Source of the DNA: Bacteroidetes bacterium SB0662_bin_6
GTDB taxonomy: Bacteria > Bacteroidota > Rhodothermia > Rhodothermales > VXPQ01
Assembly: GCA_009839485.1 (NCBI GenBank)
Contig: VXPQ01000046.1
Location: forward strand, 62,001-126,000
DNA length: 64,000 nt
Reading direction: 5' to 3'
Numbering within the stretch: the first letter of the stretch is position 1; each line of letters begins with the position of its first letter. The notes under the pieces are model-generated. The model was not told where the DNA came from. It did not search any database and saw only the letters and a list, made by a program, of their open reading frames with translations. Of this stretch, positions 1 through 64,000 are shown piece after piece. The translations under genes were made by a program, and so were the position numbers.

Positions 1-1293
1 TACCTCCTCGTCGTCGCAATCCTGCCGCAGGAAAAGATGCTGGAGCAGACGTACTCCATGGGCAAAATCGATGCGTTCGGGGTCGACACTTTTAAGGCGC
101 ACGACAGGTACGGCAAGCAGTTTCTGCACAATCGAGCGGGTAAGACGATCTAGTTGATCCCGGTCCTTTTCCGAAAACTGCTGACTGTATTTGCCCACTT
201 CCTGCATCCGGATTGTTTCGAACGTCTCCGCGATCGTCTGAATGGCCGGTTGCAACGATTGATGAAGGAACACCCAGGAAACGAACTCGCTGATCATCTC
301 GTCGACGATCCCGCCCGAGTTCTCCAGAGAGGATTGAAGCATTTCCCGGGTTCTTTTCTCGGCTTTTCCTAACTGGTCTATAGTAATGAGTTCCATACCG
401 GGCAGTGCGCCGATTTGCTCTTCCACGCCACGCGGTACGGAAATATCGATAATCAGGGTCGGTGTATTTCCCGCTTCCGGGGAAAACTCCGCACAATGCA
501 ACACCGGCACCGGAGCCGATGTCGCTACAATGACCGTGTCCGCCCGGGCCGCTGCAATATGGCGATCTTCCCAGGGGACGTAGTGGGCCCGATAGCGATC
601 GGCTGCTTCACGGGCCCGCTCCTCCGATCGGTTTGTAAACGAAACATGCTGTATGCCCAGCATCCGGAGCGCTTCCCCTGCTTCTTTTCCTATGCGCCCG
701 GCGCCGACGATCAACACGGTCGGGGCGTTGGGGCCCTCTCTTCGGGCCTCCCCGCTTTTTGAGGCACGGCCGCGAATGTAACGCGACTTGATGACTTCTG
801 CGGCCCGAACAGGTATGGAGGCATTGTTTTGCGAGAGATCGGTCTCGTTGATAACCCGCTTTGCGGTTCGGAATGCAGTGTGCAGCAGGCGGTGCATGGT
901 GGTGTTTACACAATCCTGTCCCACCGCTACGCCATATGCTTCCTTCAACTGGAAATAGATATGCAGATCGCCCGGTATCAGCGATTTCATGCCGGCGGCT
1001 ACCTCGAAAATATGCCGGATCGCCTGTTCGTCCCGGTAGAGAAACGACAGGTCTTCCGGCCATGTACGGCCGGCATGCTTCTCAAACGCTTCCCGGACGC
1101 TTCGCACGTCTTCTTCCGTGCCATACAGGTAGGCTTCCGTACGATTGCAGGTGGAGAGCAGGACGAGTTCGGAATCCGGATTCAGGGAGATATTCCGGTA
1201 TAATCCATGCCCCTCTTCCCAGCCTGATGCGAAGGATTCGCGGACCTCTATCGGCGCACGCAGATAATTGATGCCAAGTGCGTAAAATGTCAT
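1..1293 (-). CDS. hemA: Glutamyl-tRNA reductase (3' end beyond window)
   Basis: Reduces glutamyl-tRNA(Glu) with NADPH to glutamate-1-semialdehyde, the first committed step of C5 tetrapyrrole synthesis in the cytosol. Read on the minus strand, the protein begins MTFYALGINYL and carries the family motif LSTCNRTE with the catalytic Cys at residue 49. A Rossmann glycine motif (VLIVGAGRIGKEAGEAL) and the Gln/Leu-rich C-terminal dimerisation helices follow. 431 codons are visible without a stop. The family is usually about 420-450 residues, so only the last few residues should be missing. The ATG at 1293 gives the standard N-terminus. It is divergent from the M24 peptidase, with a 153-bp shared upstream region in which I see no clear promoter. 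Identity is secure. Confidence 0.95.
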   Translation of the reverse strand, partial: MTFYALGINYLRAPIEVRESFASGWEEGHGLYRNISLNPDSELVLLSTCNRTEAYLYGTEEDVRSVREAFEKHAGRTWPEDLSFLYRDEQAIRHIFEVAAGMKSLIPGDLHIYFQLKEAYGVAVGQDCVNTTMHRLLHTAFRTAKRVINETDLSQNNASIPVRAAEVIKSRYIRGRASKSGEARREGPNAPTVLIVGAGRIGKEAGEALRMLGIQHVSFTNRSEERAREAADRYRAHYVPWEDRHIAAARADTVIVATSAPVPVLHCAEFSPEAGNTPTLIIDISVPRGVEEQIGALPGMELITIDQLGKAEKRTREMLQSSLENSGGIVDEMISEFVSWVFLHQSLQPAIQTIAETFETIRMQEVGKYSQQFSEKDRDQLDRLTRSIVQKLLAVPVVRLKSVDPERIDFAHGVRLLQHLFLRQDCDDEEV

Positions 1294-1446
1294 GGGGGAA
1301 GGTATTGCCTTATGTGGCTTTTAACACAGCAAGCACGAAAATAATGGTGGCGTCAAAACCCCTATCTTATTAAAGTAGGTACCACCTCCCTTTTTCGCAA
1401 AGCCGCAGAGGCGCTTCACCGGAATTCCCTATTTCAGGAAGACGCG

Positions 1447-2571
1447 ATGTCCGAATCTCCCTTCCCGGCTCGTCAATGCGCCCTTGCGCGCGAACTGGCG
1501 CGTCTCGATTTGCATGCTCTTGCCGTCGTTCCCGGCGCCTCACTCATGTATCTCACCGGGCTGGATTTTCACTTGAGCGAGCGTCCGACCGTCGCGTTTT
1601 TCCGGCAGCACGGCGCTCCGGTATTTGTTATTCCGGAGCTCGAGGAAGGCAAACTGGGCGGATTTCCTATGGATATATGTGTTTGCACCTATGGGGAGGA
1701 TCCTTCCATTTGGCCGGAGGCGTTTCGGGAGGCCTCCCGTGCGGGCGGACTGGATGGGCAACGGATCGGAATCGAACCCGGGAGCATGCGTGTGCTCGAA
1801 CTCCGTATGCTCCGGGAAACGATGCCGGAATCCGCGTATCCGGATGGGCACGAAGCCCTTGCCGCCTTGCGCATATGCAAGGATGCGCACGAGATCGAAA
1901 AGATGCGGAGCGCTGTGCAGGTGGCCGAAGACGCCATGCGGCGCCTGCTTTCCACCATAGCGCCGGGCATCACCGAGCGGGAAGCGGCCTCCCGTCTGAC
2001 CGCACGGCTTCTGGATACAGGCTGTGCCCCCGAAATCCCCTTCCCCCCCATTGTGGCCTTTGGTCCTTCCTCGGCAAACCCTCATGCGGCTCCGGGCGAC
2101 CGCGCCCTGCGCTCCGGAGAACTGATTTTGTGCGACTGGGGGGCGAACGTGGAAGGCTATTTTTCCGATATGACGCGCATGTTCGCGTATGGCGATCCAG
2201 GAAATGACGCCCGGCATATCGTTGAGGTGGTCGCCCGTGCCCGGCAAGCGGCAGCGCAGGCTGCGGGGCCGGGCGTGCCTGTCTCGGAGGTGGACCGCGC
2301 CGCCCGCGCCGTGATTGAAAAGGCCGGTTTCGGGGAGCGCTTCGTGCACCGAACCGGGCACGGCGTGGGTCTGGAAATACACGAGGCGCCGTATATCCGG
2401 GACGGTAATCCGATGCTTCTGCGTCCCGGCATGACCTTCACGATCGAACCCGGGATCTATCTGGACGGGGTCGCCGGGGCCCGGATCGAAGATATCGTGG
2501 CGGTTACCGAAGACGGTGTCGATACGCTGACTACCCTGCCCCGCGAACTTGTGGACATCTCGGCACGGTAG
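1447..2571 (+). CDS. M24 family Xaa-Pro aminopeptidase/dipeptidase
   Basis: Cytosolic dinuclear-metal peptidase that removes residues next to proline. At 374 residues it has an N-terminal creatinase-type domain (about 10-140) and a pita-bread catalytic domain (about 145-370). The five metal ligands are visible: Asp230 and Asp241 (CDWGANVEGYFSDMTRMF), His305 (HRTGHGVGLEIHE), Glu334 (TIEPG) and Glu348 (ARIEDI). The length fits PepQ/YpdF-like members better than the longer PepP type, so the exact specificity (aminopeptidase or prolidase) is open. No signal peptide is seen. It is convergent with pepF, separated by 40 bp. Confidence 0.9.
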   Translation: MSESPFPARQCALARELARLDLHALAVVPGASLMYLTGLDFHLSERPTVAFFRQHGAPVFVIPELEEGKLGGFPMDICVCTYGEDPSIWPEAFREASRAGGLDGQRIGIEPGSMRVLELRMLRETMPESAYPDGHEALAALRICKDAHEIEKMRSAVQVAEDAMRRLLSTIAPGITEREAASRLTARLLDTGCAPEIPFPPIVAFGPSSANPHAAPGDRALRSGELILCDWGANVEGYFSDMTRMFAYGDPGNDARHIVEVVARARQAAAQAAGPGVPVSEVDRAARAVIEKAGFGERFVHRTGHGVGLEIHEAPYIRDGNPMLLRPGMTFTIEPGIYLDGVAGARIEDIVAVTEDGVDTLTTLPRELVDISAR

Positions 2572-2611
2572 AAGATGAGGGATGAGCTCCCCTGCATAGT
2601 GCTAACAGACC

Positions 2612-4393
2612 CTAAGACAAGCTCTGAGTCAGGTTTTCCGCTTCCGTAATCAGGTTCTCGATGGCTGCCAGTCCGGCGTTCCATAAAGCCGGATCCTGCA
2701 GATCGATACCCATTCTTGCCGCAAGTACATGCGGCCAGTCCGACCCACCCGCTTCCAGCAGGGCGATGTACCGATCCGGGAAATCCTTTGGCTCCTCAAG
2801 ATATCGGGCGTACAGCGCAAGCACGAGCAATTCTCCGAAGGCATAGGCATACACATAGCCCGGCGTATGAATAAAGTGCGGGATGTAGCTCCACCAGTGC
2901 CGGTAATGATCTCCCAGCGTTACGCTGCCCTCGAACATCTTCTCCTGGGTTTGCATCCAGAGATCAGCGAATCGATCGGTGCTGAGTTCTCCGCGTTCCC
3001 GGCGCTCCGTATGGATGGCATGCTCGAACCGGTTCATGGCGACTTGCCGGAATACGGTGGCGACCGTATCGTCTATTTTGCCGACGAGCATGGCGAGGCG
3101 GTTGCCGGTGTTTTGCTCATGGGCAAGCATTTCCCGGAACACGATCATCTCGCCGAAGACCGATGCGGTCTCGGCAGTGGTCAAAGGCGTATCGGCCTGT
3201 AAGACCCCTTGTTTCCTTGCCAGATACTGGTGGATACCATGGCCAAGTTCATGCGCCAGCGTCTGCACGTCGCGGGCTCTGCCTGCAAAGTTCAGAAGGA
3301 TGTAGGGATGAGCGCTCGGGACGGCCCCGTGGCTGAAGGCGCCTCCCCGCTTGCCCGGAGTCGGCGGGGCGTCGATCCAGTTACGGTCGAAGAAAAGATC
3401 TGCGATGCTTCCCATCCGGGGATGGAATGCGTGGTAGGCCGTGGATACGATCTCGCGCGCCTCTTCCCAGCTGTACTGTCGATCGGATTCGCCAACAGGG
3501 GCATACCGGTCGTAATCAAACAATTCGTCGTACCCCAACAGATTGCGTTTCAGGCGATAAAAACGGGCCACCAGGCCATACTTTGAACTTACCGCCTCAA
3601 TGAGCGCTTCCACGGTCTCGGCCTGTACTTCGTTGGACAGATTCCGCTCGGACAGCCACGTCTCATAGCCGCGAAGCCGGTCATCCAGCGCCTTGTCCGC
3701 AAGGATCGTATTGAAAACACAGGTGAGCGAGCGGCGATGGGTTACAAGCCCTTCCGTAAGGGCCAAGGCAGCCTGCTTGCGCAGCGGGCGATCCGGTTCG
3801 TGCAACATGGACAGCACTTCCTGCTCGGTTTTGTCTTCTCCGTTCATTCGGAAACGGGCAGCGCCAAGCAGTTCGTCGAAGAAGCGGTTCCAGGCCCCCC
3901 GCCCCGTTACGGCTTTTTCGGCCAATATCTTTTCTTCCGGCTCCGTGAGCAGGTAGTCCCTCTGCAGTCGCTCCACTTCGAGATAATGGCGGTATCCCGA
4001 AAGTTCTTCGGAAGCGATCAGGGCGGTTGCATGCCCGTCGTCGGTTTTGCCCCATTCCAGCCCGAAAAAAATGAGTTGCTGCAGGGTGCGGGTATACGCC
4101 TCGCGGACATGCTGGAGCAATGCCCCCCGCCGTTCGTCGCCGGTGTCCGTAGCCCATTGTAAGAAAGCATAGGTATATGCCTTGCCTATCCGGTCCTGAA
4201 TAGCCTCCAGTTGTTCAAGCGCGCGGGCCATGTCGCCCGGCGCCAGGCTTGCCACTTTGCCGCGCCAGGCGGTTGCAAAGGCCTCCGCATCGGAGAGCAC
4301 TTGCGCAAGATCTGTTTCCAGCAAATCCTCCGATGGGTACAAGTCGGCGAGATTCCAGCGTACGGTTTCTGCTCCGGTCTTTTTTTCGAACAT
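2612..4393 (-). CDS. pepF: M3 family oligoendopeptidase F-like
   Basis: Cytosolic zinc metallopeptidase that degrades oligopeptides. At 593 residues it has the usual PepF length. The zinc motif HELGH lies at residues 381-385 (LAHELGHGIHQYLA), followed by the third-ligand helix region TAETASVFGEM. An N-terminal helical PepF domain (about 110-180) precedes the catalytic domain. The ATG at 4393 is followed by a typical start (MFEKKTGAETVRWNLADLYPSED). Upstream lies a 160-bp divergent region shared with the OsmC gene, holding a short copy of the palindromic repeat family. With the neighbouring M24 enzyme it could complete peptide turnover, which is inference from position. Confidence 0.93.
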   Translation of the reverse strand: MFEKKTGAETVRWNLADLYPSEDLLETDLAQVLSDAEAFATAWRGKVASLAPGDMARALEQLEAIQDRIGKAYTYAFLQWATDTGDERRGALLQHVREAYTRTLQQLIFFGLEWGKTDDGHATALIASEELSGYRHYLEVERLQRDYLLTEPEEKILAEKAVTGRGAWNRFFDELLGAARFRMNGEDKTEQEVLSMLHEPDRPLRKQAALALTEGLVTHRRSLTCVFNTILADKALDDRLRGYETWLSERNLSNEVQAETVEALIEAVSSKYGLVARFYRLKRNLLGYDELFDYDRYAPVGESDRQYSWEEAREIVSTAYHAFHPRMGSIADLFFDRNWIDAPPTPGKRGGAFSHGAVPSAHPYILLNFAGRARDVQTLAHELGHGIHQYLARKQGVLQADTPLTTAETASVFGEMIVFREMLAHEQNTGNRLAMLVGKIDDTVATVFRQVAMNRFEHAIHTERRERGELSTDRFADLWMQTQEKMFEGSVTLGDHYRHWWSYIPHFIHTPGYVYAYAFGELLVLALYARYLEEPKDFPDRYIALLEAGGSDWPHVLAARMGIDLQDPALWNAGLAAIENLITEAENLTQSLS

Positions 4394-4470
4394 TGGGAAA
4401 GAGGTTTCTACAGCGTGTTTTTTCCTGAATTTTACGGGGAAATGCGTTGCGGGGAGTGCGTATATTATAA

Positions 4471-4506
4471 GGATACTCTGATCGAAGCGATTTTAATCAG
4501 AGTATC
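4471..4506. repeat. Palindromic repeat family, short copy 1
   Basis: An 11-bp perfect inverted repeat (GATACTCTGAT at 4472-4482, its complement at 4496-4506) with a 13-base spacer. It matches both ends of the long elements at 46761-46947 and 53650-53893, joined with the middle missing. It lies between the divergent starts of pepF and the OsmC gene, so a pure terminator role is unlikely here. Confidence 0.8.
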
Positions 4507-4553
4507 TTTTACACATTCCGAACGTGATTCCATTAAACATTCCACGATAGATC

Positions 4554-4979
4554 ATGCTTGTACGTACAGCCGAGGCCGTTTGGCAAGGCGACTTACTGAA
4601 TGGAGAAGGTAAAGTGACGGTTCTGAACGAGCACGTACCGTATTCCTTTGCTTCCCGTGTTGAAGATGGCGCCGGAACGAATCCGGAAGAACTCCTTGCC
4701 GCCGGCCACGCAGGATGTGTCTCGATGGCGCTTTCGAACGAACTGGCGAAGGCAGGATATACGCCAAACCGGGTACATACGGTTGCGGGCGTGCATCTGG
4801 TAAAAGTGGAAGGAGGTATCGCTATTTCGCAGATCGATCTGACGATCGAGGCCGACGTGCCGGGTATCGACGAATCGACTTTTCAGGAACTGGCCGAGGG
4901 GGTAAGATCCAATTGTCCGGTCTCGCAGTTATTCCAGGGGGCAAACATCACGCTTGCCGCGACGCTCCAGGCGGGTTAA
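4554..4979 (+). CDS. OsmC/Ohr family peroxidase-like protein
   Basis: Small thiol-dependent protein of the OsmC/Ohr superfamily, which detoxifies organic hydroperoxides in the cytosol. The 141-residue length is typical. Two conserved cysteines are visible in the expected contexts: [11 protein letters not shown] (about residue 54) and SNCPVSQLF (about residue 122). The [14 protein letters not shown] block favours the OsmC subgroup over Ohr. The start is the ATG at 4554 ([14 protein letters not shown]). The stop overlaps the convergent proA stop by four bases. Regulation is unknown; the upstream palindrome is the only notable element. Confidence 0.9.
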
Positions 4980-6253
4980 CCCCGGATGTGCCCTTTCCCG
5001 ATACCGATCCACTTGTAGCTCGTTAGCTCCTCGAGTCCCATCGGGCCGCGGGCATGCAGTTTTTGCGTGCTCACGGCCACTTCGGCGCCCAGCCCGAACT
5101 GGCCGCCGTCCGAGAATCGCGTGCTCGCGTTGACGAATACCGCTGCCGAGTCGATGCGGTCGATGAACGTGTTTGCGCGATCCCAATCGTTGGTCAGAAT
5201 GCTGTCCGAGTGGGCTGTCCCGTGGTCCTGTATGTGTTCGATGGCGCCGTCCACGCCGTCCACGATACGGACGTTCAGTATCAGCGCCATCCACTCCTGA
5301 TCGAAATCGCCGGGTTGCGCAGCCTGGCACGCAATGCCCCCTGTCTGTTCGAGGATACGCAGCGCTTCCGGATCTGCATGAAACGTTACCCCGTGTGCAT
5401 GAAGGCGCTTCGCCAGGGGCGGTAAAAAGGCATGGGCTACTTTTCTGTGTATGAGCAGGGTGTCCAGTGCGTTGCATACGCTGGGACGTTGCACCTTTGC
5501 GTTTTCCACGATGTCCTCCGCCCTCTCCAGGTCGGCCGATTCATCTACAAAAACGTGGCATACGCCCATCCCCCCCGTAATGACCGGTATGGTGCTTTTC
5601 TCCAGACATAGCCTGTGCAACCCGGCGCCTCCTCGGGGAATGATCATATCGACAGCGTTATCCAGTCGAAGCAATTCTTCAACAAGGGCCCGGTCGGGAT
5701 CGCCAATGTATTGCACGGCGTCAGGGGTTACTCCTGTTTTTTCCAGTGCCTGCCGGATGACTGCGACAAGGGCAAGATTGCTTCGCAGGGTTTCCTTGCC
5801 CCCGCGAAGAATCACGGCATTGCTTGTTTTAAGGCACAGGGACGCGATGTCGATGGTTACGTTCGGGCGGGCTTCATAAATCACGCCCACGACACCGAGG
5901 GGTATCCGGCGCTTGACGAGCCGCATACCGTTCGGGAGCACGCGGCTTTCGAACTCGACGCCGACAGGGTCCGGCAGATCGATCACGGAACGGACATCGT
6001 TCGCCAGATCGCCAAGGCGTTTTTCATTGAGCAGCAGACGGTCGAGAATAGCCTCGGACAACCCGGCCTCTCGCCCGTCTTGTATATCCAGTGCATTTTC
6101 CCGGAGAATCTCAGCGGAGGCGGATTCCAGTTCGTCCGCGATGGCGGCCAGCGCCACATTTTTTGCCTCTGTGCCCAACGTGGCCAGCGAACGGCTCGCA
6201 GCCTTCGCCTTCTCCCCCATTTTTTGCACGGAGATCATTTCTTCGACAAGCAT
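4976..6253 (-). CDS. proA: Gamma-glutamyl phosphate reductase
   Basis: Reduces glutamate-5-phosphate to glutamate-5-semialdehyde with NADPH, the second step of proline synthesis. At 425 residues it has the family's full length and an aldehyde-dehydrogenase fold. Diagnostic blocks are [28 protein letters not shown], and the catalytic cysteine region [15 protein letters not shown]. The C-terminus [28 protein letters not shown] is characteristic. It follows proB on the same strand after 65 bp, so the two probably form an operon in the order proB-proA. Confidence 0.96.
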
Positions 6254-6318
6254 GAATGTATTATGAAATGTGGAGTGTACGTTCGGGTATACACGGGCCT
6301 GCTGCCGACCGCAGGTGG

Positions 6319-7419
6319 TTACATAAGAATCAGATCATCGCGGTGGATGACGACGGGGCCATACGCATAGCCAAGGGTCTCGTGGATGCAATCGGATTGT
6401 AATCCCTTGATGCGGTTTACGTCCGTACTGTCATACCGCACAACACCTCGGCCAAGGTTCGTCTGGTCGGGGCCTGTAACCCGCACGACGTCACCACGCT
6501 CGAACGAGCCGTGCACGTGAATGATTCCTGCCGGCAGGAGGCTGCCCCCTCCGTTGGACAATGCCATCGCGGCTCCTTTGTCGATCACGACGGTTCCGGA
6601 GGCGCCGGCGCCTCCCAGAATCCATCGTTTGCGGTTTCCGACCGGGGTATCGAAAGCCGGGAAACGGGTGCCGATCTGTTCTCCCGCCACAATGCGTAGA
6701 ATCACGTCAGGGGCATCGCCTGCCGCAATGACCACCTGGGCGCCGGCGCGCCGGGCCATGTCGGCCGCGTCCAGTTTCGTTTTCATGCCCCCGATGCCCA
6801 GGCCGGATTTGCTTTCTCCGGCTACCGCATGCAGGTCGGAATCGATATCGTCTACTTCCGCAATGAGTTCTGCTTCCGGACTGGTCCGGGGATCTGCTGT
6901 GAACAGCCCCTGCTGATCGCTGAGTAGAATCAGCAGATCCGCCTCCGCAAGCAGGACGCACAATGCGGACAGGTTATCATTGTCTCCCACGCGAATCTCG
7001 GCAGTAGCTACGGCATCGTTCTCGTTGATGACCGGAATGATCTGGTGTTCGAGCAGGGTGCGTAGCGTATCGCGAGCATTCAGGAACCGGTGGCGATCCT
7101 CCACATCCGCCCGGGTAAGGAGCATCTGGCCGACATGGATATCGAACTGCGTAAAAAGTTGCTCCCAGATTTCCATAAGCCTGCTTTGCCCGACGGCCGC
7201 CAGCATCTGCTTTTCGGCCAACGAGTCGGGCTGGCTGGACATACGGAGCCGCTCGCTTCCGGCGGCAATGGCCCCGGAGGTACATACGATAAGCTCGTGA
7301 CCTTCCTGGTGGAGCGCGGCGCACTGCCGAACGATCTCAAGCATCCGAGCATGGTTGAGCCGCCTGGTTCCAGCGGTAAGCACGCTTGTTCCTATTTTGA
7401 CGACGATTCGCCTTGTCAT
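6319..7419 (-). CDS. proB: Glutamate 5-kinase with PUA domain
   Basis: Phosphorylates glutamate at the gamma-carboxyl group, the feedback-inhibited first step of proline synthesis. An amino-acid-kinase domain runs from [14 protein letters not shown] to about residue 255, with the glutamate-binding block PVINENDAV and the nucleotide-site segment [14 protein letters not shown]-terminal PUA domain (about 270-366) matches the long bacterial form. I chose the ATG at 7419 because it starts directly at the first beta strand; an in-frame TTG at 7437 would add six residues. It lies upstream of proA and 61 bp downstream of a small gene of unknown function. Confidence 0.95.
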
Positions 7420-7480
7420 GGTGCCGGCTGTTGTCAAAAAGTGCGGGCAACAAGATCGTACATCTCACGGCGCATCGCAA

Positions 7481-7696
7481 TCATTGTTCGGAAAGACTGA
7501 GTGCTACTCGCCTACGGAGTGCAAATACGCCCTCGAAGTTCACCTCCAGCAGAACCCTTTGGGGCTGTTGAATCGGTATTCGAACCGTATCGCCCTCAAC
7601 ATGGCCTCCACTGGCCTCAATCAATTCAAGCGCATGATCGAACGACGAACGGCTTTTCATTGTGGATCTTGCTTCGTTCGTCTGTTCGTGTTTCAT
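7481..7696 (-). CDS. Small hypothetical protein upstream of proB
   Basis: A 71-residue frame beginning MKHEQTNEARSTMKSRSSFD, with a second possible start at Met13. The sequence is mixed alpha/beta in look (HALELIEASGGHVEGDTVRIPI, then QRVLLEVNFEGVFALRRRVAL), with no membrane segment or signal peptide. I do not recognise a family. It is credited as a gene because it sits 61 bp before proB on the same strand, has an ordinary amino-acid composition, and fills an otherwise empty 340-bp gap. It could be a leader gene of proBA or chance. Confidence 0.5.
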   Translation of the reverse strand: MKHEQTNEARSTMKSRSSFDHALELIEASGGHVEGDTVRIPIQQPQRVLLEVNFEGVFALRRRVALSLSEQ

Positions 7697-7762
7697 TAAC
7701 TCTTGTGGGCGGCGTGACGCATATTGAGGCTTTGTTGAACATTTTCTCGCTTGTACGAACAT

Positions 7763-8653
7763 ATGAAGACAGTAGGTATCGTTGGACTCGGTGATATGGG
7801 ACTCGCGATGGCCAAGAACCTGGTCAAGGCGGGCTTTGACACGAGTGGTTTCGATCTTCGCGACCAACGCAAGACGATGTTGGTGGAGGCCGGCGGTAAT
7901 GCGGCCGAAAGTGTGGCCGACATCGGGGCGACGACGGATGTTGTGTTTGTGATGGTCATGAACGGTTCTCAGGTGCAAGACGTGGTGCTTGGCGAGCAGG
8001 GATTGCTGGCGAGTATGGATCCAGGGAAGACCGTTATCGTGTCGGCGACCATCCAGCCAGCTGAAATCCAGGCGTTGATCGCCCCCCTGGAGTCGAAAGG
8101 CATCCATCTGATCGATTCCCCTGTTAGTGGGGGGCGGTTTGGGGCCGAGGCAGGCACGCTAGCCATGATGGCAGCAGCGAAGAAAGCAGTTTTCGGAGCC
8201 CAGCAAGATGTCTTGCAGGCAGTCGGCGAGCATATCTTTCACGTGGGTGAGGAGATTGGCGGAGGGCAGATGGTCAAGGCAACGCTTCAGGGATTGATCG
8301 GCTGCACGTTCACGGCGCTCTTCGAATCGCTGGTGTTGGGGGCCAAGGCCGGCGTCGACGGGAAGACGATGTATGAAGTGTTTACGGCCAGCGCCGTGCG
8401 CAGCCCTCTGATCGACGATTGCATGAAGCGCATCATGGACCGCACCTTCAAGGATACCGGCAGCCAGATCACAACGGTGTATAAGGACTTGGGCATCACG
8501 ATGGCGATGGCCAGGGAGCAAGGGGTGGCGATGTTCACCACGAGCACTGCACACGAACTATTTCAGTCGGGCATTTCGTTGTTTCCAGAGGAAGACAACT
8601 GGTCGGTTGTGAAGGTGCTTGAGCAACTTGCCGGCGTGGAAGTGCACTGGTAG
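7763..8653 (+). CDS. NAD(P)-dependent beta-hydroxyacid dehydrogenase (HIBADH / L-threonate dehydrogenase type)
   Basis: Oxidises a beta-hydroxy acid, or reduces the matching semialdehyde, in sugar-acid metabolism. The 296 residues begin with a Rossmann motif (GIVGLGDMGLAMAKNL, glycines 8-13). The substrate-binding motif DSPVSGGRFGAEAGTL (118-133) and the catalytic-lysine block GGGQMVKATLQ (Lys172) place it in the 3-hydroxyisobutyrate dehydrogenase superfamily, nearest in style to L-threonate dehydrogenase and tartronate-semialdehyde reductase. The exact substrate cannot be read from sequence. The ATG at 7763 is preferred over a TTG at 7751. It is followed by the remnant of a sugar epimerase, which supports a four- to six-carbon sugar-acid pathway. 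Confidence 0.85.
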   Translation: MKTVGIVGLGDMGLAMAKNLVKAGFDTSGFDLRDQRKTMLVEAGGNAAESVADIGATTDVVFVMVMNGSQVQDVVLGEQGLLASMDPGKTVIVSATIQPAEIQALIAPLESKGIHLIDSPVSGGRFGAEAGTLAMMAAAKKAVFGAQQDVLQAVGEHIFHVGEEIGGGQMVKATLQGLIGCTFTALFESLVLGAKAGVDGKTMYEVFTASAVRSPLIDDCMKRIMDRTFKDTGSQITTVYKDLGITMAMAREQGVAMFTTSTAHELFQSGISLFPEEDNWSVVKVLEQLAGVEVHW

Positions 8654-8697
8654 CGCGACCGGCTTTTGTTCAGAAGGCTGTAACAAAATATAGGCAC

Positions 8698-8840
8698 ATG
8701 GTCAAACTCGGTGTAATCACAGATGGCATCAGCAGGGATTTCGAACGCGCGCTCCAGGTAATGACGGACATCAAGCCCCAGATCGTGTCGCCTTCTCCGC
8801 ATTCTTGGACCCGTTCTTCGCCGGGGATAAGGCGGGCTGA
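8698..8840 (+). pseudogene. Truncated TIM-barrel sugar isomerase/epimerase remnant
   Basis: The first 24 codons, MVKLGVITDGISRDFERALQ and the next four, look like the start of a xylose-isomerase-like epimerase, in the spacing expected after the dehydrogenase. The frame then turns into low-information sequence. A second frame over the last 50 bases reads AFLDPFFAGDKAG then stop, possibly the original C-terminus. The pattern fits an internal deletion with frameshift. A small hairpin (8664-8670 with 8682-8688) lies just upstream. The C-terminal assignment is a guess. Confidence 0.5.
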
Positions 8841-8858
8841 TTTTCCTGGTTTTTCAGT

Positions 8859-10343
8859 TCAAAAGACATCCAGGATGCGATCCCCGACCGCCCAGACGCC
8901 CATGACAACCAGAATCAGAACGCATGTCACTAAAAAAACATCCCAGGCCCGCCCCGGCAGGATCCGCTTGTCGCAGGTGCGATGGCGAAAGGCAACAGCG
9001 ACAACGGCCACGATCGGAAGCATCATGCTCTGAAAAATCCCGGCCGCCAGGATCAGAAAGACCGGTCTGCGAATGATCAGCATGGACACCAAACCAATTA
9101 ACGGGAAAAGCCAACTGAACTGGCGCACCCACCAATCTTTGGTCTCGTCGGTTTTCGCACCCACGCCCGCAACGCGCAAGGCATCCGCGCAAACGCGAGC
9201 ATGTCCGGCTGGAGAGACAAATAAGGTGCTGTATAGCACTGCTATCGCACCCATTAGAAACAGCCAAACCCCTAACGTGCCGTATACCGGCTGATAGGTC
9301 TTTGCCAGAGTCGGGATCATTTGCTCGCCCACTGGATCGAGTCCTTGCGGGTGAAGCACTGAGGCCCCGAGCAGATAGAATGCAACCGTGCCGATGGTGA
9401 AAGCTGCAGCAGCGGCGAACGCATCCAGACGCACAACATTCAGCCAGCCACGCGCACGCTTGGCCCAGACATCCGAATCGTCACGCTTTCCGGTCCATTT
9501 CGCGTATCCTTTTTCAACGCAGAAGTATGGATATGCGATCAGGTCGGTTGCCGCCATACCTATGATGCCAAATGTTGCCAGAACGGCCGCAACCGGAGAT
9601 CTGGTAAGCCCCTCAACCACCGGTGGGATACGGAAACTCAGTCCCGATCCGATGTCAGCCCAGGATATTGCCCATTCGGTCTGTAACTGAAGTGCTGCCA
9701 GACAGAACAGGGTTGCTAGCGTGAACAAACCAACCAGGATCATGGCCATGCGCTCGATCAGACGGTAGCGTCCACGCACAAGCAGGAGCATCGTTAGCGC
9801 CGTTGCCAGGGTAGCCCAAATCACATCGTCCCAGGTAAATCCTGTCGGGCGCGACTCAAGCATACTATCCATCCCGGATTGAACTGCTGCAGCGTCCCAG
9901 CTATCCTGGGCTGCCAGCAGTTCATTGTAGTCTCCCGTGAGTGGCAGTGCTATTGCGGCACTCTGCCCGACACCATGGACAATGCCGCCCAACTGGATAA
10001 TGACCGCCACCATCATTATCAGCCAGAACCACATAACCAGATTCAATCTCATGATGCGTGGTCCGCGCAAGCCGGCCAGGAGGGCCATGGTTCCCTGCCC
10101 GGTCGAAATTGCATAGCGTGCCAGCTCGACCTGAATCGGCGTCTTTACCAGACAGCCGATGATAATCAGCCACAACAGCATGTAGCCAGCCAACGCACCT
10201 ACCTTGGTCGTACCGACAAGCTCGCCCGACCCCACCACACCTGCTGCAATCACGAGCCCCGGTCCGACAAATAGCAGTCGCGACCGCAATGTTTTGGGAG
10301 CCCAACGAACGTCTGAAGATTTATCGGGCCTTAGCTCTTTCAT
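8859..10343 (-). CDS. Nramp-superfamily membrane transporter, non-canonical
   Basis: A 494-residue polytopic inner-membrane protein with the Nramp/LeuT-type layout. TM1 begins FVGPGLVIAAGVVGSGELVG, and about 11 helices can be traced. The canonical metal-binding motif DPGN of TM1 is replaced by GSGE near residues 38-41. The TM6 motif MPHN is replaced by AATDL (about 264-268) in the segment FGIIGMAATDLIAYPYF. Canonical Mn/Fe transport is therefore unlikely; related divergent Nramp proteins carry other cargo or are uncharacterised. It lies at the downstream end of the minus-strand run of secreted-protein genes, with 221 bp between it and the lipoprotein gene, so operon membership is uncertain. 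Confidence 0.8.
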   Translation of the reverse strand: MKELRPDKSSDVRWAPKTLRSRLLFVGPGLVIAAGVVGSGELVGTTKVGALAGYMLLWLIIIGCLVKTPIQVELARYAISTGQGTMALLAGLRGPRIMRLNLVMWFWLIMMVAVIIQLGGIVHGVGQSAAIALPLTGDYNELLAAQDSWDAAAVQSGMDSMLESRPTGFTWDDVIWATLATALTMLLLVRGRYRLIERMAMILVGLFTLATLFCLAALQLQTEWAISWADIGSGLSFRIPPVVEGLTRSPVAAVLATFGIIGMAATDLIAYPYFCVEKGYAKWTGKRDDSDVWAKRARGWLNVVRLDAFAAAAAFTIGTVAFYLLGASVLHPQGLDPVGEQMIPTLAKTYQPVYGTLGVWLFLMGAIAVLYSTLFVSPAGHARVCADALRVAGVGAKTDETKDWWVRQFSWLFPLIGLVSMLIIRRPVFLILAAGIFQSMMLPIVAVVAVAFRHRTCDKRILPGRAWDVFLVTCVLILVVMGVWAVGDRILDVF

Positions 10344-10564
10344 TCTCTGCTCTTCTGTTTTTCAGTGTCGCTCAGTGGAAACACCTCCTCTCTGAGACAG
10401 CCCGCCTCCACTGGTTGTCCGCTTGAGCAGCTTGTGAAGGCAGAGCTCTCAAATGAATAAACCTTGAGATAAGGGCCTGAAATCAGGTGTGTTCCTCTCA
10501 TGTCTCCATCCCCGGATGTGGTTGACCGGTTCGCACATAAAGCTCCATAGACTGTGCCTGGACT

Positions 10565-11287
10565 CTACCTCGGATTCAGTGTTATCTGAAAGTCGTCATA
10601 CCTCGTCCCTCGTTCATATTTCTGCCTGATTCCGAAGTAGCCCGAAATCGGTTCAGTGATCGTGTCATCGACAAGGACAAGCTCATTGATGGTCCATCTC
10701 AGATTCGAACCCCTGATTTGGATTCGGTGACTGGCCCATTCCTTCTGAAATGCCGCCCCGGCGACAATAATCGTATCTCCCGCAATTCCCGATACATAGG
10801 CATCGGTGGTCGTTGAGTCGGTATCAGGAACCTGGGTCATGTATCCGAACTCCCAGCCCCGATCCCAGACGGGTTCGGTGGCGCCGAAGACGAACATGAT
10901 AGGATCATTGTCAGATCGGTATTGCATGAAACTGATATCGATGCTCTCTACGTCCTCCGGAACGGGTGTCTTCGCAAAAAGCACCGAGTTGTGGGATCGC
11001 CCACCCTGCTCCATGTAGCCTGAATCGGGGGGAATGACCCAGAATCCTTTCTTGGGATCGCGCAGGTCGAGCTCATCACTGTGCGTCCAGTTCAGTGGTA
11101 CATGACCGCCAGGCAGCACATAGCCTGTAAAACCAAGTCCTTCGGGTGGAGGTAGCTGGAGAACATTCTCGACATACTCACCCTGGGAATCGGCGCCAAA
11201 ACTATCCTGAAACAGAACGCTCTCGGCACTGCCTTGCCCACACCCGGACAGAAGCATCATAGTGCACACAATAAGTGTTGCCCTCAT
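10565..11287 (-). CDS. Secreted lipoprotein of unknown function
   Basis: 240 residues from the ATG at 11287. The N-terminus MRATLIVCTMMLLSGCGQG is a lipoprotein signal with lipobox LLSGC, so the mature protein should be anchored to a membrane, probably the outer one. The rest is beta-rich, with short motifs typical of jelly-roll/concanavalin-like folds (FQDSFG near the start; SGYFGIRQKYERGTRYDDFQITL at the end), which recall the DUF1080/3-keto-disaccharide hydrolase type of domain. No catalytic residues can be named. Its position in the sugar locus suggests carbohydrate binding or cleavage, which is inference. Confidence 0.6.
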   Translation of the reverse strand: MRATLIVCTMMLLSGCGQGSAESVLFQDSFGADSQGEYVENVLQLPPPEGLGFTGYVLPGGHVPLNWTHSDELDLRDPKKGFWVIPPDSGYMEQGGRSHNSVLFAKTPVPEDVESIDISFMQYRSDNDPIMFVFGATEPVWDRGWEFGYMTQVPDTDSTTTDAYVSGIAGDTIIVAGAAFQKEWASHRIQIRGSNLRWTINELVLVDDTITEPISGYFGIRQKYERGTRYDDFQITLNPR

Positions 11288-11425
11288 GTCACCCACCCTT
11301 TGTTGTTTAATGGTTTTGCGTTTCTGTAGCTACTGTCGCCCGTCGTCAACATTCCGGACGCCTCTGATGTTGTGCTCGGTCCCGGACTCACGGGTGCGCA
11401 GTCAGGTTACTGCAGGCGCCGAATC

Positions 11426-13087
11426 CTAGTCAAGCCCATCCTCCTGCAACCATTTCTCAAACGTGTTGGTGTGGATTTGAATGACTGCTTTCTCTCGCAG
11501 GTCCTCCAGCGCCATCGCGAGTGGAAGATGCTTGGTCAATTCGCCCACGATCACTTCGCGTCGTTCATCCAGATCCACCGTCTCTGAGGTCCGCCGAACG
11601 ACTTCAACGACGTACCAGTCGCCCCCGCCGGCGCCCAGAAGTATGGGGCGACCGAGAGGAATGGTACGCAGGTGATGCATCAGGCCCCCTCCGCTGGTGA
11701 TATCCGCAGCCTCGAATCTCAAAAATCCATCAAAGGCTTCCGCGTCAACGCCGGCGGAAATCCTCTCCTGAGCTTGTACGGCCTGCTCGTATGAAGTTAG
11801 GTGCACACTCCAGTAATCGGCCATGACCCTGGTTGTTTCTCCCATTCCGGCCTGTTCAAAAGCATTCCTGATCTGCTCCTCGGTAGGCTCAATCCCTTCA
11901 TGGTTTCGAAGTGCCCGCGCAGCGGCATTGGCCAGGTAGACCAATTGGTAGTAGCGAATCTCGTCCGCAACGAACGGTTCTCGATCCAGGCCCATTGCGA
12001 AACCTCGAGATGCCAGCACGTCGTTCCGGAGTGCCCGCCCCACGGAGGCTTCGGTGCTTTGGATGGCTTCCTGAAAGGGTAGCCCATCCAGCCATGCCAG
12101 GTAGTCTCGAAACAAGTACTGCCGGCGCTCGCCATCCATCGAGTACTCAAGGAGAATGGCGTCCTTGGACAAGCCTTCACTTACAACAGCCACTTCGGAC
12201 GACGTCACCGTTACCCGTTTGGACGGTTCGTCCGGTGCTACTGCATCATTCAGTGCCTCATGGACGGCATTTATCACCGGGGCATTGACCCGAACGTTCA
12301 GCGCTTCCATCTGTGTGCGGACGTAGCGGTCGCCCTCAATGATATAGCGTCTCCGACGCGTTTGAAATCGCAGATGCTCTTTTCGAAGTTGGTACTCATC
12401 CTCCGTGAGCAGCGGATCATAGAGGCGATTCTCAGCGCGAATGATGTGCCAGCCGATGCCGGAGCGTACGGGTGTGGAGACCGAGTCCAGGTCGAGCGAG
12501 AAAGCGGCTTCAGTGAACGCGTCGTCGCCGCCCCAATACCCAATCTCTCCAATCAGGCCGGCGGTGGAATCCTGTACACCCGTGTTTTCGATAGCCAATC
12601 TCAAAAAGTCCGCACCATTCTGCAGCTCTTCATAGGCAATCCGGGCGTCATCGAACGTCTTGAATAACAGGTGCCGCACGATCCGCGTTTCCTTGCTCTT
12701 TTTGAAGGCTTCCCGGAGCTCTTCGTCGGTGGGCTGGGGAAGCTGCTCCGTAAAGGTCACCTCCACATACCGGCTCCCCATTATGCGCTTGGTTTGTCGC
12801 TCCACATAGACGCGAACCTCCTCGGATTCACCGAGCCCCAACCGCTCTGCCTCAAGCCCCAGTAAATACGTTGATATCAGGTTGTCAAGATGCCGGTATC
12901 GATTCTCCCTCGTATCGTCGCTGCCAGTGCGGATGAGGTACTGGACGTAGGTCCCCTTGAATCGCTGTACCGAGATGGAGATTCCCTCGACTTCGGCGAC
13001 GATGCGATTGTCTATCCCGGCCTGGCCGAAGCAGAGTCCCGCAACGGCGCATGCAAACAAGACGTGAAGGATCGCCCTGCGGATCAT
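11426..13087 (-). CDS. Periplasmic parvulin-type peptidyl-prolyl isomerase (SurA/PpiC-like)
   Basis: A 553-residue secreted protein with signal peptide MIRRAILHVLFACAVAGLCFG. A helical SurA-like N-domain is followed by a parvulin domain at about residues 130-225, with the signature ADFLRLAIENTG, GEIGYWGGDDAFTEAAFSL and SGIGWHIIRAENR. A second, weaker half occupies the C-terminal 250 residues. Such proteins assist folding of outer-membrane or secreted proteins in the periplasm. It starts 12 bp after the stop of the giant T9SS protein gene, so it is probably co-transcribed and may serve as a dedicated chaperone for the receptor and surface proteins. Confidence 0.82.
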   Translation of the reverse strand: MIRRAILHVLFACAVAGLCFGQAGIDNRIVAEVEGISISVQRFKGTYVQYLIRTGSDDTRENRYRHLDNLISTYLLGLEAERLGLGESEEVRVYVERQTKRIMGSRYVEVTFTEQLPQPTDEELREAFKKSKETRIVRHLLFKTFDDARIAYEELQNGADFLRLAIENTGVQDSTAGLIGEIGYWGGDDAFTEAAFSLDLDSVSTPVRSGIGWHIIRAENRLYDPLLTEDEYQLRKEHLRFQTRRRRYIIEGDRYVRTQMEALNVRVNAPVINAVHEALNDAVAPDEPSKRVTVTSSEVAVVSEGLSKDAILLEYSMDGERRQYLFRDYLAWLDGLPFQEAIQSTEASVGRALRNDVLASRGFAMGLDREPFVADEIRYYQLVYLANAAARALRNHEGIEPTEEQIRNAFEQAGMGETTRVMADYWSVHLTSYEQAVQAQERISAGVDAEAFDGFLRFEAADITSGGGLMHHLRTIPLGRPILLGAGGGDWYVVEVVRRTSETVDLDERREVIVGELTKHLPLAMALEDLREKAVIQIHTNTFEKWLQEDGLD

Positions 13088-13099
13088 TCACAAGTACCG

Positions 13100-16000
13100 C
13101 TATTTTACTATTGAGAACTTCCCTGTCGTCTCGCCAATATCCGGTGCTTCGACATGATAGAAGTATGTACCGAACGCAATCTCCTGGCCACCGTCCGTCA
13201 AAAGATCCCAGAATAGAGCACCCTCCGTTGAGGACCCGAAATGCTCCAACGTCCGAATGAGCTCACCCCGCAGGTTGAAGATGCTGATTGTACACGTCTG
13301 GGGCAGATGGATGAATTGCACTCGTCGCTCACCTCGACCCGTGAGGACAGACCGCGGTTCGAAGGCGGAAGCGCCGACATATGGATTGGGGACGACGGCA
13401 ATCTTGTCCAACTCATCTACCGCTCTTTCAACATCAACTGATGCCGGTCTGATCGTGAAGTCGAAGTAGTCTCCCTCGTGATAGGACCGTCGCTGATGGA
13501 CATAGAATTGGTCGCCCGGCGAAGGCGGAACACTCTCACCATCTGGTTGGAACGTTACGGCAAATCGGACTCGCCTTGGATGTAAGAAGCCGGATGAAAA
13601 GTATACAGTAATGGCATCACCGGGGTCGTAGTCCCCGGATTTGTCTACATCTCGAACCATCAACCTACATGAGGCATCGGTAGAGAGAATCCTGCACGTG
13701 ATTGGGAGCTCGGCCCTGATGTAGCCTCCAGGAAAGGGTCCGATACTTTCAGGTTGGTCAGTCCATTCCAACAAAAAGTCGTACGGAGAGGCTGTGAACT
13801 CATTACGTGAGGGTTCAATGGTTGCGACCCAGTTGGTCGAGTAGCCGTCTACCTCCCCGGGATCGAGCGAGTACTCGTCGGTATTGCCGGCCTTCGATTT
13901 CCAACCGGACCTGTCGAGATCAATCTCAATGTCGTGATTGACGATCTCGACGGTGAAGCCATCGACGATGCGTGTGGGTTCGAGTTGCTCTGTACTTTTC
14001 TCCTCCAGTATCTCTCCGCTGGTCAGATCCTCCAGCTTGTAACCAGAGGTCTTGTACATCACCGGATTGGAGGCGGGCGTCGTGACAGACGTGAATGACA
14101 GGCGATACGCATGATCCAACTTGGCGCGATCTGAATCGAGCAATCTGACAGAGATGCTCCCGGTCCCCAGAGGATCATCAAATTTTTCCGACAACGTCCC
14201 CGATGGACTCGAGAGATCCTCGTTCGCCGAGCCCGCTACCTGGCCAATTGGGAGTGTTTGCGGCGTCACGATCGCGGCGTTCTTGGACGCCTCTATAACT
14301 TTGCCCGTGCGGTCCAGCCGGAAATTGAACACGTTCTCCTGCGGGTCGACTGTCGGCGCCACCACACCGGCTTCGGGATCCAGGTCCGCGTGGTCGTAGG
14401 CCACCAACGCATAGTAGTACGTCATTCCATTCTTGACGTCTTTGTCGACGTAGGTGAACTCGAGCCCTGTATCGGAGCCAAGAAAGTATTTCAACTCACC
14501 GAATTGGGCATCGACCGTCCCGATTATCCCGTTATCCAGATCCCACTGTGCAATCGGTTTTCTATAGACGGGCGTTCCGAAGACGTTCGTCACCAGTAAC
14601 GCATCAGACAGGTTTTCGTCGGTGCCTTTGTAAAGCTTGAATCCTTCGAAATCGAATCTTTGCGAGAACCTGTCGAAACTCTTCACGGGCACCGCATCCC
14701 AGCTGAGATGGACTTGCCCGTCGCCCGGAATCGCTGTCAGTGTTGTGGAAAAAGGTGGCGTAGCGAACTGATAGTCGGCTTTGTATATCCGCTGCGCCCG
14801 CCTTCGATTACTCAGGAAGTCATCCTGATCGACTCCGAACATCCATGCGAGCGAAAAGAAATCTGTTCTATTTGGCCCAAGCGTGACAGGACCGGAGGCA
14901 AAGACGAGAAGTGGTTCGATCCCGGCGTCTTCCACAAACTGAGGGTCTGTTCCGAGCGGGAATTGTGCGACATTCACAATCCGATTCCACATCCAGGAAT
15001 CGTGAATCATGTTTCCCCCGGCGCTATAGAATGAACGATTCCCCAGGTCAAAACCGGTCAGACCAATCTGGTCGGACTCGTCCACATCCAGGAGATCAAA
15101 GTTCGGCTCACATCCTTGCCCTATGACGCAATCGGGACGGCTGTTGCCCTCTCCGTTGTCCGGTCCCGGATAGTCCAGATCGTTCGGCCCAACGCCGTCC
15201 AGGCCAACGTCGTTGAAGAGCAATTCTCCGACGTCGTAAACGCCGTTTCCGTTATCGTCCTGAAGGCCGACCCAGTCCAGGTTCTCGTCACCGGTCCACC
15301 AGACGCCCCGTTGATAGGGTAACCTTTGTTCGAGCACCTCGTCGATCGTGGAGGCGCCATCCTGACCGTAGAAGCGAATGAAGTTATCGACATTGAAATT
15401 CGCCTGGACGTAGCTCTTTATCGCGTCCTGGCCTTCGATTAGCGTTCCCGGTCCGGTAAACCTCGACTCGTCAGTGATCCCGTCCTCGTCGTTATCCAGG
15501 CCGTCTGTAGAACGCACCGGGCTCTCGAGGAATGCTTCGCCGGTGTAACCCAATGGATAGGTAACGCCGTTTATCAGTCCGATTCCATTCCTGTCCCACC
15601 CGAATGAGACGTCAAGCTGGGGGTCAAAGGCGGCCGATTCGTCTCCCTCCGGGGGCATGTAGAAATTGATCATGTTGTTGAAATACAACTTCTCATGATT
15701 CGTCTGCCCTACGTTGTTGATCGCGAAGATGAGAAACATGATATCCTCGGCAATCGGATTTGCCCACTGCAGCGCACGAACCTGCACCTGAAGGCCCATC
15801 CCACCGCGTGTCCTGTCGGCCGGATCCGGGTAGTAGACACCAAACTGGCTAAAGGGAAGGCCAGTCTGCTCGTCGATCATGTACTCGCGTTGCTGCCAGT
15901 CGTCCATGATGTAGTAGACTTCCCAATCGGAGTGGAAGACATTCCTTCCAAACAGCCCGTTCCAGGACCCGTACCATCCCGGATCGTCTAAATTGTCGAG

Positions 16001-16588
16001 CCTGTCGGGCCAGAACTCCGGCCATGACCGAGGGTCGGTACTCGTTGCCGGTTCCGGTTTGAGTTGGCCCGTGAACAGATCAACGCGCTCGGGATTGTGG
16101 AACCCGGGAAGCGGCAACCAGCCCCATATATTCCCATACGGACCAACCTCGGTGCCATATCCGCGGTACCTGATGACCAGGGGGTGTAGCACCGTGTCGG
16201 GCCTGCCGCCATAGAAATCTCGCAGCATCGGCGTGCTGGTCCGGTCTCCGGGAACCTCACCAATAATGAAGACAGCGAGCCCATCCGTGTGCTTGTTAAA
16301 CTCAGTTGGCCAGGCGCCACGAACGGAGCTCCCCGCAACTCCCCAGTTCACAATGCTCGACTTTATCAGATTTCCGAGCATGAACCCTTGAGCGTTCCAG
16401 TTCTCGTCTCCGTGGTACTCTGGCGGCACGGGACTCTGGCCGTACACCTGCTGAAGAGGCATGACTATCAGGGCCAGGAGACACAGCGTGCTACATCCAC
16501 AGATGCCCGACTCGATAAGCACCCGGACACGTTTTTTGCCGGATCGATAAACGCTCGATGTCATGTGATGGATTCTCATCTTCGACAT
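13100..16588 (-). CDS. Giant T9SS-sorted extracellular protein
   Basis: 1162 residues, with an N-terminal hydrophobic segment (about 31-50, ending VYGQ) as export signal. The body has fibronectin-III-like stretches (PGDGQVHLSWDAVPVKSFDR near 660) and Asp/Gly-rich calcium-type loops (DNDEDGITDES, DDNGNGVYDVGE, DVDKSGDYDPGD). The last 90 residues hold a sorting-type beta domain (VVPNPYVGAS, TISIFNLRGELIRTL, AFGTYFYHVEAP). It should be exported by the type IX system and attached or released at the surface. No catalytic domain is recognised. It abuts the PorV/PorQ gene (one base between stop and start), so the two are translationally close partners. Confidence 0.78.
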   Translation of the reverse strand: MSKMRIHHMTSSVYRSGKKRVRVLIESGICGCSTLCLLALIVMPLQQVYGQSPVPPEYHGDENWNAQGFMLGNLIKSSIVNWGVAGSSVRGAWPTEFNKHTDGLAVFIIGEVPGDRTSTPMLRDFYGGRPDTVLHPLVIRYRGYGTEVGPYGNIWGWLPLPGFHNPERVDLFTGQLKPEPATSTDPRSWPEFWPDRLDNLDDPGWYGSWNGLFGRNVFHSDWEVYYIMDDWQQREYMIDEQTGLPFSQFGVYYPDPADRTRGGMGLQVQVRALQWANPIAEDIMFLIFAINNVGQTNHEKLYFNNMINFYMPPEGDESAAFDPQLDVSFGWDRNGIGLINGVTYPLGYTGEAFLESPVRSTDGLDNDEDGITDESRFTGPGTLIEGQDAIKSYVQANFNVDNFIRFYGQDGASTIDEVLEQRLPYQRGVWWTGDENLDWVGLQDDNGNGVYDVGELLFNDVGLDGVGPNDLDYPGPDNGEGNSRPDCVIGQGCEPNFDLLDVDESDQIGLTGFDLGNRSFYSAGGNMIHDSWMWNRIVNVAQFPLGTDPQFVEDAGIEPLLVFASGPVTLGPNRTDFFSLAWMFGVDQDDFLSNRRRAQRIYKADYQFATPPFSTTLTAIPGDGQVHLSWDAVPVKSFDRFSQRFDFEGFKLYKGTDENLSDALLVTNVFGTPVYRKPIAQWDLDNGIIGTVDAQFGELKYFLGSDTGLEFTYVDKDVKNGMTYYYALVAYDHADLDPEAGVVAPTVDPQENVFNFRLDRTGKVIEASKNAAIVTPQTLPIGQVAGSANEDLSSPSGTLSEKFDDPLGTGSISVRLLDSDRAKLDHAYRLSFTSVTTPASNPVMYKTSGYKLEDLTSGEILEEKSTEQLEPTRIVDGFTVEIVNHDIEIDLDRSGWKSKAGNTDEYSLDPGEVDGYSTNWVATIEPSRNEFTASPYDFLLEWTDQPESIGPFPGGYIRAELPITCRILSTDASCRLMVRDVDKSGDYDPGDAITVYFSSGFLHPRRVRFAVTFQPDGESVPPSPGDQFYVHQRRSYHEGDYFDFTIRPASVDVERAVDELDKIAVVPNPYVGASAFEPRSVLTGRGERRVQFIHLPQTCTISIFNLRGELIRTLEHFGSSTEGALFWDLLTDGGQEIAFGTYFYHVEAPDIGETTGKFSIVK

Positions 16589-16589
16589 G

Positions 16590-17633
16590 CTAGAAGTGTA
16601 AGCGGAAGTCGATCATTCGAACGTCCCCAAGTCGGTCGAAGGGTACATACGCAAAGTCGAAGGCGACCCGGAGACCTCTCAAGCGAATGTCGAGCCCGGC
16701 ACCGTAGGTCAGATGGCTATCGACGTCGGTCAATCCGAGATCCTTGTAACCCATACGGGCCTCGAGCAAGATCGTTTTTAGTTCATAACTTGCAATGCCT
16801 CCGACGTCGGCATTGAGATCGTTGTCATTGGTCTGGTGCGACTCTGCCATCAGAGAGACCTTGTACTGGCCCGCCCGCACTGCCGGAATCATGACGCCAA
16901 ACTTGAAGGTCAGCGGGAGACTCCATGCGTCCATTTTTATGCGGGCTGGTACAGCATCCTGGTTGAAGTTTGTAGTGGGATCGATATCGATGTACTCCTC
17001 GGAATTAATACCGTCCATCTGCATCTTCCCTCCGAAATTCTGAATGGAGGCGCCTAACTGGATTCCGTTCAGATAATTGGTTTCGAGAACGAATCCTATG
17101 TCGAACGCGACGGCGGACGCTTTCATATCGCGAATGTTCTGTCTCACCCCTTTTGCCGAACCACCGAGGTAGAAATAGTCGGTGAGTTGCTGCGCATAGC
17201 TTAGCCCTATCGAGATATCCATCGAAGAGAACGTTTCACCGGTCCCTTCCGGCATATCGACCGTTCGAACCAGCTGATCCCCATAGTCGAGTTTAACCAC
17301 GCTCAGGCCCACGGCTCCGGATCCGGTGACGGGGACCACAGCGCCCAGACCGGCGAAATTGACGTCAACAAACCACCTGTGATTCGAGAACATCGCCGAT
17401 CCGCGCTGTCCAGAGGACGGGTGGGGTCGTGCAATACCCGCCGGATTCCAAAACAGTCCGTCCGCCCCGGTAGCCACCGCAGTGAAGGCATGACCTACGG
17501 CGGTGGCACGTGCTCCCACACCAAGGGTCAGAAACGTCGCGGCCGCCGTGCCCTTGCGACTCTGTCCATCAGCGGTCTGTGTGCTTCCGAAGACCAGCAG
17601 GAGAAGAAGCACGTGTGCCATTGGGTTTTTCAT
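16590..17633 (-). CDS. PorV/PorQ family outer-membrane protein (UPF0164)
   Basis: 347 residues with a cleavable signal (MKNPMAHVLLLLLVFGSTQTADGQ) and a FadL-like beta-barrel pattern: GVGARATAVGHAFTAVATGADGLFWNPAGIA is the hallmark N-terminal block of PorV/PorQ proteins. The C-terminus AFDFAYVPFDRLGDVRMIDFRLHF is a typical barrel end. Known PorV acts as shuttle and scaffold for T9SS cargo at the outer membrane. A copy embedded between a TonB receptor and a large T9SS protein is probably dedicated to that cargo. The ATG at 17633 is preferred over a GTG at 17648. Confidence 0.87.
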   Translation of the reverse strand: MKNPMAHVLLLLLVFGSTQTADGQSRKGTAAATFLTLGVGARATAVGHAFTAVATGADGLFWNPAGIARPHPSSGQRGSAMFSNHRWFVDVNFAGLGAVVPVTGSGAVGLSVVKLDYGDQLVRTVDMPEGTGETFSSMDISIGLSYAQQLTDYFYLGGSAKGVRQNIRDMKASAVAFDIGFVLETNYLNGIQLGASIQNFGGKMQMDGINSEEYIDIDPTTNFNQDAVPARIKMDAWSLPLTFKFGVMIPAVRAGQYKVSLMAESHQTNDNDLNADVGGIASYELKTILLEARMGYKDLGLTDVDSHLTYGAGLDIRLRGLRVAFDFAYVPFDRLGDVRMIDFRLHF

Positions 17634-17693
17634 AGGTCGTCTGCACACAAGGTGTCAATCTTTTTCACGATGATGGTGCCGTTCCTCGCCCTG

Positions 17694-20477
17694 CTAAAGC
17701 CTCGTGCGGACGCCGAACCTGACTTGGCGAGGTGGGCCATAGAACGCAGCGTTGTAGAACCAGTCTTCAAGCGTATTCACGCCCCCAATTTCACTGCCGC
17801 TCCGCTCAAACAGAAGGCGGTTGTAGGATGTGGTCGGCGAACCCGTATCCGCATAGACAAAATCGATGATTTCCTGATCGAACAAGTTTTCGACTTGAAC
17901 GAAGAACTGGAAGTTGCTGGGCAGAAAGCCGGGAGCCCAATACATCCGTACGTCACTGATGATCTGGGCCGGGCGATTCACGTTATTCTCTACGAAGGAT
18001 CTCACAAAATCTCGTGCGGACGTGTACGGTGCTCCTGCCCGAAGCCGGTTGATCAGGGATACAGAGAACCGGTCGGACGGATTGTAGGTCAACTGGAGGT
18101 TCAGAACGTGCCTCCGGTCCCAATCGAGTCTGTACATGCGCCGGATGGGATCGAGGCCGGAGAGGAACCGGCCATATGCCTGGTCCGGATCTGAAGCTGT
18201 GCCGTCAGCGAACTGAAGTGTGTAGTCGATATCCCAGGCGACACCACCTCTCCGCCGTTGGAAGACCGAGAGTGTCAGGCCGAAAATGGTTCCGTAGTCG
18301 ATGTTAGTCCAGTGAATGGCGGGTGTGACATACTTGCGATCCGTCGTGAATTCCTGTCCGGTCAGGTTTCGTATGTCCTTTGAGAAAATGGTCAACTCGA
18401 CGCCCAGGTCACTGGTCAAGGCCTGCTGCAGGCCGACCTCAAATGCGAGCGTCCTTTCAGGATTGATGCCCGGGTTACCATACGTGTTCGACCCGGCCGT
18501 CGGATCGACCTCAAACTCGGGATTTGTATAAAGGAGGCTCATTGCCGGTATCTGGAAAAAGAGACCTGCCGAGAATCTCACGACACCCGTCGCGGATATG
18601 GGGAACGCAACACCTAATCGAGGACTCAACTGGAATCGGGGTTCAGTGTTTACCCTGTTCGACGTCGAATCGCCGGGTTCGGGAGTCGAAAGGTCGGCGA
18701 TCATCTCACTCGGGGCTTGACTCCAGTCGATCGGTTGAACGTAGTCGGCATCAAAATAGTCTGCTCTCAAACCGGCATTGATTATGAGGTTTTCGAATTC
18801 CATCTTGTCCTGGACGTAGCCTGACAACTCCGTTGGCGTCGCACGTAGCCGCTCATCGTTGAACTTGTTGGGTGACACTATCGGCTGCCACTTCGTGCGA
18901 GAGGAAATTTCAATGCCATAAAGGCGGTTGTCCAAACGATGGAATCGGCCCTGAAAGCCAACCTTCATCTGGTGGACTCTCGTCAACTGATTCGTATAGT
19001 CCGCTCGGAACGTGTGAGAAGCGGTAAGTGCATCCCATGTAGAGAGGTCGTTACCTCCGACTGAAAAGGCATTCTGACCGACAAGTTGATTATGCTCAGG
19101 CGATACGTATCGCTGGTCGAGTATGCCGGTGGACTCAAAGTCGTCAGGAATCTCATACAGGTACCTGTCGGACTTATCATGTAGAAAGCTATACGAAAAT
19201 GAAGAAAAGGCGGTATTAGAGTGTAAAATCCGAGCCGTCAGGATGTGTGTCTGATTCAGTTCATACGACTTGTTTTGCCCCGTTGGTACGTACTTGTCGC
19301 CGTGGTCGATATCGCGGGCCTCACCCAGCGACAAAAAGGCGTTATAGTCGAGTTTGACGTTTTGAGATACCTGCCAGATCAGATTGGGGTTGGCAAAGAG
19401 CCGCTCACTTTCCGACGCAACGAAGTCGCCCGTTCCGGAGGATTCGATGACCCATTCGTCGGCAGGAAATGAGACATCTATTGCCGAGGAGTCACTCGGT
19501 GAGAACCAGTCGCGTCCAATCACGTGCGACGACTGCTTTCGGTACCTTCCCGTCAGGCGAAATCCCAAGCGATCCCGCATAAGTGGTCCACCAATGTCGA
19601 ACTGGTAGTTCCGCCAGTTTGGTAGATTTGCCGCCTCGGTATACGGAACCGTAACGGTTTCAAAATCGGCGACCGAGTACGTATCCTGATCATTTGCTAT
19701 TCGATTCAGGTACGGCACCTCCCGGCTGCTCAGGTAGGTTCCAACGTCAGCTTGCACAGACGCACTCCAATTTCGCGGCGCAGTTTTTGTAACTATGTTG
19801 ACGACACCTGACAAGGCCTGACCGTATTCGGCGTTAAAAACCCCGCTGATGACCTCAAGATTTGCCACCGCATTCTCCTGGACCTCGAAAGCTGCAGTAT
19901 TCGAGAAGACGTTAGTGATCGGAACACCGTTGACAAGGTAGGAGACTTCCGCGGCCCTGCCACCGCGGAAATGGCCGTCGACGACGCCTGCCTGAAGGTT
20001 GATTGCGTCTTCGAGACCTGCCAAAGGGAGGGCTTCAAGTTGCTGTTCATCGACAACCGACGTGGTGGTTGTACGGCCCATTTCGACAATAGGCCGTTCC
20101 GCTATGATCACGACCTCCTCGCCCTCTATCAAGGCAATGCGCATTGTAACGTCAATTCGAGTGGTCTGATCGACCCTGACCTGCACGTTTTCGACCCTGG
20201 TTTCAGAAAACCCGATAAACCTGAATGACACGGTATACCTATCGGGATCAAGTTTGATTATCTGGTAGAAGCCATCCTCATCCGTGACGGCACCGCGTAA
20301 CGGGCTGGTTCCTTCAACGATCACCTGGACGCCGGGAAGAGGAGAACCCTCGTCATCCACCACCGTCCCTGCAATCTTGCCAGTCTCACCGGCAATCGCT
20401 TCAGCCGTGAGCCCCAGCGACACGACGGCTATTAACAGGCTCCGACAGAGTAGTTGCACCCGATACCTCGTTTTCAT
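17694..20477 (-). CDS. TonB-dependent outer-membrane receptor with carboxypeptidase-regulatory-like N-domain
   Basis: 927 residues. A signal peptide is followed by a CarboxypepD_reg-like Ig domain (GKIAGTVVDDEGSPLPGVQVIVEG, about 31-115), a plug domain (about 125-240, including SGVFNAEYGQALSGVVNIVTK) and a 22-strand-type barrel to the C-terminal aromatic end (PRQVRFGVRTRL). It should import a ligand across the outer membrane using TonB energy. There is no adjacent SusD lipoprotein; instead a PorV/PorQ gene and a giant T9SS protein follow. Ligand is unknown, with oligosaccharide most likely from context. It starts 11 bp after the DUF5060 remnant. Confidence 0.9.
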   Translation of the reverse strand: MKTRYRVQLLCRSLLIAVVSLGLTAEAIAGETGKIAGTVVDDEGSPLPGVQVIVEGTSPLRGAVTDEDGFYQIIKLDPDRYTVSFRFIGFSETRVENVQVRVDQTTRIDVTMRIALIEGEEVVIIAERPIVEMGRTTTTSVVDEQQLEALPLAGLEDAINLQAGVVDGHFRGGRAAEVSYLVNGVPITNVFSNTAAFEVQENAVANLEVISGVFNAEYGQALSGVVNIVTKTAPRNWSASVQADVGTYLSSREVPYLNRIANDQDTYSVADFETVTVPYTEAANLPNWRNYQFDIGGPLMRDRLGFRLTGRYRKQSSHVIGRDWFSPSDSSAIDVSFPADEWVIESSGTGDFVASESERLFANPNLIWQVSQNVKLDYNAFLSLGEARDIDHGDKYVPTGQNKSYELNQTHILTARILHSNTAFSSFSYSFLHDKSDRYLYEIPDDFESTGILDQRYVSPEHNQLVGQNAFSVGGNDLSTWDALTASHTFRADYTNQLTRVHQMKVGFQGRFHRLDNRLYGIEISSRTKWQPIVSPNKFNDERLRATPTELSGYVQDKMEFENLIINAGLRADYFDADYVQPIDWSQAPSEMIADLSTPEPGDSTSNRVNTEPRFQLSPRLGVAFPISATGVVRFSAGLFFQIPAMSLLYTNPEFEVDPTAGSNTYGNPGINPERTLAFEVGLQQALTSDLGVELTIFSKDIRNLTGQEFTTDRKYVTPAIHWTNIDYGTIFGLTLSVFQRRRGGVAWDIDYTLQFADGTASDPDQAYGRFLSGLDPIRRMYRLDWDRRHVLNLQLTYNPSDRFSVSLINRLRAGAPYTSARDFVRSFVENNVNRPAQIISDVRMYWAPGFLPSNFQFFVQVENLFDQEIIDFVYADTGSPTTSYNRLLFERSGSEIGGVNTLEDWFYNAAFYGPPRQVRFGVRTRL

Positions 20478-20488
20478 AGATCTCGTAT

Positions 20489-20845
20489 CTATTCGTCCCG
20501 TGGCATGGTCGAAAAGGTCACGTTTAGCCGATAGTCCAGGAACGGATTGGGATCCGACGACTCCGTCACATACGACCCGTCGAAGGTTACGGTGACGGGG
20601 TGCTGGAGTTTGAGTTCACCATCGAACGACCAGGATCGCATTTCCGCTTCGCCGCCAAGCTGGAATTCCTGCCAGGATCCTGGACCTCTCTTTGGGTTAC
20701 CAGCAGCGGATTCCGGCCGTCGTAGCCATACAGTATCCGAGCCCGAGCCGACCAGAACGAAATCGGTAACGACTCCCTGACCGGCCGCGTGGGTCCAGTG
20801 TAATGAACCCGGGGTAACCACAGATAAGATGCGAATACCCGTCAT
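20489..20845 (-). pseudogene. Short gene ending in a truncated DUF5060 domain
   Basis: 118 codons from the ATG at 20845. The last third (GELKLQHPVTVTFDGSYVTE, then SSDPNPFLDYRLNVTF) closely parallels the DUF5060 start of the hydrolase at 32110-34029 (GELKTWHRVTLSFAGPETSE, then AAEPNPFTDYRLLVTF). The frame stops right after it, with no catalytic barrel. The first part (TPGSLHWTHAAGQGVVTDFVLVG) is Fn3-like in look. I read this as the 5' remnant of a DUF5060 glycoside hydrolase; a short binding protein that is still expressed cannot be excluded, because the frame is intact and sits 11 bp from the receptor gene. Confidence 0.55.
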
Positions 20846-20870
20846 GGCCCGGTCCTCGATCAAGTATCAC

Positions 20871-20900
20871 GAGCGCGGCGGGGATTGCCCCGCCACGCTC
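20871..20900 (-). terminator. Strong GC hairpin between surface-protein gene and DUF5060 remnant
   Basis: A 13-bp stem with one mismatch (20871-20883 with 20888-20900) and a 4-base loop, GGCGGGG-ATTG-CCCCGCC at its core. No T tract follows on the minus strand, so it may be a transcript-stabilising or partial-termination hairpin that sets higher expression of the upstream surface protein. Confidence 0.6.
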
Positions 20901-20926
20901 GGAACAGATATCCTCCTTCCCCTACT

Positions 20927-22486
20927 TCATTTCATCAACACTGCCTTTGCAGTCACAACCTTTCCGGTGGCCATCTGCTCGAAAGCGAAGAAGTACATCC
21001 CGCTTGCACGGCCTTCCATGCTTACAGGCACTGACACGGAACCGGGTATCTGGTTTGCGAACGAGCGCTGCTCAACGAGCTGTCCAAGTACATTGAAGAC
21101 GCGCATCTGATAATCACCGCTTCGGTCCAGGGTGACGCGCATCGTTGTCGTCGGATTGAACGGATTGGGATATAGACTCTCGATAGCAAACCCATCAGGG
21201 ATCTCGGGAGCGTCATCCGCGTCGACAGTGAGCATCCCGGTGACGTGGATGGTTGCCGAAACGCTCCTTAGAGCATCGCCTCCACCTCCGCCTTGCGTGT
21301 ATGGAGTGGCCGTGATCATGTACGTCCCTGCCTCTAAAATAAAAGCCGCGGCCGCCGTACCATCCAACGGATGGTAATCTCCACTTACGTCTCCCGCGAT
21401 GGCGTAGGGCGGCGCCGTCTCTGTCTTACTCCAATCTTCATCACCCTCACGCGTGAAGACCACGCTGCCTACGTCCACGAATGCAGCCTGAATGTTAATG
21501 TTTGACGTTTGCGCGGACAGGTCGAGGGTATCGCCATCGGCAATTTCCCCGATGGGCATGTCGGTGTCCGCATTTATCAGAACGAAACCAGTGAAAGCGA
21601 TGTTTATCTCAGCCGTGATGCCCTCATTACCGGCACCAGGAGGGCTGAGGGACCAAGGAGTCGCCTTGAGGTTCATGACACCGGATTCGGTGTGATGCGG
21701 ATCTGAAAAGATGTCGAAGGGCGCACCCCCTTCCACTTTCTCATAAGGCATTGTCCCAGTCCCATCATCGTTCTCCACATCCACCCCCGCACCCGTAAGC
21801 ACATAGAATATGCTAGCGATGTTAGCGCCTTCTGCACGGATATACAGGCTGTCTGGCACGTCGCCCTCTTCGTCCCCCCGGTAGAGATTCATGCCATCCT
21901 CGAGCGAGAAGAGATCTAGCTCATCCCTGTCTTCTCCTGCTCCATCAGACAGTATCCAGTCGGTGATGACCAGGGTCGTATCCAGCCCGAATGTGGCGGC
22001 TGTACCCGTCGCTGTGAAGGACACGATAAGCGAGTCCCCCGGTACCTGGGTGTCCGGGTCCCCTACAGGGTCGGGATGGTAATAGGGGGTGGCTGACACC
22101 ATGTAGGCCGCCGGATCGAGATTCCCGGGGAAAAAGTCACCGGTGCTGGGGTTATCGCCCCATAGAGCGTATGGAGCAACTGATTCACCTCTGCGATAGT
22201 AATCCCAAACCCCATCGGTGGCCAAGTGGAAGTGAACCCGGCGAATAGAAAAATCGCCCGAGTCGGCAACCGCCTCAATATTGATGTTCCGGCTGGCCAG
22301 AGAGTCCAGCAGAAGTTCGTACCCGTCTTCGAGAACGGCTATCGGGGTATCCGTATCCGCATCTATAAGGTTAAACGAGGTGATCGACGGTACCTGCTGA
22401 GCATATAGGCTCAAACTCATGACAGGCAGGAGCACTATAATGAAAAGGGCCCGACCCAATAGCCGGGGAATCGTAGCGTTTTTCAT
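20927..22486 (-). CDS. T9SS-sorted surface protein with repeated beta domains
   Basis: 519 residues with signal peptide (ending MSLSLYAQ) and two copies of a domain opening with a shared pattern: ITSFNLIDADTDTPIAVLEDG (about 34) and FTGFVLINADTDMPIGEIADG (about 300). Each continues to VSATPYYH or ITATPYTQ, resembling malectin/Ig-type carbohydrate-associated domains. The C-terminal 85 residues are a type A T9SS sorting domain (ESLYPNPFNPTTTMRVTLD, MRVFNVLGQLVEQ, ASGMYFFAFEQ). It probably binds carbohydrate at the cell surface (inference). It is the first gene of the minus-strand run and lies 141 bp from operator site 1. Confidence 0.8.
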   Translation of the reverse strand: MKNATIPRLLGRALFIIVLLPVMSLSLYAQQVPSITSFNLIDADTDTPIAVLEDGYELLLDSLASRNINIEAVADSGDFSIRRVHFHLATDGVWDYYRRGESVAPYALWGDNPSTGDFFPGNLDPAAYMVSATPYYHPDPVGDPDTQVPGDSLIVSFTATGTAATFGLDTTLVITDWILSDGAGEDRDELDLFSLEDGMNLYRGDEEGDVPDSLYIRAEGANIASIFYVLTGAGVDVENDDGTGTMPYEKVEGGAPFDIFSDPHHTESGVMNLKATPWSLSPPGAGNEGITAEINIAFTGFVLINADTDMPIGEIADGDTLDLSAQTSNINIQAAFVDVGSVVFTREGDEDWSKTETAPPYAIAGDVSGDYHPLDGTAAAAFILEAGTYMITATPYTQGGGGGDALRSVSATIHVTGMLTVDADDAPEIPDGFAIESLYPNPFNPTTTMRVTLDRSGDYQMRVFNVLGQLVEQRSFANQIPGSVSVPVSMEGRASGMYFFAFEQMATGKVVTAKAVLMK

Positions 22487-22626
22487 GACTTAGTCCGGGT
22501 GGGTGAAACTCGACAACAGCGGGTTGTTAGTGGTTATCCATCGGATCGCGAGCAAGTCAAGGACAGGCAAAGCCCATCGGTTACCGGCTACGCCACGACC
22601 TGTTATTACCACGGCTCCGTATATCC

Positions 22627-22643
22627 TGTGCACATTGTACACA
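22627..22643 (-). promoter_or_regulatory. Putative operator site 1
   Basis: On the minus strand it reads TGTGTACAATGTGCACA, two TGTNYACA half-sites with a 9-bp period. It lies 141 bp upstream of the surface-protein gene start at 22486. It matches three further sites in the locus, and the half-site resembles FadR-type GntR operators (T.GTA.AC.A pattern). Confidence 0.65.
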
Positions 22644-22875
22644 TTACAATCTTTAAAAGCAAGGACTCTTGTAAAACTGCCCAGAGCAATTGGCGGTAGC
22701 GATGGGTCGAGCGGCTTGATTCTGTGCAAGTAGCTCGGATGACGTGGATAACCGATACCTTTGCGCCGTCGCCCCGGCTTGCGCTTCGGTCACTGCGGCT
22801 TCTTTTCCTTCGGCGCAGGCTTCTCTCGTGCCTCGGAACCCTCTTGGCACACCGGGTTCTGTGTGGTTGTATTCT

Positions 22876-22892
22876 ATGTATACATAGTGTAC
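22876..22892 (+). promoter_or_regulatory. Putative operator site 2
   Basis: TGTATACATAGTGTACA, again 17 bp with a perfect TGTATACA half-site and a weaker second half. It lies 133 bp upstream of the isomerase start at 23025. It is the most diverged of the four copies, and it is palindrome-like. Confidence 0.6.
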
Positions 22893-23024
22893 ATTGATTG
22901 ATAGCAACACGTTTTGACTGGAAGAAAAGCGTCATTAGGTTTAGGAAACGCCCTTTTCGATTCACTGTCCTGTCCCAATTAGTATAAACTCGAATAACGC
23001 GACAAAAACTCGAGAAGCGCAGCT

Positions 23025-23570
23025 ATGATAACCAGATCCGAAGTCAACAAGGCCCGGAAACGAGCCGCCGACATGATCGAAGAAGCCGGTATCATCATCA
23101 CCGAGAAGGAAAAACAGGATATCGACGTCGCAGATTTTGGATTAGGCCAGCTTGAAGTTGAGGGTGTCCAGATCCTGACCTACTTCAGTACCGATCGCAT
23201 CAGTGCCAAAGTGCTGGTCCTCTTTCCCAATCAGACTGAGCCGGAACACTGGCACCCTCCCGTCAGCGATGATCCCGGCAAGGAGGAGATCGTTCGTTCG
23301 ATATCCGGAAACCTGAGATTCTATGTCCCGGGCGACGACAATATGACGGTGGGATTTATCCCGGCCGGAAAGGATGATTACTACACCATGCGCCACGAAG
23401 TGGTCTTGCGGCCTGGTGAGCAGATTCACCTGCCACCAGGGACGAAACACTGGTTTCAGGCGGGACCGGAGGGTTGCGTGCTGTACTCGTTCTCAACGTG
23501 TGTTCGGGACGGCCTCGATGGATTCACCGATCCAAACATCATTCGGTCCACCAGAATCGTGGAAGACTAA
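23025..23570 (+). CDS. Cupin-fold sugar isomerase, D-lyxose ketol-isomerase-like (paralogue 1)
   Basis: 181 residues, probably cytosolic. The single cupin domain carries the expected divalent-metal ligands: His75 and His77 in TEPEHWHPP, Glu88 in GKEEIV, and His142 in GTKHWFQAG. The surrounding blocks (FYVPG, PAGKDDYYTMRHEVVLRPGEQI) match the D-lyxose isomerase family (DUF1498), which interconverts D-lyxose/D-xylulose or D-mannose/D-fructose. Substrate here is unproven. A paralogue lies at 27540-28076 in the same locus. It precedes a TIM-barrel epimerase gene on the same strand. Its TAA stop doubles as the left target-site copy of the 59-bp inverted-repeat element that follows. Confidence 0.8.
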   Translation: MITRSEVNKARKRAADMIEEAGIIITEKEKQDIDVADFGLGQLEVEGVQILTYFSTDRISAKVLVLFPNQTEPEHWHPPVSDDPGKEEIVRSISGNLRFYVPGDDNMTVGFIPAGKDDYYTMRHEVVLRPGEQIHLPPGTKHWFQAGPEGCVLYSFSTCVRDGLDGFTDPNIIRSTRIVED

Positions 23571-23629
23571 GACCCTGTTTGGTAAGATGGTTCCGCGTTC
23601 GCCTGAAGACCTACTTGCCAAACAGGCTC
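23571..23629. mobile_element. 59-bp MITE-like inverted-repeat element with 3-bp target duplication
   Basis: 16-bp terminal inverted repeats match at 14 of 16 positions (GACCCTGTTTGGTAAG at 23571-23586; complement of GAGCCTGTTTGGCAAG at 23614-23629). TAA flanks both sides (23568-23570, 23630-23632). Ends beginning GAGCCTGTTT with TNA duplications recall the IS1031 group of the IS5 family; that link is from memory. The transcript would form a strong hairpin between the isomerase and epimerase genes. Confidence 0.7.
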
Positions 23630-23655
23630 TAAAGACCACACAGATATAGACCATT

Positions 23656-24618
23656 ATGAAACTCAGCATCATTACAGCGTTCCTCGGTCGAACGCAGGAC
23701 AGGTTCTCCGAGTACCAACAGCCTACATCTGTTCGCGAACGACTGGACCTCGTAACCCAGATCAAGGGTGTCGACGGCATTGAGATCGTCTACCCTTACG
23801 AAACCGGGGACCCCGTGGAAACCAAGTCCTGGATGGACGAGCGCGGTCTGAACTTCGCGGCGATCAATGCCAACATCAAGAAGGAACCGCGGGTCGTACC
23901 CGGGGCGTTGTCGCGGCCTGACCCGGAAATAAGAAGGAGCGCGATCGAGATAATCAAGGGCGCCAAGGATTATGCAAAAAAGGTTGGCGCTCCCCATGTG
24001 ACGTGTTGCCCGCTTTCCGACGGGTACGACAATCTGTTTCAGGTCAACTACGCCAAGGCGTGGCGATACATGATCGAAACCGTTGGAGAAGCAGCCGACT
24101 ACCTGCCTGAAATCCCTCTCTTCATCGAGTACAAGTTCTCTGAAACGAGGGTACATTGTCATTTGTCAACGTGTGCGAAGACGTTGCTGTTGCTAAAAGA
24201 GGTTGGTAACCCAAGTGTCGGGGTAACCATCGACTTCGGCCATGCAATGTATGCGGCGGAAAACCCGGCGCAGAGTATTGCTCTTTGCGTAGAATCCGGC
24301 ATCGACTACTATTTGCACACGAACGACAACGACAACCGATTTGATTGGGACCTGGTGGGCGCAACACGGAATTTTCTTCATTACGTAGAATTTCTGTTCT
24401 ATGCGATGGAATTCGGGTACGACAAGTACTTCACAACCGATGCTTCGCCGCGAGTCTTCGATATGCTTCGGTTCTTTAACAGCCATTCGGACATCAGCCT
24501 GGGGATCTGGCGACTGGTTCAGGATATTGATCGAGCCAAGTACCTTCGTTTGATGGAGGAGGAGAACGCCGAAGAACTAATGGATCTGGTGAACCGGGAG
24601 ATCTACCGGGTGACGTGA
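23656..24618 (+). CDS. Xylose-isomerase-like TIM-barrel sugar isomerase/epimerase (paralogue 1)
   Basis: 320 residues with the AP-endonuclease-2/xylose-isomerase-like barrel. The start MKLSIITAFLGRTQDRF is typical. Metal-ligand strands are visible as LFIEYKFSE (Glu), VTIDFGHAMYA (Asp, His) and YYLHTNDNDNRFDWD (Asp). Such enzymes interconvert keto-sugars or sugar acids. The sequence resembles members found next to rhamnose and lyxose isomerase genes, but the substrate is not readable. It follows the cupin isomerase by 85 bp, with the MITE-like element between them, so the two are probably co-expressed. Confidence 0.85.
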   Translation: MKLSIITAFLGRTQDRFSEYQQPTSVRERLDLVTQIKGVDGIEIVYPYETGDPVETKSWMDERGLNFAAINANIKKEPRVVPGALSRPDPEIRRSAIEIIKGAKDYAKKVGAPHVTCCPLSDGYDNLFQVNYAKAWRYMIETVGEAADYLPEIPLFIEYKFSETRVHCHLSTCAKTLLLLKEVGNPSVGVTIDFGHAMYAAENPAQSIALCVESGIDYYLHTNDNDNRFDWDLVGATRNFLHYVEFLFYAMEFGYDKYFTTDASPRVFDMLRFFNSHSDISLGIWRLVQDIDRAKYLRLMEEENAEELMDLVNREIYRVT

Positions 24619-24629
24619 AGCGGTCGGAC

Positions 24630-24662
24630 GCCGGTATGAAGGCTTCGGAGTAGCATACCGGC
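24630..24662 (+). terminator. Stem-loop after the epimerase gene
   Basis: A perfect 9-bp stem, GCCGGTATG (24630-24638) with CATACCGGC (24654-24662), and a 15-base loop begins 12 bp after the epimerase stop. No T tract follows, so it may be a weak or Rho-assisted terminator, or an mRNA 3' end. Confidence 0.5.
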
Positions 24663-24715
24663 AGACAACCTCAACAACTGAAACGAGTCTACGCGTTATC
24701 GGAGCGCGCTCAGGT

Positions 24716-27457
24716 ATGGTGTGGCATCGCCCGGAGGCATCTCGCATCAGGATGAGGGGCATTGGCATCGCTGTGCTCGCGCTTCTCCTGACGCCTCTCC
24801 TTCTGGCCGCTCAGCCTCAGCGACCCTCCTTTAGCGTAGAGAGGGGATTCTATGATGCTCCATTCCGCATCATTGTGAGCGCCAACGACCCGGGGGCCAC
24901 AATTTACTACACGGTTGACGGAAGCACCCCTACACCGTCGGAAGGTTTTGCATTTGAAGAAGATCTGTACATATATAAGACCATCGTGGTCAAGGCCGTT
25001 GCGGCGCTTCCGGACGGCCAGGTGTCAGATGTGGAAACGCATACCTACATTTTTGTGAACGATGTAGTCCGACAGCCTAAGGAAATAGATGGCTGGAAGG
25101 CCGACAGATACTGGGCCGGTGGAAGGGCATATGTCGACCACGATTATGAAATGGATCCGGAAATCGTTGACCATCCTTCTTACAGCGGTGAGATCAGGGC
25201 GGGATTACTTGCGATTCCTACGATTTCGCTATCGATGGATCGCGACATGTTTTGGCGAGTCTATGATGGTGACGCAGAGGAAGTGGTTGCCGTTGAGATC
25301 CTCTATCCGGACGACCCCGAAGCAAGTCACGCAAGCGTGGGAGGACTGGTCGCGCACAGCCACGATCGGCTCAAGAGGTCACTTCGTCTGACTTTTCGCT
25401 CCGAGTACGGTGATGGGAAGTTTGACACCGACCTCTTCAGGCGTGCCCTTTTTCACGGCGATTCAGCGACGGACAGGTTCGATCGCATTGTATTGCGGGG
25501 TGGCAATAACCGTTGCTGGGCACGAAACTGGAACGACGGCAAGGCCGCCTATACTCGCGACCAGTGGTACCGTGACACCCAGCTATCTATGTCGGGTGTT
25601 GGCGCACGGGGCGTATTCGTCCATCTCTACATTAACGGCCTTTACTGGGGCCTGTACAATCCTACCGAAAGACCAGACTCGTGGTTTGCCTCAGCATATT
25701 TCGGTGGCGATAGGGAAGAGTGGTTTTCGATAAGCCACGGCGGTGCACGCAGCGGCGATCCTGTGCGGTGGCACACGCTCACACGAGATATCATGCGGCG
25801 TGCCCTCGGCAACCCATCCAACTATGCTTTGATACGAGAGTACATCGATGTCGAACCCTTCGCAGACTATGTCATGCTGACGTGGTTCACTCGGATGACC
25901 GACTGGCCACGCAACAACTGGTGGGCGGCGGTTCGAAATGTACCTCCCGGTAAAACGCAATTCTTTGGGTGGGACAATGAATGGTCCTGGTACCAGACTG
26001 GAAGCTACTCGTCCGGAGGCGCCTGGGTACATCCGGACTTCAGGTCAGGGACTAACAGTACGCAGGCAAACGCTGGCGGGCTGTGGCACGCATTGCGCAA
26101 AAATCCTGACTTCATGATGATGTTTGCAGATCGGGTCTACAAACACTCCTTCAACGGAGGGGCGCTTTCCGACGATGCATCTCGTTTGAGGTGGCAACAA
26201 CTCAACGACCACGTCAGGGCGGCGATTGTAGCAGAGTCTGCACGGTGGGGCGATGCCATGGAAGAACACGGGCACCCTACCCGCACGCGGGACGTCGATT
26301 GGCAGAATGAAGTTGATGCCGTCGACGCACTCATGAATGGAAACGTGGAGAGATTCATATCTGCACTTAGAAGGGAAGGCTACTATCCCTCATTGTTGCC
26401 TGCAGCCTTCAGTATACCTGGCGGTGAGGTGGAGGGAGCGACAACACTCAGTATCTCGAATCCAAACTCCTTCGGATCTGGCGAGATTCTCTACACAACG
26501 GACGGCACCGATCCGCGCCTGCCCGGCGGAGATGTTTCACCGCATGCATTAACAGCGACGTCCAACGCTTCGGTTCAAATAGACCGGACGACTCTGGTTC
26601 GGGCGCGGATACACGATGAAACAACATGGAGCCCTCTCCATGAGGCGCTCTTCATAATTGAGGCCGACTATGTACCCCTCAAGGTTACCGAGTTGATGTA
26701 CCACCCGGACCAATGCATGCAGCACGATCCGGACGACTGCGAATTCATCGAGCTGCAGAACACGGGGAACACCACTATTGATCTTTCCGGAGCGTCATTC
26801 TCTGATGGGATTGGCTTCGCCTTCTCCTACCCTACAAGCATGGAACCGGGAGCGTTTCTTGTTCTTGCCTCTGACTCGGCGGCTTTCCGCCAGCGGTACG
26901 GGTTCGGTCCATTCGGGCAATACACGGGGCGACTGTCCAACGGGGGTGAGTCGCTGGCGCTTGAGCACGCGTTTGGAGATGTCATCTGGGAAATGGAGTA
27001 CATGGATGAAGCGCCCTGGCCAGAGGAAGCCGACGGGCACGGCTACTCGCTGGTCCTTGTGCAACCGGACCAACAACGTTCGCCAAATTCGCCGTCCAGT
27101 TGGCGTACGAGCTCTTCGGTAGGGGGTTCACCAGGTGCATACGATGCTGCAGCAACATCGGTGATGACACCCCAGCCTAATTGCCGTCATGCTGTCGGCA
27201 GTCCCTATCCGAATCCGGTTCATGATCACGTTACCATACCGGTCGAAGCTTGCAGGCCAACCTCCATCCGCATTGCCTTGTATGACATACTTGGACGAAA
27301 TGCGGGATATATCATGCATGACGTACATGTTCATCCGGGCCCGCATTGGGTCGAGGTGAATCTGCCTCCTGTCTCGCCGGGGATATACCTAATGCACCTG
27401 GAAGACGACGGAGACACACTGCAAGCCAGACGGCTTATCGTCGTCCTGAACCGTTAG
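24716..27457 (+). CDS. CotH-kinase/lamin-tail extracellular protein with T9SS sorting domain
   Basis: 913 residues from the ATG at 24716; an ATG at 24752 gives a cleaner signal peptide (MRGIGIAVLALLLTPLLLAA). Domain order: chitobiase/hexosaminidase C-terminal-like Ig domain (about 35-115, YYTVDGSTPTPSEG), CotH-kinase-like domain (about 160-530, with HLYINGLYWGLYNPTERPD and FFGWDNEWSW), a second such Ig domain (about 565-640, LYTTDGTDPRLPGG), a lamin-tail domain (about 655-775, FIELQNTGNTTIDLSGASF), and a C-terminal sorting domain (about 825-913, VGSPYPNPVHDHVTIPVE). It is probably a surface or secreted protein acting on or displaying polymer; CotH-like kinases phosphorylate proteins in spore coats, but the role here is unknown. 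Confidence 0.82.
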   Translation: MVWHRPEASRIRMRGIGIAVLALLLTPLLLAAQPQRPSFSVERGFYDAPFRIIVSANDPGATIYYTVDGSTPTPSEGFAFEEDLYIYKTIVVKAVAALPDGQVSDVETHTYIFVNDVVRQPKEIDGWKADRYWAGGRAYVDHDYEMDPEIVDHPSYSGEIRAGLLAIPTISLSMDRDMFWRVYDGDAEEVVAVEILYPDDPEASHASVGGLVAHSHDRLKRSLRLTFRSEYGDGKFDTDLFRRALFHGDSATDRFDRIVLRGGNNRCWARNWNDGKAAYTRDQWYRDTQLSMSGVGARGVFVHLYINGLYWGLYNPTERPDSWFASAYFGGDREEWFSISHGGARSGDPVRWHTLTRDIMRRALGNPSNYALIREYIDVEPFADYVMLTWFTRMTDWPRNNWWAAVRNVPPGKTQFFGWDNEWSWYQTGSYSSGGAWVHPDFRSGTNSTQANAGGLWHALRKNPDFMMMFADRVYKHSFNGGALSDDASRLRWQQLNDHVRAAIVAESARWGDAMEEHGHPTRTRDVDWQNEVDAVDALMNGNVERFISALRREGYYPSLLPAAFSIPGGEVEGATTLSISNPNSFGSGEILYTTDGTDPRLPGGDVSPHALTATSNASVQIDRTTLVRARIHDETTWSPLHEALFIIEADYVPLKVTELMYHPDQCMQHDPDDCEFIELQNTGNTTIDLSGASFSDGIGFAFSYPTSMEPGAFLVLASDSAAFRQRYGFGPFGQYTGRLSNGGESLALEHAFGDVIWEMEYMDEAPWPEEADGHGYSLVLVQPDQQRSPNSPSSWRTSSSVGGSPGAYDAAATSVMTPQPNCRHAVGSPYPNPVHDHVTIPVEACRPTSIRIALYDILGRNAGYIMHDVHVHPGPHWVEVNLPPVSPGIYLMHLEDDGDTLQARRLIVVLNR

Positions 27458-27539
27458 CCGGCACGTAAATCAGGCGAGCCCACCGCGTCGGAGTGGATAC
27501 GCGTTGCACGAAAGGTTCTTTGGGTTCTGGCGGATACTT

Positions 27540-28076
27540 TCAATCAGTCAGTTTGATTGGACAGCCTCTCCCCTCCTTGAAGATGTTGCGCGTCTCGTCT
27601 ACACGATTTTGAAACGTGATGGTGACTGCGCCCTCCGGCCCACCCTGAAACCAGTGTTCGGTATTCGGCGAGATGGTGTACTGGTCACCCGCTTCGAGGA
27701 TCACCTCGTGATAGACAGTGTAGTAAGCTTCTTTTCCCGGCGGCACCGCCACATTCGGGTTATTGGCCGGCCCTGGCACATAGATTCTCGCCTGGCCCCA
27801 CAACACACGCATCGTCTCTTCCTTTCCAGCCTCACCTTCATACGGCGGATGTACATGCTGTGGCAAGGACTGGCCTGGTAACAACGTGATGAGAGCGACC
27901 CTGACCTTGGTGCTTCGCAAGAGATCTACCCAGACGAATCCTTCCGACTCAAAGTGACCAAGGCCGAAATCGTCAACGGCAAGCGCACTCAAATCGCCGG
28001 CTGAGAGCACGAAGCCGGATTGGGAGATCATCTTTAGAGCCTGACCACGGAAAGACTCTCGGTCGATGGGGTCCAC
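27540..28076 (-). CDS. Cupin-fold sugar isomerase, D-lyxose ketol-isomerase-like (paralogue 2)
   Basis: 178 residues from a GTG start at 28076. It has the same layout as the gene at 23025: His74 and His76 (LPQHVHPPY), Glu87 (GKEETM), His141 (NTEHWFQGG), with FYVPG replaced by IYVPG and the block PPGKEAYYTVYHEVILEAGDQ. Overall similarity to the first copy is moderate, so it probably arose by old duplication or separate acquisition and may act on another epimer. It starts 12 bp after the epimerase stop and forms a two-gene operon with it behind operator site 3. Confidence 0.8.
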   Translation of the reverse strand: MDPIDRESFRGQALKMISQSGFVLSAGDLSALAVDDFGLGHFESEGFVWVDLLRSTKVRVALITLLPGQSLPQHVHPPYEGEAGKEETMRVLWGQARIYVPGPANNPNVAVPPGKEAYYTVYHEVILEAGDQYTISPNTEHWFQGGPEGAVTITFQNRVDETRNIFKEGRGCPIKLTD

Positions 28077-28088
28077 GGTGCTTAGGGC

Positions 28089-28982
28089 TCAAGTCGATTG
28101 TTGCTGCTTAGTCACCCGGGTATGCTGGTAAAATCGGCACTGCTCCAAGCACGATTCGAGGTAGGCCTTTCCTTCGCGATAGGCCTCGATCACCTCGTTT
28201 GCCTCGCAGGCGATTTCGATATCGAGACTCCCGGTGTAACCGGCCGAGGCGAGATTGTCCAGCAGAGGAACCCAGTCGATAGTTCCCCGGCCTGGCGCAA
28301 GTGACTTGTTCAGTGTCCCGTCATTGTCGCTAAGATGTACGCCGAAAATTCGATCCTGCAGCAGGAAGGGGAGCAGCGGTACAATCTCACCGGACACCCA
28401 GGCATGTCCGGTATCGAGGTTGATACCAAAATCAGGTGAATCGAGTACACGGCAGACCTCTTGGAACCCGGCCATGCCTCCCATTACCGAATAGGGTAGG
28501 ATTTCGACAGCCATCCTCAGCCCTGCATCAACAACGATGTGCAGAAAGCCGGCAAGTTTCTCATGCAGACGCTTGCGCACGTCTGCGTACCAATTAGGTC
28601 CCGATACGGTGTTCCAGTCAACCTCGAGTGCGGCCATCGGCACTGTCAGCACCTCGGTCCAGTCAGACGTCTTCGCGATCTCGACCACCCGTCTCAGAGA
28701 GTCCTTTCCTGTTTCGGCATCGAGGTGTTCGGGCCTCGAGAAGTACTTCAGCATGAAGTGGGCAACGAACTGTGTCATCGTCATCCCAAGGGACGTCGCC
28801 ACGTCGTGCACAGCGCGCGCACCTCCCGTCGACCATTCGCCGAGTCGTTCTTCGTGGAACACTTCTCCCTGGTAACCCTCGTACCCGAGACTTGCGGCCT
28901 CCTTCAAAGCAGCGCTGAAATCTGAAATCCCAAAGCCCTTGCCATAGCGGGAAAAAATGAACGCGGGGCTCACTCCATACAT
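28089..28982 (-). CDS. Xylose-isomerase-like TIM-barrel sugar isomerase/epimerase (paralogue 2)
   Basis: 297 residues starting at the ATG at 28982 (MYGVSPAFIFSRYGKGFGISDF). The frame is open upstream to 29117, but that part crosses operator site 3 and has no family resemblance. Barrel strands with metal ligands: MAVEILPYS (Glu), FGINLDTGHAWVSG (Asp, His), IFGVHLSDNDGTLNKSLAPG (His, Asp) and SLDIEIACEAN (Glu). The GRGTIDWVPLLDNL stretch is shared by many sugar-phosphate epimerases. It is the lead gene of the operon with cupin isomerase 2. Substrate unknown. Confidence 0.86.
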   Translation of the reverse strand: MYGVSPAFIFSRYGKGFGISDFSAALKEAASLGYEGYQGEVFHEERLGEWSTGGARAVHDVATSLGMTMTQFVAHFMLKYFSRPEHLDAETGKDSLRRVVEIAKTSDWTEVLTVPMAALEVDWNTVSGPNWYADVRKRLHEKLAGFLHIVVDAGLRMAVEILPYSVMGGMAGFQEVCRVLDSPDFGINLDTGHAWVSGEIVPLLPFLLQDRIFGVHLSDNDGTLNKSLAPGRGTIDWVPLLDNLASAGYTGSLDIEIACEANEVIEAYREGKAYLESCLEQCRFYQHTRVTKQQQST

Positions 28983-29018
28983 CTGTTTCTCTAGCTGGAC
29001 TATAACTTTCGCAACCGA

Positions 29019-29035
29019 TGTATACAATGTACACA
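29019..29035 (+). promoter_or_regulatory. Putative operator site 3
   Basis: TGTATACAATGTACACA, a near-exact match to the shared 17-bp pattern. It is centred about 45 bp upstream of the epimerase ATG at 28982, where a bound protein would overlap or closely flank the promoter. This placement supports repression. Confidence 0.68.
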
Positions 29036-29075
29036 CAATGTGCAACGGGCGCAACGGACCGGTGGTAGGGTGCAT

Positions 29076-29194
29076 CCAGTGGGTTCGCAATACAAAATTG
29101 TCACCTGGCCCGAACAAAAAAGCGCTCGAAATAGGCGAGAATCGGCGCTTTTCTCAGTGCCTCACCTGCCCAAGTTGGTTTGCGAACCCACTAG
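29076..29194. mobile_element. MITE-like element with nested inverted repeats
   Basis: An outer 13-bp perfect inverted repeat, AGTGGGTTCGCAA (29078-29090) with its complement (29180-29192), encloses an inner AAAAGCGC / GCGCTTTT pair (about 29117-29154). No reading frame fits inside. The right arm supplies the stop codon of the hybrid regulator gene. I could not define a target duplication. It could also act as a terminator-like structure between the regulator gene and the downstream epimerase operon. Confidence 0.6.
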
Positions 29195-30372
29195 GCCGCA
29201 GAGGAGATTCGGTTTGTGGATGCCAGGAGCATCTCTCCCAACTCCGAGAGGGATTGGCCACAAAGCCGTACTTCAGGCAAGGTAATGCCAATTGCTACTG
29301 TGGAGCCGTCCGCGTGTCTCAAAGTCATCGCGACGCTCGCAAGTCCAGCCTGGTATTCACCGTTCTCCATCGAGATACCCGCTTTTCGGATTTCGTAAAG
29401 CATCCCTGCCAACTCGTCCGAATCCGTAATCGTTGCATCCGTGAACCTTGTCGGGGCGTACCGACCCAGCAATGACGCGAGTTCGTCTGAGTCCTTCGAT
29501 GCGAGCAATGCCTTTCCAACTGCGGTGGCATGCAGCGGAAGCCGGGTGCCGATCGGTATGGCGGCTCTCAGAAGGGAGTGGCCCTCCACCACGAAGATAA
29601 TCCGCGCCTCACCCTTGTCCTCCACAGCCAGGACAACCGTTTCTCCTGAGGCTGCCGCAAGCTCCTCGGCTTGAGTTATAATCAGTGTCTGGAAGGCGTC
29701 GGGCAACATTCCAAATGATGTGGGTTGCGAGAGCTTTCTCTTAAGATGGCTATTGCTCTTTCGGATGTGTGACACCATCGCGCGCTCAGCTTTGTCCGCA
29801 TCCCTCGCTTCGATAGCGTCGAGTATCTCGAGATGCTCTGGAAGCGTATCCGCGGGACTGCGAAGCAGTCCTTGAGCAAGGGTGAAGCTCAGAACATGAA
29901 ACGACTCGAGTATGCTGATCAACAGTGGGTCGTTGACCGCCCTCAAAAGGTATTCGTGAAATTCCCTGTCGGCATTCCTGTAATGCGTCCAGTCGATGTC
30001 CGTAATCTGATCGGCAGCCGACGTAATCAAGGCTCTCAGGTAGGCGACATGCTTCGGCCCCACTTCCTTGGCAGCCATGCGTGAAGCAAGCCCTTCAAGC
30101 ACGGCGCGGATCTCCCAGACACTTATGAACTCGGACTCCGAGAACGAACGCACATATGCCGACCCCCTGGAGGTCATCTCGACAAAATTCTCACGGGCAA
30201 GTGTGGCAATCGCTTTTCGTAGCGGCGTGCGGCTGACTCCCAATTTCGCTGCCACGGCCTTCTGGACGATTTGCTCTCCGGGCTTCAACTCGCCGCGGAT
30301 AATCATCGACCTGATCTCCGTATAGACGTGCTCGTCGCGAGAGACCGATACAGTATCTATATCTTTACCCAT
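29191..30372 (-). CDS. Hybrid transcription regulator: GntR/FadR DNA-binding and FCD domains fused to an IclR effector domain
   Basis: 393 residues, far longer than FadR-type (about 230) or IclR (about 250) proteins. Residues 13-75 form a GntR winged helix (YTEIRSMIIRGELKPGEQI, LGVSRTPLRKAIATLAREN). Residues 80-212 form an FCD domain with its usual metal ligands Asp135 and His139 (NADREFHEYL), His180 (PEHLEIL) and His202 (VSHIRKS). Residues 218-385 match the IclR C-terminal ligand-binding domain (SGETVVLAV, IGTRLPLHATAVGKALLAS, RFTDATITD). It therefore has two potential ligand-sensing domains on one DNA-binding head. It lies centrally in the sugar locus and is the obvious candidate to bind the four TGTNYACA sites. 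There is no frame break between the parts. Confidence 0.85.
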   Translation of the reverse strand: MGKDIDTVSVSRDEHVYTEIRSMIIRGELKPGEQIVQKAVAAKLGVSRTPLRKAIATLARENFVEMTSRGSAYVRSFSESEFISVWEIRAVLEGLASRMAAKEVGPKHVAYLRALITSAADQITDIDWTHYRNADREFHEYLLRAVNDPLLISILESFHVLSFTLAQGLLRSPADTLPEHLEILDAIEARDADKAERAMVSHIRKSNSHLKRKLSQPTSFGMLPDAFQTLIITQAEELAAASGETVVLAVEDKGEARIIFVVEGHSLLRAAIPIGTRLPLHATAVGKALLASKDSDELASLLGRYAPTRFTDATITDSDELAGMLYEIRKAGISMENGEYQAGLASVAMTLRHADGSTVAIGITLPEVRLCGQSLSELGEMLLASTNRISSAA

Positions 30373-30454
30373 TGGATTGTTGCTTTATCTATGTTGTGTA
30401 AACCCACCACATTGTTCAGTGGTATATTCAGGAATTGGATAGATGTTCGGCATT

Positions 30455-30635
30455 TCAAGCTGGCGTGTGGTCGATGGCCACATGCACGTATTCCCATCCG
30501 GCTCCTGCGGAGTTTCTTCCGTCGGTCTCCGGTGACCCGATGGCCCGGACGCACGAAACGCCCCAGCCGCTTGACGTCCAGGTGCAGCAGGTCGCCCGGA
30601 TGGGATAGGCGTAACGGCGCACCGCAACCGCAGGA
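30455..30635 (-). pseudogene. IS481-family transposase remnant
   Basis: Minus-strand translation in three frames gives successive pieces of the IS481 DDE region: AVRRYAYP, then HPGDLLHLDVKRLGRFVRPG with HRVTGDRR, then GAGWEYVHVAIDHTPA and a stop. The order and spacing match the catalytic-core block of IS481 transposases (first Asp in HLDVK, second in AID). At least two frameshifts and loss of both ends make it dead. No terminal repeats are visible. Confidence 0.72.
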
Positions 30636-30687
30636 TCCGGATGGGACGCCCGGGTCCAGTTTTGTAAGATGTCTCTATTGTATCCAT

Positions 30688-30704
30688 TGTCTACAATGTC
30701 TACA
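30688..30704 (+). promoter_or_regulatory. Putative operator site 4
   Basis: TGTCTACAATGTCTACA, an exact direct repeat of TGTCTACA with a 9-bp period, 120 bp upstream of the transporter GTG start and 316 bp upstream of the regulator ATG. It could serve either gene. Confidence 0.65.
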
Positions 30705-30823
30705 TTACTGTTACAAAAGTAAAGAGTTTGATTTGGTAAAGGTTTACCAAGGCCCGTAGCTAACGACTGGGATTGGAACCGCAGACACATCGCGGATAGC
30801 GCAACGCAACTAGGGGGGAACTC

Positions 30824-32077
30824 GTGACTATTCCCAAACGGTTTGTCCTGGTATTCGGTACGTTCCTCCTTTCAGTTCTTCTACTCTTCGACAGAATTGC
30901 GATCTCCGCGTCTGCCCCGGCGATCTCCGAATCGCTGTCGCTGAGTCCGACTCAAATGGGTTGGGTGCTATCCATCTTTGCCCTCGGATACGCACTTTTT
31001 CAAACCCCAACCGGCATCTTGGCCGACCGGCTTGGACCCCGAAAGGTACTCACCGCCGTAGTTACGTTCTGGTCCATCTTTACAGCTCTTACAGGAGCCG
31101 CGTTCAACTTCGTCTCAATACTCATTTACCGATTTCTCTTTGGCGTGGGCGAGGCTGGCGCGTTCCCGGGGATCGCCCGTGCCACGTTCTCTTGGATTCC
31201 GATGAAGGAGAGAGGAATCGTGAATGGGATCAACTTCTCTGGCGCACGCCTGGGCCCGGCAATGGCCCTGCCGGTTGTGGCGTGGATGATCGAGCTTATG
31301 GGCTGGCGTCTAATGTTCGCGGTGCTTGGACTAATCGGCATCGTTTGGGCCGTCTTCTGGTACCTGTGGTTTCGTAACGATCCCACCCAGCACGCAAGCA
31401 TCACAAGTGCTGAGCGGGATTACATACTTGAGACTCGCCAGCAGCCTGACCCGAGTCAGTCGGCCGTGTTGTCGCTCAGAACCCTGATGGTCTCGAGGAA
31501 TATGTGGCTGACCATGGTGCAGTATTTCTGCAGCAACTTCACCTTCTTCTTCACGCTGACGTGGCTGTTCCCTCACATCAAGGAGACCTACGGATTGGAG
31601 ATGATGGAGGCAGCCGTGTTCTCGGCGGCGCCACTCGTCGCGGGCGCAATCGGCCACTTGTTCTCGGGCTGGCTCGTTGACAAGATCTACTCCTCCGGAC
31701 GCTGGAGATTGTCCAGGCTATTGCCGGCCGCTCTCGGCTTCTCGCTCGCAGCCGTGGGCCTGGTGGCGAGCGTATTCATGAATGATGTGGTCGGCGCCAT
31801 TGCCTTCCTGTCTATTGCCATTTTCGGCGCCGACATGACCCTTAGCCCGTCCTGGTCGTTTTGCGTCGATATCGGTCGGCGTCACTCCGGCGCGGTTTCC
31901 GGAACAATGAACATGGCCGGCAACCTGGGATCGTTTGTGACCGCGCTGGCCTTTCCCTACATGTTGACATGGACCGGCTCAACCACGCCATTCTTCCTGG
32001 CCGCTGCCATCTTCAACGTGCTCGCGATCTTCATCTGGCTGGCTATGAAGCCTGATCGGCCGCTTGAAGAATACTAG
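30824..32077 (+). CDS. Major facilitator transporter, ACS family (hexuronate/glucarate type)
   Basis: 417 residues with 12 predicted membrane helices. The start is GTG at 30824, preceded by a purine-rich GGGGGGAA. MFS signatures are GILADRLGPRKVL (loop 2-3) and YRFLFGVGEAGAFPGIARATFSWIP, the latter typical of the anion:cation symporter family (ExuT, GudP relatives). Conserved helices 4-5 and the FSGWLVDKIYS loop 8-9 also fit. It probably imports a monomeric sugar acid with protons through the inner membrane, which would supply the isomerases and the dehydrogenase of this locus. It is followed after 32 bp by the DUF5060 hydrolase gene, so they form a likely operon behind operator site 4. Confidence 0.87.
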   Translation: MTIPKRFVLVFGTFLLSVLLLFDRIAISASAPAISESLSLSPTQMGWVLSIFALGYALFQTPTGILADRLGPRKVLTAVVTFWSIFTALTGAAFNFVSILIYRFLFGVGEAGAFPGIARATFSWIPMKERGIVNGINFSGARLGPAMALPVVAWMIELMGWRLMFAVLGLIGIVWAVFWYLWFRNDPTQHASITSAERDYILETRQQPDPSQSAVLSLRTLMVSRNMWLTMVQYFCSNFTFFFTLTWLFPHIKETYGLEMMEAAVFSAAPLVAGAIGHLFSGWLVDKIYSSGRWRLSRLLPAALGFSLAAVGLVASVFMNDVVGAIAFLSIAIFGADMTLSPSWSFCVDIGRRHSGAVSGTMNMAGNLGSFVTALAFPYMLTWTGSTTPFFLAAAIFNVLAIFIWLAMKPDRPLEEY

Positions 32078-32109
32078 ACTTTTCCTTCCATCAATCACCG
32101 GGGGATCCG

Positions 32110-34029
32110 ATGAGAGCATTTTGTCTTGGTGTCAGTTCGCGGACTCGATCCGCTGCAGCCTTGTCGTTGCGGCACGTACAAATAGAAACCAAAGACCTTG
32201 CGCGGTCAACAACTGGACAGGTATGGCGAAGGCTTGCCGGCATCCCAATCGCCTGCCTTCTTTTCGGAATTGTTACGGCAGCCGGGGCTCAGGATGCCAC
32301 GATCACGGGCGAGTTGAAAACATGGCACAGGGTTACACTCTCGTTTGCGGGACCGGAGACAAGTGAAGCTGCCGAACCCAATCCGTTTACCGACTACCGA
32401 CTACTCGTGACGTTCAGGAATGGAGACTATTCCGTAGTCGTACCGGGATTCTACGCGGCCGATGGTGATGCGGCGAACTCCAGTGCCGAAAGCGGAAGCA
32501 TATGGCAGGTCCATTTTTCACCAAACGAAGAAGGCGAATGGAACTACAAGGCATCGTTCCGCGCAGGTCAGGATGTTGCGATCGCCACTGATCCGATGGC
32601 TGGGGAACCGACTGCATTTGACGGAGCCTCGGGGGCATTCACGGTGCTTCCCTCGGACAAGGGAGATCCAGATTTGCGGCATCACGGGCTGCTGCAGTAT
32701 GTGGGCGAACACCACTACCGGTTCGCCGGAAGCGGCGCATACTTTCTGAAAGCCGGTGCGGACAGTCCGGAGAATTTCCTTGCGTACGACGAGATTGACG
32801 GGACCTACGACGCCGACGCCGGCTCAGGAAGCTACGAGCAGGTAGGGACCTTCATCCACCAATACCAACCGCACGTCCAGGATTGGCGTGAAGGCGATCC
32901 CAGCTGGAAGGACGGCAAGGGCAAGGGCATCATCGGCGCCCTCAACTATCTGGCAGGAAAAGGGATGAACAGTGTCTATTTCCTGACCTACAACATTGAA
33001 GGCGGGGATGGCCGGGACACATGGATGTGGACCGATGTAGATGAGAGGGAACGATTCGACGTCAGCAAATTGGCGCAGTGGGAAATCATATTCGCTCATA
33101 TGGACCGACTTGGCATCATGCTTCACGTCGTCACGCAAGAGACGGAGAATGATCGAAACCTCGGGGGCAGTGTTGGGCTGAATCCCGTTCGTGAGCTGTA
33201 CTATCGTGAACTCGTCGCGCGCTTCGGCCATCACAATGCCGTGACCTGGAACCTGGGAGAGGAGAACAACACTCCCGATGCCGATCGCAAAATGATCGCG
33301 GGCCTCATTCGTTCACTGGACCCCTATGATCATCCGATCACCGTCCACACGAAGTCCAATCGGGCGATGTGGTTCTACGACGGCATTCTTGGGGATCCAA
33401 ACTTCGAAGCGACGTCCATCCAGGCCGACATGCATGACTACAACAGAGACGCTATCGTGCTGCGGAAGCGCTCGGAACTCGCAGGGCGAAAGTGGGCCAT
33501 CTTCGGAGACGAGCAGCAGCCTGCATGGCGGGGTGCTGCTCCTGATGCTGTCGACCCGACGCATGACTTGCCACGCAAACAAGCGCTCTGGGGAAACCTC
33601 ATGGGCGGCGGTTCCGGTGTGGAGTGGTATTTCGGCAGCCGCAATCCCTGTATGGACATCGACTGCGAAGACTGGCGGACGCGCGAGATCTTGTGGGATC
33701 AATCGCGCTACGCTCTGGACTTCTTCAGAGAGTACCTCCCCTTCTGGGAAATGGAGCCCGACAACGGGCTTGCATTCGCATACGGCAACCTCGTGCTCGC
33801 CAAGCCGGGCGAAACATACGCGGTGTATTTGCCGACCGGGAGCAGTACTACGATTGATCTCGAAAGAGACGAGGGTACGTTTAGCGTACGGTGGTACAAC
33901 CCAAGGTCAGGCGGAGAGCTCCAGTACGGCAGCGTGACGACGGTCGAAGGCGGCGCGATCGTATCGCTCGGCGAACCCCCGGCAGATCCTGACCAGGACT
34001 GGGCCGTGCTGGTGACCCGCTCGGAGTAG
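32110..34029 (+). CDS. Secreted DUF5060 glycoside-hydrolase-like protein
   Basis: 639 residues. A hydrophobic export segment (about 44-60, IPIACLLFGIVTAAGAQ) follows an unusually long N-terminal stretch, so translation may start later than the ATG at 32110. Residues 63-175 are a DUF5060 domain (GELKTWHRVTLSFAGPETSE onwards). A (beta/alpha)8 barrel follows (about 185-540). Possible catalytic acids are Glu in TWNLGEENN and Glu in AIFGDEQQP, in the order expected for clan GH-A. The last 90 residues form a beta-sandwich (LAKPGETYAVYLPTGSSTT), like the Collagen_bind_2 domain seen in DUF4038 relatives. It should cleave an external or periplasmic glycan; specificity is unknown. Confidence 0.8.
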   Translation: MRAFCLGVSSRTRSAAALSLRHVQIETKDLARSTTGQVWRRLAGIPIACLLFGIVTAAGAQDATITGELKTWHRVTLSFAGPETSEAAEPNPFTDYRLLVTFRNGDYSVVVPGFYAADGDAANSSAESGSIWQVHFSPNEEGEWNYKASFRAGQDVAIATDPMAGEPTAFDGASGAFTVLPSDKGDPDLRHHGLLQYVGEHHYRFAGSGAYFLKAGADSPENFLAYDEIDGTYDADAGSGSYEQVGTFIHQYQPHVQDWREGDPSWKDGKGKGIIGALNYLAGKGMNSVYFLTYNIEGGDGRDTWMWTDVDERERFDVSKLAQWEIIFAHMDRLGIMLHVVTQETENDRNLGGSVGLNPVRELYYRELVARFGHHNAVTWNLGEENNTPDADRKMIAGLIRSLDPYDHPITVHTKSNRAMWFYDGILGDPNFEATSIQADMHDYNRDAIVLRKRSELAGRKWAIFGDEQQPAWRGAAPDAVDPTHDLPRKQALWGNLMGGGSGVEWYFGSRNPCMDIDCEDWRTREILWDQSRYALDFFREYLPFWEMEPDNGLAFAYGNLVLAKPGETYAVYLPTGSSTTIDLERDEGTFSVRWYNPRSGGELQYGSVTTVEGGAIVSLGEPPADPDQDWAVLVTRSE

Positions 34030-34089
34030 ACCCACTGCGGCGCGCATTCTATATGTATAAGACAGATATTTTTCAGTGTAAATTTATGA

Positions 34090-34123
34090 AAAAAGCCCGC
34101 TTCCGATGAAGGAGGCGGGCTTA
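34090..34123 (-). terminator. Rho-independent terminator after tRNA-Leu
   Basis: On the minus strand, a 12-bp stem with one G-U pair (34094-34105 with 34112-34123) and a 6-base loop runs straight into a six-T tract (34090-34095). It lies just 3' of the tRNA gene. It could also work in reverse for the hydrolase transcript, though the plus-strand T tract is absent. Confidence 0.85.
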
Positions 34124-34130
34124 GTTTCGT

Positions 34131-34213
34131 ACCGGGAGCGGGATTCGAACCCGCACGGAGCATTGCTCCAACGGATTTTAAGTCCGTTGCGTCTACCGTT
34201 CCGCCATCCCGGC
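34131..34213 (-). tRNA. tRNA-Leu (anticodon UAA)
   Basis: An 83-nt cloverleaf on the minus strand. The acceptor stem GCCGGGA pairs with TCCCGGT (first pair G-U). The anticodon arm reads CGGACTTAAAATCCG with anticodon TAA. A long variable arm (TTGGAGCAATGCTCC region) marks a class II tRNA, and the T arm is GCGGGTTCGAATCCCGC. The discriminator is A and CCA is not encoded. Its 3' end faces the sugar locus, the orientation typical of integration sites. Confidence 0.93.
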
Positions 34214-34291
34214 CGAAGGCCGCGTCGTCAATATTATGCTAAGCAGGATCCTGTCGCGCCCAACCTGCTAAAATTAAGGAAAAAATCCGGT

Positions 34292-35248
34292 ATGCCACTT
34301 CAATTGTTTCTTTTTGCACTGGGGCTTGCCCTGGTATATTTCGGCGCTGAATGGCTCCTGAAGGGCGCTGCGGGGCTGGTGCACCGGTATAGTGTAAGCC
34401 CCCTGATTGTCGGTGCTACCGTAGTGGCGCTCGGTACGTCCATGCCCGAATTCGTCTTTAACCTGTTTGCAGCCTTCTCGGATGAGGACGGTCTCGCGCT
34501 GGGGAATATCGTCGGTTCAAACATTTGCAATATTGCACTGGTTCTTGGCGCAAGCGGGCTGGTTTTTCCCCTTCTGGCATCGCGTGATGTGCTGACCAGG
34601 GGGTACCCTTCCATGATGCTTGTGCTGATCGTTTTCTATCTGGTAGCGCTGGACGGAACAATCAGTCGGATCGATGGCATGGTGCTCGCTGCCATGCTGA
34701 TCATTTTTGTATTCCTGATCGTACGGGGACGTGCGTATGGCGGAGAAAGACAGACATCGGATGCTGTTCTCTCGGGAGTTGCAAACGTTCCGGTATCGGG
34801 CCGCTGGAAATGGGTGTTTCTTTTCGCGGGAGCGCTGTTGCTTGCGGGCGGCGCCTGGCTCATGGTGAAAGCCGCCGTGAATATCGCCACCATGCTGGGC
34901 GTTTCTCCTGTGATTATCGGCCTGACTGTGGTTGCTGTCGGCACCAGCCTGCCCGAACTGGCTACTTCCCTTGTGGGCGCCCTGAAGGGCGAGGCGGAAC
35001 TTTCGGTGGGGAACGTACTCGGGAGCAACATCCTGAATGTGTTGTTCGTCGTGGGGCCGATTGCTCTATTCCGCCCCCTGCATGTGGAGGCGAATGTGCT
35101 CACCGTACATTTTCCGGTCATGCTTGCGTTCGGGGTGCTGCTCCTCCCTGTTGTGTGGGTCCGGCGCAGGATCGGACGCATGGAGGGCGTGTTCCTCCTG
35201 ACAGGTTTTCTGGCCTACCTTGCCTACCTGGTCATGCCGTATCTTTAA
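34292..35248 (+). CDS. CaCA-family Na+(K+)/Ca2+ exchanger, YrbG-like
   Basis: 318 residues and about 10 membrane helices in two inverted halves. Both alpha repeats are clear: GATVVALGTSMPEFVFNLFA with GNIVGSNICNIALVLG, and GLTVVAVGTSLPELATSLVG with GNVLGSNILNVLFVVG, including the ion-binding Glu in each. It exchanges calcium for sodium (or potassium) across the inner membrane. The frame is open further upstream through the tRNA region, but the ATG at 34292 (MPLQLFLFALGLALVYFGAEW) gives the standard start. The VWA protein gene follows after 24 bp. Confidence 0.92.
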   Translation: MPLQLFLFALGLALVYFGAEWLLKGAAGLVHRYSVSPLIVGATVVALGTSMPEFVFNLFAAFSDEDGLALGNIVGSNICNIALVLGASGLVFPLLASRDVLTRGYPSMMLVLIVFYLVALDGTISRIDGMVLAAMLIIFVFLIVRGRAYGGERQTSDAVLSGVANVPVSGRWKWVFLFAGALLLAGGAWLMVKAAVNIATMLGVSPVIIGLTVVAVGTSLPELATSLVGALKGEAELSVGNVLGSNILNVLFVVGPIALFRPLHVEANVLTVHFPVMLAFGVLLLPVVWVRRRIGRMEGVFLLTGFLAYLAYLVMPYL

Positions 35249-35272
35249 CGAGTACCCTTTCTCTCTCGTCGA

Positions 35273-37438
35273 ATGTCTTTTTCTTTTGGCATGAGTCCAT
35301 GGCTGTTGGCGGCATCCTTACTTGCAGCCGGCGCCGCTGCCGTATGGTTGTATCGTCACACCATGCCCGCATTGCCGCGGAGCAAGAGGATCGTGCTCGG
35401 GGTACTGCGGTTTTGTGCGCTCTTCTTCATTCTGCTGCTTCTGCTCGAACCTGTTTTCCGCCTTGTCCGGCATGATGAAAAGGAACCGGTTGTAGCGGTG
35501 CTCATCGACGACAGCGCAAGCCTTCGGCTGGCATCCGGCACGGACACTTCTCGTGCAGTGGCACAAGCCCATATCCGGGACATTCTTCAGCATATTCCGC
35601 CGGCTGCACGGGGCGCCGATGTGCGATACATCCGTTTTGGCTCGGACCTCGATGCCGGTGAACTTCCCCGTTTTGAACCGGACTCGCTTGCGTTGAACGC
35701 CTTCAGAACCAACATTGCACAGGCGCTTGCCTCCACCGAAGAGCGATTGCGGGATGACAATTTGCGCGCTGTACTGCTGGTTTCCGATGGCCGGTACAAT
35801 ACAGGTCGTAATCCGCTATATGTATCCGAACGGTATCCGGTGCCTGTTTTTACGGCGGTTGTAGGCGACACATTGCGCCGGCAGGATATCCGTGTGCAAC
35901 GTGTGCTCACAAACGAAGTAGCCTACGTAGGCGCCGAACTTCCCATTGAGGTCGGCATTCGTGCAGAAGGCATGGGGGGGCGCCGGATTACGGTATCGCT
36001 TGCCGTCGACGGAGAAACGATCACTTCACAAGCCCTTGAAATTCCTCCGGGGAATGCCGAAATCGTCGTCGATTTGTCCGTGACGCCCGAATCGGAAGGG
36101 CTTCGGCGCTACACGGTGGCTATAACGGAGCTTCCTGATGAAGTGACGCACCGCAATAACCGGGAATCCCTGACGGTTCGTGTGCTTTCCTCCAAACGGC
36201 GCATCCTTCTCGTTGCAGCGGCTCCCGGCCCGGATGTTGCGGCAATCCGGAGATTGCTTGCGCGGAATGCGGCGTTCGAAGTGTCTCCGTTCGTGCAAAA
36301 AAGCGCGGGCGCTTTTTACGAAGGCGGGTTTCCCTCCTCGCTTGCGGACTTCGATGTCATCGTGTTGGCCGGCTATCCCGGGCGGGTCAGCGACGGAACC
36401 GTATTGCGGCGCATCGGCGAGGCGGCGCAGGAAGGCGTCCCTGTGTTTTTTCTGCTTACTTCAGCCACCTCTATTCCTCGACTGGGGATAATTTCCGAAG
36501 ATGTGCTCCCCGTTGAGCCCGGGCGTGTTCGGGAAGATTTCATGGAAGCGGCGTTTCAACCTGCGCCGGCAGGAAATCATCACCCGATCATGCATATTTC
36601 CGGAGGAGACCCGGAAGCATGGAGTACTCTTCCCCCGCTGGAATACAGTCGAACCCAATGGGCGCTTACTCCTGACGCGCAGGTGCTTGCCACCGTGTCG
36701 GTACGCGGGATTGACCTGTCCGAACCACTGCTTGTCGTGCGCCGGCGGACGCAACATCGTACCGCCGCCCTGCTTGGCGCCGGCACATGGAGATGGCAGA
36801 ACCTTCCTGAAGACCTGTCTGATTTCGAGCAACTTCCTGCAGAACTTTTTGCGAACATTATCCAGTGGCTTACCGCCCTCGAGGATGACCGCCCTGTGCG
36901 CATATATCCTGTCCGGGATGTTTTTGGAGGAGGCGAATCGGTTCAGTTTTCGGGTCAGGTGTACGACGAAAGTCTTAATCCCGTCCCGGATGCGTCCGTG
37001 GAGATCAGGTTGATTTCGCCGGATGGCGTGGAGTTTCCCTATCTTATGCAGGCGATCGGGAGCGGACGGTACACGCTCAACACGGGAGCGCTGCCCGAAG
37101 GGGCCTATGCCTGGTCGGCCACAGCGCACAGAGGCGAGGAAATCCTGGGTTCGGACCGCGGGGAGTTTGTGGTTGGATCATTGACGCTGGAATACCGGGA
37201 ACCGGGCGCGGACGTTACATTGATGCGGCAGGTTGCCCAGCGCTCAGGGGGTGTTTTGCTGGACCAAAGCCGCCCCGGGCCATTTACCGAAGTCCTCTCG
37301 ACCCATCTGGAAGGAGCATCCGATACGATATCCCAAACGACGGAAGAGGATTTGCGTAAACACCCTGCTCTTTTACTATTCATTATTGCGCTTCTTGCCG
37401 CGGAATGGTTTTTTCGCAAACGGAACGGGATGGTTTGA
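35273..37438 (+). CDS. VWA-like membrane protein (BatA-related, two membrane anchors)
   Basis: 721 residues. Two N-terminal helices (about 8-25 and 42-63) precede a VWA-like domain with a MIDAS-type motif (VAVLIDDSASL near residue 80) and LRAVLLVSDGRYNTG. A CARDB-like Ig segment follows (about 215-300), then a glutamine-amidotransferase-like fold (RRILLVAAAPGPDVAAI, DFDVIVLAGYPG). The C-terminal helix ALLLFIIALLAAEWFF ends in RKR. This is the layout of Bacteroidota/Rhodothermota proteins encoded with aerotolerance-type (Bat) genes, though no MoxR or Bat partners are adjacent. It probably projects into the periplasm; function unknown. Confidence 0.75.
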   Translation: MSFSFGMSPWLLAASLLAAGAAAVWLYRHTMPALPRSKRIVLGVLRFCALFFILLLLLEPVFRLVRHDEKEPVVAVLIDDSASLRLASGTDTSRAVAQAHIRDILQHIPPAARGADVRYIRFGSDLDAGELPRFEPDSLALNAFRTNIAQALASTEERLRDDNLRAVLLVSDGRYNTGRNPLYVSERYPVPVFTAVVGDTLRRQDIRVQRVLTNEVAYVGAELPIEVGIRAEGMGGRRITVSLAVDGETITSQALEIPPGNAEIVVDLSVTPESEGLRRYTVAITELPDEVTHRNNRESLTVRVLSSKRRILLVAAAPGPDVAAIRRLLARNAAFEVSPFVQKSAGAFYEGGFPSSLADFDVIVLAGYPGRVSDGTVLRRIGEAAQEGVPVFFLLTSATSIPRLGIISEDVLPVEPGRVREDFMEAAFQPAPAGNHHPIMHISGGDPEAWSTLPPLEYSRTQWALTPDAQVLATVSVRGIDLSEPLLVVRRRTQHRTAALLGAGTWRWQNLPEDLSDFEQLPAELFANIIQWLTALEDDRPVRIYPVRDVFGGGESVQFSGQVYDESLNPVPDASVEIRLISPDGVEFPYLMQAIGSGRYTLNTGALPEGAYAWSATAHRGEEILGSDRGEFVVGSLTLEYREPGADVTLMRQVAQRSGGVLLDQSRPGPFTEVLSTHLEGASDTISQTTEEDLRKHPALLLFIIALLAAEWFFRKRNGMV

Positions 37439-37443
37439 AGAAA

Positions 37444-38670
37444 ATGAGCGTCATAGCGGATATTCCTTCCATGGATGTTTCGAATCTTGCCGAAACCGGT
37501 AGGGAGCAGGTTGAATTCGCGACGTTCCTGCGCGACATACGGCGTGATATTCATCAGCATCCCGAACTCGGTTTTGAGGAGTATCGCACCAGCGAGTTTG
37601 TTCGCAGCATCCTCGAGCAGCATGGGCTGGCAGTAACAGGTCCCCTGGCCGGCACCGGCTTATACACGGATATTGAGGGCATCCATGACGGACCTGTCAT
37701 TGCGTACCGCGCGGATATGGACGCATTGCCCACCGCAGATGCAAAATCCGTCGAGTATGCGTCCCGCCAGCCGGGGGTTGCCCATCTGTGCGGCCATGAT
37801 GCGCATACGGCGATTGCGATCGGCGTAGCGCTTATTCTGCATCGAAACAGGGAGCATCTCCGCGGTACGGTCCGCGTACTGTTTCAGCCGGACGAGGAAG
37901 GCACGCCGGGAGGTGGGGTGAACATGATCCGGGAAGGAGTGCTTGACGGTGTGCAGAGCATTTATGCAATTCACGTCGACCCCTCGCTGGAGGCGGGCAG
38001 ATACGGCGTGCTGGACGGCCCTATTACGTCGTCTAAAGACCGGTTCCGCATTTGCGTTAAGGCATCGAGCACCGGCCATTCGGCGCGTCCCCATGAAGTG
38101 GTGGATACCGTCTGGGTAGCTAATCAGATCGCCAATGCACTCTATCAGATGGTGGGGCGTTTTACGGATGCGCGACAGGCAGCCGTTCTGACGATTTGCC
38201 GGTTTCATGCCGGGGATGCGTACAACGTGATTCCCGAACAGGCGGAATTGGGAGGCACGATCCGCACCACGGATGCGAAGGAACGCACGGCCATAAACCA
38301 GCGCCTGGAACGCATCGCAAACGAACTTGCCGGCCTGTACGGGGTCGAGGTGCAGGTGGATATAGAGGCGGGGGCGCCTGCAGTAAAAAACGATCCTCGA
38401 CTCACGAAGCATGTAGCATCCGTTATCCGGTCCTTCTGCGGAGAGGAAGCGGTTTTTCATATTCCTCTCCCCAGCATGGGTTCGGAAGATTTCGGACACT
38501 ACCTGGAAAAAATACCCGGGATGCTTCTCCGGGCAGGCACCCGTTCCGGTCCGGAGAGTGCGTATCCCCTGCACAGTGATCACTTCGATATCGACGAGGG
38601 CGCTATGGCCCCCACCGCAGCGCTGATGGCCCATGTGCTCCGGACCCACCTGGATCAGGAACCCGGCTGA
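37444..38670 (+). CDS. M20D family amidohydrolase (N-acyl amino acid/peptide hydrolase)
   Basis: 408 residues from the ATG at 37444, which follows the VWA stop by 5 bp; an upstream in-frame start at 37405 would overlap that gene. Zinc-site motifs of the M20D group are visible: RRDIHQHPELGFEEYRTS, YRADMDALP, LCGHDAHTA, QPDEEGTPGGG, and SMGSEDFGHYLEKIPG near the end. Such enzymes cleave N-acyl amino acids, N-acetyl-diaminopimelate or IAA conjugates; the true substrate is open. The dimerisation domain (about 195-300) is complete. No signal peptide, so it is cytosolic. Confidence 0.88.
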   Translation: MSVIADIPSMDVSNLAETGREQVEFATFLRDIRRDIHQHPELGFEEYRTSEFVRSILEQHGLAVTGPLAGTGLYTDIEGIHDGPVIAYRADMDALPTADAKSVEYASRQPGVAHLCGHDAHTAIAIGVALILHRNREHLRGTVRVLFQPDEEGTPGGGVNMIREGVLDGVQSIYAIHVDPSLEAGRYGVLDGPITSSKDRFRICVKASSTGHSARPHEVVDTVWVANQIANALYQMVGRFTDARQAAVLTICRFHAGDAYNVIPEQAELGGTIRTTDAKERTAINQRLERIANELAGLYGVEVQVDIEAGAPAVKNDPRLTKHVASVIRSFCGEEAVFHIPLPSMGSEDFGHYLEKIPGMLLRAGTRSGPESAYPLHSDHFDIDEGAMAPTAALMAHVLRTHLDQEPG

Positions 38671-38753
38671 CTTTACGCGCCGAAAAAGTTTCCGGGGAGG
38701 TTACGTTTTGGAGCTCGCTGTGTCTTAAAGGGCCGATCTCATTCTCTCGGCCC

Positions 38754-40475
38754 ATGCGAGCCCTTTTCTTTATTCTTGTTCCCGCCGGCCTGGCAGTATG
38801 CCTGTGCGTCTTGCCGATTCGTGCCCAGCCTCTTGGGGGGGTGTCCGGCGCTGCCGGCCCCATCCGCATCGACCTCTCCGTATCTCCGCAACCCGGAGAC
38901 ATTGTGATCAATGAGATATATCCCCGGCCCTTTCCTTCCGGCTCGGAGTTTATCGAACTGTTCAACCGGAGCGTGCATACGTTCGATCTCCAGGATTTGA
39001 CGATCCGGGACGCCTCTTCTTCCCCTTTTCCCCTTTCCGAAGAGGAATCGGCATTTGCTCCCGGAACCTACACGGTGTTCGTTGCGGACGATATCGCCTT
39101 TTCCAATCGTTTTGCCGGCGTTCCGTATATCGCACCCGCTCGCTGGGCAAGTCTGAACAATGGGGGCGACGCGGTGATTCTCGAATCCGGCGGAGTGGTC
39201 ATTGATTCGCTTTTTTATGCAGGCAGCACGGTGGAAGCAGGGCGGTCACTGGAACGCATCGATCCGGGCGCTCCCTCGGATCCGTATAACTTCGCCCTGT
39301 CTATCGATACTTCCGGCGCCACACCGGGTGCGGAAAACAGCCAATATGCTCCCGATGTATCCGGTCCGGCATTGTCTTTCGTCAAAGCTTTCGACGATAC
39401 CCGACTCGATCTTTATTTCAACGAACCTGTCCGGACCGGGGCGATTTTTCCTGCCTCTATTCGGGTGGAGAACCTTGTGGCCCGGGAAGTGCAAACGTTG
39501 GGTCCGAATCGGTTACGCGTCTTTTTCGCGGGTTCCGTAACAGGCGCATCCGTTGCGGTCGAGCAGGTGTCCGATTTGCGCGGAAATATTTCGGAACGGG
39601 TATCGGCGCCGATTTCCTATCGGCCTGTTCTCCGGGATATCGTGGTGAACGAAATTTTGTACGAACCGCTTGCAGACGACTATGACGGGTTTGCAAACCA
39701 GATGGAATTTGTTGAATTCGTGAACCGCTCCGCTCGTCGCATTTATCTCGACGGGATATATCGGACCCGGGATCCTGACGAATATGGAGACGCCGATACC
39801 GTTCGTGTGCAAGGGCGGTTTATCGGCCTGGAGCCGGGAGAGTACCTGCTGTTTGCCGCCGCCGGTATGGAGAACGAAAACGCCCCGGTGGTTACCGGCA
39901 AGGGGCTTACCCTGCTTAACGAAGGAGACCGCATTCGTATACACCGGGAAGACGGCGAAGTGCTTGACGACGTACGGTACGATCCTTCGTGGCATCATCC
40001 GGATGTTCTGGAAACCCGGGGCATTACACTGGAGCGAATCGACGTGGACGGGTCCGGCAATCATCCTCAGAACTGGACCAGTTCGGTAGGGCCGGACGGT
40101 GGAACCCCGGGGCTGCCCAATTCGATACGTATCGCCGGTAAGGATCTGTTGCCAGAGCGGGGAATACAGATTACGCCGAATCCTTTTTCCCCGGATCGGG
40201 ACGGCGTGGACGATATCGTCCGCATAAGATGCACCTTCTCTTCCGACATATCCAGAATCCGGGCCCTTGTGTTCGACCTGGCCGGGAACCAGGTACGCAG
40301 ATTGGTCGCCTCCCGGCTCGTTGCGGAATCCGTCGAGTTGCTATGGAACGGTCGGGATGATGCGGGCCGTCGCCTGCGCACGGGTATATACATTGCTTTT
40401 GTCGAGGCCTATGACGCCCGCAACAATGTAATGGATGTATTCAAGGCGCCTATCGTACTTGCACGTCGATACTGA
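38754..40475 (+). CDS. Secreted lamin-tail protein with FlgD-like C-terminal domain
   Basis: 573 residues with signal peptide MRALFFILVPAGLAVCLCVLPIRAQ. Two lamin-tail domains are visible: about 45-170 (GDIVINEIYPRPFPSGSEFIELFNRS) and about 295-440 (DIVVNEILYEPLADDYDG, FVEFVNRSARRIYLDG). Between them is an SbsA/Ig-like segment (ALSFVKAFDDTRLDLYFNEP). The C-terminus is a FlgD-type Ig domain (ITPNPFSPDRDGVDDIVRI, LWNGRDDAGRRLRTGIYIAF), which in this phylum often serves as a surface-sorting module. No enzymatic motif. It probably acts in cell-surface structure or adhesion. Confidence 0.78.
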   Translation: MRALFFILVPAGLAVCLCVLPIRAQPLGGVSGAAGPIRIDLSVSPQPGDIVINEIYPRPFPSGSEFIELFNRSVHTFDLQDLTIRDASSSPFPLSEEESAFAPGTYTVFVADDIAFSNRFAGVPYIAPARWASLNNGGDAVILESGGVVIDSLFYAGSTVEAGRSLERIDPGAPSDPYNFALSIDTSGATPGAENSQYAPDVSGPALSFVKAFDDTRLDLYFNEPVRTGAIFPASIRVENLVAREVQTLGPNRLRVFFAGSVTGASVAVEQVSDLRGNISERVSAPISYRPVLRDIVVNEILYEPLADDYDGFANQMEFVEFVNRSARRIYLDGIYRTRDPDEYGDADTVRVQGRFIGLEPGEYLLFAAAGMENENAPVVTGKGLTLLNEGDRIRIHREDGEVLDDVRYDPSWHHPDVLETRGITLERIDVDGSGNHPQNWTSSVGPDGGTPGLPNSIRIAGKDLLPERGIQITPNPFSPDRDGVDDIVRIRCTFSSDISRIRALVFDLAGNQVRRLVASRLVAESVELLWNGRDDAGRRLRTGIYIAFVEAYDARNNVMDVFKAPIVLARRY

Positions 40476-40570
40476 TGCAGATGGAACCGCCCCCACAGAC
40501 CGTCGTTCACCCCATACGAGGCTACTCTTTCTTACACGCTTCGTTCAGGTTACGAAAACGCCTCCGGATC

Positions 40571-40939
40571 ATGCCGACGGACGGGACCATCACCCATACC
40601 GAAACGCGGCCTGCGCCCATCGCACTCAGCGATCGTGCGGCGGGAGAAATTCGCAAGATTATGTCCACCAAGGACATCCCCGAAGGATTCCATTTGCGTG
40701 TGGGTGTTCGAGGGGGCGGTTGCTCCGGCATGAGCTATATCCTCGGTTTCGACAAGATGCGTGAACACGACACAAGTTTTGAAATAAACGGTGTGACCGT
40801 GTACATGGATAAGCGTCATGGATTGTATCTTATGGGTACCACCGTGGATTACCATGACGGGTTGAATGCACGAGGGTTCACCTTCGAAAACCCTAATGCG
40901 ACGCAAACGTGCGGTTGCGGGTCCAGCTTCGCCGCGTAG
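40571..40939 (+). CDS. A-type iron-sulfur cluster carrier (HesB/IscA/SufA family)
   Basis: 122 residues from the ATG at 40571; the frame is open upstream to 40475 but that part has no family match. The three ligand cysteines are present: GGGCSGMSY (about residue 53) and TCGCGSSF near the C-terminus. The family receives or delivers Fe-S clusters to apoproteins in the cytosol. The HLRVGVRGGGCSG block is characteristic. It is followed by clpC after 14 bp, so the two are probably co-transcribed. Whether it is SufA- or ErpA-like cannot be told from this window. Confidence 0.92.
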   Translation: MPTDGTITHTETRPAPIALSDRAAGEIRKIMSTKDIPEGFHLRVGVRGGGCSGMSYILGFDKMREHDTSFEINGVTVYMDKRHGLYLMGTTVDYHDGLNARGFTFENPNATQTCGCGSSFAA

Positions 40940-40953
40940 CCTCGTTTTATGAC

Positions 40954-43575
40954 ATGGAAGGCAATTTCTCGAATCGCGTCAGAGATGTTATCAGGGACAG
41001 CCGGGAAGAAGCAATACGGCTGAGCCACGATTACATCGGCACGGAGCATCTTCTTCTCGGGATTATCTGCGAGGGCGAGGGCATTGCCGTCAAGATTCTC
41101 CGCAGCCTTGGTTGCGATTTGTTAAAGCTCAGAAAGGCGGTCGAGGAAACGGTCCGTGGTACGGGCGGGGCGCTTGCCGTGGGCAATATTTCGTTCACCA
41201 AGCAAGCCGAAAAAGTTCTTAAGATCACCTATCTGGAAGCGAAGATATACAAGAGTGATATTATAGGTACCGAGCATTTGCTGCTGAGCCTTCTCCGCGA
41301 CGAGGAAAATGTTGCAGCGCGAATTCTGCAACAGGGATTTTCGGTAACGTACGATGCCGTACGGGCCGAATTAGACTCCATTATAGGAGGAAAAATACCT
41401 GCGACGGGTGGCGGCGGCGGTGGGCCTGAACCGCCCCCGCCTGAAGGACAAGGAAAAGAGCGCCGCAAGATGGAAAAAAGCAAAACACCGGTGCTGGACA
41501 ACTTTGGCAGGGATCTGACCCGTCTGGCCGAGGAGTCCAAGTTGGATCCGATCGTGGGTAGAGAACAGGAGATCGAGCGCGTTGCCCAGGTGCTGAGTCG
41601 GCGCAAGAAGAACAATCCTGTGTTGATTGGTGAGCCGGGCGTGGGCAAGACGGCTATTGCCGAAGGACTTGCCATACGCATTGTCCAGCGCAAGGTGAGC
41701 CGTGTGCTTCATAACAAACGCATTGTGACGCTTGATTTGGCGGCACTTGTTGCCGGCACCAAGTACAGAGGACAGTTTGAGGAGCGGATGAAGGCAGTGA
41801 TGAACGAGCTCGAAAAGAGCCCGGAAGTTATTCTCTTTATCGATGAGTTGCACACGATCGTAGGTGCAGGCGGGGCCTCCGGTAGTCTTGATGCATCGAA
41901 TATGTTCAAACCGGCGCTTGCCCGGGGCGAGATTCAGTGTATCGGAGCGACGACCCTCGACGAATACCGGCAATATATCGAGAAGGATGGCGCCCTGGAT
42001 CGACGCTTCCAGAAGATTATTGTGGATCCCTCCACCACGGAGGAAACGATCGAAATCCTTCGCAACATCAAGACTCGCTATGAGGAGCATCACAACGTCC
42101 GTTATTCGGATGAAGCTCTCTTGCTTGCGGTGAGTCTCAGCGATCGCTACATCACGGACCGCTTTCTGCCTGACAAAGCCATTGACGTGATGGATGAAGC
42201 CGGTGCGCGTGTCCACCTGGCAAATATCCGCGTACCGGAGAATATTGTCCGTCTCGAAGAAGAAATTGAGACTGTCAGAAAGAAAAAGAACCATGTCGTC
42301 AAGAGCCAGCGCTTTGAGGAGGCGGCCCGGTTACGCGACAAGGAAAAGAAAATCGATGGAGAGCTCGAAGAAGCCAAGCGGGTATGGGAGCGCAAGGCCG
42401 AGGCGGAAGTGCATGATGTGATCGAAGAGAATATCGCTCAGGTTGTGGCGATGATGACGGGTATTCCGGTCGATAAGATTTCCCAGCCTGAGCAGAAGAA
42501 ACTTGTCAAAATGGACGATGCGCTTATGAAGCGCGTAATCGGACAGGATGAGGCTATTCGTAAGCTGTCGAGCGCCATACGCCGCACCCGGGCCGGCCTC
42601 AAGGACCCCGGCCGCCCTATCGGCTCGTTTATTTTCCTCGGACCTACCGGGGTTGGAAAGACCGAGTTGGCCAAGGTGCTTACGCAGTATCTCTTCGATT
42701 CGGACGAAGCGTTGATACGTATCGACATGTCCGAATACATGGAAAAATTCTCCGTCAGTCGACTGGTCGGCGCTCCTCCTGGGTATGTTGGCTACGAAGA
42801 GGGTGGACAACTGACTGAGAAAGTCCGTCGCAAGCCGTATTCCGTAGTGCTTCTCGATGAGATTGAGAAGGCGCATCAGGATGTGCTCAACATCCTGTTG
42901 CAGGTGCTCGACGACGGGGTACTCACAGATGGACTGGGCCGCCGGGTCGATTTCCGGAATACGATCATCATTATGACATCGAACATCGGTGCCCGGGACA
43001 TAAAGAACATTGGTAAAGGCATTGGCTTTTCCCAATCGGAAGAGACGTTCAATTACCGGACCCTGAAGAGTACGGTGGAAGATGCCCTGAAGCGGGTGTT
43101 CAACCCCGAGTTTCTGAACAGGGTAGACGATGTGATCGTTTTCCGTTCTTTGGAGAAAGCACACATCTTCCGCATCATCGACATTATGGCGGACGAGCTG
43201 CTTGACCGGGTCAGGGAACTCGGCATCAAAGTGGACATCACAAAGTCCGCCAAGGAGTTTCTTGTACTGAAAGGATTTGATGTAAAGTTTGGCGCCCGCC
43301 CTCTGCGGCGCTCGATCCAAAAATATATCGAGGATCCGCTTGCCGACCATATTCTTGGCAAGAACCTGGGCGAAGGAGATGCCATCCGCATTACTGCCAA
43401 AGACAAGAAAGGCACCGATACGCTATCGTTCAGCGTAAGGAAAAACAAAACATCGAAGGCCGCGCAGGCCGATGTGGACGTTGCCGAGGCGCCCCTTGAT
43501 GGCCAGGAAGAAGACAAAAACATTGCTCCTCCGAGTTCTGGTGAAAAACCGGAAAAAGAAGTAGCAAGGGAATAG
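40954..43575 (+). CDS. clpC: ATP-dependent Clp protease ATP-binding subunit ClpC
   Basis: Hsp100 unfoldase that feeds substrates to ClpP and disaggregates proteins. 873 residues from the ATG at 40954 ([13 protein letters not shown]). Two Clp-N repeats (about 1-150) are followed by AAA-1 (Walker A GEPGVGKT, Walker [11 protein letters not shown]). A UVR-type coiled segment lies in the linker region ([19 protein letters not shown]), the mark of ClpC as opposed to ClpA/B. AAA-2 has [14 protein letters not shown] and [14 protein letters not shown], then the D2-small domain. The last 50 residues are acidic and variable. No clpP is in view. Confidence 0.96.
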
Positions 43576-43621
43576 GCTCTTTTGCTCCATCTTGTGAGCG
43601 TGCATTGATCTGTCATCCCCT

Positions 43622-44731
43622 ATGCAAAGCGTTGCCATCATTGGCGTCGGCCTGATTGGCGGATCCCTTGGCCTCGTATGGAAAAAACAGGCGCAGGACG
43701 TCGAGATCATTGGCTTTGACCAATCCGCCACGCTTGACAGGGCAATAGCGATCGGCGCCCTTGATCGCGCGGCATCCTCTCTGGAGGAGGCAGTCTCCGG
43801 CGCCGATGTGATCGTACTGGCTACCCCCATCCGGTCGATTCTGGAAATCCTCGAGCAGATTGCTCTTCATGTCAAGGCGGGCGCCATTGTTACGGATGTA
43901 GGTTCCGTAAAAGGCCCTGTTGCAGCCTGTGCTTCGGCCGTGTTGCCCTCAGGGGTCCTGTTTGTCGGCGGGCATCCCATGGCCGGTTCCGAACGCCGGG
44001 GAATCGATCAGGCAGATGCCTTGTTGTTCGAAAACGCGGCCTATGTACTTTGTCCTCCGGACCACATGGATACTTCCGCCCTGGAGGTGGAGTGTGCCTC
44101 TTTCGTGGCCTTGATCGAGGCCACCGGCGCCCGGCTTATTGTGCTTCCTCCTGCTCGCCACGACCGTATCGCCGCGTTTGTCAGCCACCTCCCCCAGTTG
44201 CTTGCCGTGGCGCTAATGAACCATGTGGCGAACCAGGACGGACAGGACGATGCCTTCCTCCAACTCGCTGCCGGCGGGTTTCGGGATATGACTCGTATTG
44301 CCTCCTCCCCTTTCGATGTGTGGAGCGACATCCTGAAAACGAACGATACACACATTCTGGAAGTGCTCGATTCGTTTACCGGGCGAATAGAGGTTCTTCG
44401 CCAGGAGCTCGCCCGTGGCGATATGGAAACCTTGCAGAGCCGGTTCCAGGACGCCCGATCCAAAAGGGAAACGATACCCCGCAACACAAAAGGCTTCCTG
44501 CATCCCCTTGCGGACGTGTATGTCTACGCGGAAGATCGCCCTGGCGAACTTCTCTCGATCGCCAGGATACTCTACGAGGCATCATTGAATATCAAGGATA
44601 TCGAATTGCTCAAAATACGCGAAGGAACCGGGGGTGCTTTCCGTATGGGTTTCGCGGAAGACGCCACGGCTGCAGCTGCTACCGAAACACTGATCCGTGC
44701 AGGCTACACCGCCTGGCGCTTGCAACATTGA
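43622..44731 (+). CDS. tyrA: Prephenate dehydrogenase with C-terminal ACT-like domain
   Basis: Converts prephenate to 4-hydroxyphenylpyruvate using NAD(P)+ for tyrosine synthesis. 369 residues: Rossmann start MQSVAIIGVGLIGGSLGLVW, the block VLATPIRSILEIL, the substrate-site region GGHPMAGSERRGIDQADALLFENA, and SHLPQLLAVALMNHV. The C-terminal 75 residues (DVYVYAEDRPGELLSIARIL, NIKDIELLKIREGTGGAFRMGF) form an ACT domain, probably for tyrosine feedback. It is followed by gcvT after 5 bp, so they are probably one transcript although the pathways differ. Confidence 0.94.
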   Translation: MQSVAIIGVGLIGGSLGLVWKKQAQDVEIIGFDQSATLDRAIAIGALDRAASSLEEAVSGADVIVLATPIRSILEILEQIALHVKAGAIVTDVGSVKGPVAACASAVLPSGVLFVGGHPMAGSERRGIDQADALLFENAAYVLCPPDHMDTSALEVECASFVALIEATGARLIVLPPARHDRIAAFVSHLPQLLAVALMNHVANQDGQDDAFLQLAAGGFRDMTRIASSPFDVWSDILKTNDTHILEVLDSFTGRIEVLRQELARGDMETLQSRFQDARSKRETIPRNTKGFLHPLADVYVYAEDRPGELLSIARILYEASLNIKDIELLKIREGTGGAFRMGFAEDATAAAATETLIRAGYTAWRLQH

Positions 44732-44736
44732 CATCC

Positions 44737-45867
44737 ATGGCATCAACTGAATCCGGGACTCTCCGAAAAACCCCGCTGTATGACCGTCACATTGCGCTCG
44801 GCGGGCGGATGACGCCATTCGCCGGCTACGAAATGCCGTTACGCTATACGGAGGGTATCCTTGAAGAGCATCGTGCGGTTCGCGGAGAGGCAGGCCTCTT
44901 CGATGTCAGCCATATGGGAGAAATCCTTGTTCGCGGCCCTCACGCGGCTGCCTGCGCACAATATCTGGTCACGAACGAAGTGATGTCGCTTCAGGCCGGG
45001 CAGGCCGTTTATACCTGTATGTGCCGGGAAGATGGCGGTATTATTGATGACCTGATCGTATATCGTCTTGCCGACGACGAATACCTTTTTGTGGTCAATG
45101 CTGCAAACCGCCAAAAGGATTTCATGTGGATGATCCGGAATAACCCGGCGAAGGCGATCATTGAAGACCTGTCCGATGAGATTGCCCTGATTGCCGTACA
45201 GGGCCCGCGGGCGCGGGCTATTACCGAGGCCGCGATCGAGGAAGATTTACATGGCTTGAAGCCGTTTCACTTCCGGCATACCTCCGGCGGGTGTTTTGAA
45301 GGAGCACGTTTTTTTATCGTTTCTGCAACGGGCTATACGGGAGAGGCAGGCGTCGAGATATATTGCGATGTCGATCTGGCCGGGTCCGTCTGGGACAGAA
45401 TCCTGAAGGCCGGGACGGACGAGGGGTTGAAACCTGCCGGATTGGGCGCCCGGGACACTCTTCGTATGGAGGCTGCGTTCCGTCTCTACGGAAACGATAT
45501 TACGGAGGAAACCAACCCCATCGAGGCCGGCCTGGGTTATTTTGTCCGAATGGACAAGGATGATTTCATCGGAAAATCCGCGCTGGAACGTGTACGTTCG
45601 GAAGGTCCATCCCGGAAACTGGTGGCATTCATCGTCCAGGAGCAAGGGGGTATTCCAAGAAGTGGTCATAGTATATCGACCGCGGCGGGACCGGACACGG
45701 GCGTGGTGACGAGCGGAACGCAATCACCGATGCTCGGACGAGGTATCGGTCTGGGATATGTGCCCAACGACCCGTCCTGCACCATGCCGGATTCTCAAAT
45801 AAACGTAACGGTTCGATCCCGTACGCTTCATGCGCTTGTTAAGAAGCCCCCGTTGCATAAAACCTGA
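44737..45867 (+). CDS. gcvT: Glycine cleavage system T protein (aminomethyltransferase)
   Basis: Transfers the methylene group from the lipoyl H-protein to tetrahydrofolate, releasing ammonia. 376 residues from the ATG at 44737; a long open frame upstream overlaps tyrA out of frame and is not coding. Family blocks: TPLYDRHIALGGRMTPFAGYEMPLRY, GLFDVSHMGEI, GGIIDDLIVYRL, SATGYTGEAGVEIYCD and GLGARDTLRMEAAFRLYGND. The C-terminal barrel includes GVVTSGTQSPMLGRGIGLGYV. The H and P proteins are not in this window, and I see no glycine riboswitch upstream. Confidence 0.95.
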   Translation: MASTESGTLRKTPLYDRHIALGGRMTPFAGYEMPLRYTEGILEEHRAVRGEAGLFDVSHMGEILVRGPHAAACAQYLVTNEVMSLQAGQAVYTCMCREDGGIIDDLIVYRLADDEYLFVVNAANRQKDFMWMIRNNPAKAIIEDLSDEIALIAVQGPRARAITEAAIEEDLHGLKPFHFRHTSGGCFEGARFFIVSATGYTGEAGVEIYCDVDLAGSVWDRILKAGTDEGLKPAGLGARDTLRMEAAFRLYGNDITEETNPIEAGLGYFVRMDKDDFIGKSALERVRSEGPSRKLVAFIVQEQGGIPRSGHSISTAAGPDTGVVTSGTQSPMLGRGIGLGYVPNDPSCTMPDSQINVTVRSRTLHALVKKPPLHKT

Positions 45868-45954
45868 ACCGCCTGTCGCGCTTTTCGGCAAGACAGGAAT
45901 TATCTTCCGGTGCCTTACGCATCATTTGTTTCTCCCCTATCCGACAACCCTTCC

Positions 45955-46701
45955 ATGAACACAGAAGTATTTATCACTGGCCAATCCGTGCCGGCAGAAA
46001 AAGTGGAGGGTCACACTGTGGTTGTGATCGACGTGTTGCGGGCCTGTTCGACGATCGTAACTGCAATGTGTAACGGCGCCCGGGATGTGGTTCCGGTGCC
46101 GGATATGGATCAGGCAGGGAAAATTGCGTCCAACCTCGATCAGGCGAGTTATCTACTGGGCGGCGAACGCGACGGCTTTCGGATCGAAGAGTACCATTGC
46201 GGCAATTCGCCCCTGGAGTATACCCGCGAGAGGGTGCAGGGTCGGACGATCATTCTTAGTACGACCAACGGTACTGTAGCCATGCACAAGGGACAGGACG
46301 CAAAGAACCTTCTGATCGGGTGTTTCCTGAACATTGATCGTATTGTCGAAGCGATCCGCAAATCAGGAAATGACCTGACCATCATTTGTGCAGGCCAGAA
46401 ACACCGGGTTTCACTGGAGGACACACTTTGTGCAGGCTATATACTGGATCGACTGTGGGATGGGCAGCGGGCTGAAGGGGTTTCCGACACGGCGCTCATA
46501 GCCTTTTCCTTATACGACCGCAATCGCATGCATCTGGAAGCTACCTTGCGGCAGGGCAGCCATGCGAGATGGCTTGCTTCGAAAGGCTTTGAGGACGACG
46601 TAGACTATTGTTTCCAGTTCAATTCCCTGCCTGTACTCCCCTATTACAGGGAAAACCGGATTGTGCTGGATAAAACGGAGCCTGCCCTTGCCGCTGTATA
46701 A
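45955..46701 (+). CDS. comB: 2-phosphosulfolactate phosphatase (ComB family)
   Basis: Mg-dependent phosphatase that releases sulfolactate from 2-phosphosulfolactate. 248 residues from the ATG at 45955; a GTG at 45910 is less likely. Family motifs include VVVIDVLRACSTIVTAMCNGA, YLLGGERDGFRIEEYHCGNSPLEY, TIILSTTNGTVA, LTIICAGQKHRVSLEDTLCAGYI and the C-terminal SHARWLASKGFEDDVDYCFQ. In methanogens it makes coenzyme M; in bacteria without ComA its role is less clear, with sulfolactate or sulfonolipid metabolism possible. No comA or comC is present nearby. The gene is followed by a long palindromic repeat element. Confidence 0.9.
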   Translation: MNTEVFITGQSVPAEKVEGHTVVVIDVLRACSTIVTAMCNGARDVVPVPDMDQAGKIASNLDQASYLLGGERDGFRIEEYHCGNSPLEYTRERVQGRTIILSTTNGTVAMHKGQDAKNLLIGCFLNIDRIVEAIRKSGNDLTIICAGQKHRVSLEDTLCAGYILDRLWDGQRAEGVSDTALIAFSLYDRNRMHLEATLRQGSHARWLASKGFEDDVDYCFQFNSLPVLPYYRENRIVLDKTEPALAAV

Positions 46702-46760
46702 CCGGGGTACAAGGTTTTGTCCGCCCGTTTGCATGGTATGCACACTGTTTCGCACCTATC

Positions 46761-46947
46761 GGATACTCTGATCAAAACCGCTTCGCCCAGCGCTTCACGT
46801 GCGTGCGTTAAGCGCCCTTCGGGAGGCTGAGAGGGGCACGCTGGCCGCGTCATTCCTCATTATGTGGGGCCTGCCACATTGCTTCGTCATTCCTTGCCAG
46901 CGTGCCCCTCTCAGCCTCTGAGCTTTGCGGACTTAATCAGAGTATCC
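46761..46947. repeat. Palindromic repeat family, long copy (187 bp)
   Basis: The perfect 12-bp terminal inverted repeat GGATACTCTGAT (46761-46772) pairs with its complement at 46936-46947 and extends imperfectly to 26 bp. Inside is a perfect 22-bp inverted repeat (46823-46844 with 46897-46918), and in its loop a small hairpin ATGTGG/CCACAT flanked by two copies of CGTCATTCCT (46848-46857, 46885-46894). No frame is coding. It fills most of the 281-bp gap between comB and ftsK. Confidence 0.85.
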
Positions 46948-46982
46948 GGTGGTTTTTTCTTCGGCACGCAGTACCTTGAGTG

Positions 46983-49442
46983 ATGGCTTCACGATCGGGA
47001 AAAAGGCATAACCGGAGGAGAGTTTCCGGGGAAAACAAGCAAGGTGCATCCGCTGGCCGTATGCATGAAGTGCTTGGCCTCGTCGTGATGACCCTGGCTT
47101 TTCTTATCGGGCTGGCGCTGGTTACCTACCATACTTCCGATGACGTCATTGTGCGGGGAAGCACACTGAGCGATGCATTTGTTCCTGGAGAAAACCAGGT
47201 GTCCAATGCGCTTGGTCTGGCGGGTGCATGGATGGCTCAACTCCTTGTACCTCGTTTTCTGGGCTATCCGGTTGTACTTCTGTCGGCATTTATGTGCATG
47301 GTGGGATATCTGCTGCTCCGGCGGCGCCTGACCGGCAAACTGGTTTCGACGGGAATCCTGGTTCTTGTTGTCACATTCACCGTAGCCGGCCTTCTCGGTT
47401 GGATTGCACTCGTTTTTGAGGTGGAGCTTGCGTTGTGGAGCGGGAGCCTTGGCCTTGGCGTGGCCGGGTGGCTCCAGCATGTTCTCGGCACGATCGGATC
47501 GGCTGTGATCCTTGCCATGTCTCTTGCAATTGCTGTCCTGCTACTCGTGGGCCATGACCTGCAGCGTATCTTCGACAGGTTCGGATCCTGGACCGCCTCG
47601 GTAAAAGCCGCCACTGGACGCCGCCGGGCCGCGCGTAAAAAACGTGTGGAAGCGAATCGCAAGGCGAAACAGGCCAAACGAAAAGCGGGTGATTCCGAAG
47701 ACCTCCCCGAAACTCGCCATGAGCCGTCACAAACGGCAGCCCGGCGATCCTCCGGCAGTACGACAGCCCCTGCCCCCTCTGCCTCAAGCCGTACGCTGAA
47801 TGACACGTTCCAGGGTATGTCTCCTCCCGCTCGCAGTACAGCGCATGCCCCGGCTACGGAAAAGGATATTGAAATACATGTCCAGCAGCGTATCGAGGAG
47901 GAACACGCCGATATCGTGGAGCGGCAGGTAGATATTCCCCGCGAGAAGCTTGCGGCCCGGTATCGTTTCCCGACAATTGATCTGCTTGATGCGCGCGAGG
48001 CTGATGAGGTGCCGATCGACTACGACGAACTGGAAGAAAACAAGCGAATCCTTCTCGACAAACTCGATACGTACGGCATCGAAATACGTGATATCAATGC
48101 AATTGTTGGGCCGACCGTTACATTGTACGAACTGACACCGGCCCCTGGTGTGAAGATAAACCGCATCACAGCCCTCGAGAACGATCTCGCTATGGCGATG
48201 GCTGCCGGGGGGATCCGGATGATTGCGCCGATTCCCGGAAAATCCGCCGTGGGTGTTGAAATCCCGAACCGGCGCCGTGAACTCGTTCGGATCCGTGATG
48301 TCATAGGCACTACCCGATTCCGTGATTCCGAGATGGAGTTGCCTATAGCGGTCGGCAAAAGCATTGAAGGAGAAGTTTTTTTAACGGATCTGGCCAAACT
48401 TCCCCATCTGCTTATTGCAGGAGCGACCGGCTCAGGTAAATCGGTGGGACTCAATACGCTGATTACCGGATTGATGTATGCCTGCCATCCCGCCAATCTG
48501 AAGTTTGTAATGATCGATCCCAAAAAGATCGAGTTGCAGCAATACAAATACATGGTTGACCACTATGTGGCTATGCCGGAGAATAGCGAGGAGCCGATTA
48601 TCACGGACGTGGCCCAGGCGTTGGGGGTGCTCAAGTCCTGTGAGCGGGAGATGGAAATACGTTATGATCTGTTTTCTGCGGCCCAGGTTCGTTCTATCAA
48701 GGATTACAACAAAAAGGTTCGTTCCGGGAAACTGGACAAGGAAGAGGCCTTTATCCATTTGCCATATATTATTGTTATTATAGATGAGCTTGCAGACCTT
48801 ATGATGTTGGCGGGCAAAGATATAGAGGCGCCTATAGCACGACTCGCTCAGATGGCGCGCGCCGTAGGCATACACCTTGTGCTTGCTACGCAACGTCCGT
48901 CCGTCGATGTGATCACCGGGTTGATAAAGGCGAATTTCCCCGCACGCATTGCCTATCAGGTTGCTTCCAAAGTAGATTCCCGCACGATCCTCGATCAGAA
49001 CGGTGCAGAAGGTCTTGTCGGTAACGGAGACCTTTTGTATATGCTGGGAAGCAGGTCGGCCCGTCTGCAAGGGCCGTTCGTAAGCTCCGAAGAAGTCGAC
49101 CGCGTAGTGGATTTTGTGGCGCGCCAGAAAGGCCCCGGTCCCTATATGCTGCCCCCCTTCGGAGATGAAAGCAGTGCAGGGAATCTTTCCGGCATAGATG
49201 ATATAGACCCGTTCTTCGACGAGGCAGCCCACATTATCGTGCGCGCCCGCCAGGGTTCGGTCTCCCTTCTGCAACGCAAACTGTCCGTTGGGTACACTCG
49301 AGCCGCACGTATTGTGGATCAACTTGAGACGGCGGGCATTGTAGGCCGGTTTGTGGGGTCCAAAGCGCGTGAAGTGCTTGTCGAGTCAGAGGAAGAGTTG
49401 GAAGAGTTGCTCGCAGGTATCAGGAATTCGGGCAGAGTATAG
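46983..49442 (+). CDS. ftsK: FtsK/SpoIIIE-type DNA translocase
   Basis: Septal motor that pumps DNA and helps resolve chromosome dimers at division. 819 residues from the ATG at 46983 (a GTG directly before it is possible). Four or more membrane helices lie at about 30-190, then a basic/Ala-Pro linker (about 200-300, KKRVEANRKAKQAKRKAG). The alpha/beta motor domains follow (Walker A AGATGSGKSVGLN, Walker B IIVIIDELADLMM, then LATQRPSVDVITGLIKANFP). The C-terminal gamma winged helix (VSLLQRKLSVGYTRAARIVD) reads KOPS-type sequences. The linker is short compared with E. coli FtsK, as is usual for SpoIIIE-size proteins. Confidence 0.95.
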   Translation: MASRSGKRHNRRRVSGENKQGASAGRMHEVLGLVVMTLAFLIGLALVTYHTSDDVIVRGSTLSDAFVPGENQVSNALGLAGAWMAQLLVPRFLGYPVVLLSAFMCMVGYLLLRRRLTGKLVSTGILVLVVTFTVAGLLGWIALVFEVELALWSGSLGLGVAGWLQHVLGTIGSAVILAMSLAIAVLLLVGHDLQRIFDRFGSWTASVKAATGRRRAARKKRVEANRKAKQAKRKAGDSEDLPETRHEPSQTAARRSSGSTTAPAPSASSRTLNDTFQGMSPPARSTAHAPATEKDIEIHVQQRIEEEHADIVERQVDIPREKLAARYRFPTIDLLDAREADEVPIDYDELEENKRILLDKLDTYGIEIRDINAIVGPTVTLYELTPAPGVKINRITALENDLAMAMAAGGIRMIAPIPGKSAVGVEIPNRRRELVRIRDVIGTTRFRDSEMELPIAVGKSIEGEVFLTDLAKLPHLLIAGATGSGKSVGLNTLITGLMYACHPANLKFVMIDPKKIELQQYKYMVDHYVAMPENSEEPIITDVAQALGVLKSCEREMEIRYDLFSAAQVRSIKDYNKKVRSGKLDKEEAFIHLPYIIVIIDELADLMMLAGKDIEAPIARLAQMARAVGIHLVLATQRPSVDVITGLIKANFPARIAYQVASKVDSRTILDQNGAEGLVGNGDLLYMLGSRSARLQGPFVSSEEVDRVVDFVARQKGPGPYMLPPFGDESSAGNLSGIDDIDPFFDEAAHIIVRARQGSVSLLQRKLSVGYTRAARIVDQLETAGIVGRFVGSKAREVLVESEEELEELLAGIRNSGRV

Positions 49443-49447
49443 GGTTT

Positions 49448-50596
49448 ATGCCGTCTTTTCCGAAAGGAGCTTTTCCTGTAGTGGGAATTCTTGGTGGCGG
49501 GCAACTGGCCCGGATGACTGCCTTTGCCGCCATGCGGATGGGTTTCGATGTGCGCTTTTTACTCCCGGAGGCGTCCGGGCCCGTGAGGGGGCTTGGGCAA
49601 TCCTTCGTGGGCGATTGGACGGATGCCGGCGTACTGCGCGATTTCGGGAGTGTTTGCGAGGTAGTGACGGCTGAGAGCGAATGGGCTCCGGTAAAAGAAG
49701 CCGAGGCCGCTCTACAGGGCCGTGTCCCTGTTCGCCCTGCCTCATTCACCCTCGGCATTGTCCGGCATAAAGGCCGCCAGAAAACCTGGCTGCGGGACGC
49801 GGGGCTACCCGTCCCCCGTTTTGCATGCTGCGCCACGCTCGAAGAGGCCACAGAGACAGCGAACCACTTCGGGTATCCCGTACTCGCAAAAAGATATACG
49901 CATGCGTACGACGGATACGGTAACGCGACCGTCCACTCAGCAGACGAACTACGGGCAGCGTGGGAGCGTCTTGCGGCAGAAGACGGCTTGTTAATAGAAG
50001 CTTTCGTTTCGTTCCGGAGAGAGCTTTCCGTGCTTGTTGCCCGCCGACCCGGGGGCGAGCATGTCATTTATCCCGTTGCGGATACCGAACAGCGCAATCA
50101 TCGTTGTTATGCGGTAGAGGTTCCATCCTGTATTGAAGACGCCGAAGCGGACGAGGCGCGCCGGATAGGGCTTGCTGCTGTGGAAGCGGTTCAGGGAACG
50201 GGACTGGTTGCCGTTGAACTTTTTCATACGGAGGACGGAGACATTCTGATTAACGAGTTGGCCCCACGGCCGCACAACACGGGACACTATTCTATTGAGG
50301 GCAGCTACACGTCTCAGTTTGAGAACCATGTCCGGGCCGTGCTGGATATCCCCTTGGGAAACCCGGAACTGCGTACGCCTGTAGCGATTATGGTGAATGT
50401 ATTCGGAAGCCGGGACGGAACAGCGTCTCCCGCAGGGCTGAATGAAGCCTTGACGGTTCCTGGCGTAGCCGTGCATGTGTATGGCAAACCGAATGTGAGG
50501 ATGCATCGTAAAATGGGACATGTCACTGTTACCGGCAACGACCGCATTGCTGCGCGCCGTCTTGCCGAGACGGCTGCTGCACACCTTCGTTTGTGA
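49448..50596 (+). CDS. purK: 5-(carboxyamino)imidazole ribonucleotide synthase
   Basis: ATP-grasp enzyme that carboxylates AIR to N5-CAIR in purine synthesis. 382 residues starting at the ATG at 49448, six bases after ftsK ends. Motifs: [26 protein letters not shown], the ATP-grasp central block [18 protein letters not shown], and the metal-site end [40 protein letters not shown]. It is paired with purE 19 bp downstream, which handles the next step, so they act as a pathway operon. Confidence 0.95.
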
Positions 50597-50615
50597 CACT
50601 ACAACTCTTCAAACC

Positions 50616-51128
50616 ATGGCCCTTGTAGGCATTGCAATGGGATCCAAGTCGGATCTGCCCGTCATGGCCGAAGCAGCAGAAGTGCTGCGCACCCTGGACA
50701 TACCGTTCGAGATCCGTGTCCTTTCGGCCCATCGCACCCCTCACCACATGGCTGAATATGCGCGTACAGCGCATGAACGCGGCATCAGGGCGATCATTGC
50801 CGGGGCCGGGGGAGCTGCCCACTTGCCGGGGATGATCGCTGCCTATTCCCCCCTGCCCGTGATTGGGGTTCCTGTACCCGGGAAGAAAATGGACGGTCTT
50901 GATTCATTGCTATCGATCGTGCAAATGCCTCGAGGTGTTCCCGTCGCCACCGTGGCGATTGGCGGAGCAGGAAATGCAGGGCTATTGGCGGCGCAGATTA
51001 TCGGCGCCGCCGATACCGATGTGCTCGACAGGGTAGTTGATTACAAGGCAAAGATGGTGCGCCAGGTGGAGGAAATGGATGCCTCCGTTCCGGGTGTGCT
51101 TGAAGAAATTCTCAAGAGGGACGGCTGA
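50616..51128 (+). CDS. purE: N5-CAIR mutase (class I PurE)
   Basis: Rearranges N5-CAIR to CAIR. 170 residues from the ATG at 50616; an earlier in-frame start lies inside purK. Conserved blocks are [41 protein letters not shown] (catalytic His), [29 protein letters not shown] and [33 protein letters not shown]. The SAHRTP and [10 protein letters not shown] signatures with a purK partner mark class I, the N5-CAIR route. It is convergent with the GWxTD gene, with 27 bp between stops. Confidence 0.96.
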
Positions 51129-51155
51129 GCACGCCCGCTCTTTTCAACCCCCGGC

Positions 51156-53591
51156 TTATTCCAGAAAAAGGTCTATCGTACGCTCGACGCTTTTCCCGCT
51201 CACGAGATCACGTACACGCAGCGTGAGGGTATATAGTCCGGGCGCCTGATTGGCGGCGTCAAGGATAAGATAGTTTGTCTCGTCGGGCAATGATCCTGAG
51301 CCGGGTACGCTCACCGATACGCCGCCACCTGTCCCGAAAATATTTCTTACGACCCGGGCTATACCCCTTGCGTTGTTCCTGGGTGTAAGCCGGGCCTCCA
51401 TTTCGTACTGCGTCTCCCCATCCTCCGTACGCGTAAGCCGGTATATCTCGAAGAAAAGATAAATGGGCTGCCTATGCGAAAACACGTTCCACGGGGCGGA
51501 GATAATGGCAAATTCTCCCCGGTGTACGGTAGCGCTTTCTACATTATCAGGATCGGCCTCTTCGATAGTGTAGGCCAGCATAAGGTCGCTGACCTGGAGT
51601 TCGTCTTCTGTAAAATCAGGCACCTCAATGGCCCTGCGCTGCACGGCGATGGTGCCTCCACTCACCGTTTCAAACTCCATGGATACCTCATGCTGTCCCG
51701 GGGGCGCCGTCATAACCTGTCCTCCCACCCAGAGATGCGCCTCGTCGAAGGAACGAATGTGATCGCCTCTGAGCCCGTATATCGTTTGCCGCCTTTCGAC
51801 CAGGATGTCGCGGCGTTCGCTGACAAGAAACGCGCCGATGCGGGCAGCTACGTCTATGGTTTCCTGTTGAATTCCGTCCTCGGAAATCGGAATGCCGTAC
51901 GACACATAAATATCCGCATCCTCCCCGCTTCCCTTGAATGCGCTCGCCACAAACGGGATATCCACCCGCCGCCCCGGTGCTTCGTATTCGTATAGCTCCG
52001 GAGTCCGGGCAATCGTTTCTTCCGCAATGATCGAGTAATCGTTCAGCCAGGCCGGGACTCCGGCAGACATATCGGAAGCGGTGGGGGAATACAGCCGGTA
52101 CTCTCCGTTGCGAAACGGATCCTCGAACACGAACCGAAAATCGCCATAGTCCCATATGTTGAAGGTATTGGCTTCCGACAGCATGTCGAAATCCCCGCCG
52201 ATGTGGGCCGTTCGCGGGGAAAAGCTCATGTCGGTGGGTGTTGGCACGGCCCTGGAATCTGTTCGGGAGGTGGGCGCCAGTCCTACATCCCTCACACCGG
52301 AAGAACTGCCTGGAACTATAACGACATCCCGCTCAGGCGGTCCGTACCGCACCAGAATATGCCCCCGTTCCGTATCCCAGCCCCGTAACTCGAGGCCTTC
52401 ACTGCCGTACAGCAGATCGGCGTACACAAGTCGCGCATAGTGCTCGATCTTTCGTTCGTTCCAGGGCGTGAGATAGCGAGGATCCTTGCTTGCCCAGAAT
52501 CGGGAGGCATAGGTAACAGGATCCTCTTCGTAGAGCTCTTCTTCCGTGGGAAGAAGTAGTAATGAGAGGGTTTCAAAGACGATTTTTTCCTCGTTGTCCA
52601 TGTACTGCAAAGCCGTCTCGAACGCGCTGGCGGCCCCTTGAGGATCGCCTCCGTATGCCTGCGCCAGTCCCAGATACAGCCATGTAGAAGGGTCTTCCGG
52701 AAAGGACGCATGCATATTTTCAAGCATCTCCCGGGCGGTATCGTATTCCCCCTTCAGGGCATAGATCTTCATGAGTTGACGATACACAGAGTGCCTGAGA
52801 GGATCAGACGAGAGAGCGTCCTCGAGATGTGCGACCGCACGTTCGTACGCATGCTGCGCTCGTCCCGACAAATCCAGGACAGGCACTCCCTGTTCCTCAA
52901 GTTCTTCTACATCGAAGCGGTCCGCGAGAAACACATTGGTGGGATCGGCCGCGAAAGCGGGCATTATTTGTTGAGGAGACGCTTCCGTATCGTTGAACGT
53001 GTCGTCTGTTTCCAGATCCTCCTGCAGAGGCGATTCCTGCAAGGCAAGCGGCGGATCACCCAGCGCCATGGCCTCGCTTCCGCGATACAAATTACCGCTG
53101 AAGGCCATGCTCGGAAACATAAGGGCATTGCGATACCGCCAGAAGTCGCGGATAAAAAGCGTGCCCAGTTCCTCGTGAGCGAACGCATTGGCCGAATCGA
53201 TAGAGAGAATCCGTTTTGAGAGTGCGATTCGCCGCTGTTCGCGGATACGCTCTTGCAGAACAGTCCGGGGTTTCTTGCGCAATTGCAATAATTTGGCGAC
53301 CAGATAATCGGGGTTCTCCGGTTCGATCCGGATAGCCTCGTCCAGCGCATCTTCAGCCTTGTCCGGATCAGATAAGGGCGTCTCGGTATACAGGCGGGCC
53401 AGCAGGTAATGTGCTTCCGCACGATCCGGATCCGACTCCGTGATATTCAGCAGAACCTGCTCGGCTTTTTCGTACGATCCTTCCTGAAAGGCCGAGACTC
53501 CTTCCTCTATGTCGTGATCCGCCGATTGGGCGTACCCGGCATGCGACAGGAAAAGAAAGCCGAGAAGGAGAAAGATGTGGCGCGTGCGCAT
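51156..53591 (-). CDS. Secreted TPR/GWxTD-domain protein
   Basis: 811 residues with signal peptide MRTRHIFLLLGFLFLSHAGYAQ. TPR-like repeats lie at about 25-110 (GVSAFQEGSYEKAEQVLLNI, then AEAHYLLARLY) and about 240-335 (LMKIYALKGEYDTAREMLENM, then LYLGLAQAYGGDPQGAASAF). The GWxTD domain follows: YASRFWASKDPRYLTPWNERKIEHYARLVYADLLYG and RGWDTERGHILVRYGPPERD. A beta-rich C-terminal half of about 330 residues ends with ARLTPRNNARGIARVVRNIFG. The domain is common in Bacteroidota, Acidobacteria and relatives, and its function is unknown; the sequence points to a periplasmic or surface scaffold. Confidence 0.85.
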   Translation of the reverse strand: MRTRHIFLLLGFLFLSHAGYAQSADHDIEEGVSAFQEGSYEKAEQVLLNITESDPDRAEAHYLLARLYTETPLSDPDKAEDALDEAIRIEPENPDYLVAKLLQLRKKPRTVLQERIREQRRIALSKRILSIDSANAFAHEELGTLFIRDFWRYRNALMFPSMAFSGNLYRGSEAMALGDPPLALQESPLQEDLETDDTFNDTEASPQQIMPAFAADPTNVFLADRFDVEELEEQGVPVLDLSGRAQHAYERAVAHLEDALSSDPLRHSVYRQLMKIYALKGEYDTAREMLENMHASFPEDPSTWLYLGLAQAYGGDPQGAASAFETALQYMDNEEKIVFETLSLLLLPTEEELYEEDPVTYASRFWASKDPRYLTPWNERKIEHYARLVYADLLYGSEGLELRGWDTERGHILVRYGPPERDVVIVPGSSSGVRDVGLAPTSRTDSRAVPTPTDMSFSPRTAHIGGDFDMLSEANTFNIWDYGDFRFVFEDPFRNGEYRLYSPTASDMSAGVPAWLNDYSIIAEETIARTPELYEYEAPGRRVDIPFVASAFKGSGEDADIYVSYGIPISEDGIQQETIDVAARIGAFLVSERRDILVERRQTIYGLRGDHIRSFDEAHLWVGGQVMTAPPGQHEVSMEFETVSGGTIAVQRRAIEVPDFTEDELQVSDLMLAYTIEEADPDNVESATVHRGEFAIISAPWNVFSHRQPIYLFFEIYRLTRTEDGETQYEMEARLTPRNNARGIARVVRNIFGTGGGVSVSVPGSGSLPDETNYLILDAANQAPGLYTLTLRVRDLVSGKSVERTIDLFLE

Positions 53592-53649
53592 TACAAGCAG
53601 AAGCGATGTACGTACTCGCAGCGGTCAGCGTACCCGCATATGCGGTTAA

Positions 53650-53893
53650 GGATACTCTGATCAAAACCACTTCGCTCAGCACTTCACTTTCATGCGCAAA
53701 GAGCGTCATGATAAATCAGCAGAAAACACTGCGGATTCGGTGTGTCGCACACATGAAGCGCCCTTCGGGAGGCTGCGAGGGGCACGCTGACCGCGTCATT
53801 CCTCATTGTGTGGGGCCTGCCACACTGCTTCGTCATTCCTTGCCAGCCCACCCCTCTCAGCCTCTGAGCTTTGCGGACTTAATCAGAGTGTCC
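53650..53893. repeat. Palindromic repeat family, long copy (244 bp)
   Basis: Same ends as the 46761 copy (GGATACTCTGATC at 53650; complement with one change ending 53893). The right 150 bp align closely with that copy, but about 57 extra bases sit in the left half. The 22-bp inner stem is degraded, whereas the innermost hairpin is preserved with a paired change (ATGTGG/CCACAT in the other copy, GTGTGG/CCACAC here). TTAA flanks both ends. It fills the gap between the GWxTD and tyrS genes. Confidence 0.83.
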
Positions 53894-53925
53894 TTAAGTA
53901 TGTATCCCCAGGGTAATGGTTCCAC

Positions 53926-55161
53926 TCAGGAGGCGTCTTCTTCCTCCCGCAGAATGCGGACGAACCGCCGTTTGCCCGCCTTGATTACGAACGAAGGGCC
54001 TGCATGCACATCCACTTCCAGCCGCACGTCAGATATTTTCTCTCCGTCGATGGAGACGGCATGTTGCGCAATCAGACGCCGTGCTTCCCCGTTCGAACTC
54101 GTAAGCCCTGTTCGGGTCATCAGGTCAAGAATACCCATCCGAGGCCCTTCATCCGCTGCAAACCGGACGCTTTCCATGTTTTCCGGGATGCCTCCCTTTA
54201 TCACGGTTTTTTCGAAGTGGCTGCGCGCTTTATCTGCTGCATCGTCGCCGTGGTACATGCTTGCGATGGTCCACGCAAGCCGGTGTTTCGTGTTTCGGGG
54301 CTCCCGTTTCGCAGCGGCTTCTATCGCCGGCAGTTCTTCGGTCGGGACGTTTGTGGCCAGCTCGAACCAGGGGTAGATAAGGTCATCCGGAATGGAAAGG
54401 GTCTTCCCGTAGATTTCCTCAGGCGGTTCCGAGATTCCGATATAGTTATCGAGCGACTTGGACATTTTCTCGACACCGTCCGTGCCGGGAAGAATAGGCA
54501 TCATGATGCATACCTGCGGCTCCATCTTTTCGGATTGCTGCACTGCCCGGCCTACGAGCAAATTAAATTTCTGATCTGTGCCACCCAGTTCGATGTCCGC
54601 CCGGATCGCTACCGAATCCTGTGCCTGGGCAAGAGGATACAGAAATTCATGGATGCCTATCGGTTCTCCGGACCTGTATCGCTTTTCGAAATCGTCGCGT
54701 TCGAGCATCCGGGCGACGGTATATTTACCCGCCAGTTGAATCACATCGCTGAAGCTCAGATTCTCCAGCCACTCCGAGTTGTAAACGATCCGGGTGCGTT
54801 CGGGGTCAAGAATACGCGATGCTTGTTCAAAGTAGGAACGTCCGTTTTCTCTGGTTTCCTCGACGGTGAGCGCCGGACGTTCCTGTGAGCGCCCGCTTGG
54901 ATCGCCGATCATTCCCGTAAAATCCCCTACGATAAGCACTGCCTGGTGACCAAGATCCTGGAATTGCCGCAGTTTACGGAGTACGACCGAGTGGCCCAGG
55001 TGCAGGTCGGGGCGACTTGGATCGCACCCCAACTTGACAATGAGTGGCTCGCCCGTCTTTTCCGCCTTGCGCAGTTTCTCAATAAGCGCGTCTTGCGGGA
55101 TTATTTCCGCCACGCCGCGCTCGATCAGCGCAAGTTGTTTGTCAATCGGAGGAAATTTCAT
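53926..55161 (-). CDS. tyrS: Tyrosyl-tRNA synthetase
   Basis: Class I synthetase charging tRNA-Tyr. 411 residues. HIGH-type motif HLGHSVVL (about residues 54-61), KMSKS loop in GVEKMSKSLDNYIG, and a C-terminal S4-like RNA-binding domain (about 340-400, MTRTGLTSSNGEARRLIAQHAVSIDGEKI). The layout with GGTDQKFNLLVGR fits the TyrZ-like bacterial subgroup, which has a slightly shorter C-domain. It lies downstream of smpB on the same strand, with 74 bp between them. No T-box leader is seen. Confidence 0.95.
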   Translation of the reverse strand: MKFPPIDKQLALIERGVAEIIPQDALIEKLRKAEKTGEPLIVKLGCDPSRPDLHLGHSVVLRKLRQFQDLGHQAVLIVGDFTGMIGDPSGRSQERPALTVEETRENGRSYFEQASRILDPERTRIVYNSEWLENLSFSDVIQLAGKYTVARMLERDDFEKRYRSGEPIGIHEFLYPLAQAQDSVAIRADIELGGTDQKFNLLVGRAVQQSEKMEPQVCIMMPILPGTDGVEKMSKSLDNYIGISEPPEEIYGKTLSIPDDLIYPWFELATNVPTEELPAIEAAAKREPRNTKHRLAWTIASMYHGDDAADKARSHFEKTVIKGGIPENMESVRFAADEGPRMGILDLMTRTGLTSSNGEARRLIAQHAVSIDGEKISDVRLEVDVHAGPSFVIKAGKRRFVRILREEEDAS

Positions 55162-55235
55162 GGGTTGCCTGCTTCAGTGAGGTATTCCCTCGACACTGTG
55201 GCAGCAAGAATGATCCGGAGTTGCATCCATGTGTT

Positions 55236-55718
55236 TCAATGCCGAACACGGGGCGCCCGCTCCATGCGGCGCTTTGCTTCCCGCTCGGCGACACTGGCTC
55301 GCCGGTCATGCAGTTTTTTCCCTTTACAAAGACCGACTTTCACCTTCGCATATCCGTTTCTTAAATAAACGGACAGTGGAATCACCGTATAGCCCTTCCG
55401 GGCACAGGCTTTTTCCCATTTGAGGAGCTCCCGGCGATGTAACAAAAGTTGCCGGGGGCGTACCGGCGAAGGCGCTGTCGAGGCATCGGCAAACTCATAC
55501 GGGGCGATATGGCAGTCCATCAACTTCATCGTTCCCCCCTCGATACGGCACCAGGCCTCCTGGAGGCTGATTTTTCCCTGCCGGACGGACTTTACCTCGC
55601 TGCCCCGCAATGCGATTCCCGCTTCGATCGTTTCCTCGACGTGGTATTCGTAATACGCCTTGCGATTTTTTGTGACAGGGGTTATGTCTCCCGCTTCCCT
55701 ATCGCCTGGACGCGTCAT
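55236..55718 (-). CDS. smpB: SsrA-binding protein SmpB
   Basis: Binds tmRNA and brings it to stalled ribosomes for trans-translation. 160 residues from the ATG at 55718 ([30 protein letters not shown]); the frame is open further up but overlaps rplS. Signatures: [94 protein letters not shown]. The basic C-terminal tail is intact. Its start overlaps the rplS stop by 20 bp, so translation is likely coupled. The tmRNA gene itself is not in view. Confidence 0.95.
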
Positions 55719-56064
55719 GGATCTTCTCCTTGATGCGTGCCGCCTTTCCGCGCCGGGACCGCAGAAAATAGAGCTTTGCCCGACGCACGCGCCCCTGACG
55801 AACCCGTTCGATCTTCGCGATCTTCGGGGAGTAGAGCGGAAAAATACGTTCAACCCCTACCCCGTTGGATATTTTGCGCACTGTAAACGTCCGACCCGCA
55901 CCTGAACCTTGTTCGGCAATGACGACGCCTTGATACTGCTGGATACGTTCCTTATCTCCCTCGACTACGCGAAAGTGTACGTTCACCGTATCGCCGGGCT
56001 GGAATTCCGGCATATCGTCTCGAGCCTGGGTCATTTCGACGAGATGTAATAGATCCGTAGCCAT
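55699..56064 (-). CDS. rplS: 50S ribosomal protein L19
   Basis: Large-subunit protein at the interface with the 30S subunit. 121 residues, with [87 protein letters not shown]. The length is normal. It sits in the conserved block ffh-rpsP-rimM-trmD-rplS. Confidence 0.96.
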
Positions 56065-56139
56065 GGCAGTGTACCTCTAAACAGGATGATGTAAAAATTA
56101 TGATGATGCCTGACGTGAACCAGGTTCCGGGATGCAGAT

Positions 56140-56823
56140 TCAGTCTTCCGATAAATCCGGTCTTCGGTGTTGCGTCAGGTACTGTCGTTGCTGTTCTCTC
56201 CAGCGGGCGATTTCTCTATGGTCTCCGGAGCGCAAAACCTCCGGCACGCTCATGCCCCGAAATTCAGCGGGACGCGTATACACCGGAGCCCCCAGCAATC
56301 CGTCCTGAAACGAGTCGGACAATGCCGATTCGGCATCTCCCAGCACTCCGGGTATCAAGCGCACCATGGCATCTGCAAGGGCGAGCGCGGGTATTTCACC
56401 ACCGCTCAGGACATAGTCCCCCATGGATATTTCCCGGGTGACCAGCGCATCGCGGATCCGCTGATCCACCCCTATGTAATGCCCTGCCAGGAGTACAACG
56501 TGTTCCTGCAGAGACATTGCTGTAGCCGTCTCTTGCGTCAAGGTTTCGCCATCCGGTGTGAGATACACGATCTCGTCAACGGATACGTCGCTTTCCGCCC
56601 GAATCGCTTCTATACACCGAAAAACGGGTTCCGGTTTCAATACCATGCCGGCGCCGCCCCCGTACGGGTAATCGTCCACCTGCCGGTGTTTATCCAATGC
56701 GTACGTCCGGATGTCGCGAACCCGGATGTCCATCAGGCCTTTATCGGAGGCCCGCTGGAGTACGCCGTGTTTCAGCACACTGGCAACCAACTCAGGAAGT
56801 ACGGTGACAATATCGATGCGCAC
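56140..56823 (-). CDS. trmD: tRNA (guanine-N1)-methyltransferase
   Basis: Methylates G37 of tRNAs to prevent +1 frameshifting. 227 residues with a GTG start ([15 protein letters not shown]); no ATG is available before it. SPOUT trefoil-knot signatures: [41 protein letters not shown] and the catalytic/SAM region [30 protein letters not shown]. The C-terminal [17 protein letters not shown] is complete. It follows rimM by 14 bp. Confidence 0.96.
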
Positions 56824-56837
56824 AGTGTATTTCCTGT

Positions 56838-57383
56838 TTATCCGTCAAGTAACCCTTCGATAACACGAAGAGTAATTTGTCCTGCCTGAAGATCAATGTC
56901 CACCACGAATTCGGGGACAGCCGGCACCATGGCGGAAGGCTGGCCGTCACGGGCAATCACAAGCATATCTTGTTCCGGGAACGCCAACACATCCTCCACT
57001 ACGCCGATCCGATCCCCATTTTCTTCGATAGCAGCAAGTCCAACCAGATCGCGAAGGTAAAATTCATCGGCGTCAAGGCCGGGGAGTGTATCCGCAGAGG
57101 CATAAAGTGAAGCCCCCCGCAAGGCCTCGGCTGCTTCCCGCGAGTCGACGGTTTCCAACTTGAGAAGTACGAGCGGTCCCTTCCGGGCGTGCTGGTAGCG
57201 GACTCCCTGCACGTTCATACTACGAGCCGTGTCGGGAGTCTGCCCGACATACAGCGCCGACAATGCTTCGAATCTTTTCGGGTCGTCCGTTTCGGGAATT
57301 ACCTTGATTTCGCCCGACAGCCCATGCGCCCGGTATACGCGTCCCAAAAGCAGGAGCGTATCAGTTGGGCTGGATTTTGCCAT
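56838..57383 (-). CDS. rimM: 16S rRNA processing protein RimM
   Basis: Assembly factor for the 30S head that binds S19. 181 residues: an N-terminal RimM barrel ([29 protein letters not shown]) and a C-terminal PRC-barrel ([36 protein letters not shown], ending [19 protein letters not shown]). Order and spacing within the ffh-rpsP-rimM-trmD block are typical; it begins 30 bp after rpsP. Confidence 0.95.
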
Positions 57384-57413
57384 GAGATCAATGAACAGGC
57401 ACGGAAGAAGTCG

Positions 57414-58286
57414 TTACTTTTCCGGCTTTTTCTCTTTCGCCTTTTCTTCAGGGGTATCGTTTTCCGCAGAGGCAGCCTTCGCGGCATCTTCCGCCTCCGC
57501 CTCGGCGCTCCCGGCTGCCGCTGACTCTTCGGCAGCGGCTTTCGGCGCTTCCTCTTCGGTGCTGTCCGCCTTTTCAGCAGAGGTTGCCTCCGCGGCATCT
57601 GCCGGTTCCGTCTCGGCGCTCCCTGTCACAGCCGGCTCTTCGGCAGCGGCTTCCGGCGCTTCCTGCTCCGTGTTATCCGCCTTTTCCGCAGAGGCAGCCT
57701 CCGCGGCATCTTCCGGTTCCGTCTCGGCGCTCCCGGCTGCAGCCTGATCTTTTTCAGCAGCGGCAGCAGCAGCCTTTTCCGCCTCGATACGTTCCTGGGC
57801 CACCTTCTTTTTAGCTGCTTCCGCCTCCAGCCTCGCTTTTTCCTGTTCTTCCGCCCGGCGCTTTGCTGTCTCCGCTTCCTGCTTGGTCACACGTTTCCTT
57901 TCCTCCTCCAGTACTTTCTGGCGGCGGGTTTGTGCGGTCTCTTTCGTGGAGACCGCCCGCTTCGCTGCATGTCGTTCGCGATGCTCCGTTACCGCCTGGA
58001 GAATCTCTTCTTCCGATTTTCCTTTGAGGCGAAGATGTCGCTCCAGTAAAATGCCTTCCCGACTCAGAAGATTGCGTACGGTGTCGGATGGCTGCGCTCC
58101 CTGCGAAAGCCAGTAATGGATCCTTTCTGCGTTAAGATCCACTTCAGAGGGCTTAACGAGAGGATTGTAATTGCCGAGTTTTTCGATATAGCGACCGTCA
58201 CGCGCACGACGCGAATCGGCGGCGACTATGGTCCAGAGCGGAAGTTTCTTGCGCCCCATACGACGCAAACGAAGTCTGACTGCCAC
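57414..58286 (-). CDS. rpsP: 30S ribosomal protein S16 with long acidic C-terminal extension
   Basis: The ribosomal core is residues 1-85 (MAVRLRLRRMGRKKLPLWTIVAADSRRARDGRYIEKLGNYNPL), from a GTG start at 58286. It is followed by a 205-residue tail: first a charged helical or coiled-coil segment (about 95-180, KVLEEERKRVTKQEAETAKRRAEEQEKARLEAE), then acidic Ala/Glu repeats (182-282). Standard S16 is 80-100 residues. Shorter tails are known in Bacteroidota, but this one is very long. The tail would project from the 30S surface near the body's back; its role is unknown. The gene lies downstream of ffh. Confidence 0.93.
   Translation of the reverse strand: MAVRLRLRRMGRKKLPLWTIVAADSRRARDGRYIEKLGNYNPLVKPSEVDLNAERIHYWLSQGAQPSDTVRNLLSREGILLERHLRLKGKSEEEILQAVTEHRERHAAKRAVSTKETAQTRRQKVLEEERKRVTKQEAETAKRRAEEQEKARLEAEAAKKKVAQERIEAEKAAAAAAEKDQAAAGSAETEPEDAAEAASAEKADNTEQEAPEAAAEEPAVTGSAETEPADAAEATSAEKADSTEEEAPKAAAEESAAAGSAEAEAEDAAKAASAENDTPEEKAKEKKPEK
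57441..57743 (-). repeat. Tandem 111-bp repeats encoding the S16 tail
   Basis: Two full 37-residue units (residues 182-218 and 219-255) and a shortened third (256-282). Each opens with AxxGSAExEPxDAAEAxSAE and continues with KADxTExEAPxAAAEE. Identity between units is high at DNA level too, which implies recent duplication or slippage and predicts length variation between strains. Confidence 0.88.
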
Positions 58287-58369
58287 GGTGTGAGCCTCTT
58301 GGTTCCGATGATTGATTAAATGTGTGGTAAAAGCGGAGTTTTTTGCCGCCCTCTGCTGTAATAGAGATG

Positions 58370-59719
58370 CTATGCCCGACCTACCAGCCCGGCAAGGTCT
58401 ATCGACCTTTTGGCATCCGTCATACGCGAGACGGTTTTCATCATCCTTTTCATGTCTTTGAACTGCTTGAGCAGTTGATTCACGTCACGCACCTCTCTTC
58501 CACTGCCCCGTGCGATACGGCGGCGGCGGCTTCCGTTCAGTATAGACGGATGGCGACGTTCCTCGGGCGTCATGGAAAGGATAATGGCTTCAATGTGTAC
58601 GAAGGCGTTGTCGTCAATATTCAGATCGCCCATCTGGCGACCCGTGCCCGGAAGCATGCCGGCAATTTCGCTGAGCGAGCCCATTTTTCGGATTCGCTGG
58701 ATTTGCTCATAGAAATCGGCCAGATCGAAATCCTGTGAACGTATCTTTTTACGTAGTTGCTCCGCCTGTCGGTCGTCGAATTGCTCCTGGGCTTTTTCGA
58801 CGAGCGAGACAACATCGCCCATACCGAGGATGCGTCGTGCAATACGATCCGGGTGAAACGGCGTAAGGGCCTCTACCTTTTCGCCCGTGGAAGCGAATTT
58901 GATTGGCTTCTGCACGACCGAGCGTATGGAGAGCGCTGCACCGCCGCGCGTATCTCCATCCAGCTTGGAAAGTACGACGCCGTCGAAGTCAAGACGTTCA
59001 TTGAAAGCAAGCGCCGCCTGGACGGCATCCTGCCCCGTCATGCTGTCTACTACAAAGAGAATTTCATCCGGGTCTACGGCACGCCTGATGTCCGCCACTT
59101 CGGTCATCATTTCCTCGTCCACATGAAGCCGCCCTGCCGTATCTACGATGACGATGTCGCGCGCCGTGCGCCGGGCCTGCCGGATGGTTTCGCGCGCTAC
59201 GCGCACCGCATCCTGGACGGGTTCCCCGTCCTCCATCACGGAATAAACCGGCACGTCAATCGATCGGGCCAGTGTCTCGAGTTGCGCTACTGCTGCCGGG
59301 CGGTACACATCCGCCGCCGCCAGCAAAGGAGTGTGGCCCTGCTGCCTGAAATAGTGGGCAAGTTTTGCGCAGAAGGTGGTTTTGCCGGATCCTTGCAGGC
59401 CCGCCACAAGGACGACCGTGGGGGAATGCTGTGCGAGGGTAATTTCTTTGTGATCATCTCCGAGGAGACGCACCAGCTCGTCATACACCAGTTTTACGAG
59501 TTGCTGGCCGGGAGAAACCGACGATAGAACAGCTTCCCCAAGCGCCTCATTACGAACACGTTCCGTAAAATCCAGTGCAACCTGGTAGTTTACATCGGCC
59601 TCCAAAAGGGCACGCCGAATATCACGCATCATGCTCGCGACATTCAACTCGTTGATGCGCCCTTGGCCACTGACGCGCTTTAACGCGCCTTCAACCTTTT
59701 GTGAGAGGCTCTCAAACAT
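58370..59719 (-). CDS. ffh: Signal recognition particle protein Ffh
   Basis: SRP54-type GTPase that targets membrane and secreted proteins with 4.5S RNA. 449 residues: N-domain helices (MFESLSQKVEGALKRVSGQGRI), G-domain with GLQGSGKTTFCAKLA, VDTAGRLHVDEEMM, DSMTGQDA, LSKLDGDTRGGAAL, and the M-domain at about 320-440 with the RNA-binding SGREVRDVNQLLKQFKDMKRMM. The methionine-rich end is a little short but complete. It is the first gene of the conserved translation block and is divergent from the 5-formyl-THF cyclo-ligase gene. Confidence 0.96.
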   Translation of the reverse strand: MFESLSQKVEGALKRVSGQGRINELNVASMMRDIRRALLEADVNYQVALDFTERVRNEALGEAVLSSVSPGQQLVKLVYDELVRLLGDDHKEITLAQHSPTVVLVAGLQGSGKTTFCAKLAHYFRQQGHTPLLAAADVYRPAAVAQLETLARSIDVPVYSVMEDGEPVQDAVRVARETIRQARRTARDIVIVDTAGRLHVDEEMMTEVADIRRAVDPDEILFVVDSMTGQDAVQAALAFNERLDFDGVVLSKLDGDTRGGAALSIRSVVQKPIKFASTGEKVEALTPFHPDRIARRILGMGDVVSLVEKAQEQFDDRQAEQLRKKIRSQDFDLADFYEQIQRIRKMGSLSEIAGMLPGTGRQMGDLNIDDNAFVHIEAIILSMTPEERRHPSILNGSRRRRIARGSGREVRDVNQLLKQFKDMKRMMKTVSRMTDAKRSIDLAGLVGRA

Positions 59720-59936
59720 GATGACGATGATGTGGGCTACACAAAAATGGCTTGTGTATATAGAAAGAAGGTTTTCATCATTCTATTCCGGTGAAAGATG
59801 AACGATGAAACCCGGGCGTTTGTTTATTTTTAATAGCCTGACAAGATATGAAATAAGGATACCTCGATCAACCACAACCCCTCCTCTTTTTATCTGAAAT
59901 CTCCATAAAATGCTTCCCGCGCATACGTTGTAACCC

Positions 59937-60542
59937 ATGAGCCTCCACCCCGACAAGACAGATTCGAGCGAGAAGTCGAGGTTGCGAAAGCAGTTCGACA
60001 ACTACCGGAAGAACCTGGCAGAGGACGACTATGCGCGGCGGAGCGCCGCTATGGTGGAGCGTATTCTTGCGCTTCCCGAATTGGACTGCGCCGGGTTTGT
60101 CCTTGCATACTGGCCGATGATCCAGCGGCACGAACCGGACATGCGTTCGCTGATTACCCGGCTCCGGAAGCAGGATGTAGCGGTTGGCCTGCCTCTGGTG
60201 CCGGATATCGGTGTTCCGTCCATGTACGCGGTGCGGTATACGGGAGAAGAACCCATTATGGAGCCTCCATGGGGAATTCCCAGACCTGCAGGGAGTGAGC
60301 AAGTGCCATCTGATCGGATCGATACGGTTATTGTCCCAATGCTCGGGGGAGCGCGGGATGGCCACCGGATCGGGCACGGGAAAGGGTACTATGATGCCTT
60401 CCTGCAAGGTCTTCAGGCTATCCGAATCGGCGTGACCTACCAGGCCTGCCTGCTTGAATCCATTCCCTCCGAACTGCACGATATGCGCATGGACATCCTT
60501 GTTACGGAGGAGGAGGTGGTCCGAACGGAAGCCCCTGTGTAA
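59937..60542 (+). CDS. 5-formyltetrahydrofolate cyclo-ligase family protein
   Basis: Converts 5-formyl-THF to 5,10-methenyl-THF with ATP, recycling folate. 201 residues; family blocks include EKSRLRKQFDNYRKNL, VGLPLVPDIG, and the hallmark C-terminal DTVIVPMLGGARDGHRIGHGKGYYDAFLQ (ATP and substrate binding). The ATG at 59937 lies 217 bp from the divergent ffh start. That gap holds GGATACCTCGATCAA (59857 onward), a weak look-alike of the repeat-family end. Confidence 0.92.
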   Translation: MSLHPDKTDSSEKSRLRKQFDNYRKNLAEDDYARRSAAMVERILALPELDCAGFVLAYWPMIQRHEPDMRSLITRLRKQDVAVGLPLVPDIGVPSMYAVRYTGEEPIMEPPWGIPRPAGSEQVPSDRIDTVIVPMLGGARDGHRIGHGKGYYDAFLQGLQAIRIGVTYQACLLESIPSELHDMRMDILVTEEEVVRTEAPV

Positions 60543-60672
60543 CCTTGGACGGTTTCGCAACGTACACGTAATTGCATAATCAGGGTCTTGTGCGGGTCTG
60601 TTATGTATCCGCATTAGTGGCCCCGGTCAGTGACCGCCAACCTGCCAACCTCTTTATCTATTGCTGAAGGAT

Positions 60673-61221
60673 ATGCCTGAAGAAGAACCCCAACCTGCGG
60701 ATCCCGGAACGCTGTCGGACGAAGAAATGGAACGCTTTCTGTTTGAGGAAAGCGAGGCGCCGGGCAAACAATTCTGGAATCTGCCCATGATAGCCGGGCT
60801 TTCCCTTATCCTTGTGGGCGCCATCTATATCGTTCAGGAAATAGGTATCTGGCAAGGGTACAGTGTTCGCGCCCTTGCCGAGATGCTCCCCTGGATGGCG
60901 GGTATTCTGATTATCCTTCTGGGTTTTGGCGTGCTGTCGTGGCGTCCCCGAAGGAAATACAAAGCACCGAAGCCGAGTAAGACCAAACCCAGAGAGAAGG
61001 GCGTGAAAAAACAACTTACAAAGTCCCGCGACAAAAAAATTGCAGGGGTCGCCGCCGGCATAGCGGAGTATTTCGACCTGGATACCACGCTGGTTCGCGT
61101 AGCATTCGTAATCATCCTGATTTTTACCGGGGGCCCTCCTGCGATTATTGCCTACGTGCTGCTCGCGCTTATCTTTCCGAGTCCGGACAAGGCCGTCACC
61201 GGGCCCAAAGCGGTCGGGTGA
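60673..61221 (+). CDS. PspC-domain membrane protein
   Basis: 182 residues from the ATG at 60673 (a TTG at 60661 is possible). An acidic N-terminus precedes two membrane helices (PMIAGLSLILVGAIYIVQEI and MLPWMAGILIILLGFGVLSW), a basic linker, then a PspC domain (SRDKKIAGVAAGIAEYFDLDTTLVRVAFVII, TGGPPAIIAYVLLALIF). PspC proteins sense or transduce envelope stress in some bacteria; the extra N-terminal helices resemble the fused forms of Bacteroidota. No pspA-like gene is adjacent. Confidence 0.85.
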   Translation: MPEEEPQPADPGTLSDEEMERFLFEESEAPGKQFWNLPMIAGLSLILVGAIYIVQEIGIWQGYSVRALAEMLPWMAGILIILLGFGVLSWRPRRKYKAPKPSKTKPREKGVKKQLTKSRDKKIAGVAAGIAEYFDLDTTLVRVAFVIILIFTGGPPAIIAYVLLALIFPSPDKAVTGPKAVG

Positions 61222-61310
61222 AAGGATATCTCCCCGATGGTGGACAACACCTGATCTTGTCACACTTCTGCCGGGATATCCCGACACCTATCGGGCGGAT
61301 ACCCCCTGAA

Positions 61311-61347
61311 AGATGCTCTGATTAAGTCCGCTTTGATCAGAGCATCC
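61311..61347. repeat. Palindromic repeat family, short copy 2
   Basis: An 11-bp perfect inverted repeat (GATGCTCTGAT at 61312-61322, complement 61336-61346) with a 13-base spacer. It has the same design and spacer length as the 4471 copy, read from the other strand. Its right edge touches the stop codon of the M16 gene. Sitting between convergent genes, it may double as a bidirectional terminator, together with the CCCGA/TCGGG hairpin just upstream. Confidence 0.8.
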
Positions 61348-62657
61348 TACAGGCGGATATCTCCCTCCTGAACATTCCCGGCCAGCGTAACATGCATTGC
61401 GTCGGGGGCGAATACTTGTGTGATTGCTCTATTGACTTCGTCCACCGAAACACTCTCCACTTTATCCGGAAATTCGTCGAGATAGGCTATCTCGAATCCC
61501 TGTTCCACATTGCTGAGCAGTGTCTTCGCCAGCCCGAATGTGGTGGAAAGCCCTACTTTGAACGCTCCTGTTACCGTGGTTTTCTTCTCCTGGAGTTCTT
61601 CCGGGGCCACGCCGCCGACGACGAAGTGACGAATTTGTTTGACGGTTTCCTCTATCCCCTGCTGCACATATTCCCTCGACAGGGTTACCGCCACCTGCCA
61701 GTGCCCGTCGTATTCCGTGGAAACGCCCGACAGGGAGGCGCCTATGCCGTACGTCAGACCCATTTCGTCGCGAATGGTCTGCATCAGCCGTGCCGAGAAA
61801 TTTCCGCCCAGTGCAAAATTGGCAAGAAAGGCGGGAATGTAACCGGGATCATCCCGCCGTATCGCAAGGGCATGCCCGAGACGTACATCCACATTCTCCT
61901 TATCGGCGATGAAAACGGTTGACGAGCCGGGAGCATGCTGTTCGGGCGTTTCTGCGAAGCGCGGTAATGCATCGTGGGATGGCCATCCCGAAAAGTGGTT
62001 TTCCACCGCCTTGCTCACTGCACGCTCGTCCACATCTCCTACAACCACGAGCGTACATGCATTGGCGCCGAAATGTGCAGCATGATACGCCTGGACATCG
62101 TCTATCGAGAACTGTTGCAATTGCTCCAACTGCTCTTCGAATTCCTGCATATAGTTAGGATGCGAGACACCGTATATCCGCCGCCGCAGCGCCCCGGACG
62201 CCTGGGCGCCCGTACTTTCCATCGAACGCTTGATGGATGCCGAAATTCTGTCTTTTGCCTTGGCAAGTTCTTCCTCGGCCAGTAATGGTTCCCGCAATTG
62301 CAAAGCGGTCAGGCCCAGCACTTCAGCAACGTCCTTTTTCAGGGCGCGGCCCGAAAAATCGATACGAAGGACATCTGATGAAAATGCCAACTCCGCCCCC
62401 TTGTTTTCCAGAATTTCCGACAGGGCGAATCGATCCAGTGTCCCGGCGCCCTTGTCCAGCATGGATACGACCAGGTGCTGCAGCAGCAACTCTTCCTTAT
62501 TGCCCATGTCCGGGGCGCTATGGAACGATCCGCACCACGTTACGACATTCGGGATGGGCGTAGGCAGCATGATGAGCCGGCAGGGACCGACGCGGTGTTC
62601 GGAAATACGCTCGGCGAAGGATGGGGTACGGGCCCGGGCCTGTGGAGAAACATTCAT
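61347..62657 (-). CDS. M16 family peptidase, non-catalytic subunit type
   Basis: 436 residues with the two-domain insulinase fold, but the zinc-binding HxxEH is absent: the matching segment reads KEELLLQHLVVSMLDKGAG. The C-terminal half shows the partner pattern (ANFALGGNFSARLMQTIRDEMGLTYGIGASL). Such subunits pair with a catalytic M16 subunit, as in mitochondrial processing peptidase-like heterodimers. It overlaps the upstream catalytic gene by four bases (ATGA), so the two are translated together in equal amounts. No signal peptide is obvious. Confidence 0.88.
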   Translation of the reverse strand: MNVSPQARARTPSFAERISEHRVGPCRLIMLPTPIPNVVTWCGSFHSAPDMGNKEELLLQHLVVSMLDKGAGTLDRFALSEILENKGAELAFSSDVLRIDFSGRALKKDVAEVLGLTALQLREPLLAEEELAKAKDRISASIKRSMESTGAQASGALRRRIYGVSHPNYMQEFEEQLEQLQQFSIDDVQAYHAAHFGANACTLVVVGDVDERAVSKAVENHFSGWPSHDALPRFAETPEQHAPGSSTVFIADKENVDVRLGHALAIRRDDPGYIPAFLANFALGGNFSARLMQTIRDEMGLTYGIGASLSGVSTEYDGHWQVAVTLSREYVQQGIEETVKQIRHFVVGGVAPEELQEKKTTVTGAFKVGLSTTFGLAKTLLSNVEQGFEIAYLDEFPDKVESVSVDEVNRAITQVFAPDAMHVTLAGNVQEGDIRL

Positions 62658-63952
62658 GAGGAGGCCTCTGCGTCAGGTATATAGTACCCGGTCGTACAAC
62701 TATTCTCTACGAAATACTCCTGCGCGACACGCTGTATGTGCGCTCCGGTTACCTGATTGATCCGGTCCTGCATCGTGGTGTAAAGTTTCCAGTCTCCGGC
62801 AGCAATGGCTTCGTTGAGTTCTGCAGCGGCCGAAAACGAACCGTCCCGGCTAAAAGCCGCCTGTGCCTTGCGCTGGTTTCGGGCCCTCTGGAGCTCCTCT
62901 TCCGTGATTCCGCTTTCCTTGATCTCGTTCACCGCCGCATGAATGGCGGCTTCGACTTCCTCATGGGTTTTGTCCGGCGACGGTCTTGCAAACACATACG
63001 CCAGACCCGGATCGCAAAATCGGGAAACACCCCCCCAGGCGCTTGTCGTGATCCCGGTGTCTGTCAGCCGGCGATACAGGCGCCCGTTCTTGCCGGCGGA
63101 AAGAATAGCGGAAAGCATGTCGAGCGCATCCGTGTCCGCCTCCAGCCCGCGAGGCGATTTCCATGCAACCATAACTGCTCCTTGCCAACCCGCCTTGCGT
63201 ACGATCACGCGGCGTTCCTTCTCCTGGGCCGGTTCCCGCACATGTATTGCAGGCAAGGCCTCTTCCGGGTTCGGGATTTTGCCAAAATGGCGGTGCACAA
63301 GCTCAAGCACCTCTGTTTTGTCAAAATCCCCGATGATACTGACCGTCGCATTGTCGGGCCGGTAGTAGGTATCATAGAAATGCCGCAAGCCGTCGGGGGT
63401 CAGACGCTCGACATCGCCCCGCCACCCGATCACGGGATGATGGTAGGGGTGCACCGTGAAGGCAGCAGCCCATACCTCATGGAAAAGCTTGCGGACCGGG
63501 TCGTTTTCTCCCCGATCGAGCTCGTTCAGGATCACGGTGCGTTCCCGCTCCATGTCCTCATCCTGCAGCAAGGCTCCCCGCATACGATCCGCCTCTATTT
63601 CCACGGCAAGGGGGAGGTGTTCTCCGGGAAGCATCTCGTAATAGTTCGTCCGATCCAGCCAGGTCGTGGCGTTGACGCGGGCCCCCACGCGCTGCAACAC
63701 ATTGAACACAGACGTACCGGCCTGCTTGTTGAACCGGGCCGATCCCTTGAACATCAGGTGTTCGAGAAAATGGCAGGCGCCGGTGAGCCCCTCCGGCTCG
63801 TGGCGGCTGCCCACCCGATAGGTAATCATGAATGTTGCGACGGGGGCCGTGGCATCCTGAAGCAATAGTGTCTGCAAGCCGTTGTCCTCCAGACGATATG
63901 CCTCAACGCCTCCCGACGCCTCCTCGAATACAAAGCCTTTTGGTGTGTTCAT
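62654..63952 (-). CDS. M16 family zinc peptidase, catalytic subunit
   Basis: 432 residues from the ATG at 63952 (MNTPKGFVFEEASGG); a TTG at 63970 is possible. The inverted zinc motif HxxEH is present as GACHFLEHLMFKGS (about residue 65), with the downstream Glu in ELDRGENDPVRKLFHE. The second half has GRLYRRLTDTGITTSAWGGV. It forms a heterodimer with the downstream non-catalytic gene in an operon. Peptides, possibly signal or damaged ones, are the probable substrates; location is uncertain because no signal peptide is seen. Confidence 0.9.
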   Translation of the reverse strand: MNTPKGFVFEEASGGVEAYRLEDNGLQTLLLQDATAPVATFMITYRVGSRHEPEGLTGACHFLEHLMFKGSARFNKQAGTSVFNVLQRVGARVNATTWLDRTNYYEMLPGEHLPLAVEIEADRMRGALLQDEDMERERTVILNELDRGENDPVRKLFHEVWAAAFTVHPYHHPVIGWRGDVERLTPDGLRHFYDTYYRPDNATVSIIGDFDKTEVLELVHRHFGKIPNPEEALPAIHVREPAQEKERRVIVRKAGWQGAVMVAWKSPRGLEADTDALDMLSAILSAGKNGRLYRRLTDTGITTSAWGGVSRFCDPGLAYVFARPSPDKTHEEVEAAIHAAVNEIKESGITEEELQRARNQRKAQAAFSRDGSFSAAAELNEAIAAGDWKLYTTMQDRINQVTGAHIQRVAQEYFVENSCTTGYYIPDAEASS

Positions 63953-64000
63953 CAATGTGCGTCGAGCCAATTATCGCCTGTATCCATATGTACCTCAATG

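Follow-up and report, generated by a model that had tools for sequence, protein, structure and literature searches.

The window, a stretch of 64,000 nucleotides of contig VXPQ01000046.1 from Bacteroidetes bacterium SB0662_bin_6, carries on its minus strand a run of genes for envelope proteins (Table 1). A TonB-dependent transporter (TBDT), an outer-membrane barrel of the PorV/PorQ family, a giant partner protein and a parvulin are encoded one after another with intergenic gaps of 45, 1 and 12 nt in turn, and a secreted protein with a T9SS tail is encoded upstream. An earlier note on this DNA had placed a tight four-gene run within 13100-22486; the spacing holds, but the parvulin gene (11426-13087) lies outside that interval. 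There is no SusD gene in the TBDT/PorV/giant/parvulin run, as the note had observed. A scan for promoters and terminators gave a signal no better than chance.

Table 1. Genes and sequence features of the run, with the basis of each assignment
Feature	Position	Strand	Basis
Secreted protein, T9SS type A tail, 519 aa	20927..22486	-	PF18962, TIGR04183
Non-SusC TonB-dependent transporter (TBDT), 927 aa	17694..20477	-	CarboxypepD_reg, Plug, OMP_b-brl_3
EEVVII, TonB-box-like stretch of TBDT, residues 120-125	20103..20120	-	Position and general character
Plug domain of TBDT, residues 136-225	19803..20072	-	Pfam Plug, alignments
PorV/PorQ-family outer-membrane barrel, 352 aa	16590..17648	-	NF033709
Giant partner protein, 1162 aa	13100..16588	-	Translation, AlphaFold model
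Giant C-terminal tail, about residues 1063-1162, VVPNPYV ... GKFSIVK	13103..13402	-	Alignment of relatives
SurA/parvulin-like periplasmic protein, 553 aa	11426..13087	-	PF00639

The transporter comprises a carboxypeptidase-like N-terminal domain, a plug and a barrel, matched in Pfam by CarboxypepD_reg (72 bits), Plug (28 bits) and OMP_b-brl_3 (46 bits). Its AlphaFold model (pLDDT 89.8) matches solved TBDT folds at E 1e-31, the strands not being counted exactly; the closest are Cir, PirA, PfeA and BtuB, and XusA is also matched. A stretch resembling a TonB box, EEVVII, lies between the N-terminal domain and the plug; it was recognised both in the window and among aligned relatives. Because just 21/66 receptors fitted a crude motif pattern, the element was assigned by its position and general character. 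The Plug and barrel domains, the fold matches and this TonB-box-like stretch, recognised by inspection, identify the protein as a TonB-dependent transporter. Within the plug, the motif AGVVDGHFRGGRxxEVxYLV is well conserved in alignments of the module receptors.

The earlier description of this receptor as SusC-like has to be abandoned. The protein scores 59.3 bits with the SusC model TIGR04056, against a cut-off of 368.25, and a scan with curated models found no TIGR04057 signature in it, whereas a SusC of the same genome (L043), used as positive control, reaches 822.6 bits with TIGR04056 and carries the TIGR04057 signature. A SusC that has lost its SusD is thus ruled out, and the missing SusD is to be expected because the receptor belongs to another family.

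The barrel is a member of the PorV/PorQ family NF033709 (139.6 bits, cut-off 90) which scores under the cut-offs of the PorV, PorQ and PorV2 models, with 50.8 bits against a cut-off of 250 for PorV proper (NF033710). Its best solved relative is PorV (6h3i_F, E = 0.002). The true PorV of the genome scores 298.6 bits and belongs to a separate true PorU-PorV pair (L040), and SprA is also encoded in the genome (1878 bits).

The giant consists of an N-terminal domain of about 550 residues, a series of beta-sandwich beads and a C-terminal T9SS-type tail (AlphaFold pLDDT 83.9, pTM 0.72). It has no Pfam matches, including to SusD (PF07980), and fold searches matched only Fn3-type structures and PorZ. 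No sugar-binding domain was detectable in it by Pfam scan or fold search, and a SusD-like fold or a known binding domain is unsupported by these searches. The tail scores under the cut-offs of the PF18962 and TIGR04183 models and most resembles that of PorU, the match being weak (E = 0.06). Its motifs are nevertheless conserved, VPNPY being found in 73/80 giants of relatives and a final lysine in all 80, and the tails of the ten paralogous partners in the genome can be aligned. A lipobox is not general among the giants (5/80 by a crude pattern). Of the reading of this gene product as a 1162-residue T9SS protein, the length stands; the tail appears to be a divergent domain of T9SS type, and the giant is probably exported by the T9SS.

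Two further proteins accompany these three. The 519-residue upstream protein has a recognisable T9SS tail at residues 438-506 (PF18962, 27.8 bits, cut-off 27; TIGR04183, 29.3 bits, cut-off 23). A T9SS-tailed protein is encoded directly 5' of the TBDT in 44/53 related loci. No homology was detected between the window's protein and its counterparts outside the tail, so that it cannot be counted as a homologue of those of the carbohydrate-binding module (CBM) type; it belongs to the set by position only. The parvulin has a PPIC-type rotamase domain (PF00639 Rotamase, 34.1 bits, cut-off 21.7). It had been considered part of the module, but only 23/65 loci have a parvulin in the 2.5 kb downstream of the giant, which makes it common yet not general and rules it out as a core part.

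The TBDT, giant and PorV-type barrel, by contrast, recur together. Ten paralogous modules containing all three are encoded in this genome, and across them the three proteins yield concordant distance matrices (r 0.80-0.90, a level reached in 0/10000 permutations); on this comparison of sequences the three have diverged together. Among 80 related loci drawn from several FCB phyla, the gene directly upstream of the giant is the TBDT in 65/66 (median gap 9 nt) and the one directly downstream is the PorV in 68/72 (median gap 11 nt), so that the barrel is co-encoded with its own putative T9SS substrate, as in known shuttle pairs. In 40 further regions all three were present in 40/40, while TBDT and PorV occurred together in none of 40 control regions. 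The grouping of the trio is, by these counts, more than chance. Of the conserved order foreseen in the earlier note, this part is not unique to the genome and the parvulin part does not extend to the family. The window itself has the order TBDT-PorV-giant, unlike all close relatives read (L142-L151). The same order turned up twice elsewhere, in separate regions from other genomes (L175 and L183), which excludes an assembly quirk and marks it as a genuine variant. In mirror-tree comparisons by giant domain, the tail correlates with PorV no better than with TBDT, and the attempt to read contacts from differences between parts of the giant was dropped.

The surroundings of the module point to carbohydrates. 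Genes for carbohydrate use were present in 31/40 module regions versus 3/40 controls (90 versus 4 genes, p = 1.3e-10), and absent from 9/40. Sugar ABC importers, LacI regulators, GH3, GH16, GH94, GH130 and symporters recur, and module subfamilies sit in different clusters, with GH130 and an ABC sugar importer, with a GH94 phosphorylase, or with GH16/GH3 and a sodium/solute symporter. Mapped on the tree of giants, the linked enzyme type changes 5 times, compared with 23.2 after shuffling; as far as gene neighbourhoods can tell, enzyme type tracks giant subfamily. The sugar context of the module family is well supported, and the cargo may be an oligosaccharide. The window's own neighbourhood shows weak carbohydrate signs alone: isomerase-like genes, an MFS transporter and a regulator.

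In Bacteroidota, SusCD is taken as the defining mark of polysaccharide-utilisation loci. In genomes from outside the window's class a giant is seldom accompanied by a SusD, the two being nearly exclusive; this complementarity follows taxonomic families, and it fails within that class, which has both. The present genome has one SusD (PF07980), on another contig. None was found in the 80 related loci with a model built from one sequence and of low sensitivity. A survey of paddy-soil genomes found little susCD in carbohydrate clusters from Ignavibacteriales and none in Kapabacteria (PMC10576277).

These lines of evidence are most consistent, with a probability of about 0.58, with a glycan-uptake module equivalent to SusCD whose surface partner is sent out by the T9SS and has a PorV-type barrel of its own as shuttle or anchor. 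The window locus would be one of ten copies, doing the SusCD job without SusC or SusD. The non-SusC TBDT would provide the energised channel. Directed by its C-terminal tail, the giant would cross the outer membrane by way of SprA, the type IX translocon, and would then be taken over by the co-encoded PorV-family barrel, proposed as its dedicated shuttle and, probably, its lasting anchor. Against lasting anchorage, PorV of Flavobacterium is believed to be reused once its cargo has been delivered, and not to serve as an anchor. The giant would remain on the surface in contact with the receptor, as capture partner or lid. An auxiliary role in binding glycans at the surface would fall to the upstream T9SS-tailed protein, and the parvulin would assist folding in the periplasm, while the cargo would be an oligosaccharide, module subfamilies sitting with clusters for particular glycans. 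Several findings count against this reading: no sugar-binding domain was detected in the giant by Pfam scan or fold search, its tail matches T9SS domains only weakly, 9/40 module regions show no genes for carbohydrate use and the window's surroundings give weak signs of it, and the complementarity with SusD follows taxonomic families and fails in the window's class. The earlier proposal of a new capture machine, in which a PorV-delivered T9SS protein stands in for SusD, accordingly gains from trio conservation, co-divergence, sugar linkage, clustering on the giant tree and, outside the window's class, near-complementarity with SusD; its SusC receptor and its parvulin as a core part do not survive.

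The giant could instead be a PorV-anchored scaffold for glycan capture, resembling an SGBP, SusE/F or an adhesin, beside a self-sufficient transporter and forming no lid. The bead-on-string layout with Fn3-type domains would suit an extended scaffold, and the transporter folds like Cir, BtuB and other self-sufficient receptors. This is nonetheless unlikely, as an accessory binder would not need to be paired strictly one to one with the transporter or to diverge along with it, and the accessory slot is already taken by the upstream T9SS-tailed protein, which bears a CBM in 6/10 cases scanned. Improbable, too, is a different cargo for the window's subfamily (peptides, cofactors or metals), the sugar linkage being a property of other subfamilies only. 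Such a cargo would fit the finding of no glycoside hydrolase close to the window's module and of an Nramp metal transporter downstream, as it would the subfamilies without carbohydrate neighbours and the short-partner modules (L036, L037) which adjoin UnbV_ASPIC and TPR genes; yet LacI regulators or GH3 are frequent next to the giants most closely related to the window's.

It is more doubtful still that the TBDT serves export, TonB energy being used to release or assemble the giant as an adhesin or coat protein. Myxococcus offers a precedent, as it needs the TBDT Oar to secrete the protease PopC (PMC6434023), and receptor, giant and barrel are always co-encoded. For that task, however, the genome already has a T9SS translocon, the sugar importers, glycoside phosphorylases and LacI regulators nearby speak for import, and enzyme type goes with giant subfamily. 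Plain co-transcription of three envelope proteins in one regulon with no shared machine is very hard to sustain: unrelated envelope proteins are common within operons, and the parvulin and upstream T9SS protein do differ from locus to locus, but the trio is kept over several phyla and ten paralogues with little partner exchange while its other neighbours change, the pattern of obligate partners.

A number of parallels can be drawn with known systems. SusCD/RagAB (TIGR04056 and PF07980) likewise joins a channel energised by TonB to a surface partner encoded beside it, sits in carbohydrate-use clusters and occurs in many paralogues per genome. The module differs in that its receptor is not SusC, its partner is not SusD by sequence or fold and has a T9SS-type tail in place of a general lipobox, and these two are joined by a PorV-type barrel. 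Closer in receptor type are BtuB-BtuG, for vitamin B12, and XusA-XusB, for a siderophore, of Bacteroides; BtuG is a non-SusD surface lid of BtuB (PMC10404256). Both pair a non-SusC TBDT with a non-SusD lid partner, as may the module, but that partner is a surface lipoprotein and not a T9SS-tailed giant, the cargo is a small molecule and there is no PorV.

Dedicated shuttles for T9SS substrates (PMC12618676) and surface anchoring by PorP-like barrels (PMC9143113) are both known. In SprB-SprF and PorP-PG1035 (T9SS type B), the gene of a substrate is accompanied by that of a dedicated outer-membrane barrel which serves to secrete and anchor it; these cases concern adhesins and gliding, whereas the module has a PorV/PorQ-family barrel and includes a TBDT. 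By this analogy the barrel may bind or anchor the giant. The PorU-PorV attachment complex also places a PorV-family barrel beside a T9SS-tailed surface protein, and it is the PorU tail that the giant's most resembles; the giant, however, has no sortase domain. The levan-type utilisome (PMC7618045, PMC11658791) is likewise a multi-part surface assembly for oligosaccharide import with a surface glycan-binding protein. Its subunits are lipoproteins around a SusCD core and its hydrolase lies within the complex, while in the module delivery would be by the T9SS and the enzymes are mostly separate neighbours.

The module is widespread and apparently undescribed. The trio was not found described in the open-access full texts searched, and its novelty is therefore provisional. 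Tentatively, it could represent an undescribed class of capture complex, in which a non-SusC TonB transporter is closed by a T9SS-delivered giant on its own PorV-type anchor, and which would be the main route of glycan uptake, with subfamilies matched to glycans, in several FCB lineages largely without SusCD (Ignavibacteria, probably others). The module would fit a gap in the SusCD-poor Ignavibacteriales and Kapabacteria, namely the entry of oligosaccharides across the outer membrane. Many sugar-eating Bacteroidota and their relatives seem to use it where gut Bacteroides use SusC/SusD. If this is true, annotators could recognise loci for glycan uptake in those FCB lineages in which SusCD does not work as a marker, and the role of type IX secretion would widen from the release of enzymes and adhesins to the building of importers.

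The receptor, barrel, giant and parvulin genes of the window's module are separated by intergenic gaps of only 45, 1 and 12 nt (see table). An earlier note had described the receptor as SusC-like, which is not borne out. On TIGR04056, whose cut-off is 368 bits, the receptor scores 59 bits and the receptors of eight other modules score 56-79 bits, whilst the SusC of the same genome (locus L043), a positive control, reaches 823 bits and carries the signature motif. That note's parvulin does exist, albeit outside the interval 13100-22486 to which it was assigned.

Genes of the window's module in order of transcription
Feature	Coordinates	Strand	Order
Secreted 519-aa protein, T9SS type A tail	22486-20927	-	first
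DUF5060-like ORF, 124 aa	20863-20489	-	second
TonB-dependent transporter (TBDT), 927 aa	20477-17694	-	third
PorV/PorQ-family barrel, 352 aa	17648-16590	-	fourth
Giant, 1162 aa	16588-13100	-	fifth
SurA/parvulin-like protein, 553 aa	13087-11426	-	sixth

The receptor model (pLDDT 89.8) has a classical TBDT fold closest to Cir, PirA, PfeA and BtuB, and also matches XusA, a structure solved with the surface lipoprotein XusB. The giant is modelled (pLDDT 83.9) as an N-terminal domain of ~550 residues followed by a series of beta-sandwich beads, with the tail at the end. In the PDB this predicted model is matched by bead-type proteins and PorZ; SusD is absent from these matches. The N-terminal half of the giant is among its strongly conserved regions, DESDQIGLT being one of the motifs there, and its tail weakly resembles that of PorU (E = 0.06). 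The barrel lies above the PorV/PorQ family cut-off and below those of PorV, PorQ and PorV2, and SprA is encoded in the genome. A handy reference pair within this genome is found at locus L040, where the true T9SS sortase PorU (3050-7072, 962 bits) adjoins a true PorV (7122-8321, 299 bits). Over 36 aa the 124-aa ORF is 58% identical to the beginning of a DUF5060 protein at 32110-34029 (+); it may be either the remnant of a gene or a small stray protein. Downstream of the parvulin lies a lipoprotein-like 243-aa protein (10565-11296, -) with no match in Pfam or NCBIfam, and a secreted 913-aa protein at 24716-27457 (+) has chitobiase C-terminal-like, CotH kinase, lamin-tail and T9SS tail domains.

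A profile built from five giants retrieved at least 487 relatives from public genomes, the best 80 of which formed the neighbourhood set; record labels among these 80 include Rhodothermales, Balneolales, Ignavibacteria, Calditrichota, Neomarinimicrobiota, KSB1, WOR-3, Eisenbacteria and Kryptonia. The last residue is lysine in every one of the 80 giants. Where flanking DNA suffices, a transporter lies directly upstream of the giant in 65/66 loci and a barrel directly downstream in 68/72, at median gaps of 9 and 11 nt, respectively. Another 40 regions, taken from genomes of the phylum to which the window belongs, each contain all three genes as well; transporter and barrel occur together in 0/40 control regions. 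The order transporter-giant-barrel is found in 37/40 regions, and the window's own, transporter-barrel-giant, in two, L175 (genome G037) and L183 (G021). The window's order is a variant, since four same-genus genomes have the usual one. L175 and L183 are independent cases, and gene order can flip whilst content stays. Directly upstream of the transporter, 44 of 53 loci encode a second T9SS-tailed protein, and six of ten such proteins scanned contain CBM9-like or CBM4_9 domains.

Within the window's genome, searches with barrel, giant and receptor all converge on the same loci. Read individually, and including the C18 barrel, these give ten modules, each with a receptor, a T9SS-tailed partner and a PorV-type barrel; the same ten places are the genome's top-scoring receptor matches. 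The partner is a giant of 1100-1300 aa in five modules and a shorter protein of 660-815 aa in the other five. Across the ten modules the three proteins give closely matching distance matrices (r 0.88, 0.90 and 0.80; 0/10000 permutations each), which shows that each module has been duplicated, and has diverged, as one unit. In a short-partner subgroup (L036, L037 and L033) the module is followed by FG-GAP/UnbV_ASPIC proteins, not sugar genes, with TPR proteins also following in L036 and L037; the cargo of this subgroup possibly differs from sugar. At L035 the product of the gene after the module (10385-12589) has multihaem-cytochrome-like and TPR domains, and L042 has a tandem pair of PorV-family barrels (7301-9378) without receptor or giant.

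Neighbours of the 80 loci were clustered and recurrent groups annotated by exemplar. They include sugar-binding lipoproteins, MalF/MalG-type ABC permeases, sodium/solute symporters, the enzymes GH3, GH94, GH16, GH130 and GH2, and LacI-type regulators recognised from sequence. In a separate comparison of 40 module and 40 control regions of ~19 kb from one genome set, at least one carbohydrate-use gene was present in 31/40 versus 3/40 (Fisher p = 1.3e-10), with 90 such genes in total versus 4; the families were picked from the 80-locus set, so that this measures recurrence at new places, and the two sets may share a few genomes. When the linked enzyme type (GH130, GH94 or GH16/GH3) is mapped on a tree of 120 giants, it requires 5 changes versus 23.2 for shuffled labels (0/200 as low as 5), GH130 linkage being a single change. 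Genome G048 has two copies, one GH130/ABC-linked (L152) and one GH16/GH3-linked (L191), so the pattern reflects more than species history alone. The clade of the window's giant has LacI and GH3 neighbours, and an MFS transporter lies near the window's module. Also nearby are a D-lyxose-isomerase-like cupin and two xylose-isomerase-like TIM-barrel proteins (23025-24618, +; 28089-29117, -), and a 393-aa regulator (29191-30372, -) combining GntR, FCD and IclR effector domains unusually in one chain.

In the window's phylum, giants occur in 37/80 genomes and SusD in 39/80. Outside the window's class, two of the 19 giant-bearing genomes (of 60) have one SusD each; SusD occurs in 17 of the 41 without giants, reaching at least 25 copies. 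Inside the class, most genomes have both. This is the pattern expected of functional replacement, though it tracks the boundaries of families and, taken alone, is not strong evidence. According to one survey, carbohydrate clusters of Ignavibacteriales seldom contain susCD and Kapabacteria lack it (PMC10576277). For Melioribacter roseus, the passages of the genome paper considered here report a single sus operon and no alternative of this kind (PMC3534657). A full-text search of an open-access library found no description of the trio.

The best-supported reading is that the module is a SusCD-equivalent import machine. The proposed likeness lies in the mode of working; by both of the proteins that define SusCD, the module falls outside that class. 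The giant would be exported through the T9SS, and the co-encoded PorV-type barrel would take it over and probably retain it; there is precedent for co-encoded T9SS substrates with dedicated PorP/SprF shuttles (PMC12618676), for PorP-like barrels as anchors (PMC9143113) and, in BtuG on BtuB, for a non-SusD lid (PMC10404256). We infer that receptor and giant make contact at the cell surface, where the two would jointly capture oligosaccharide as cargo.
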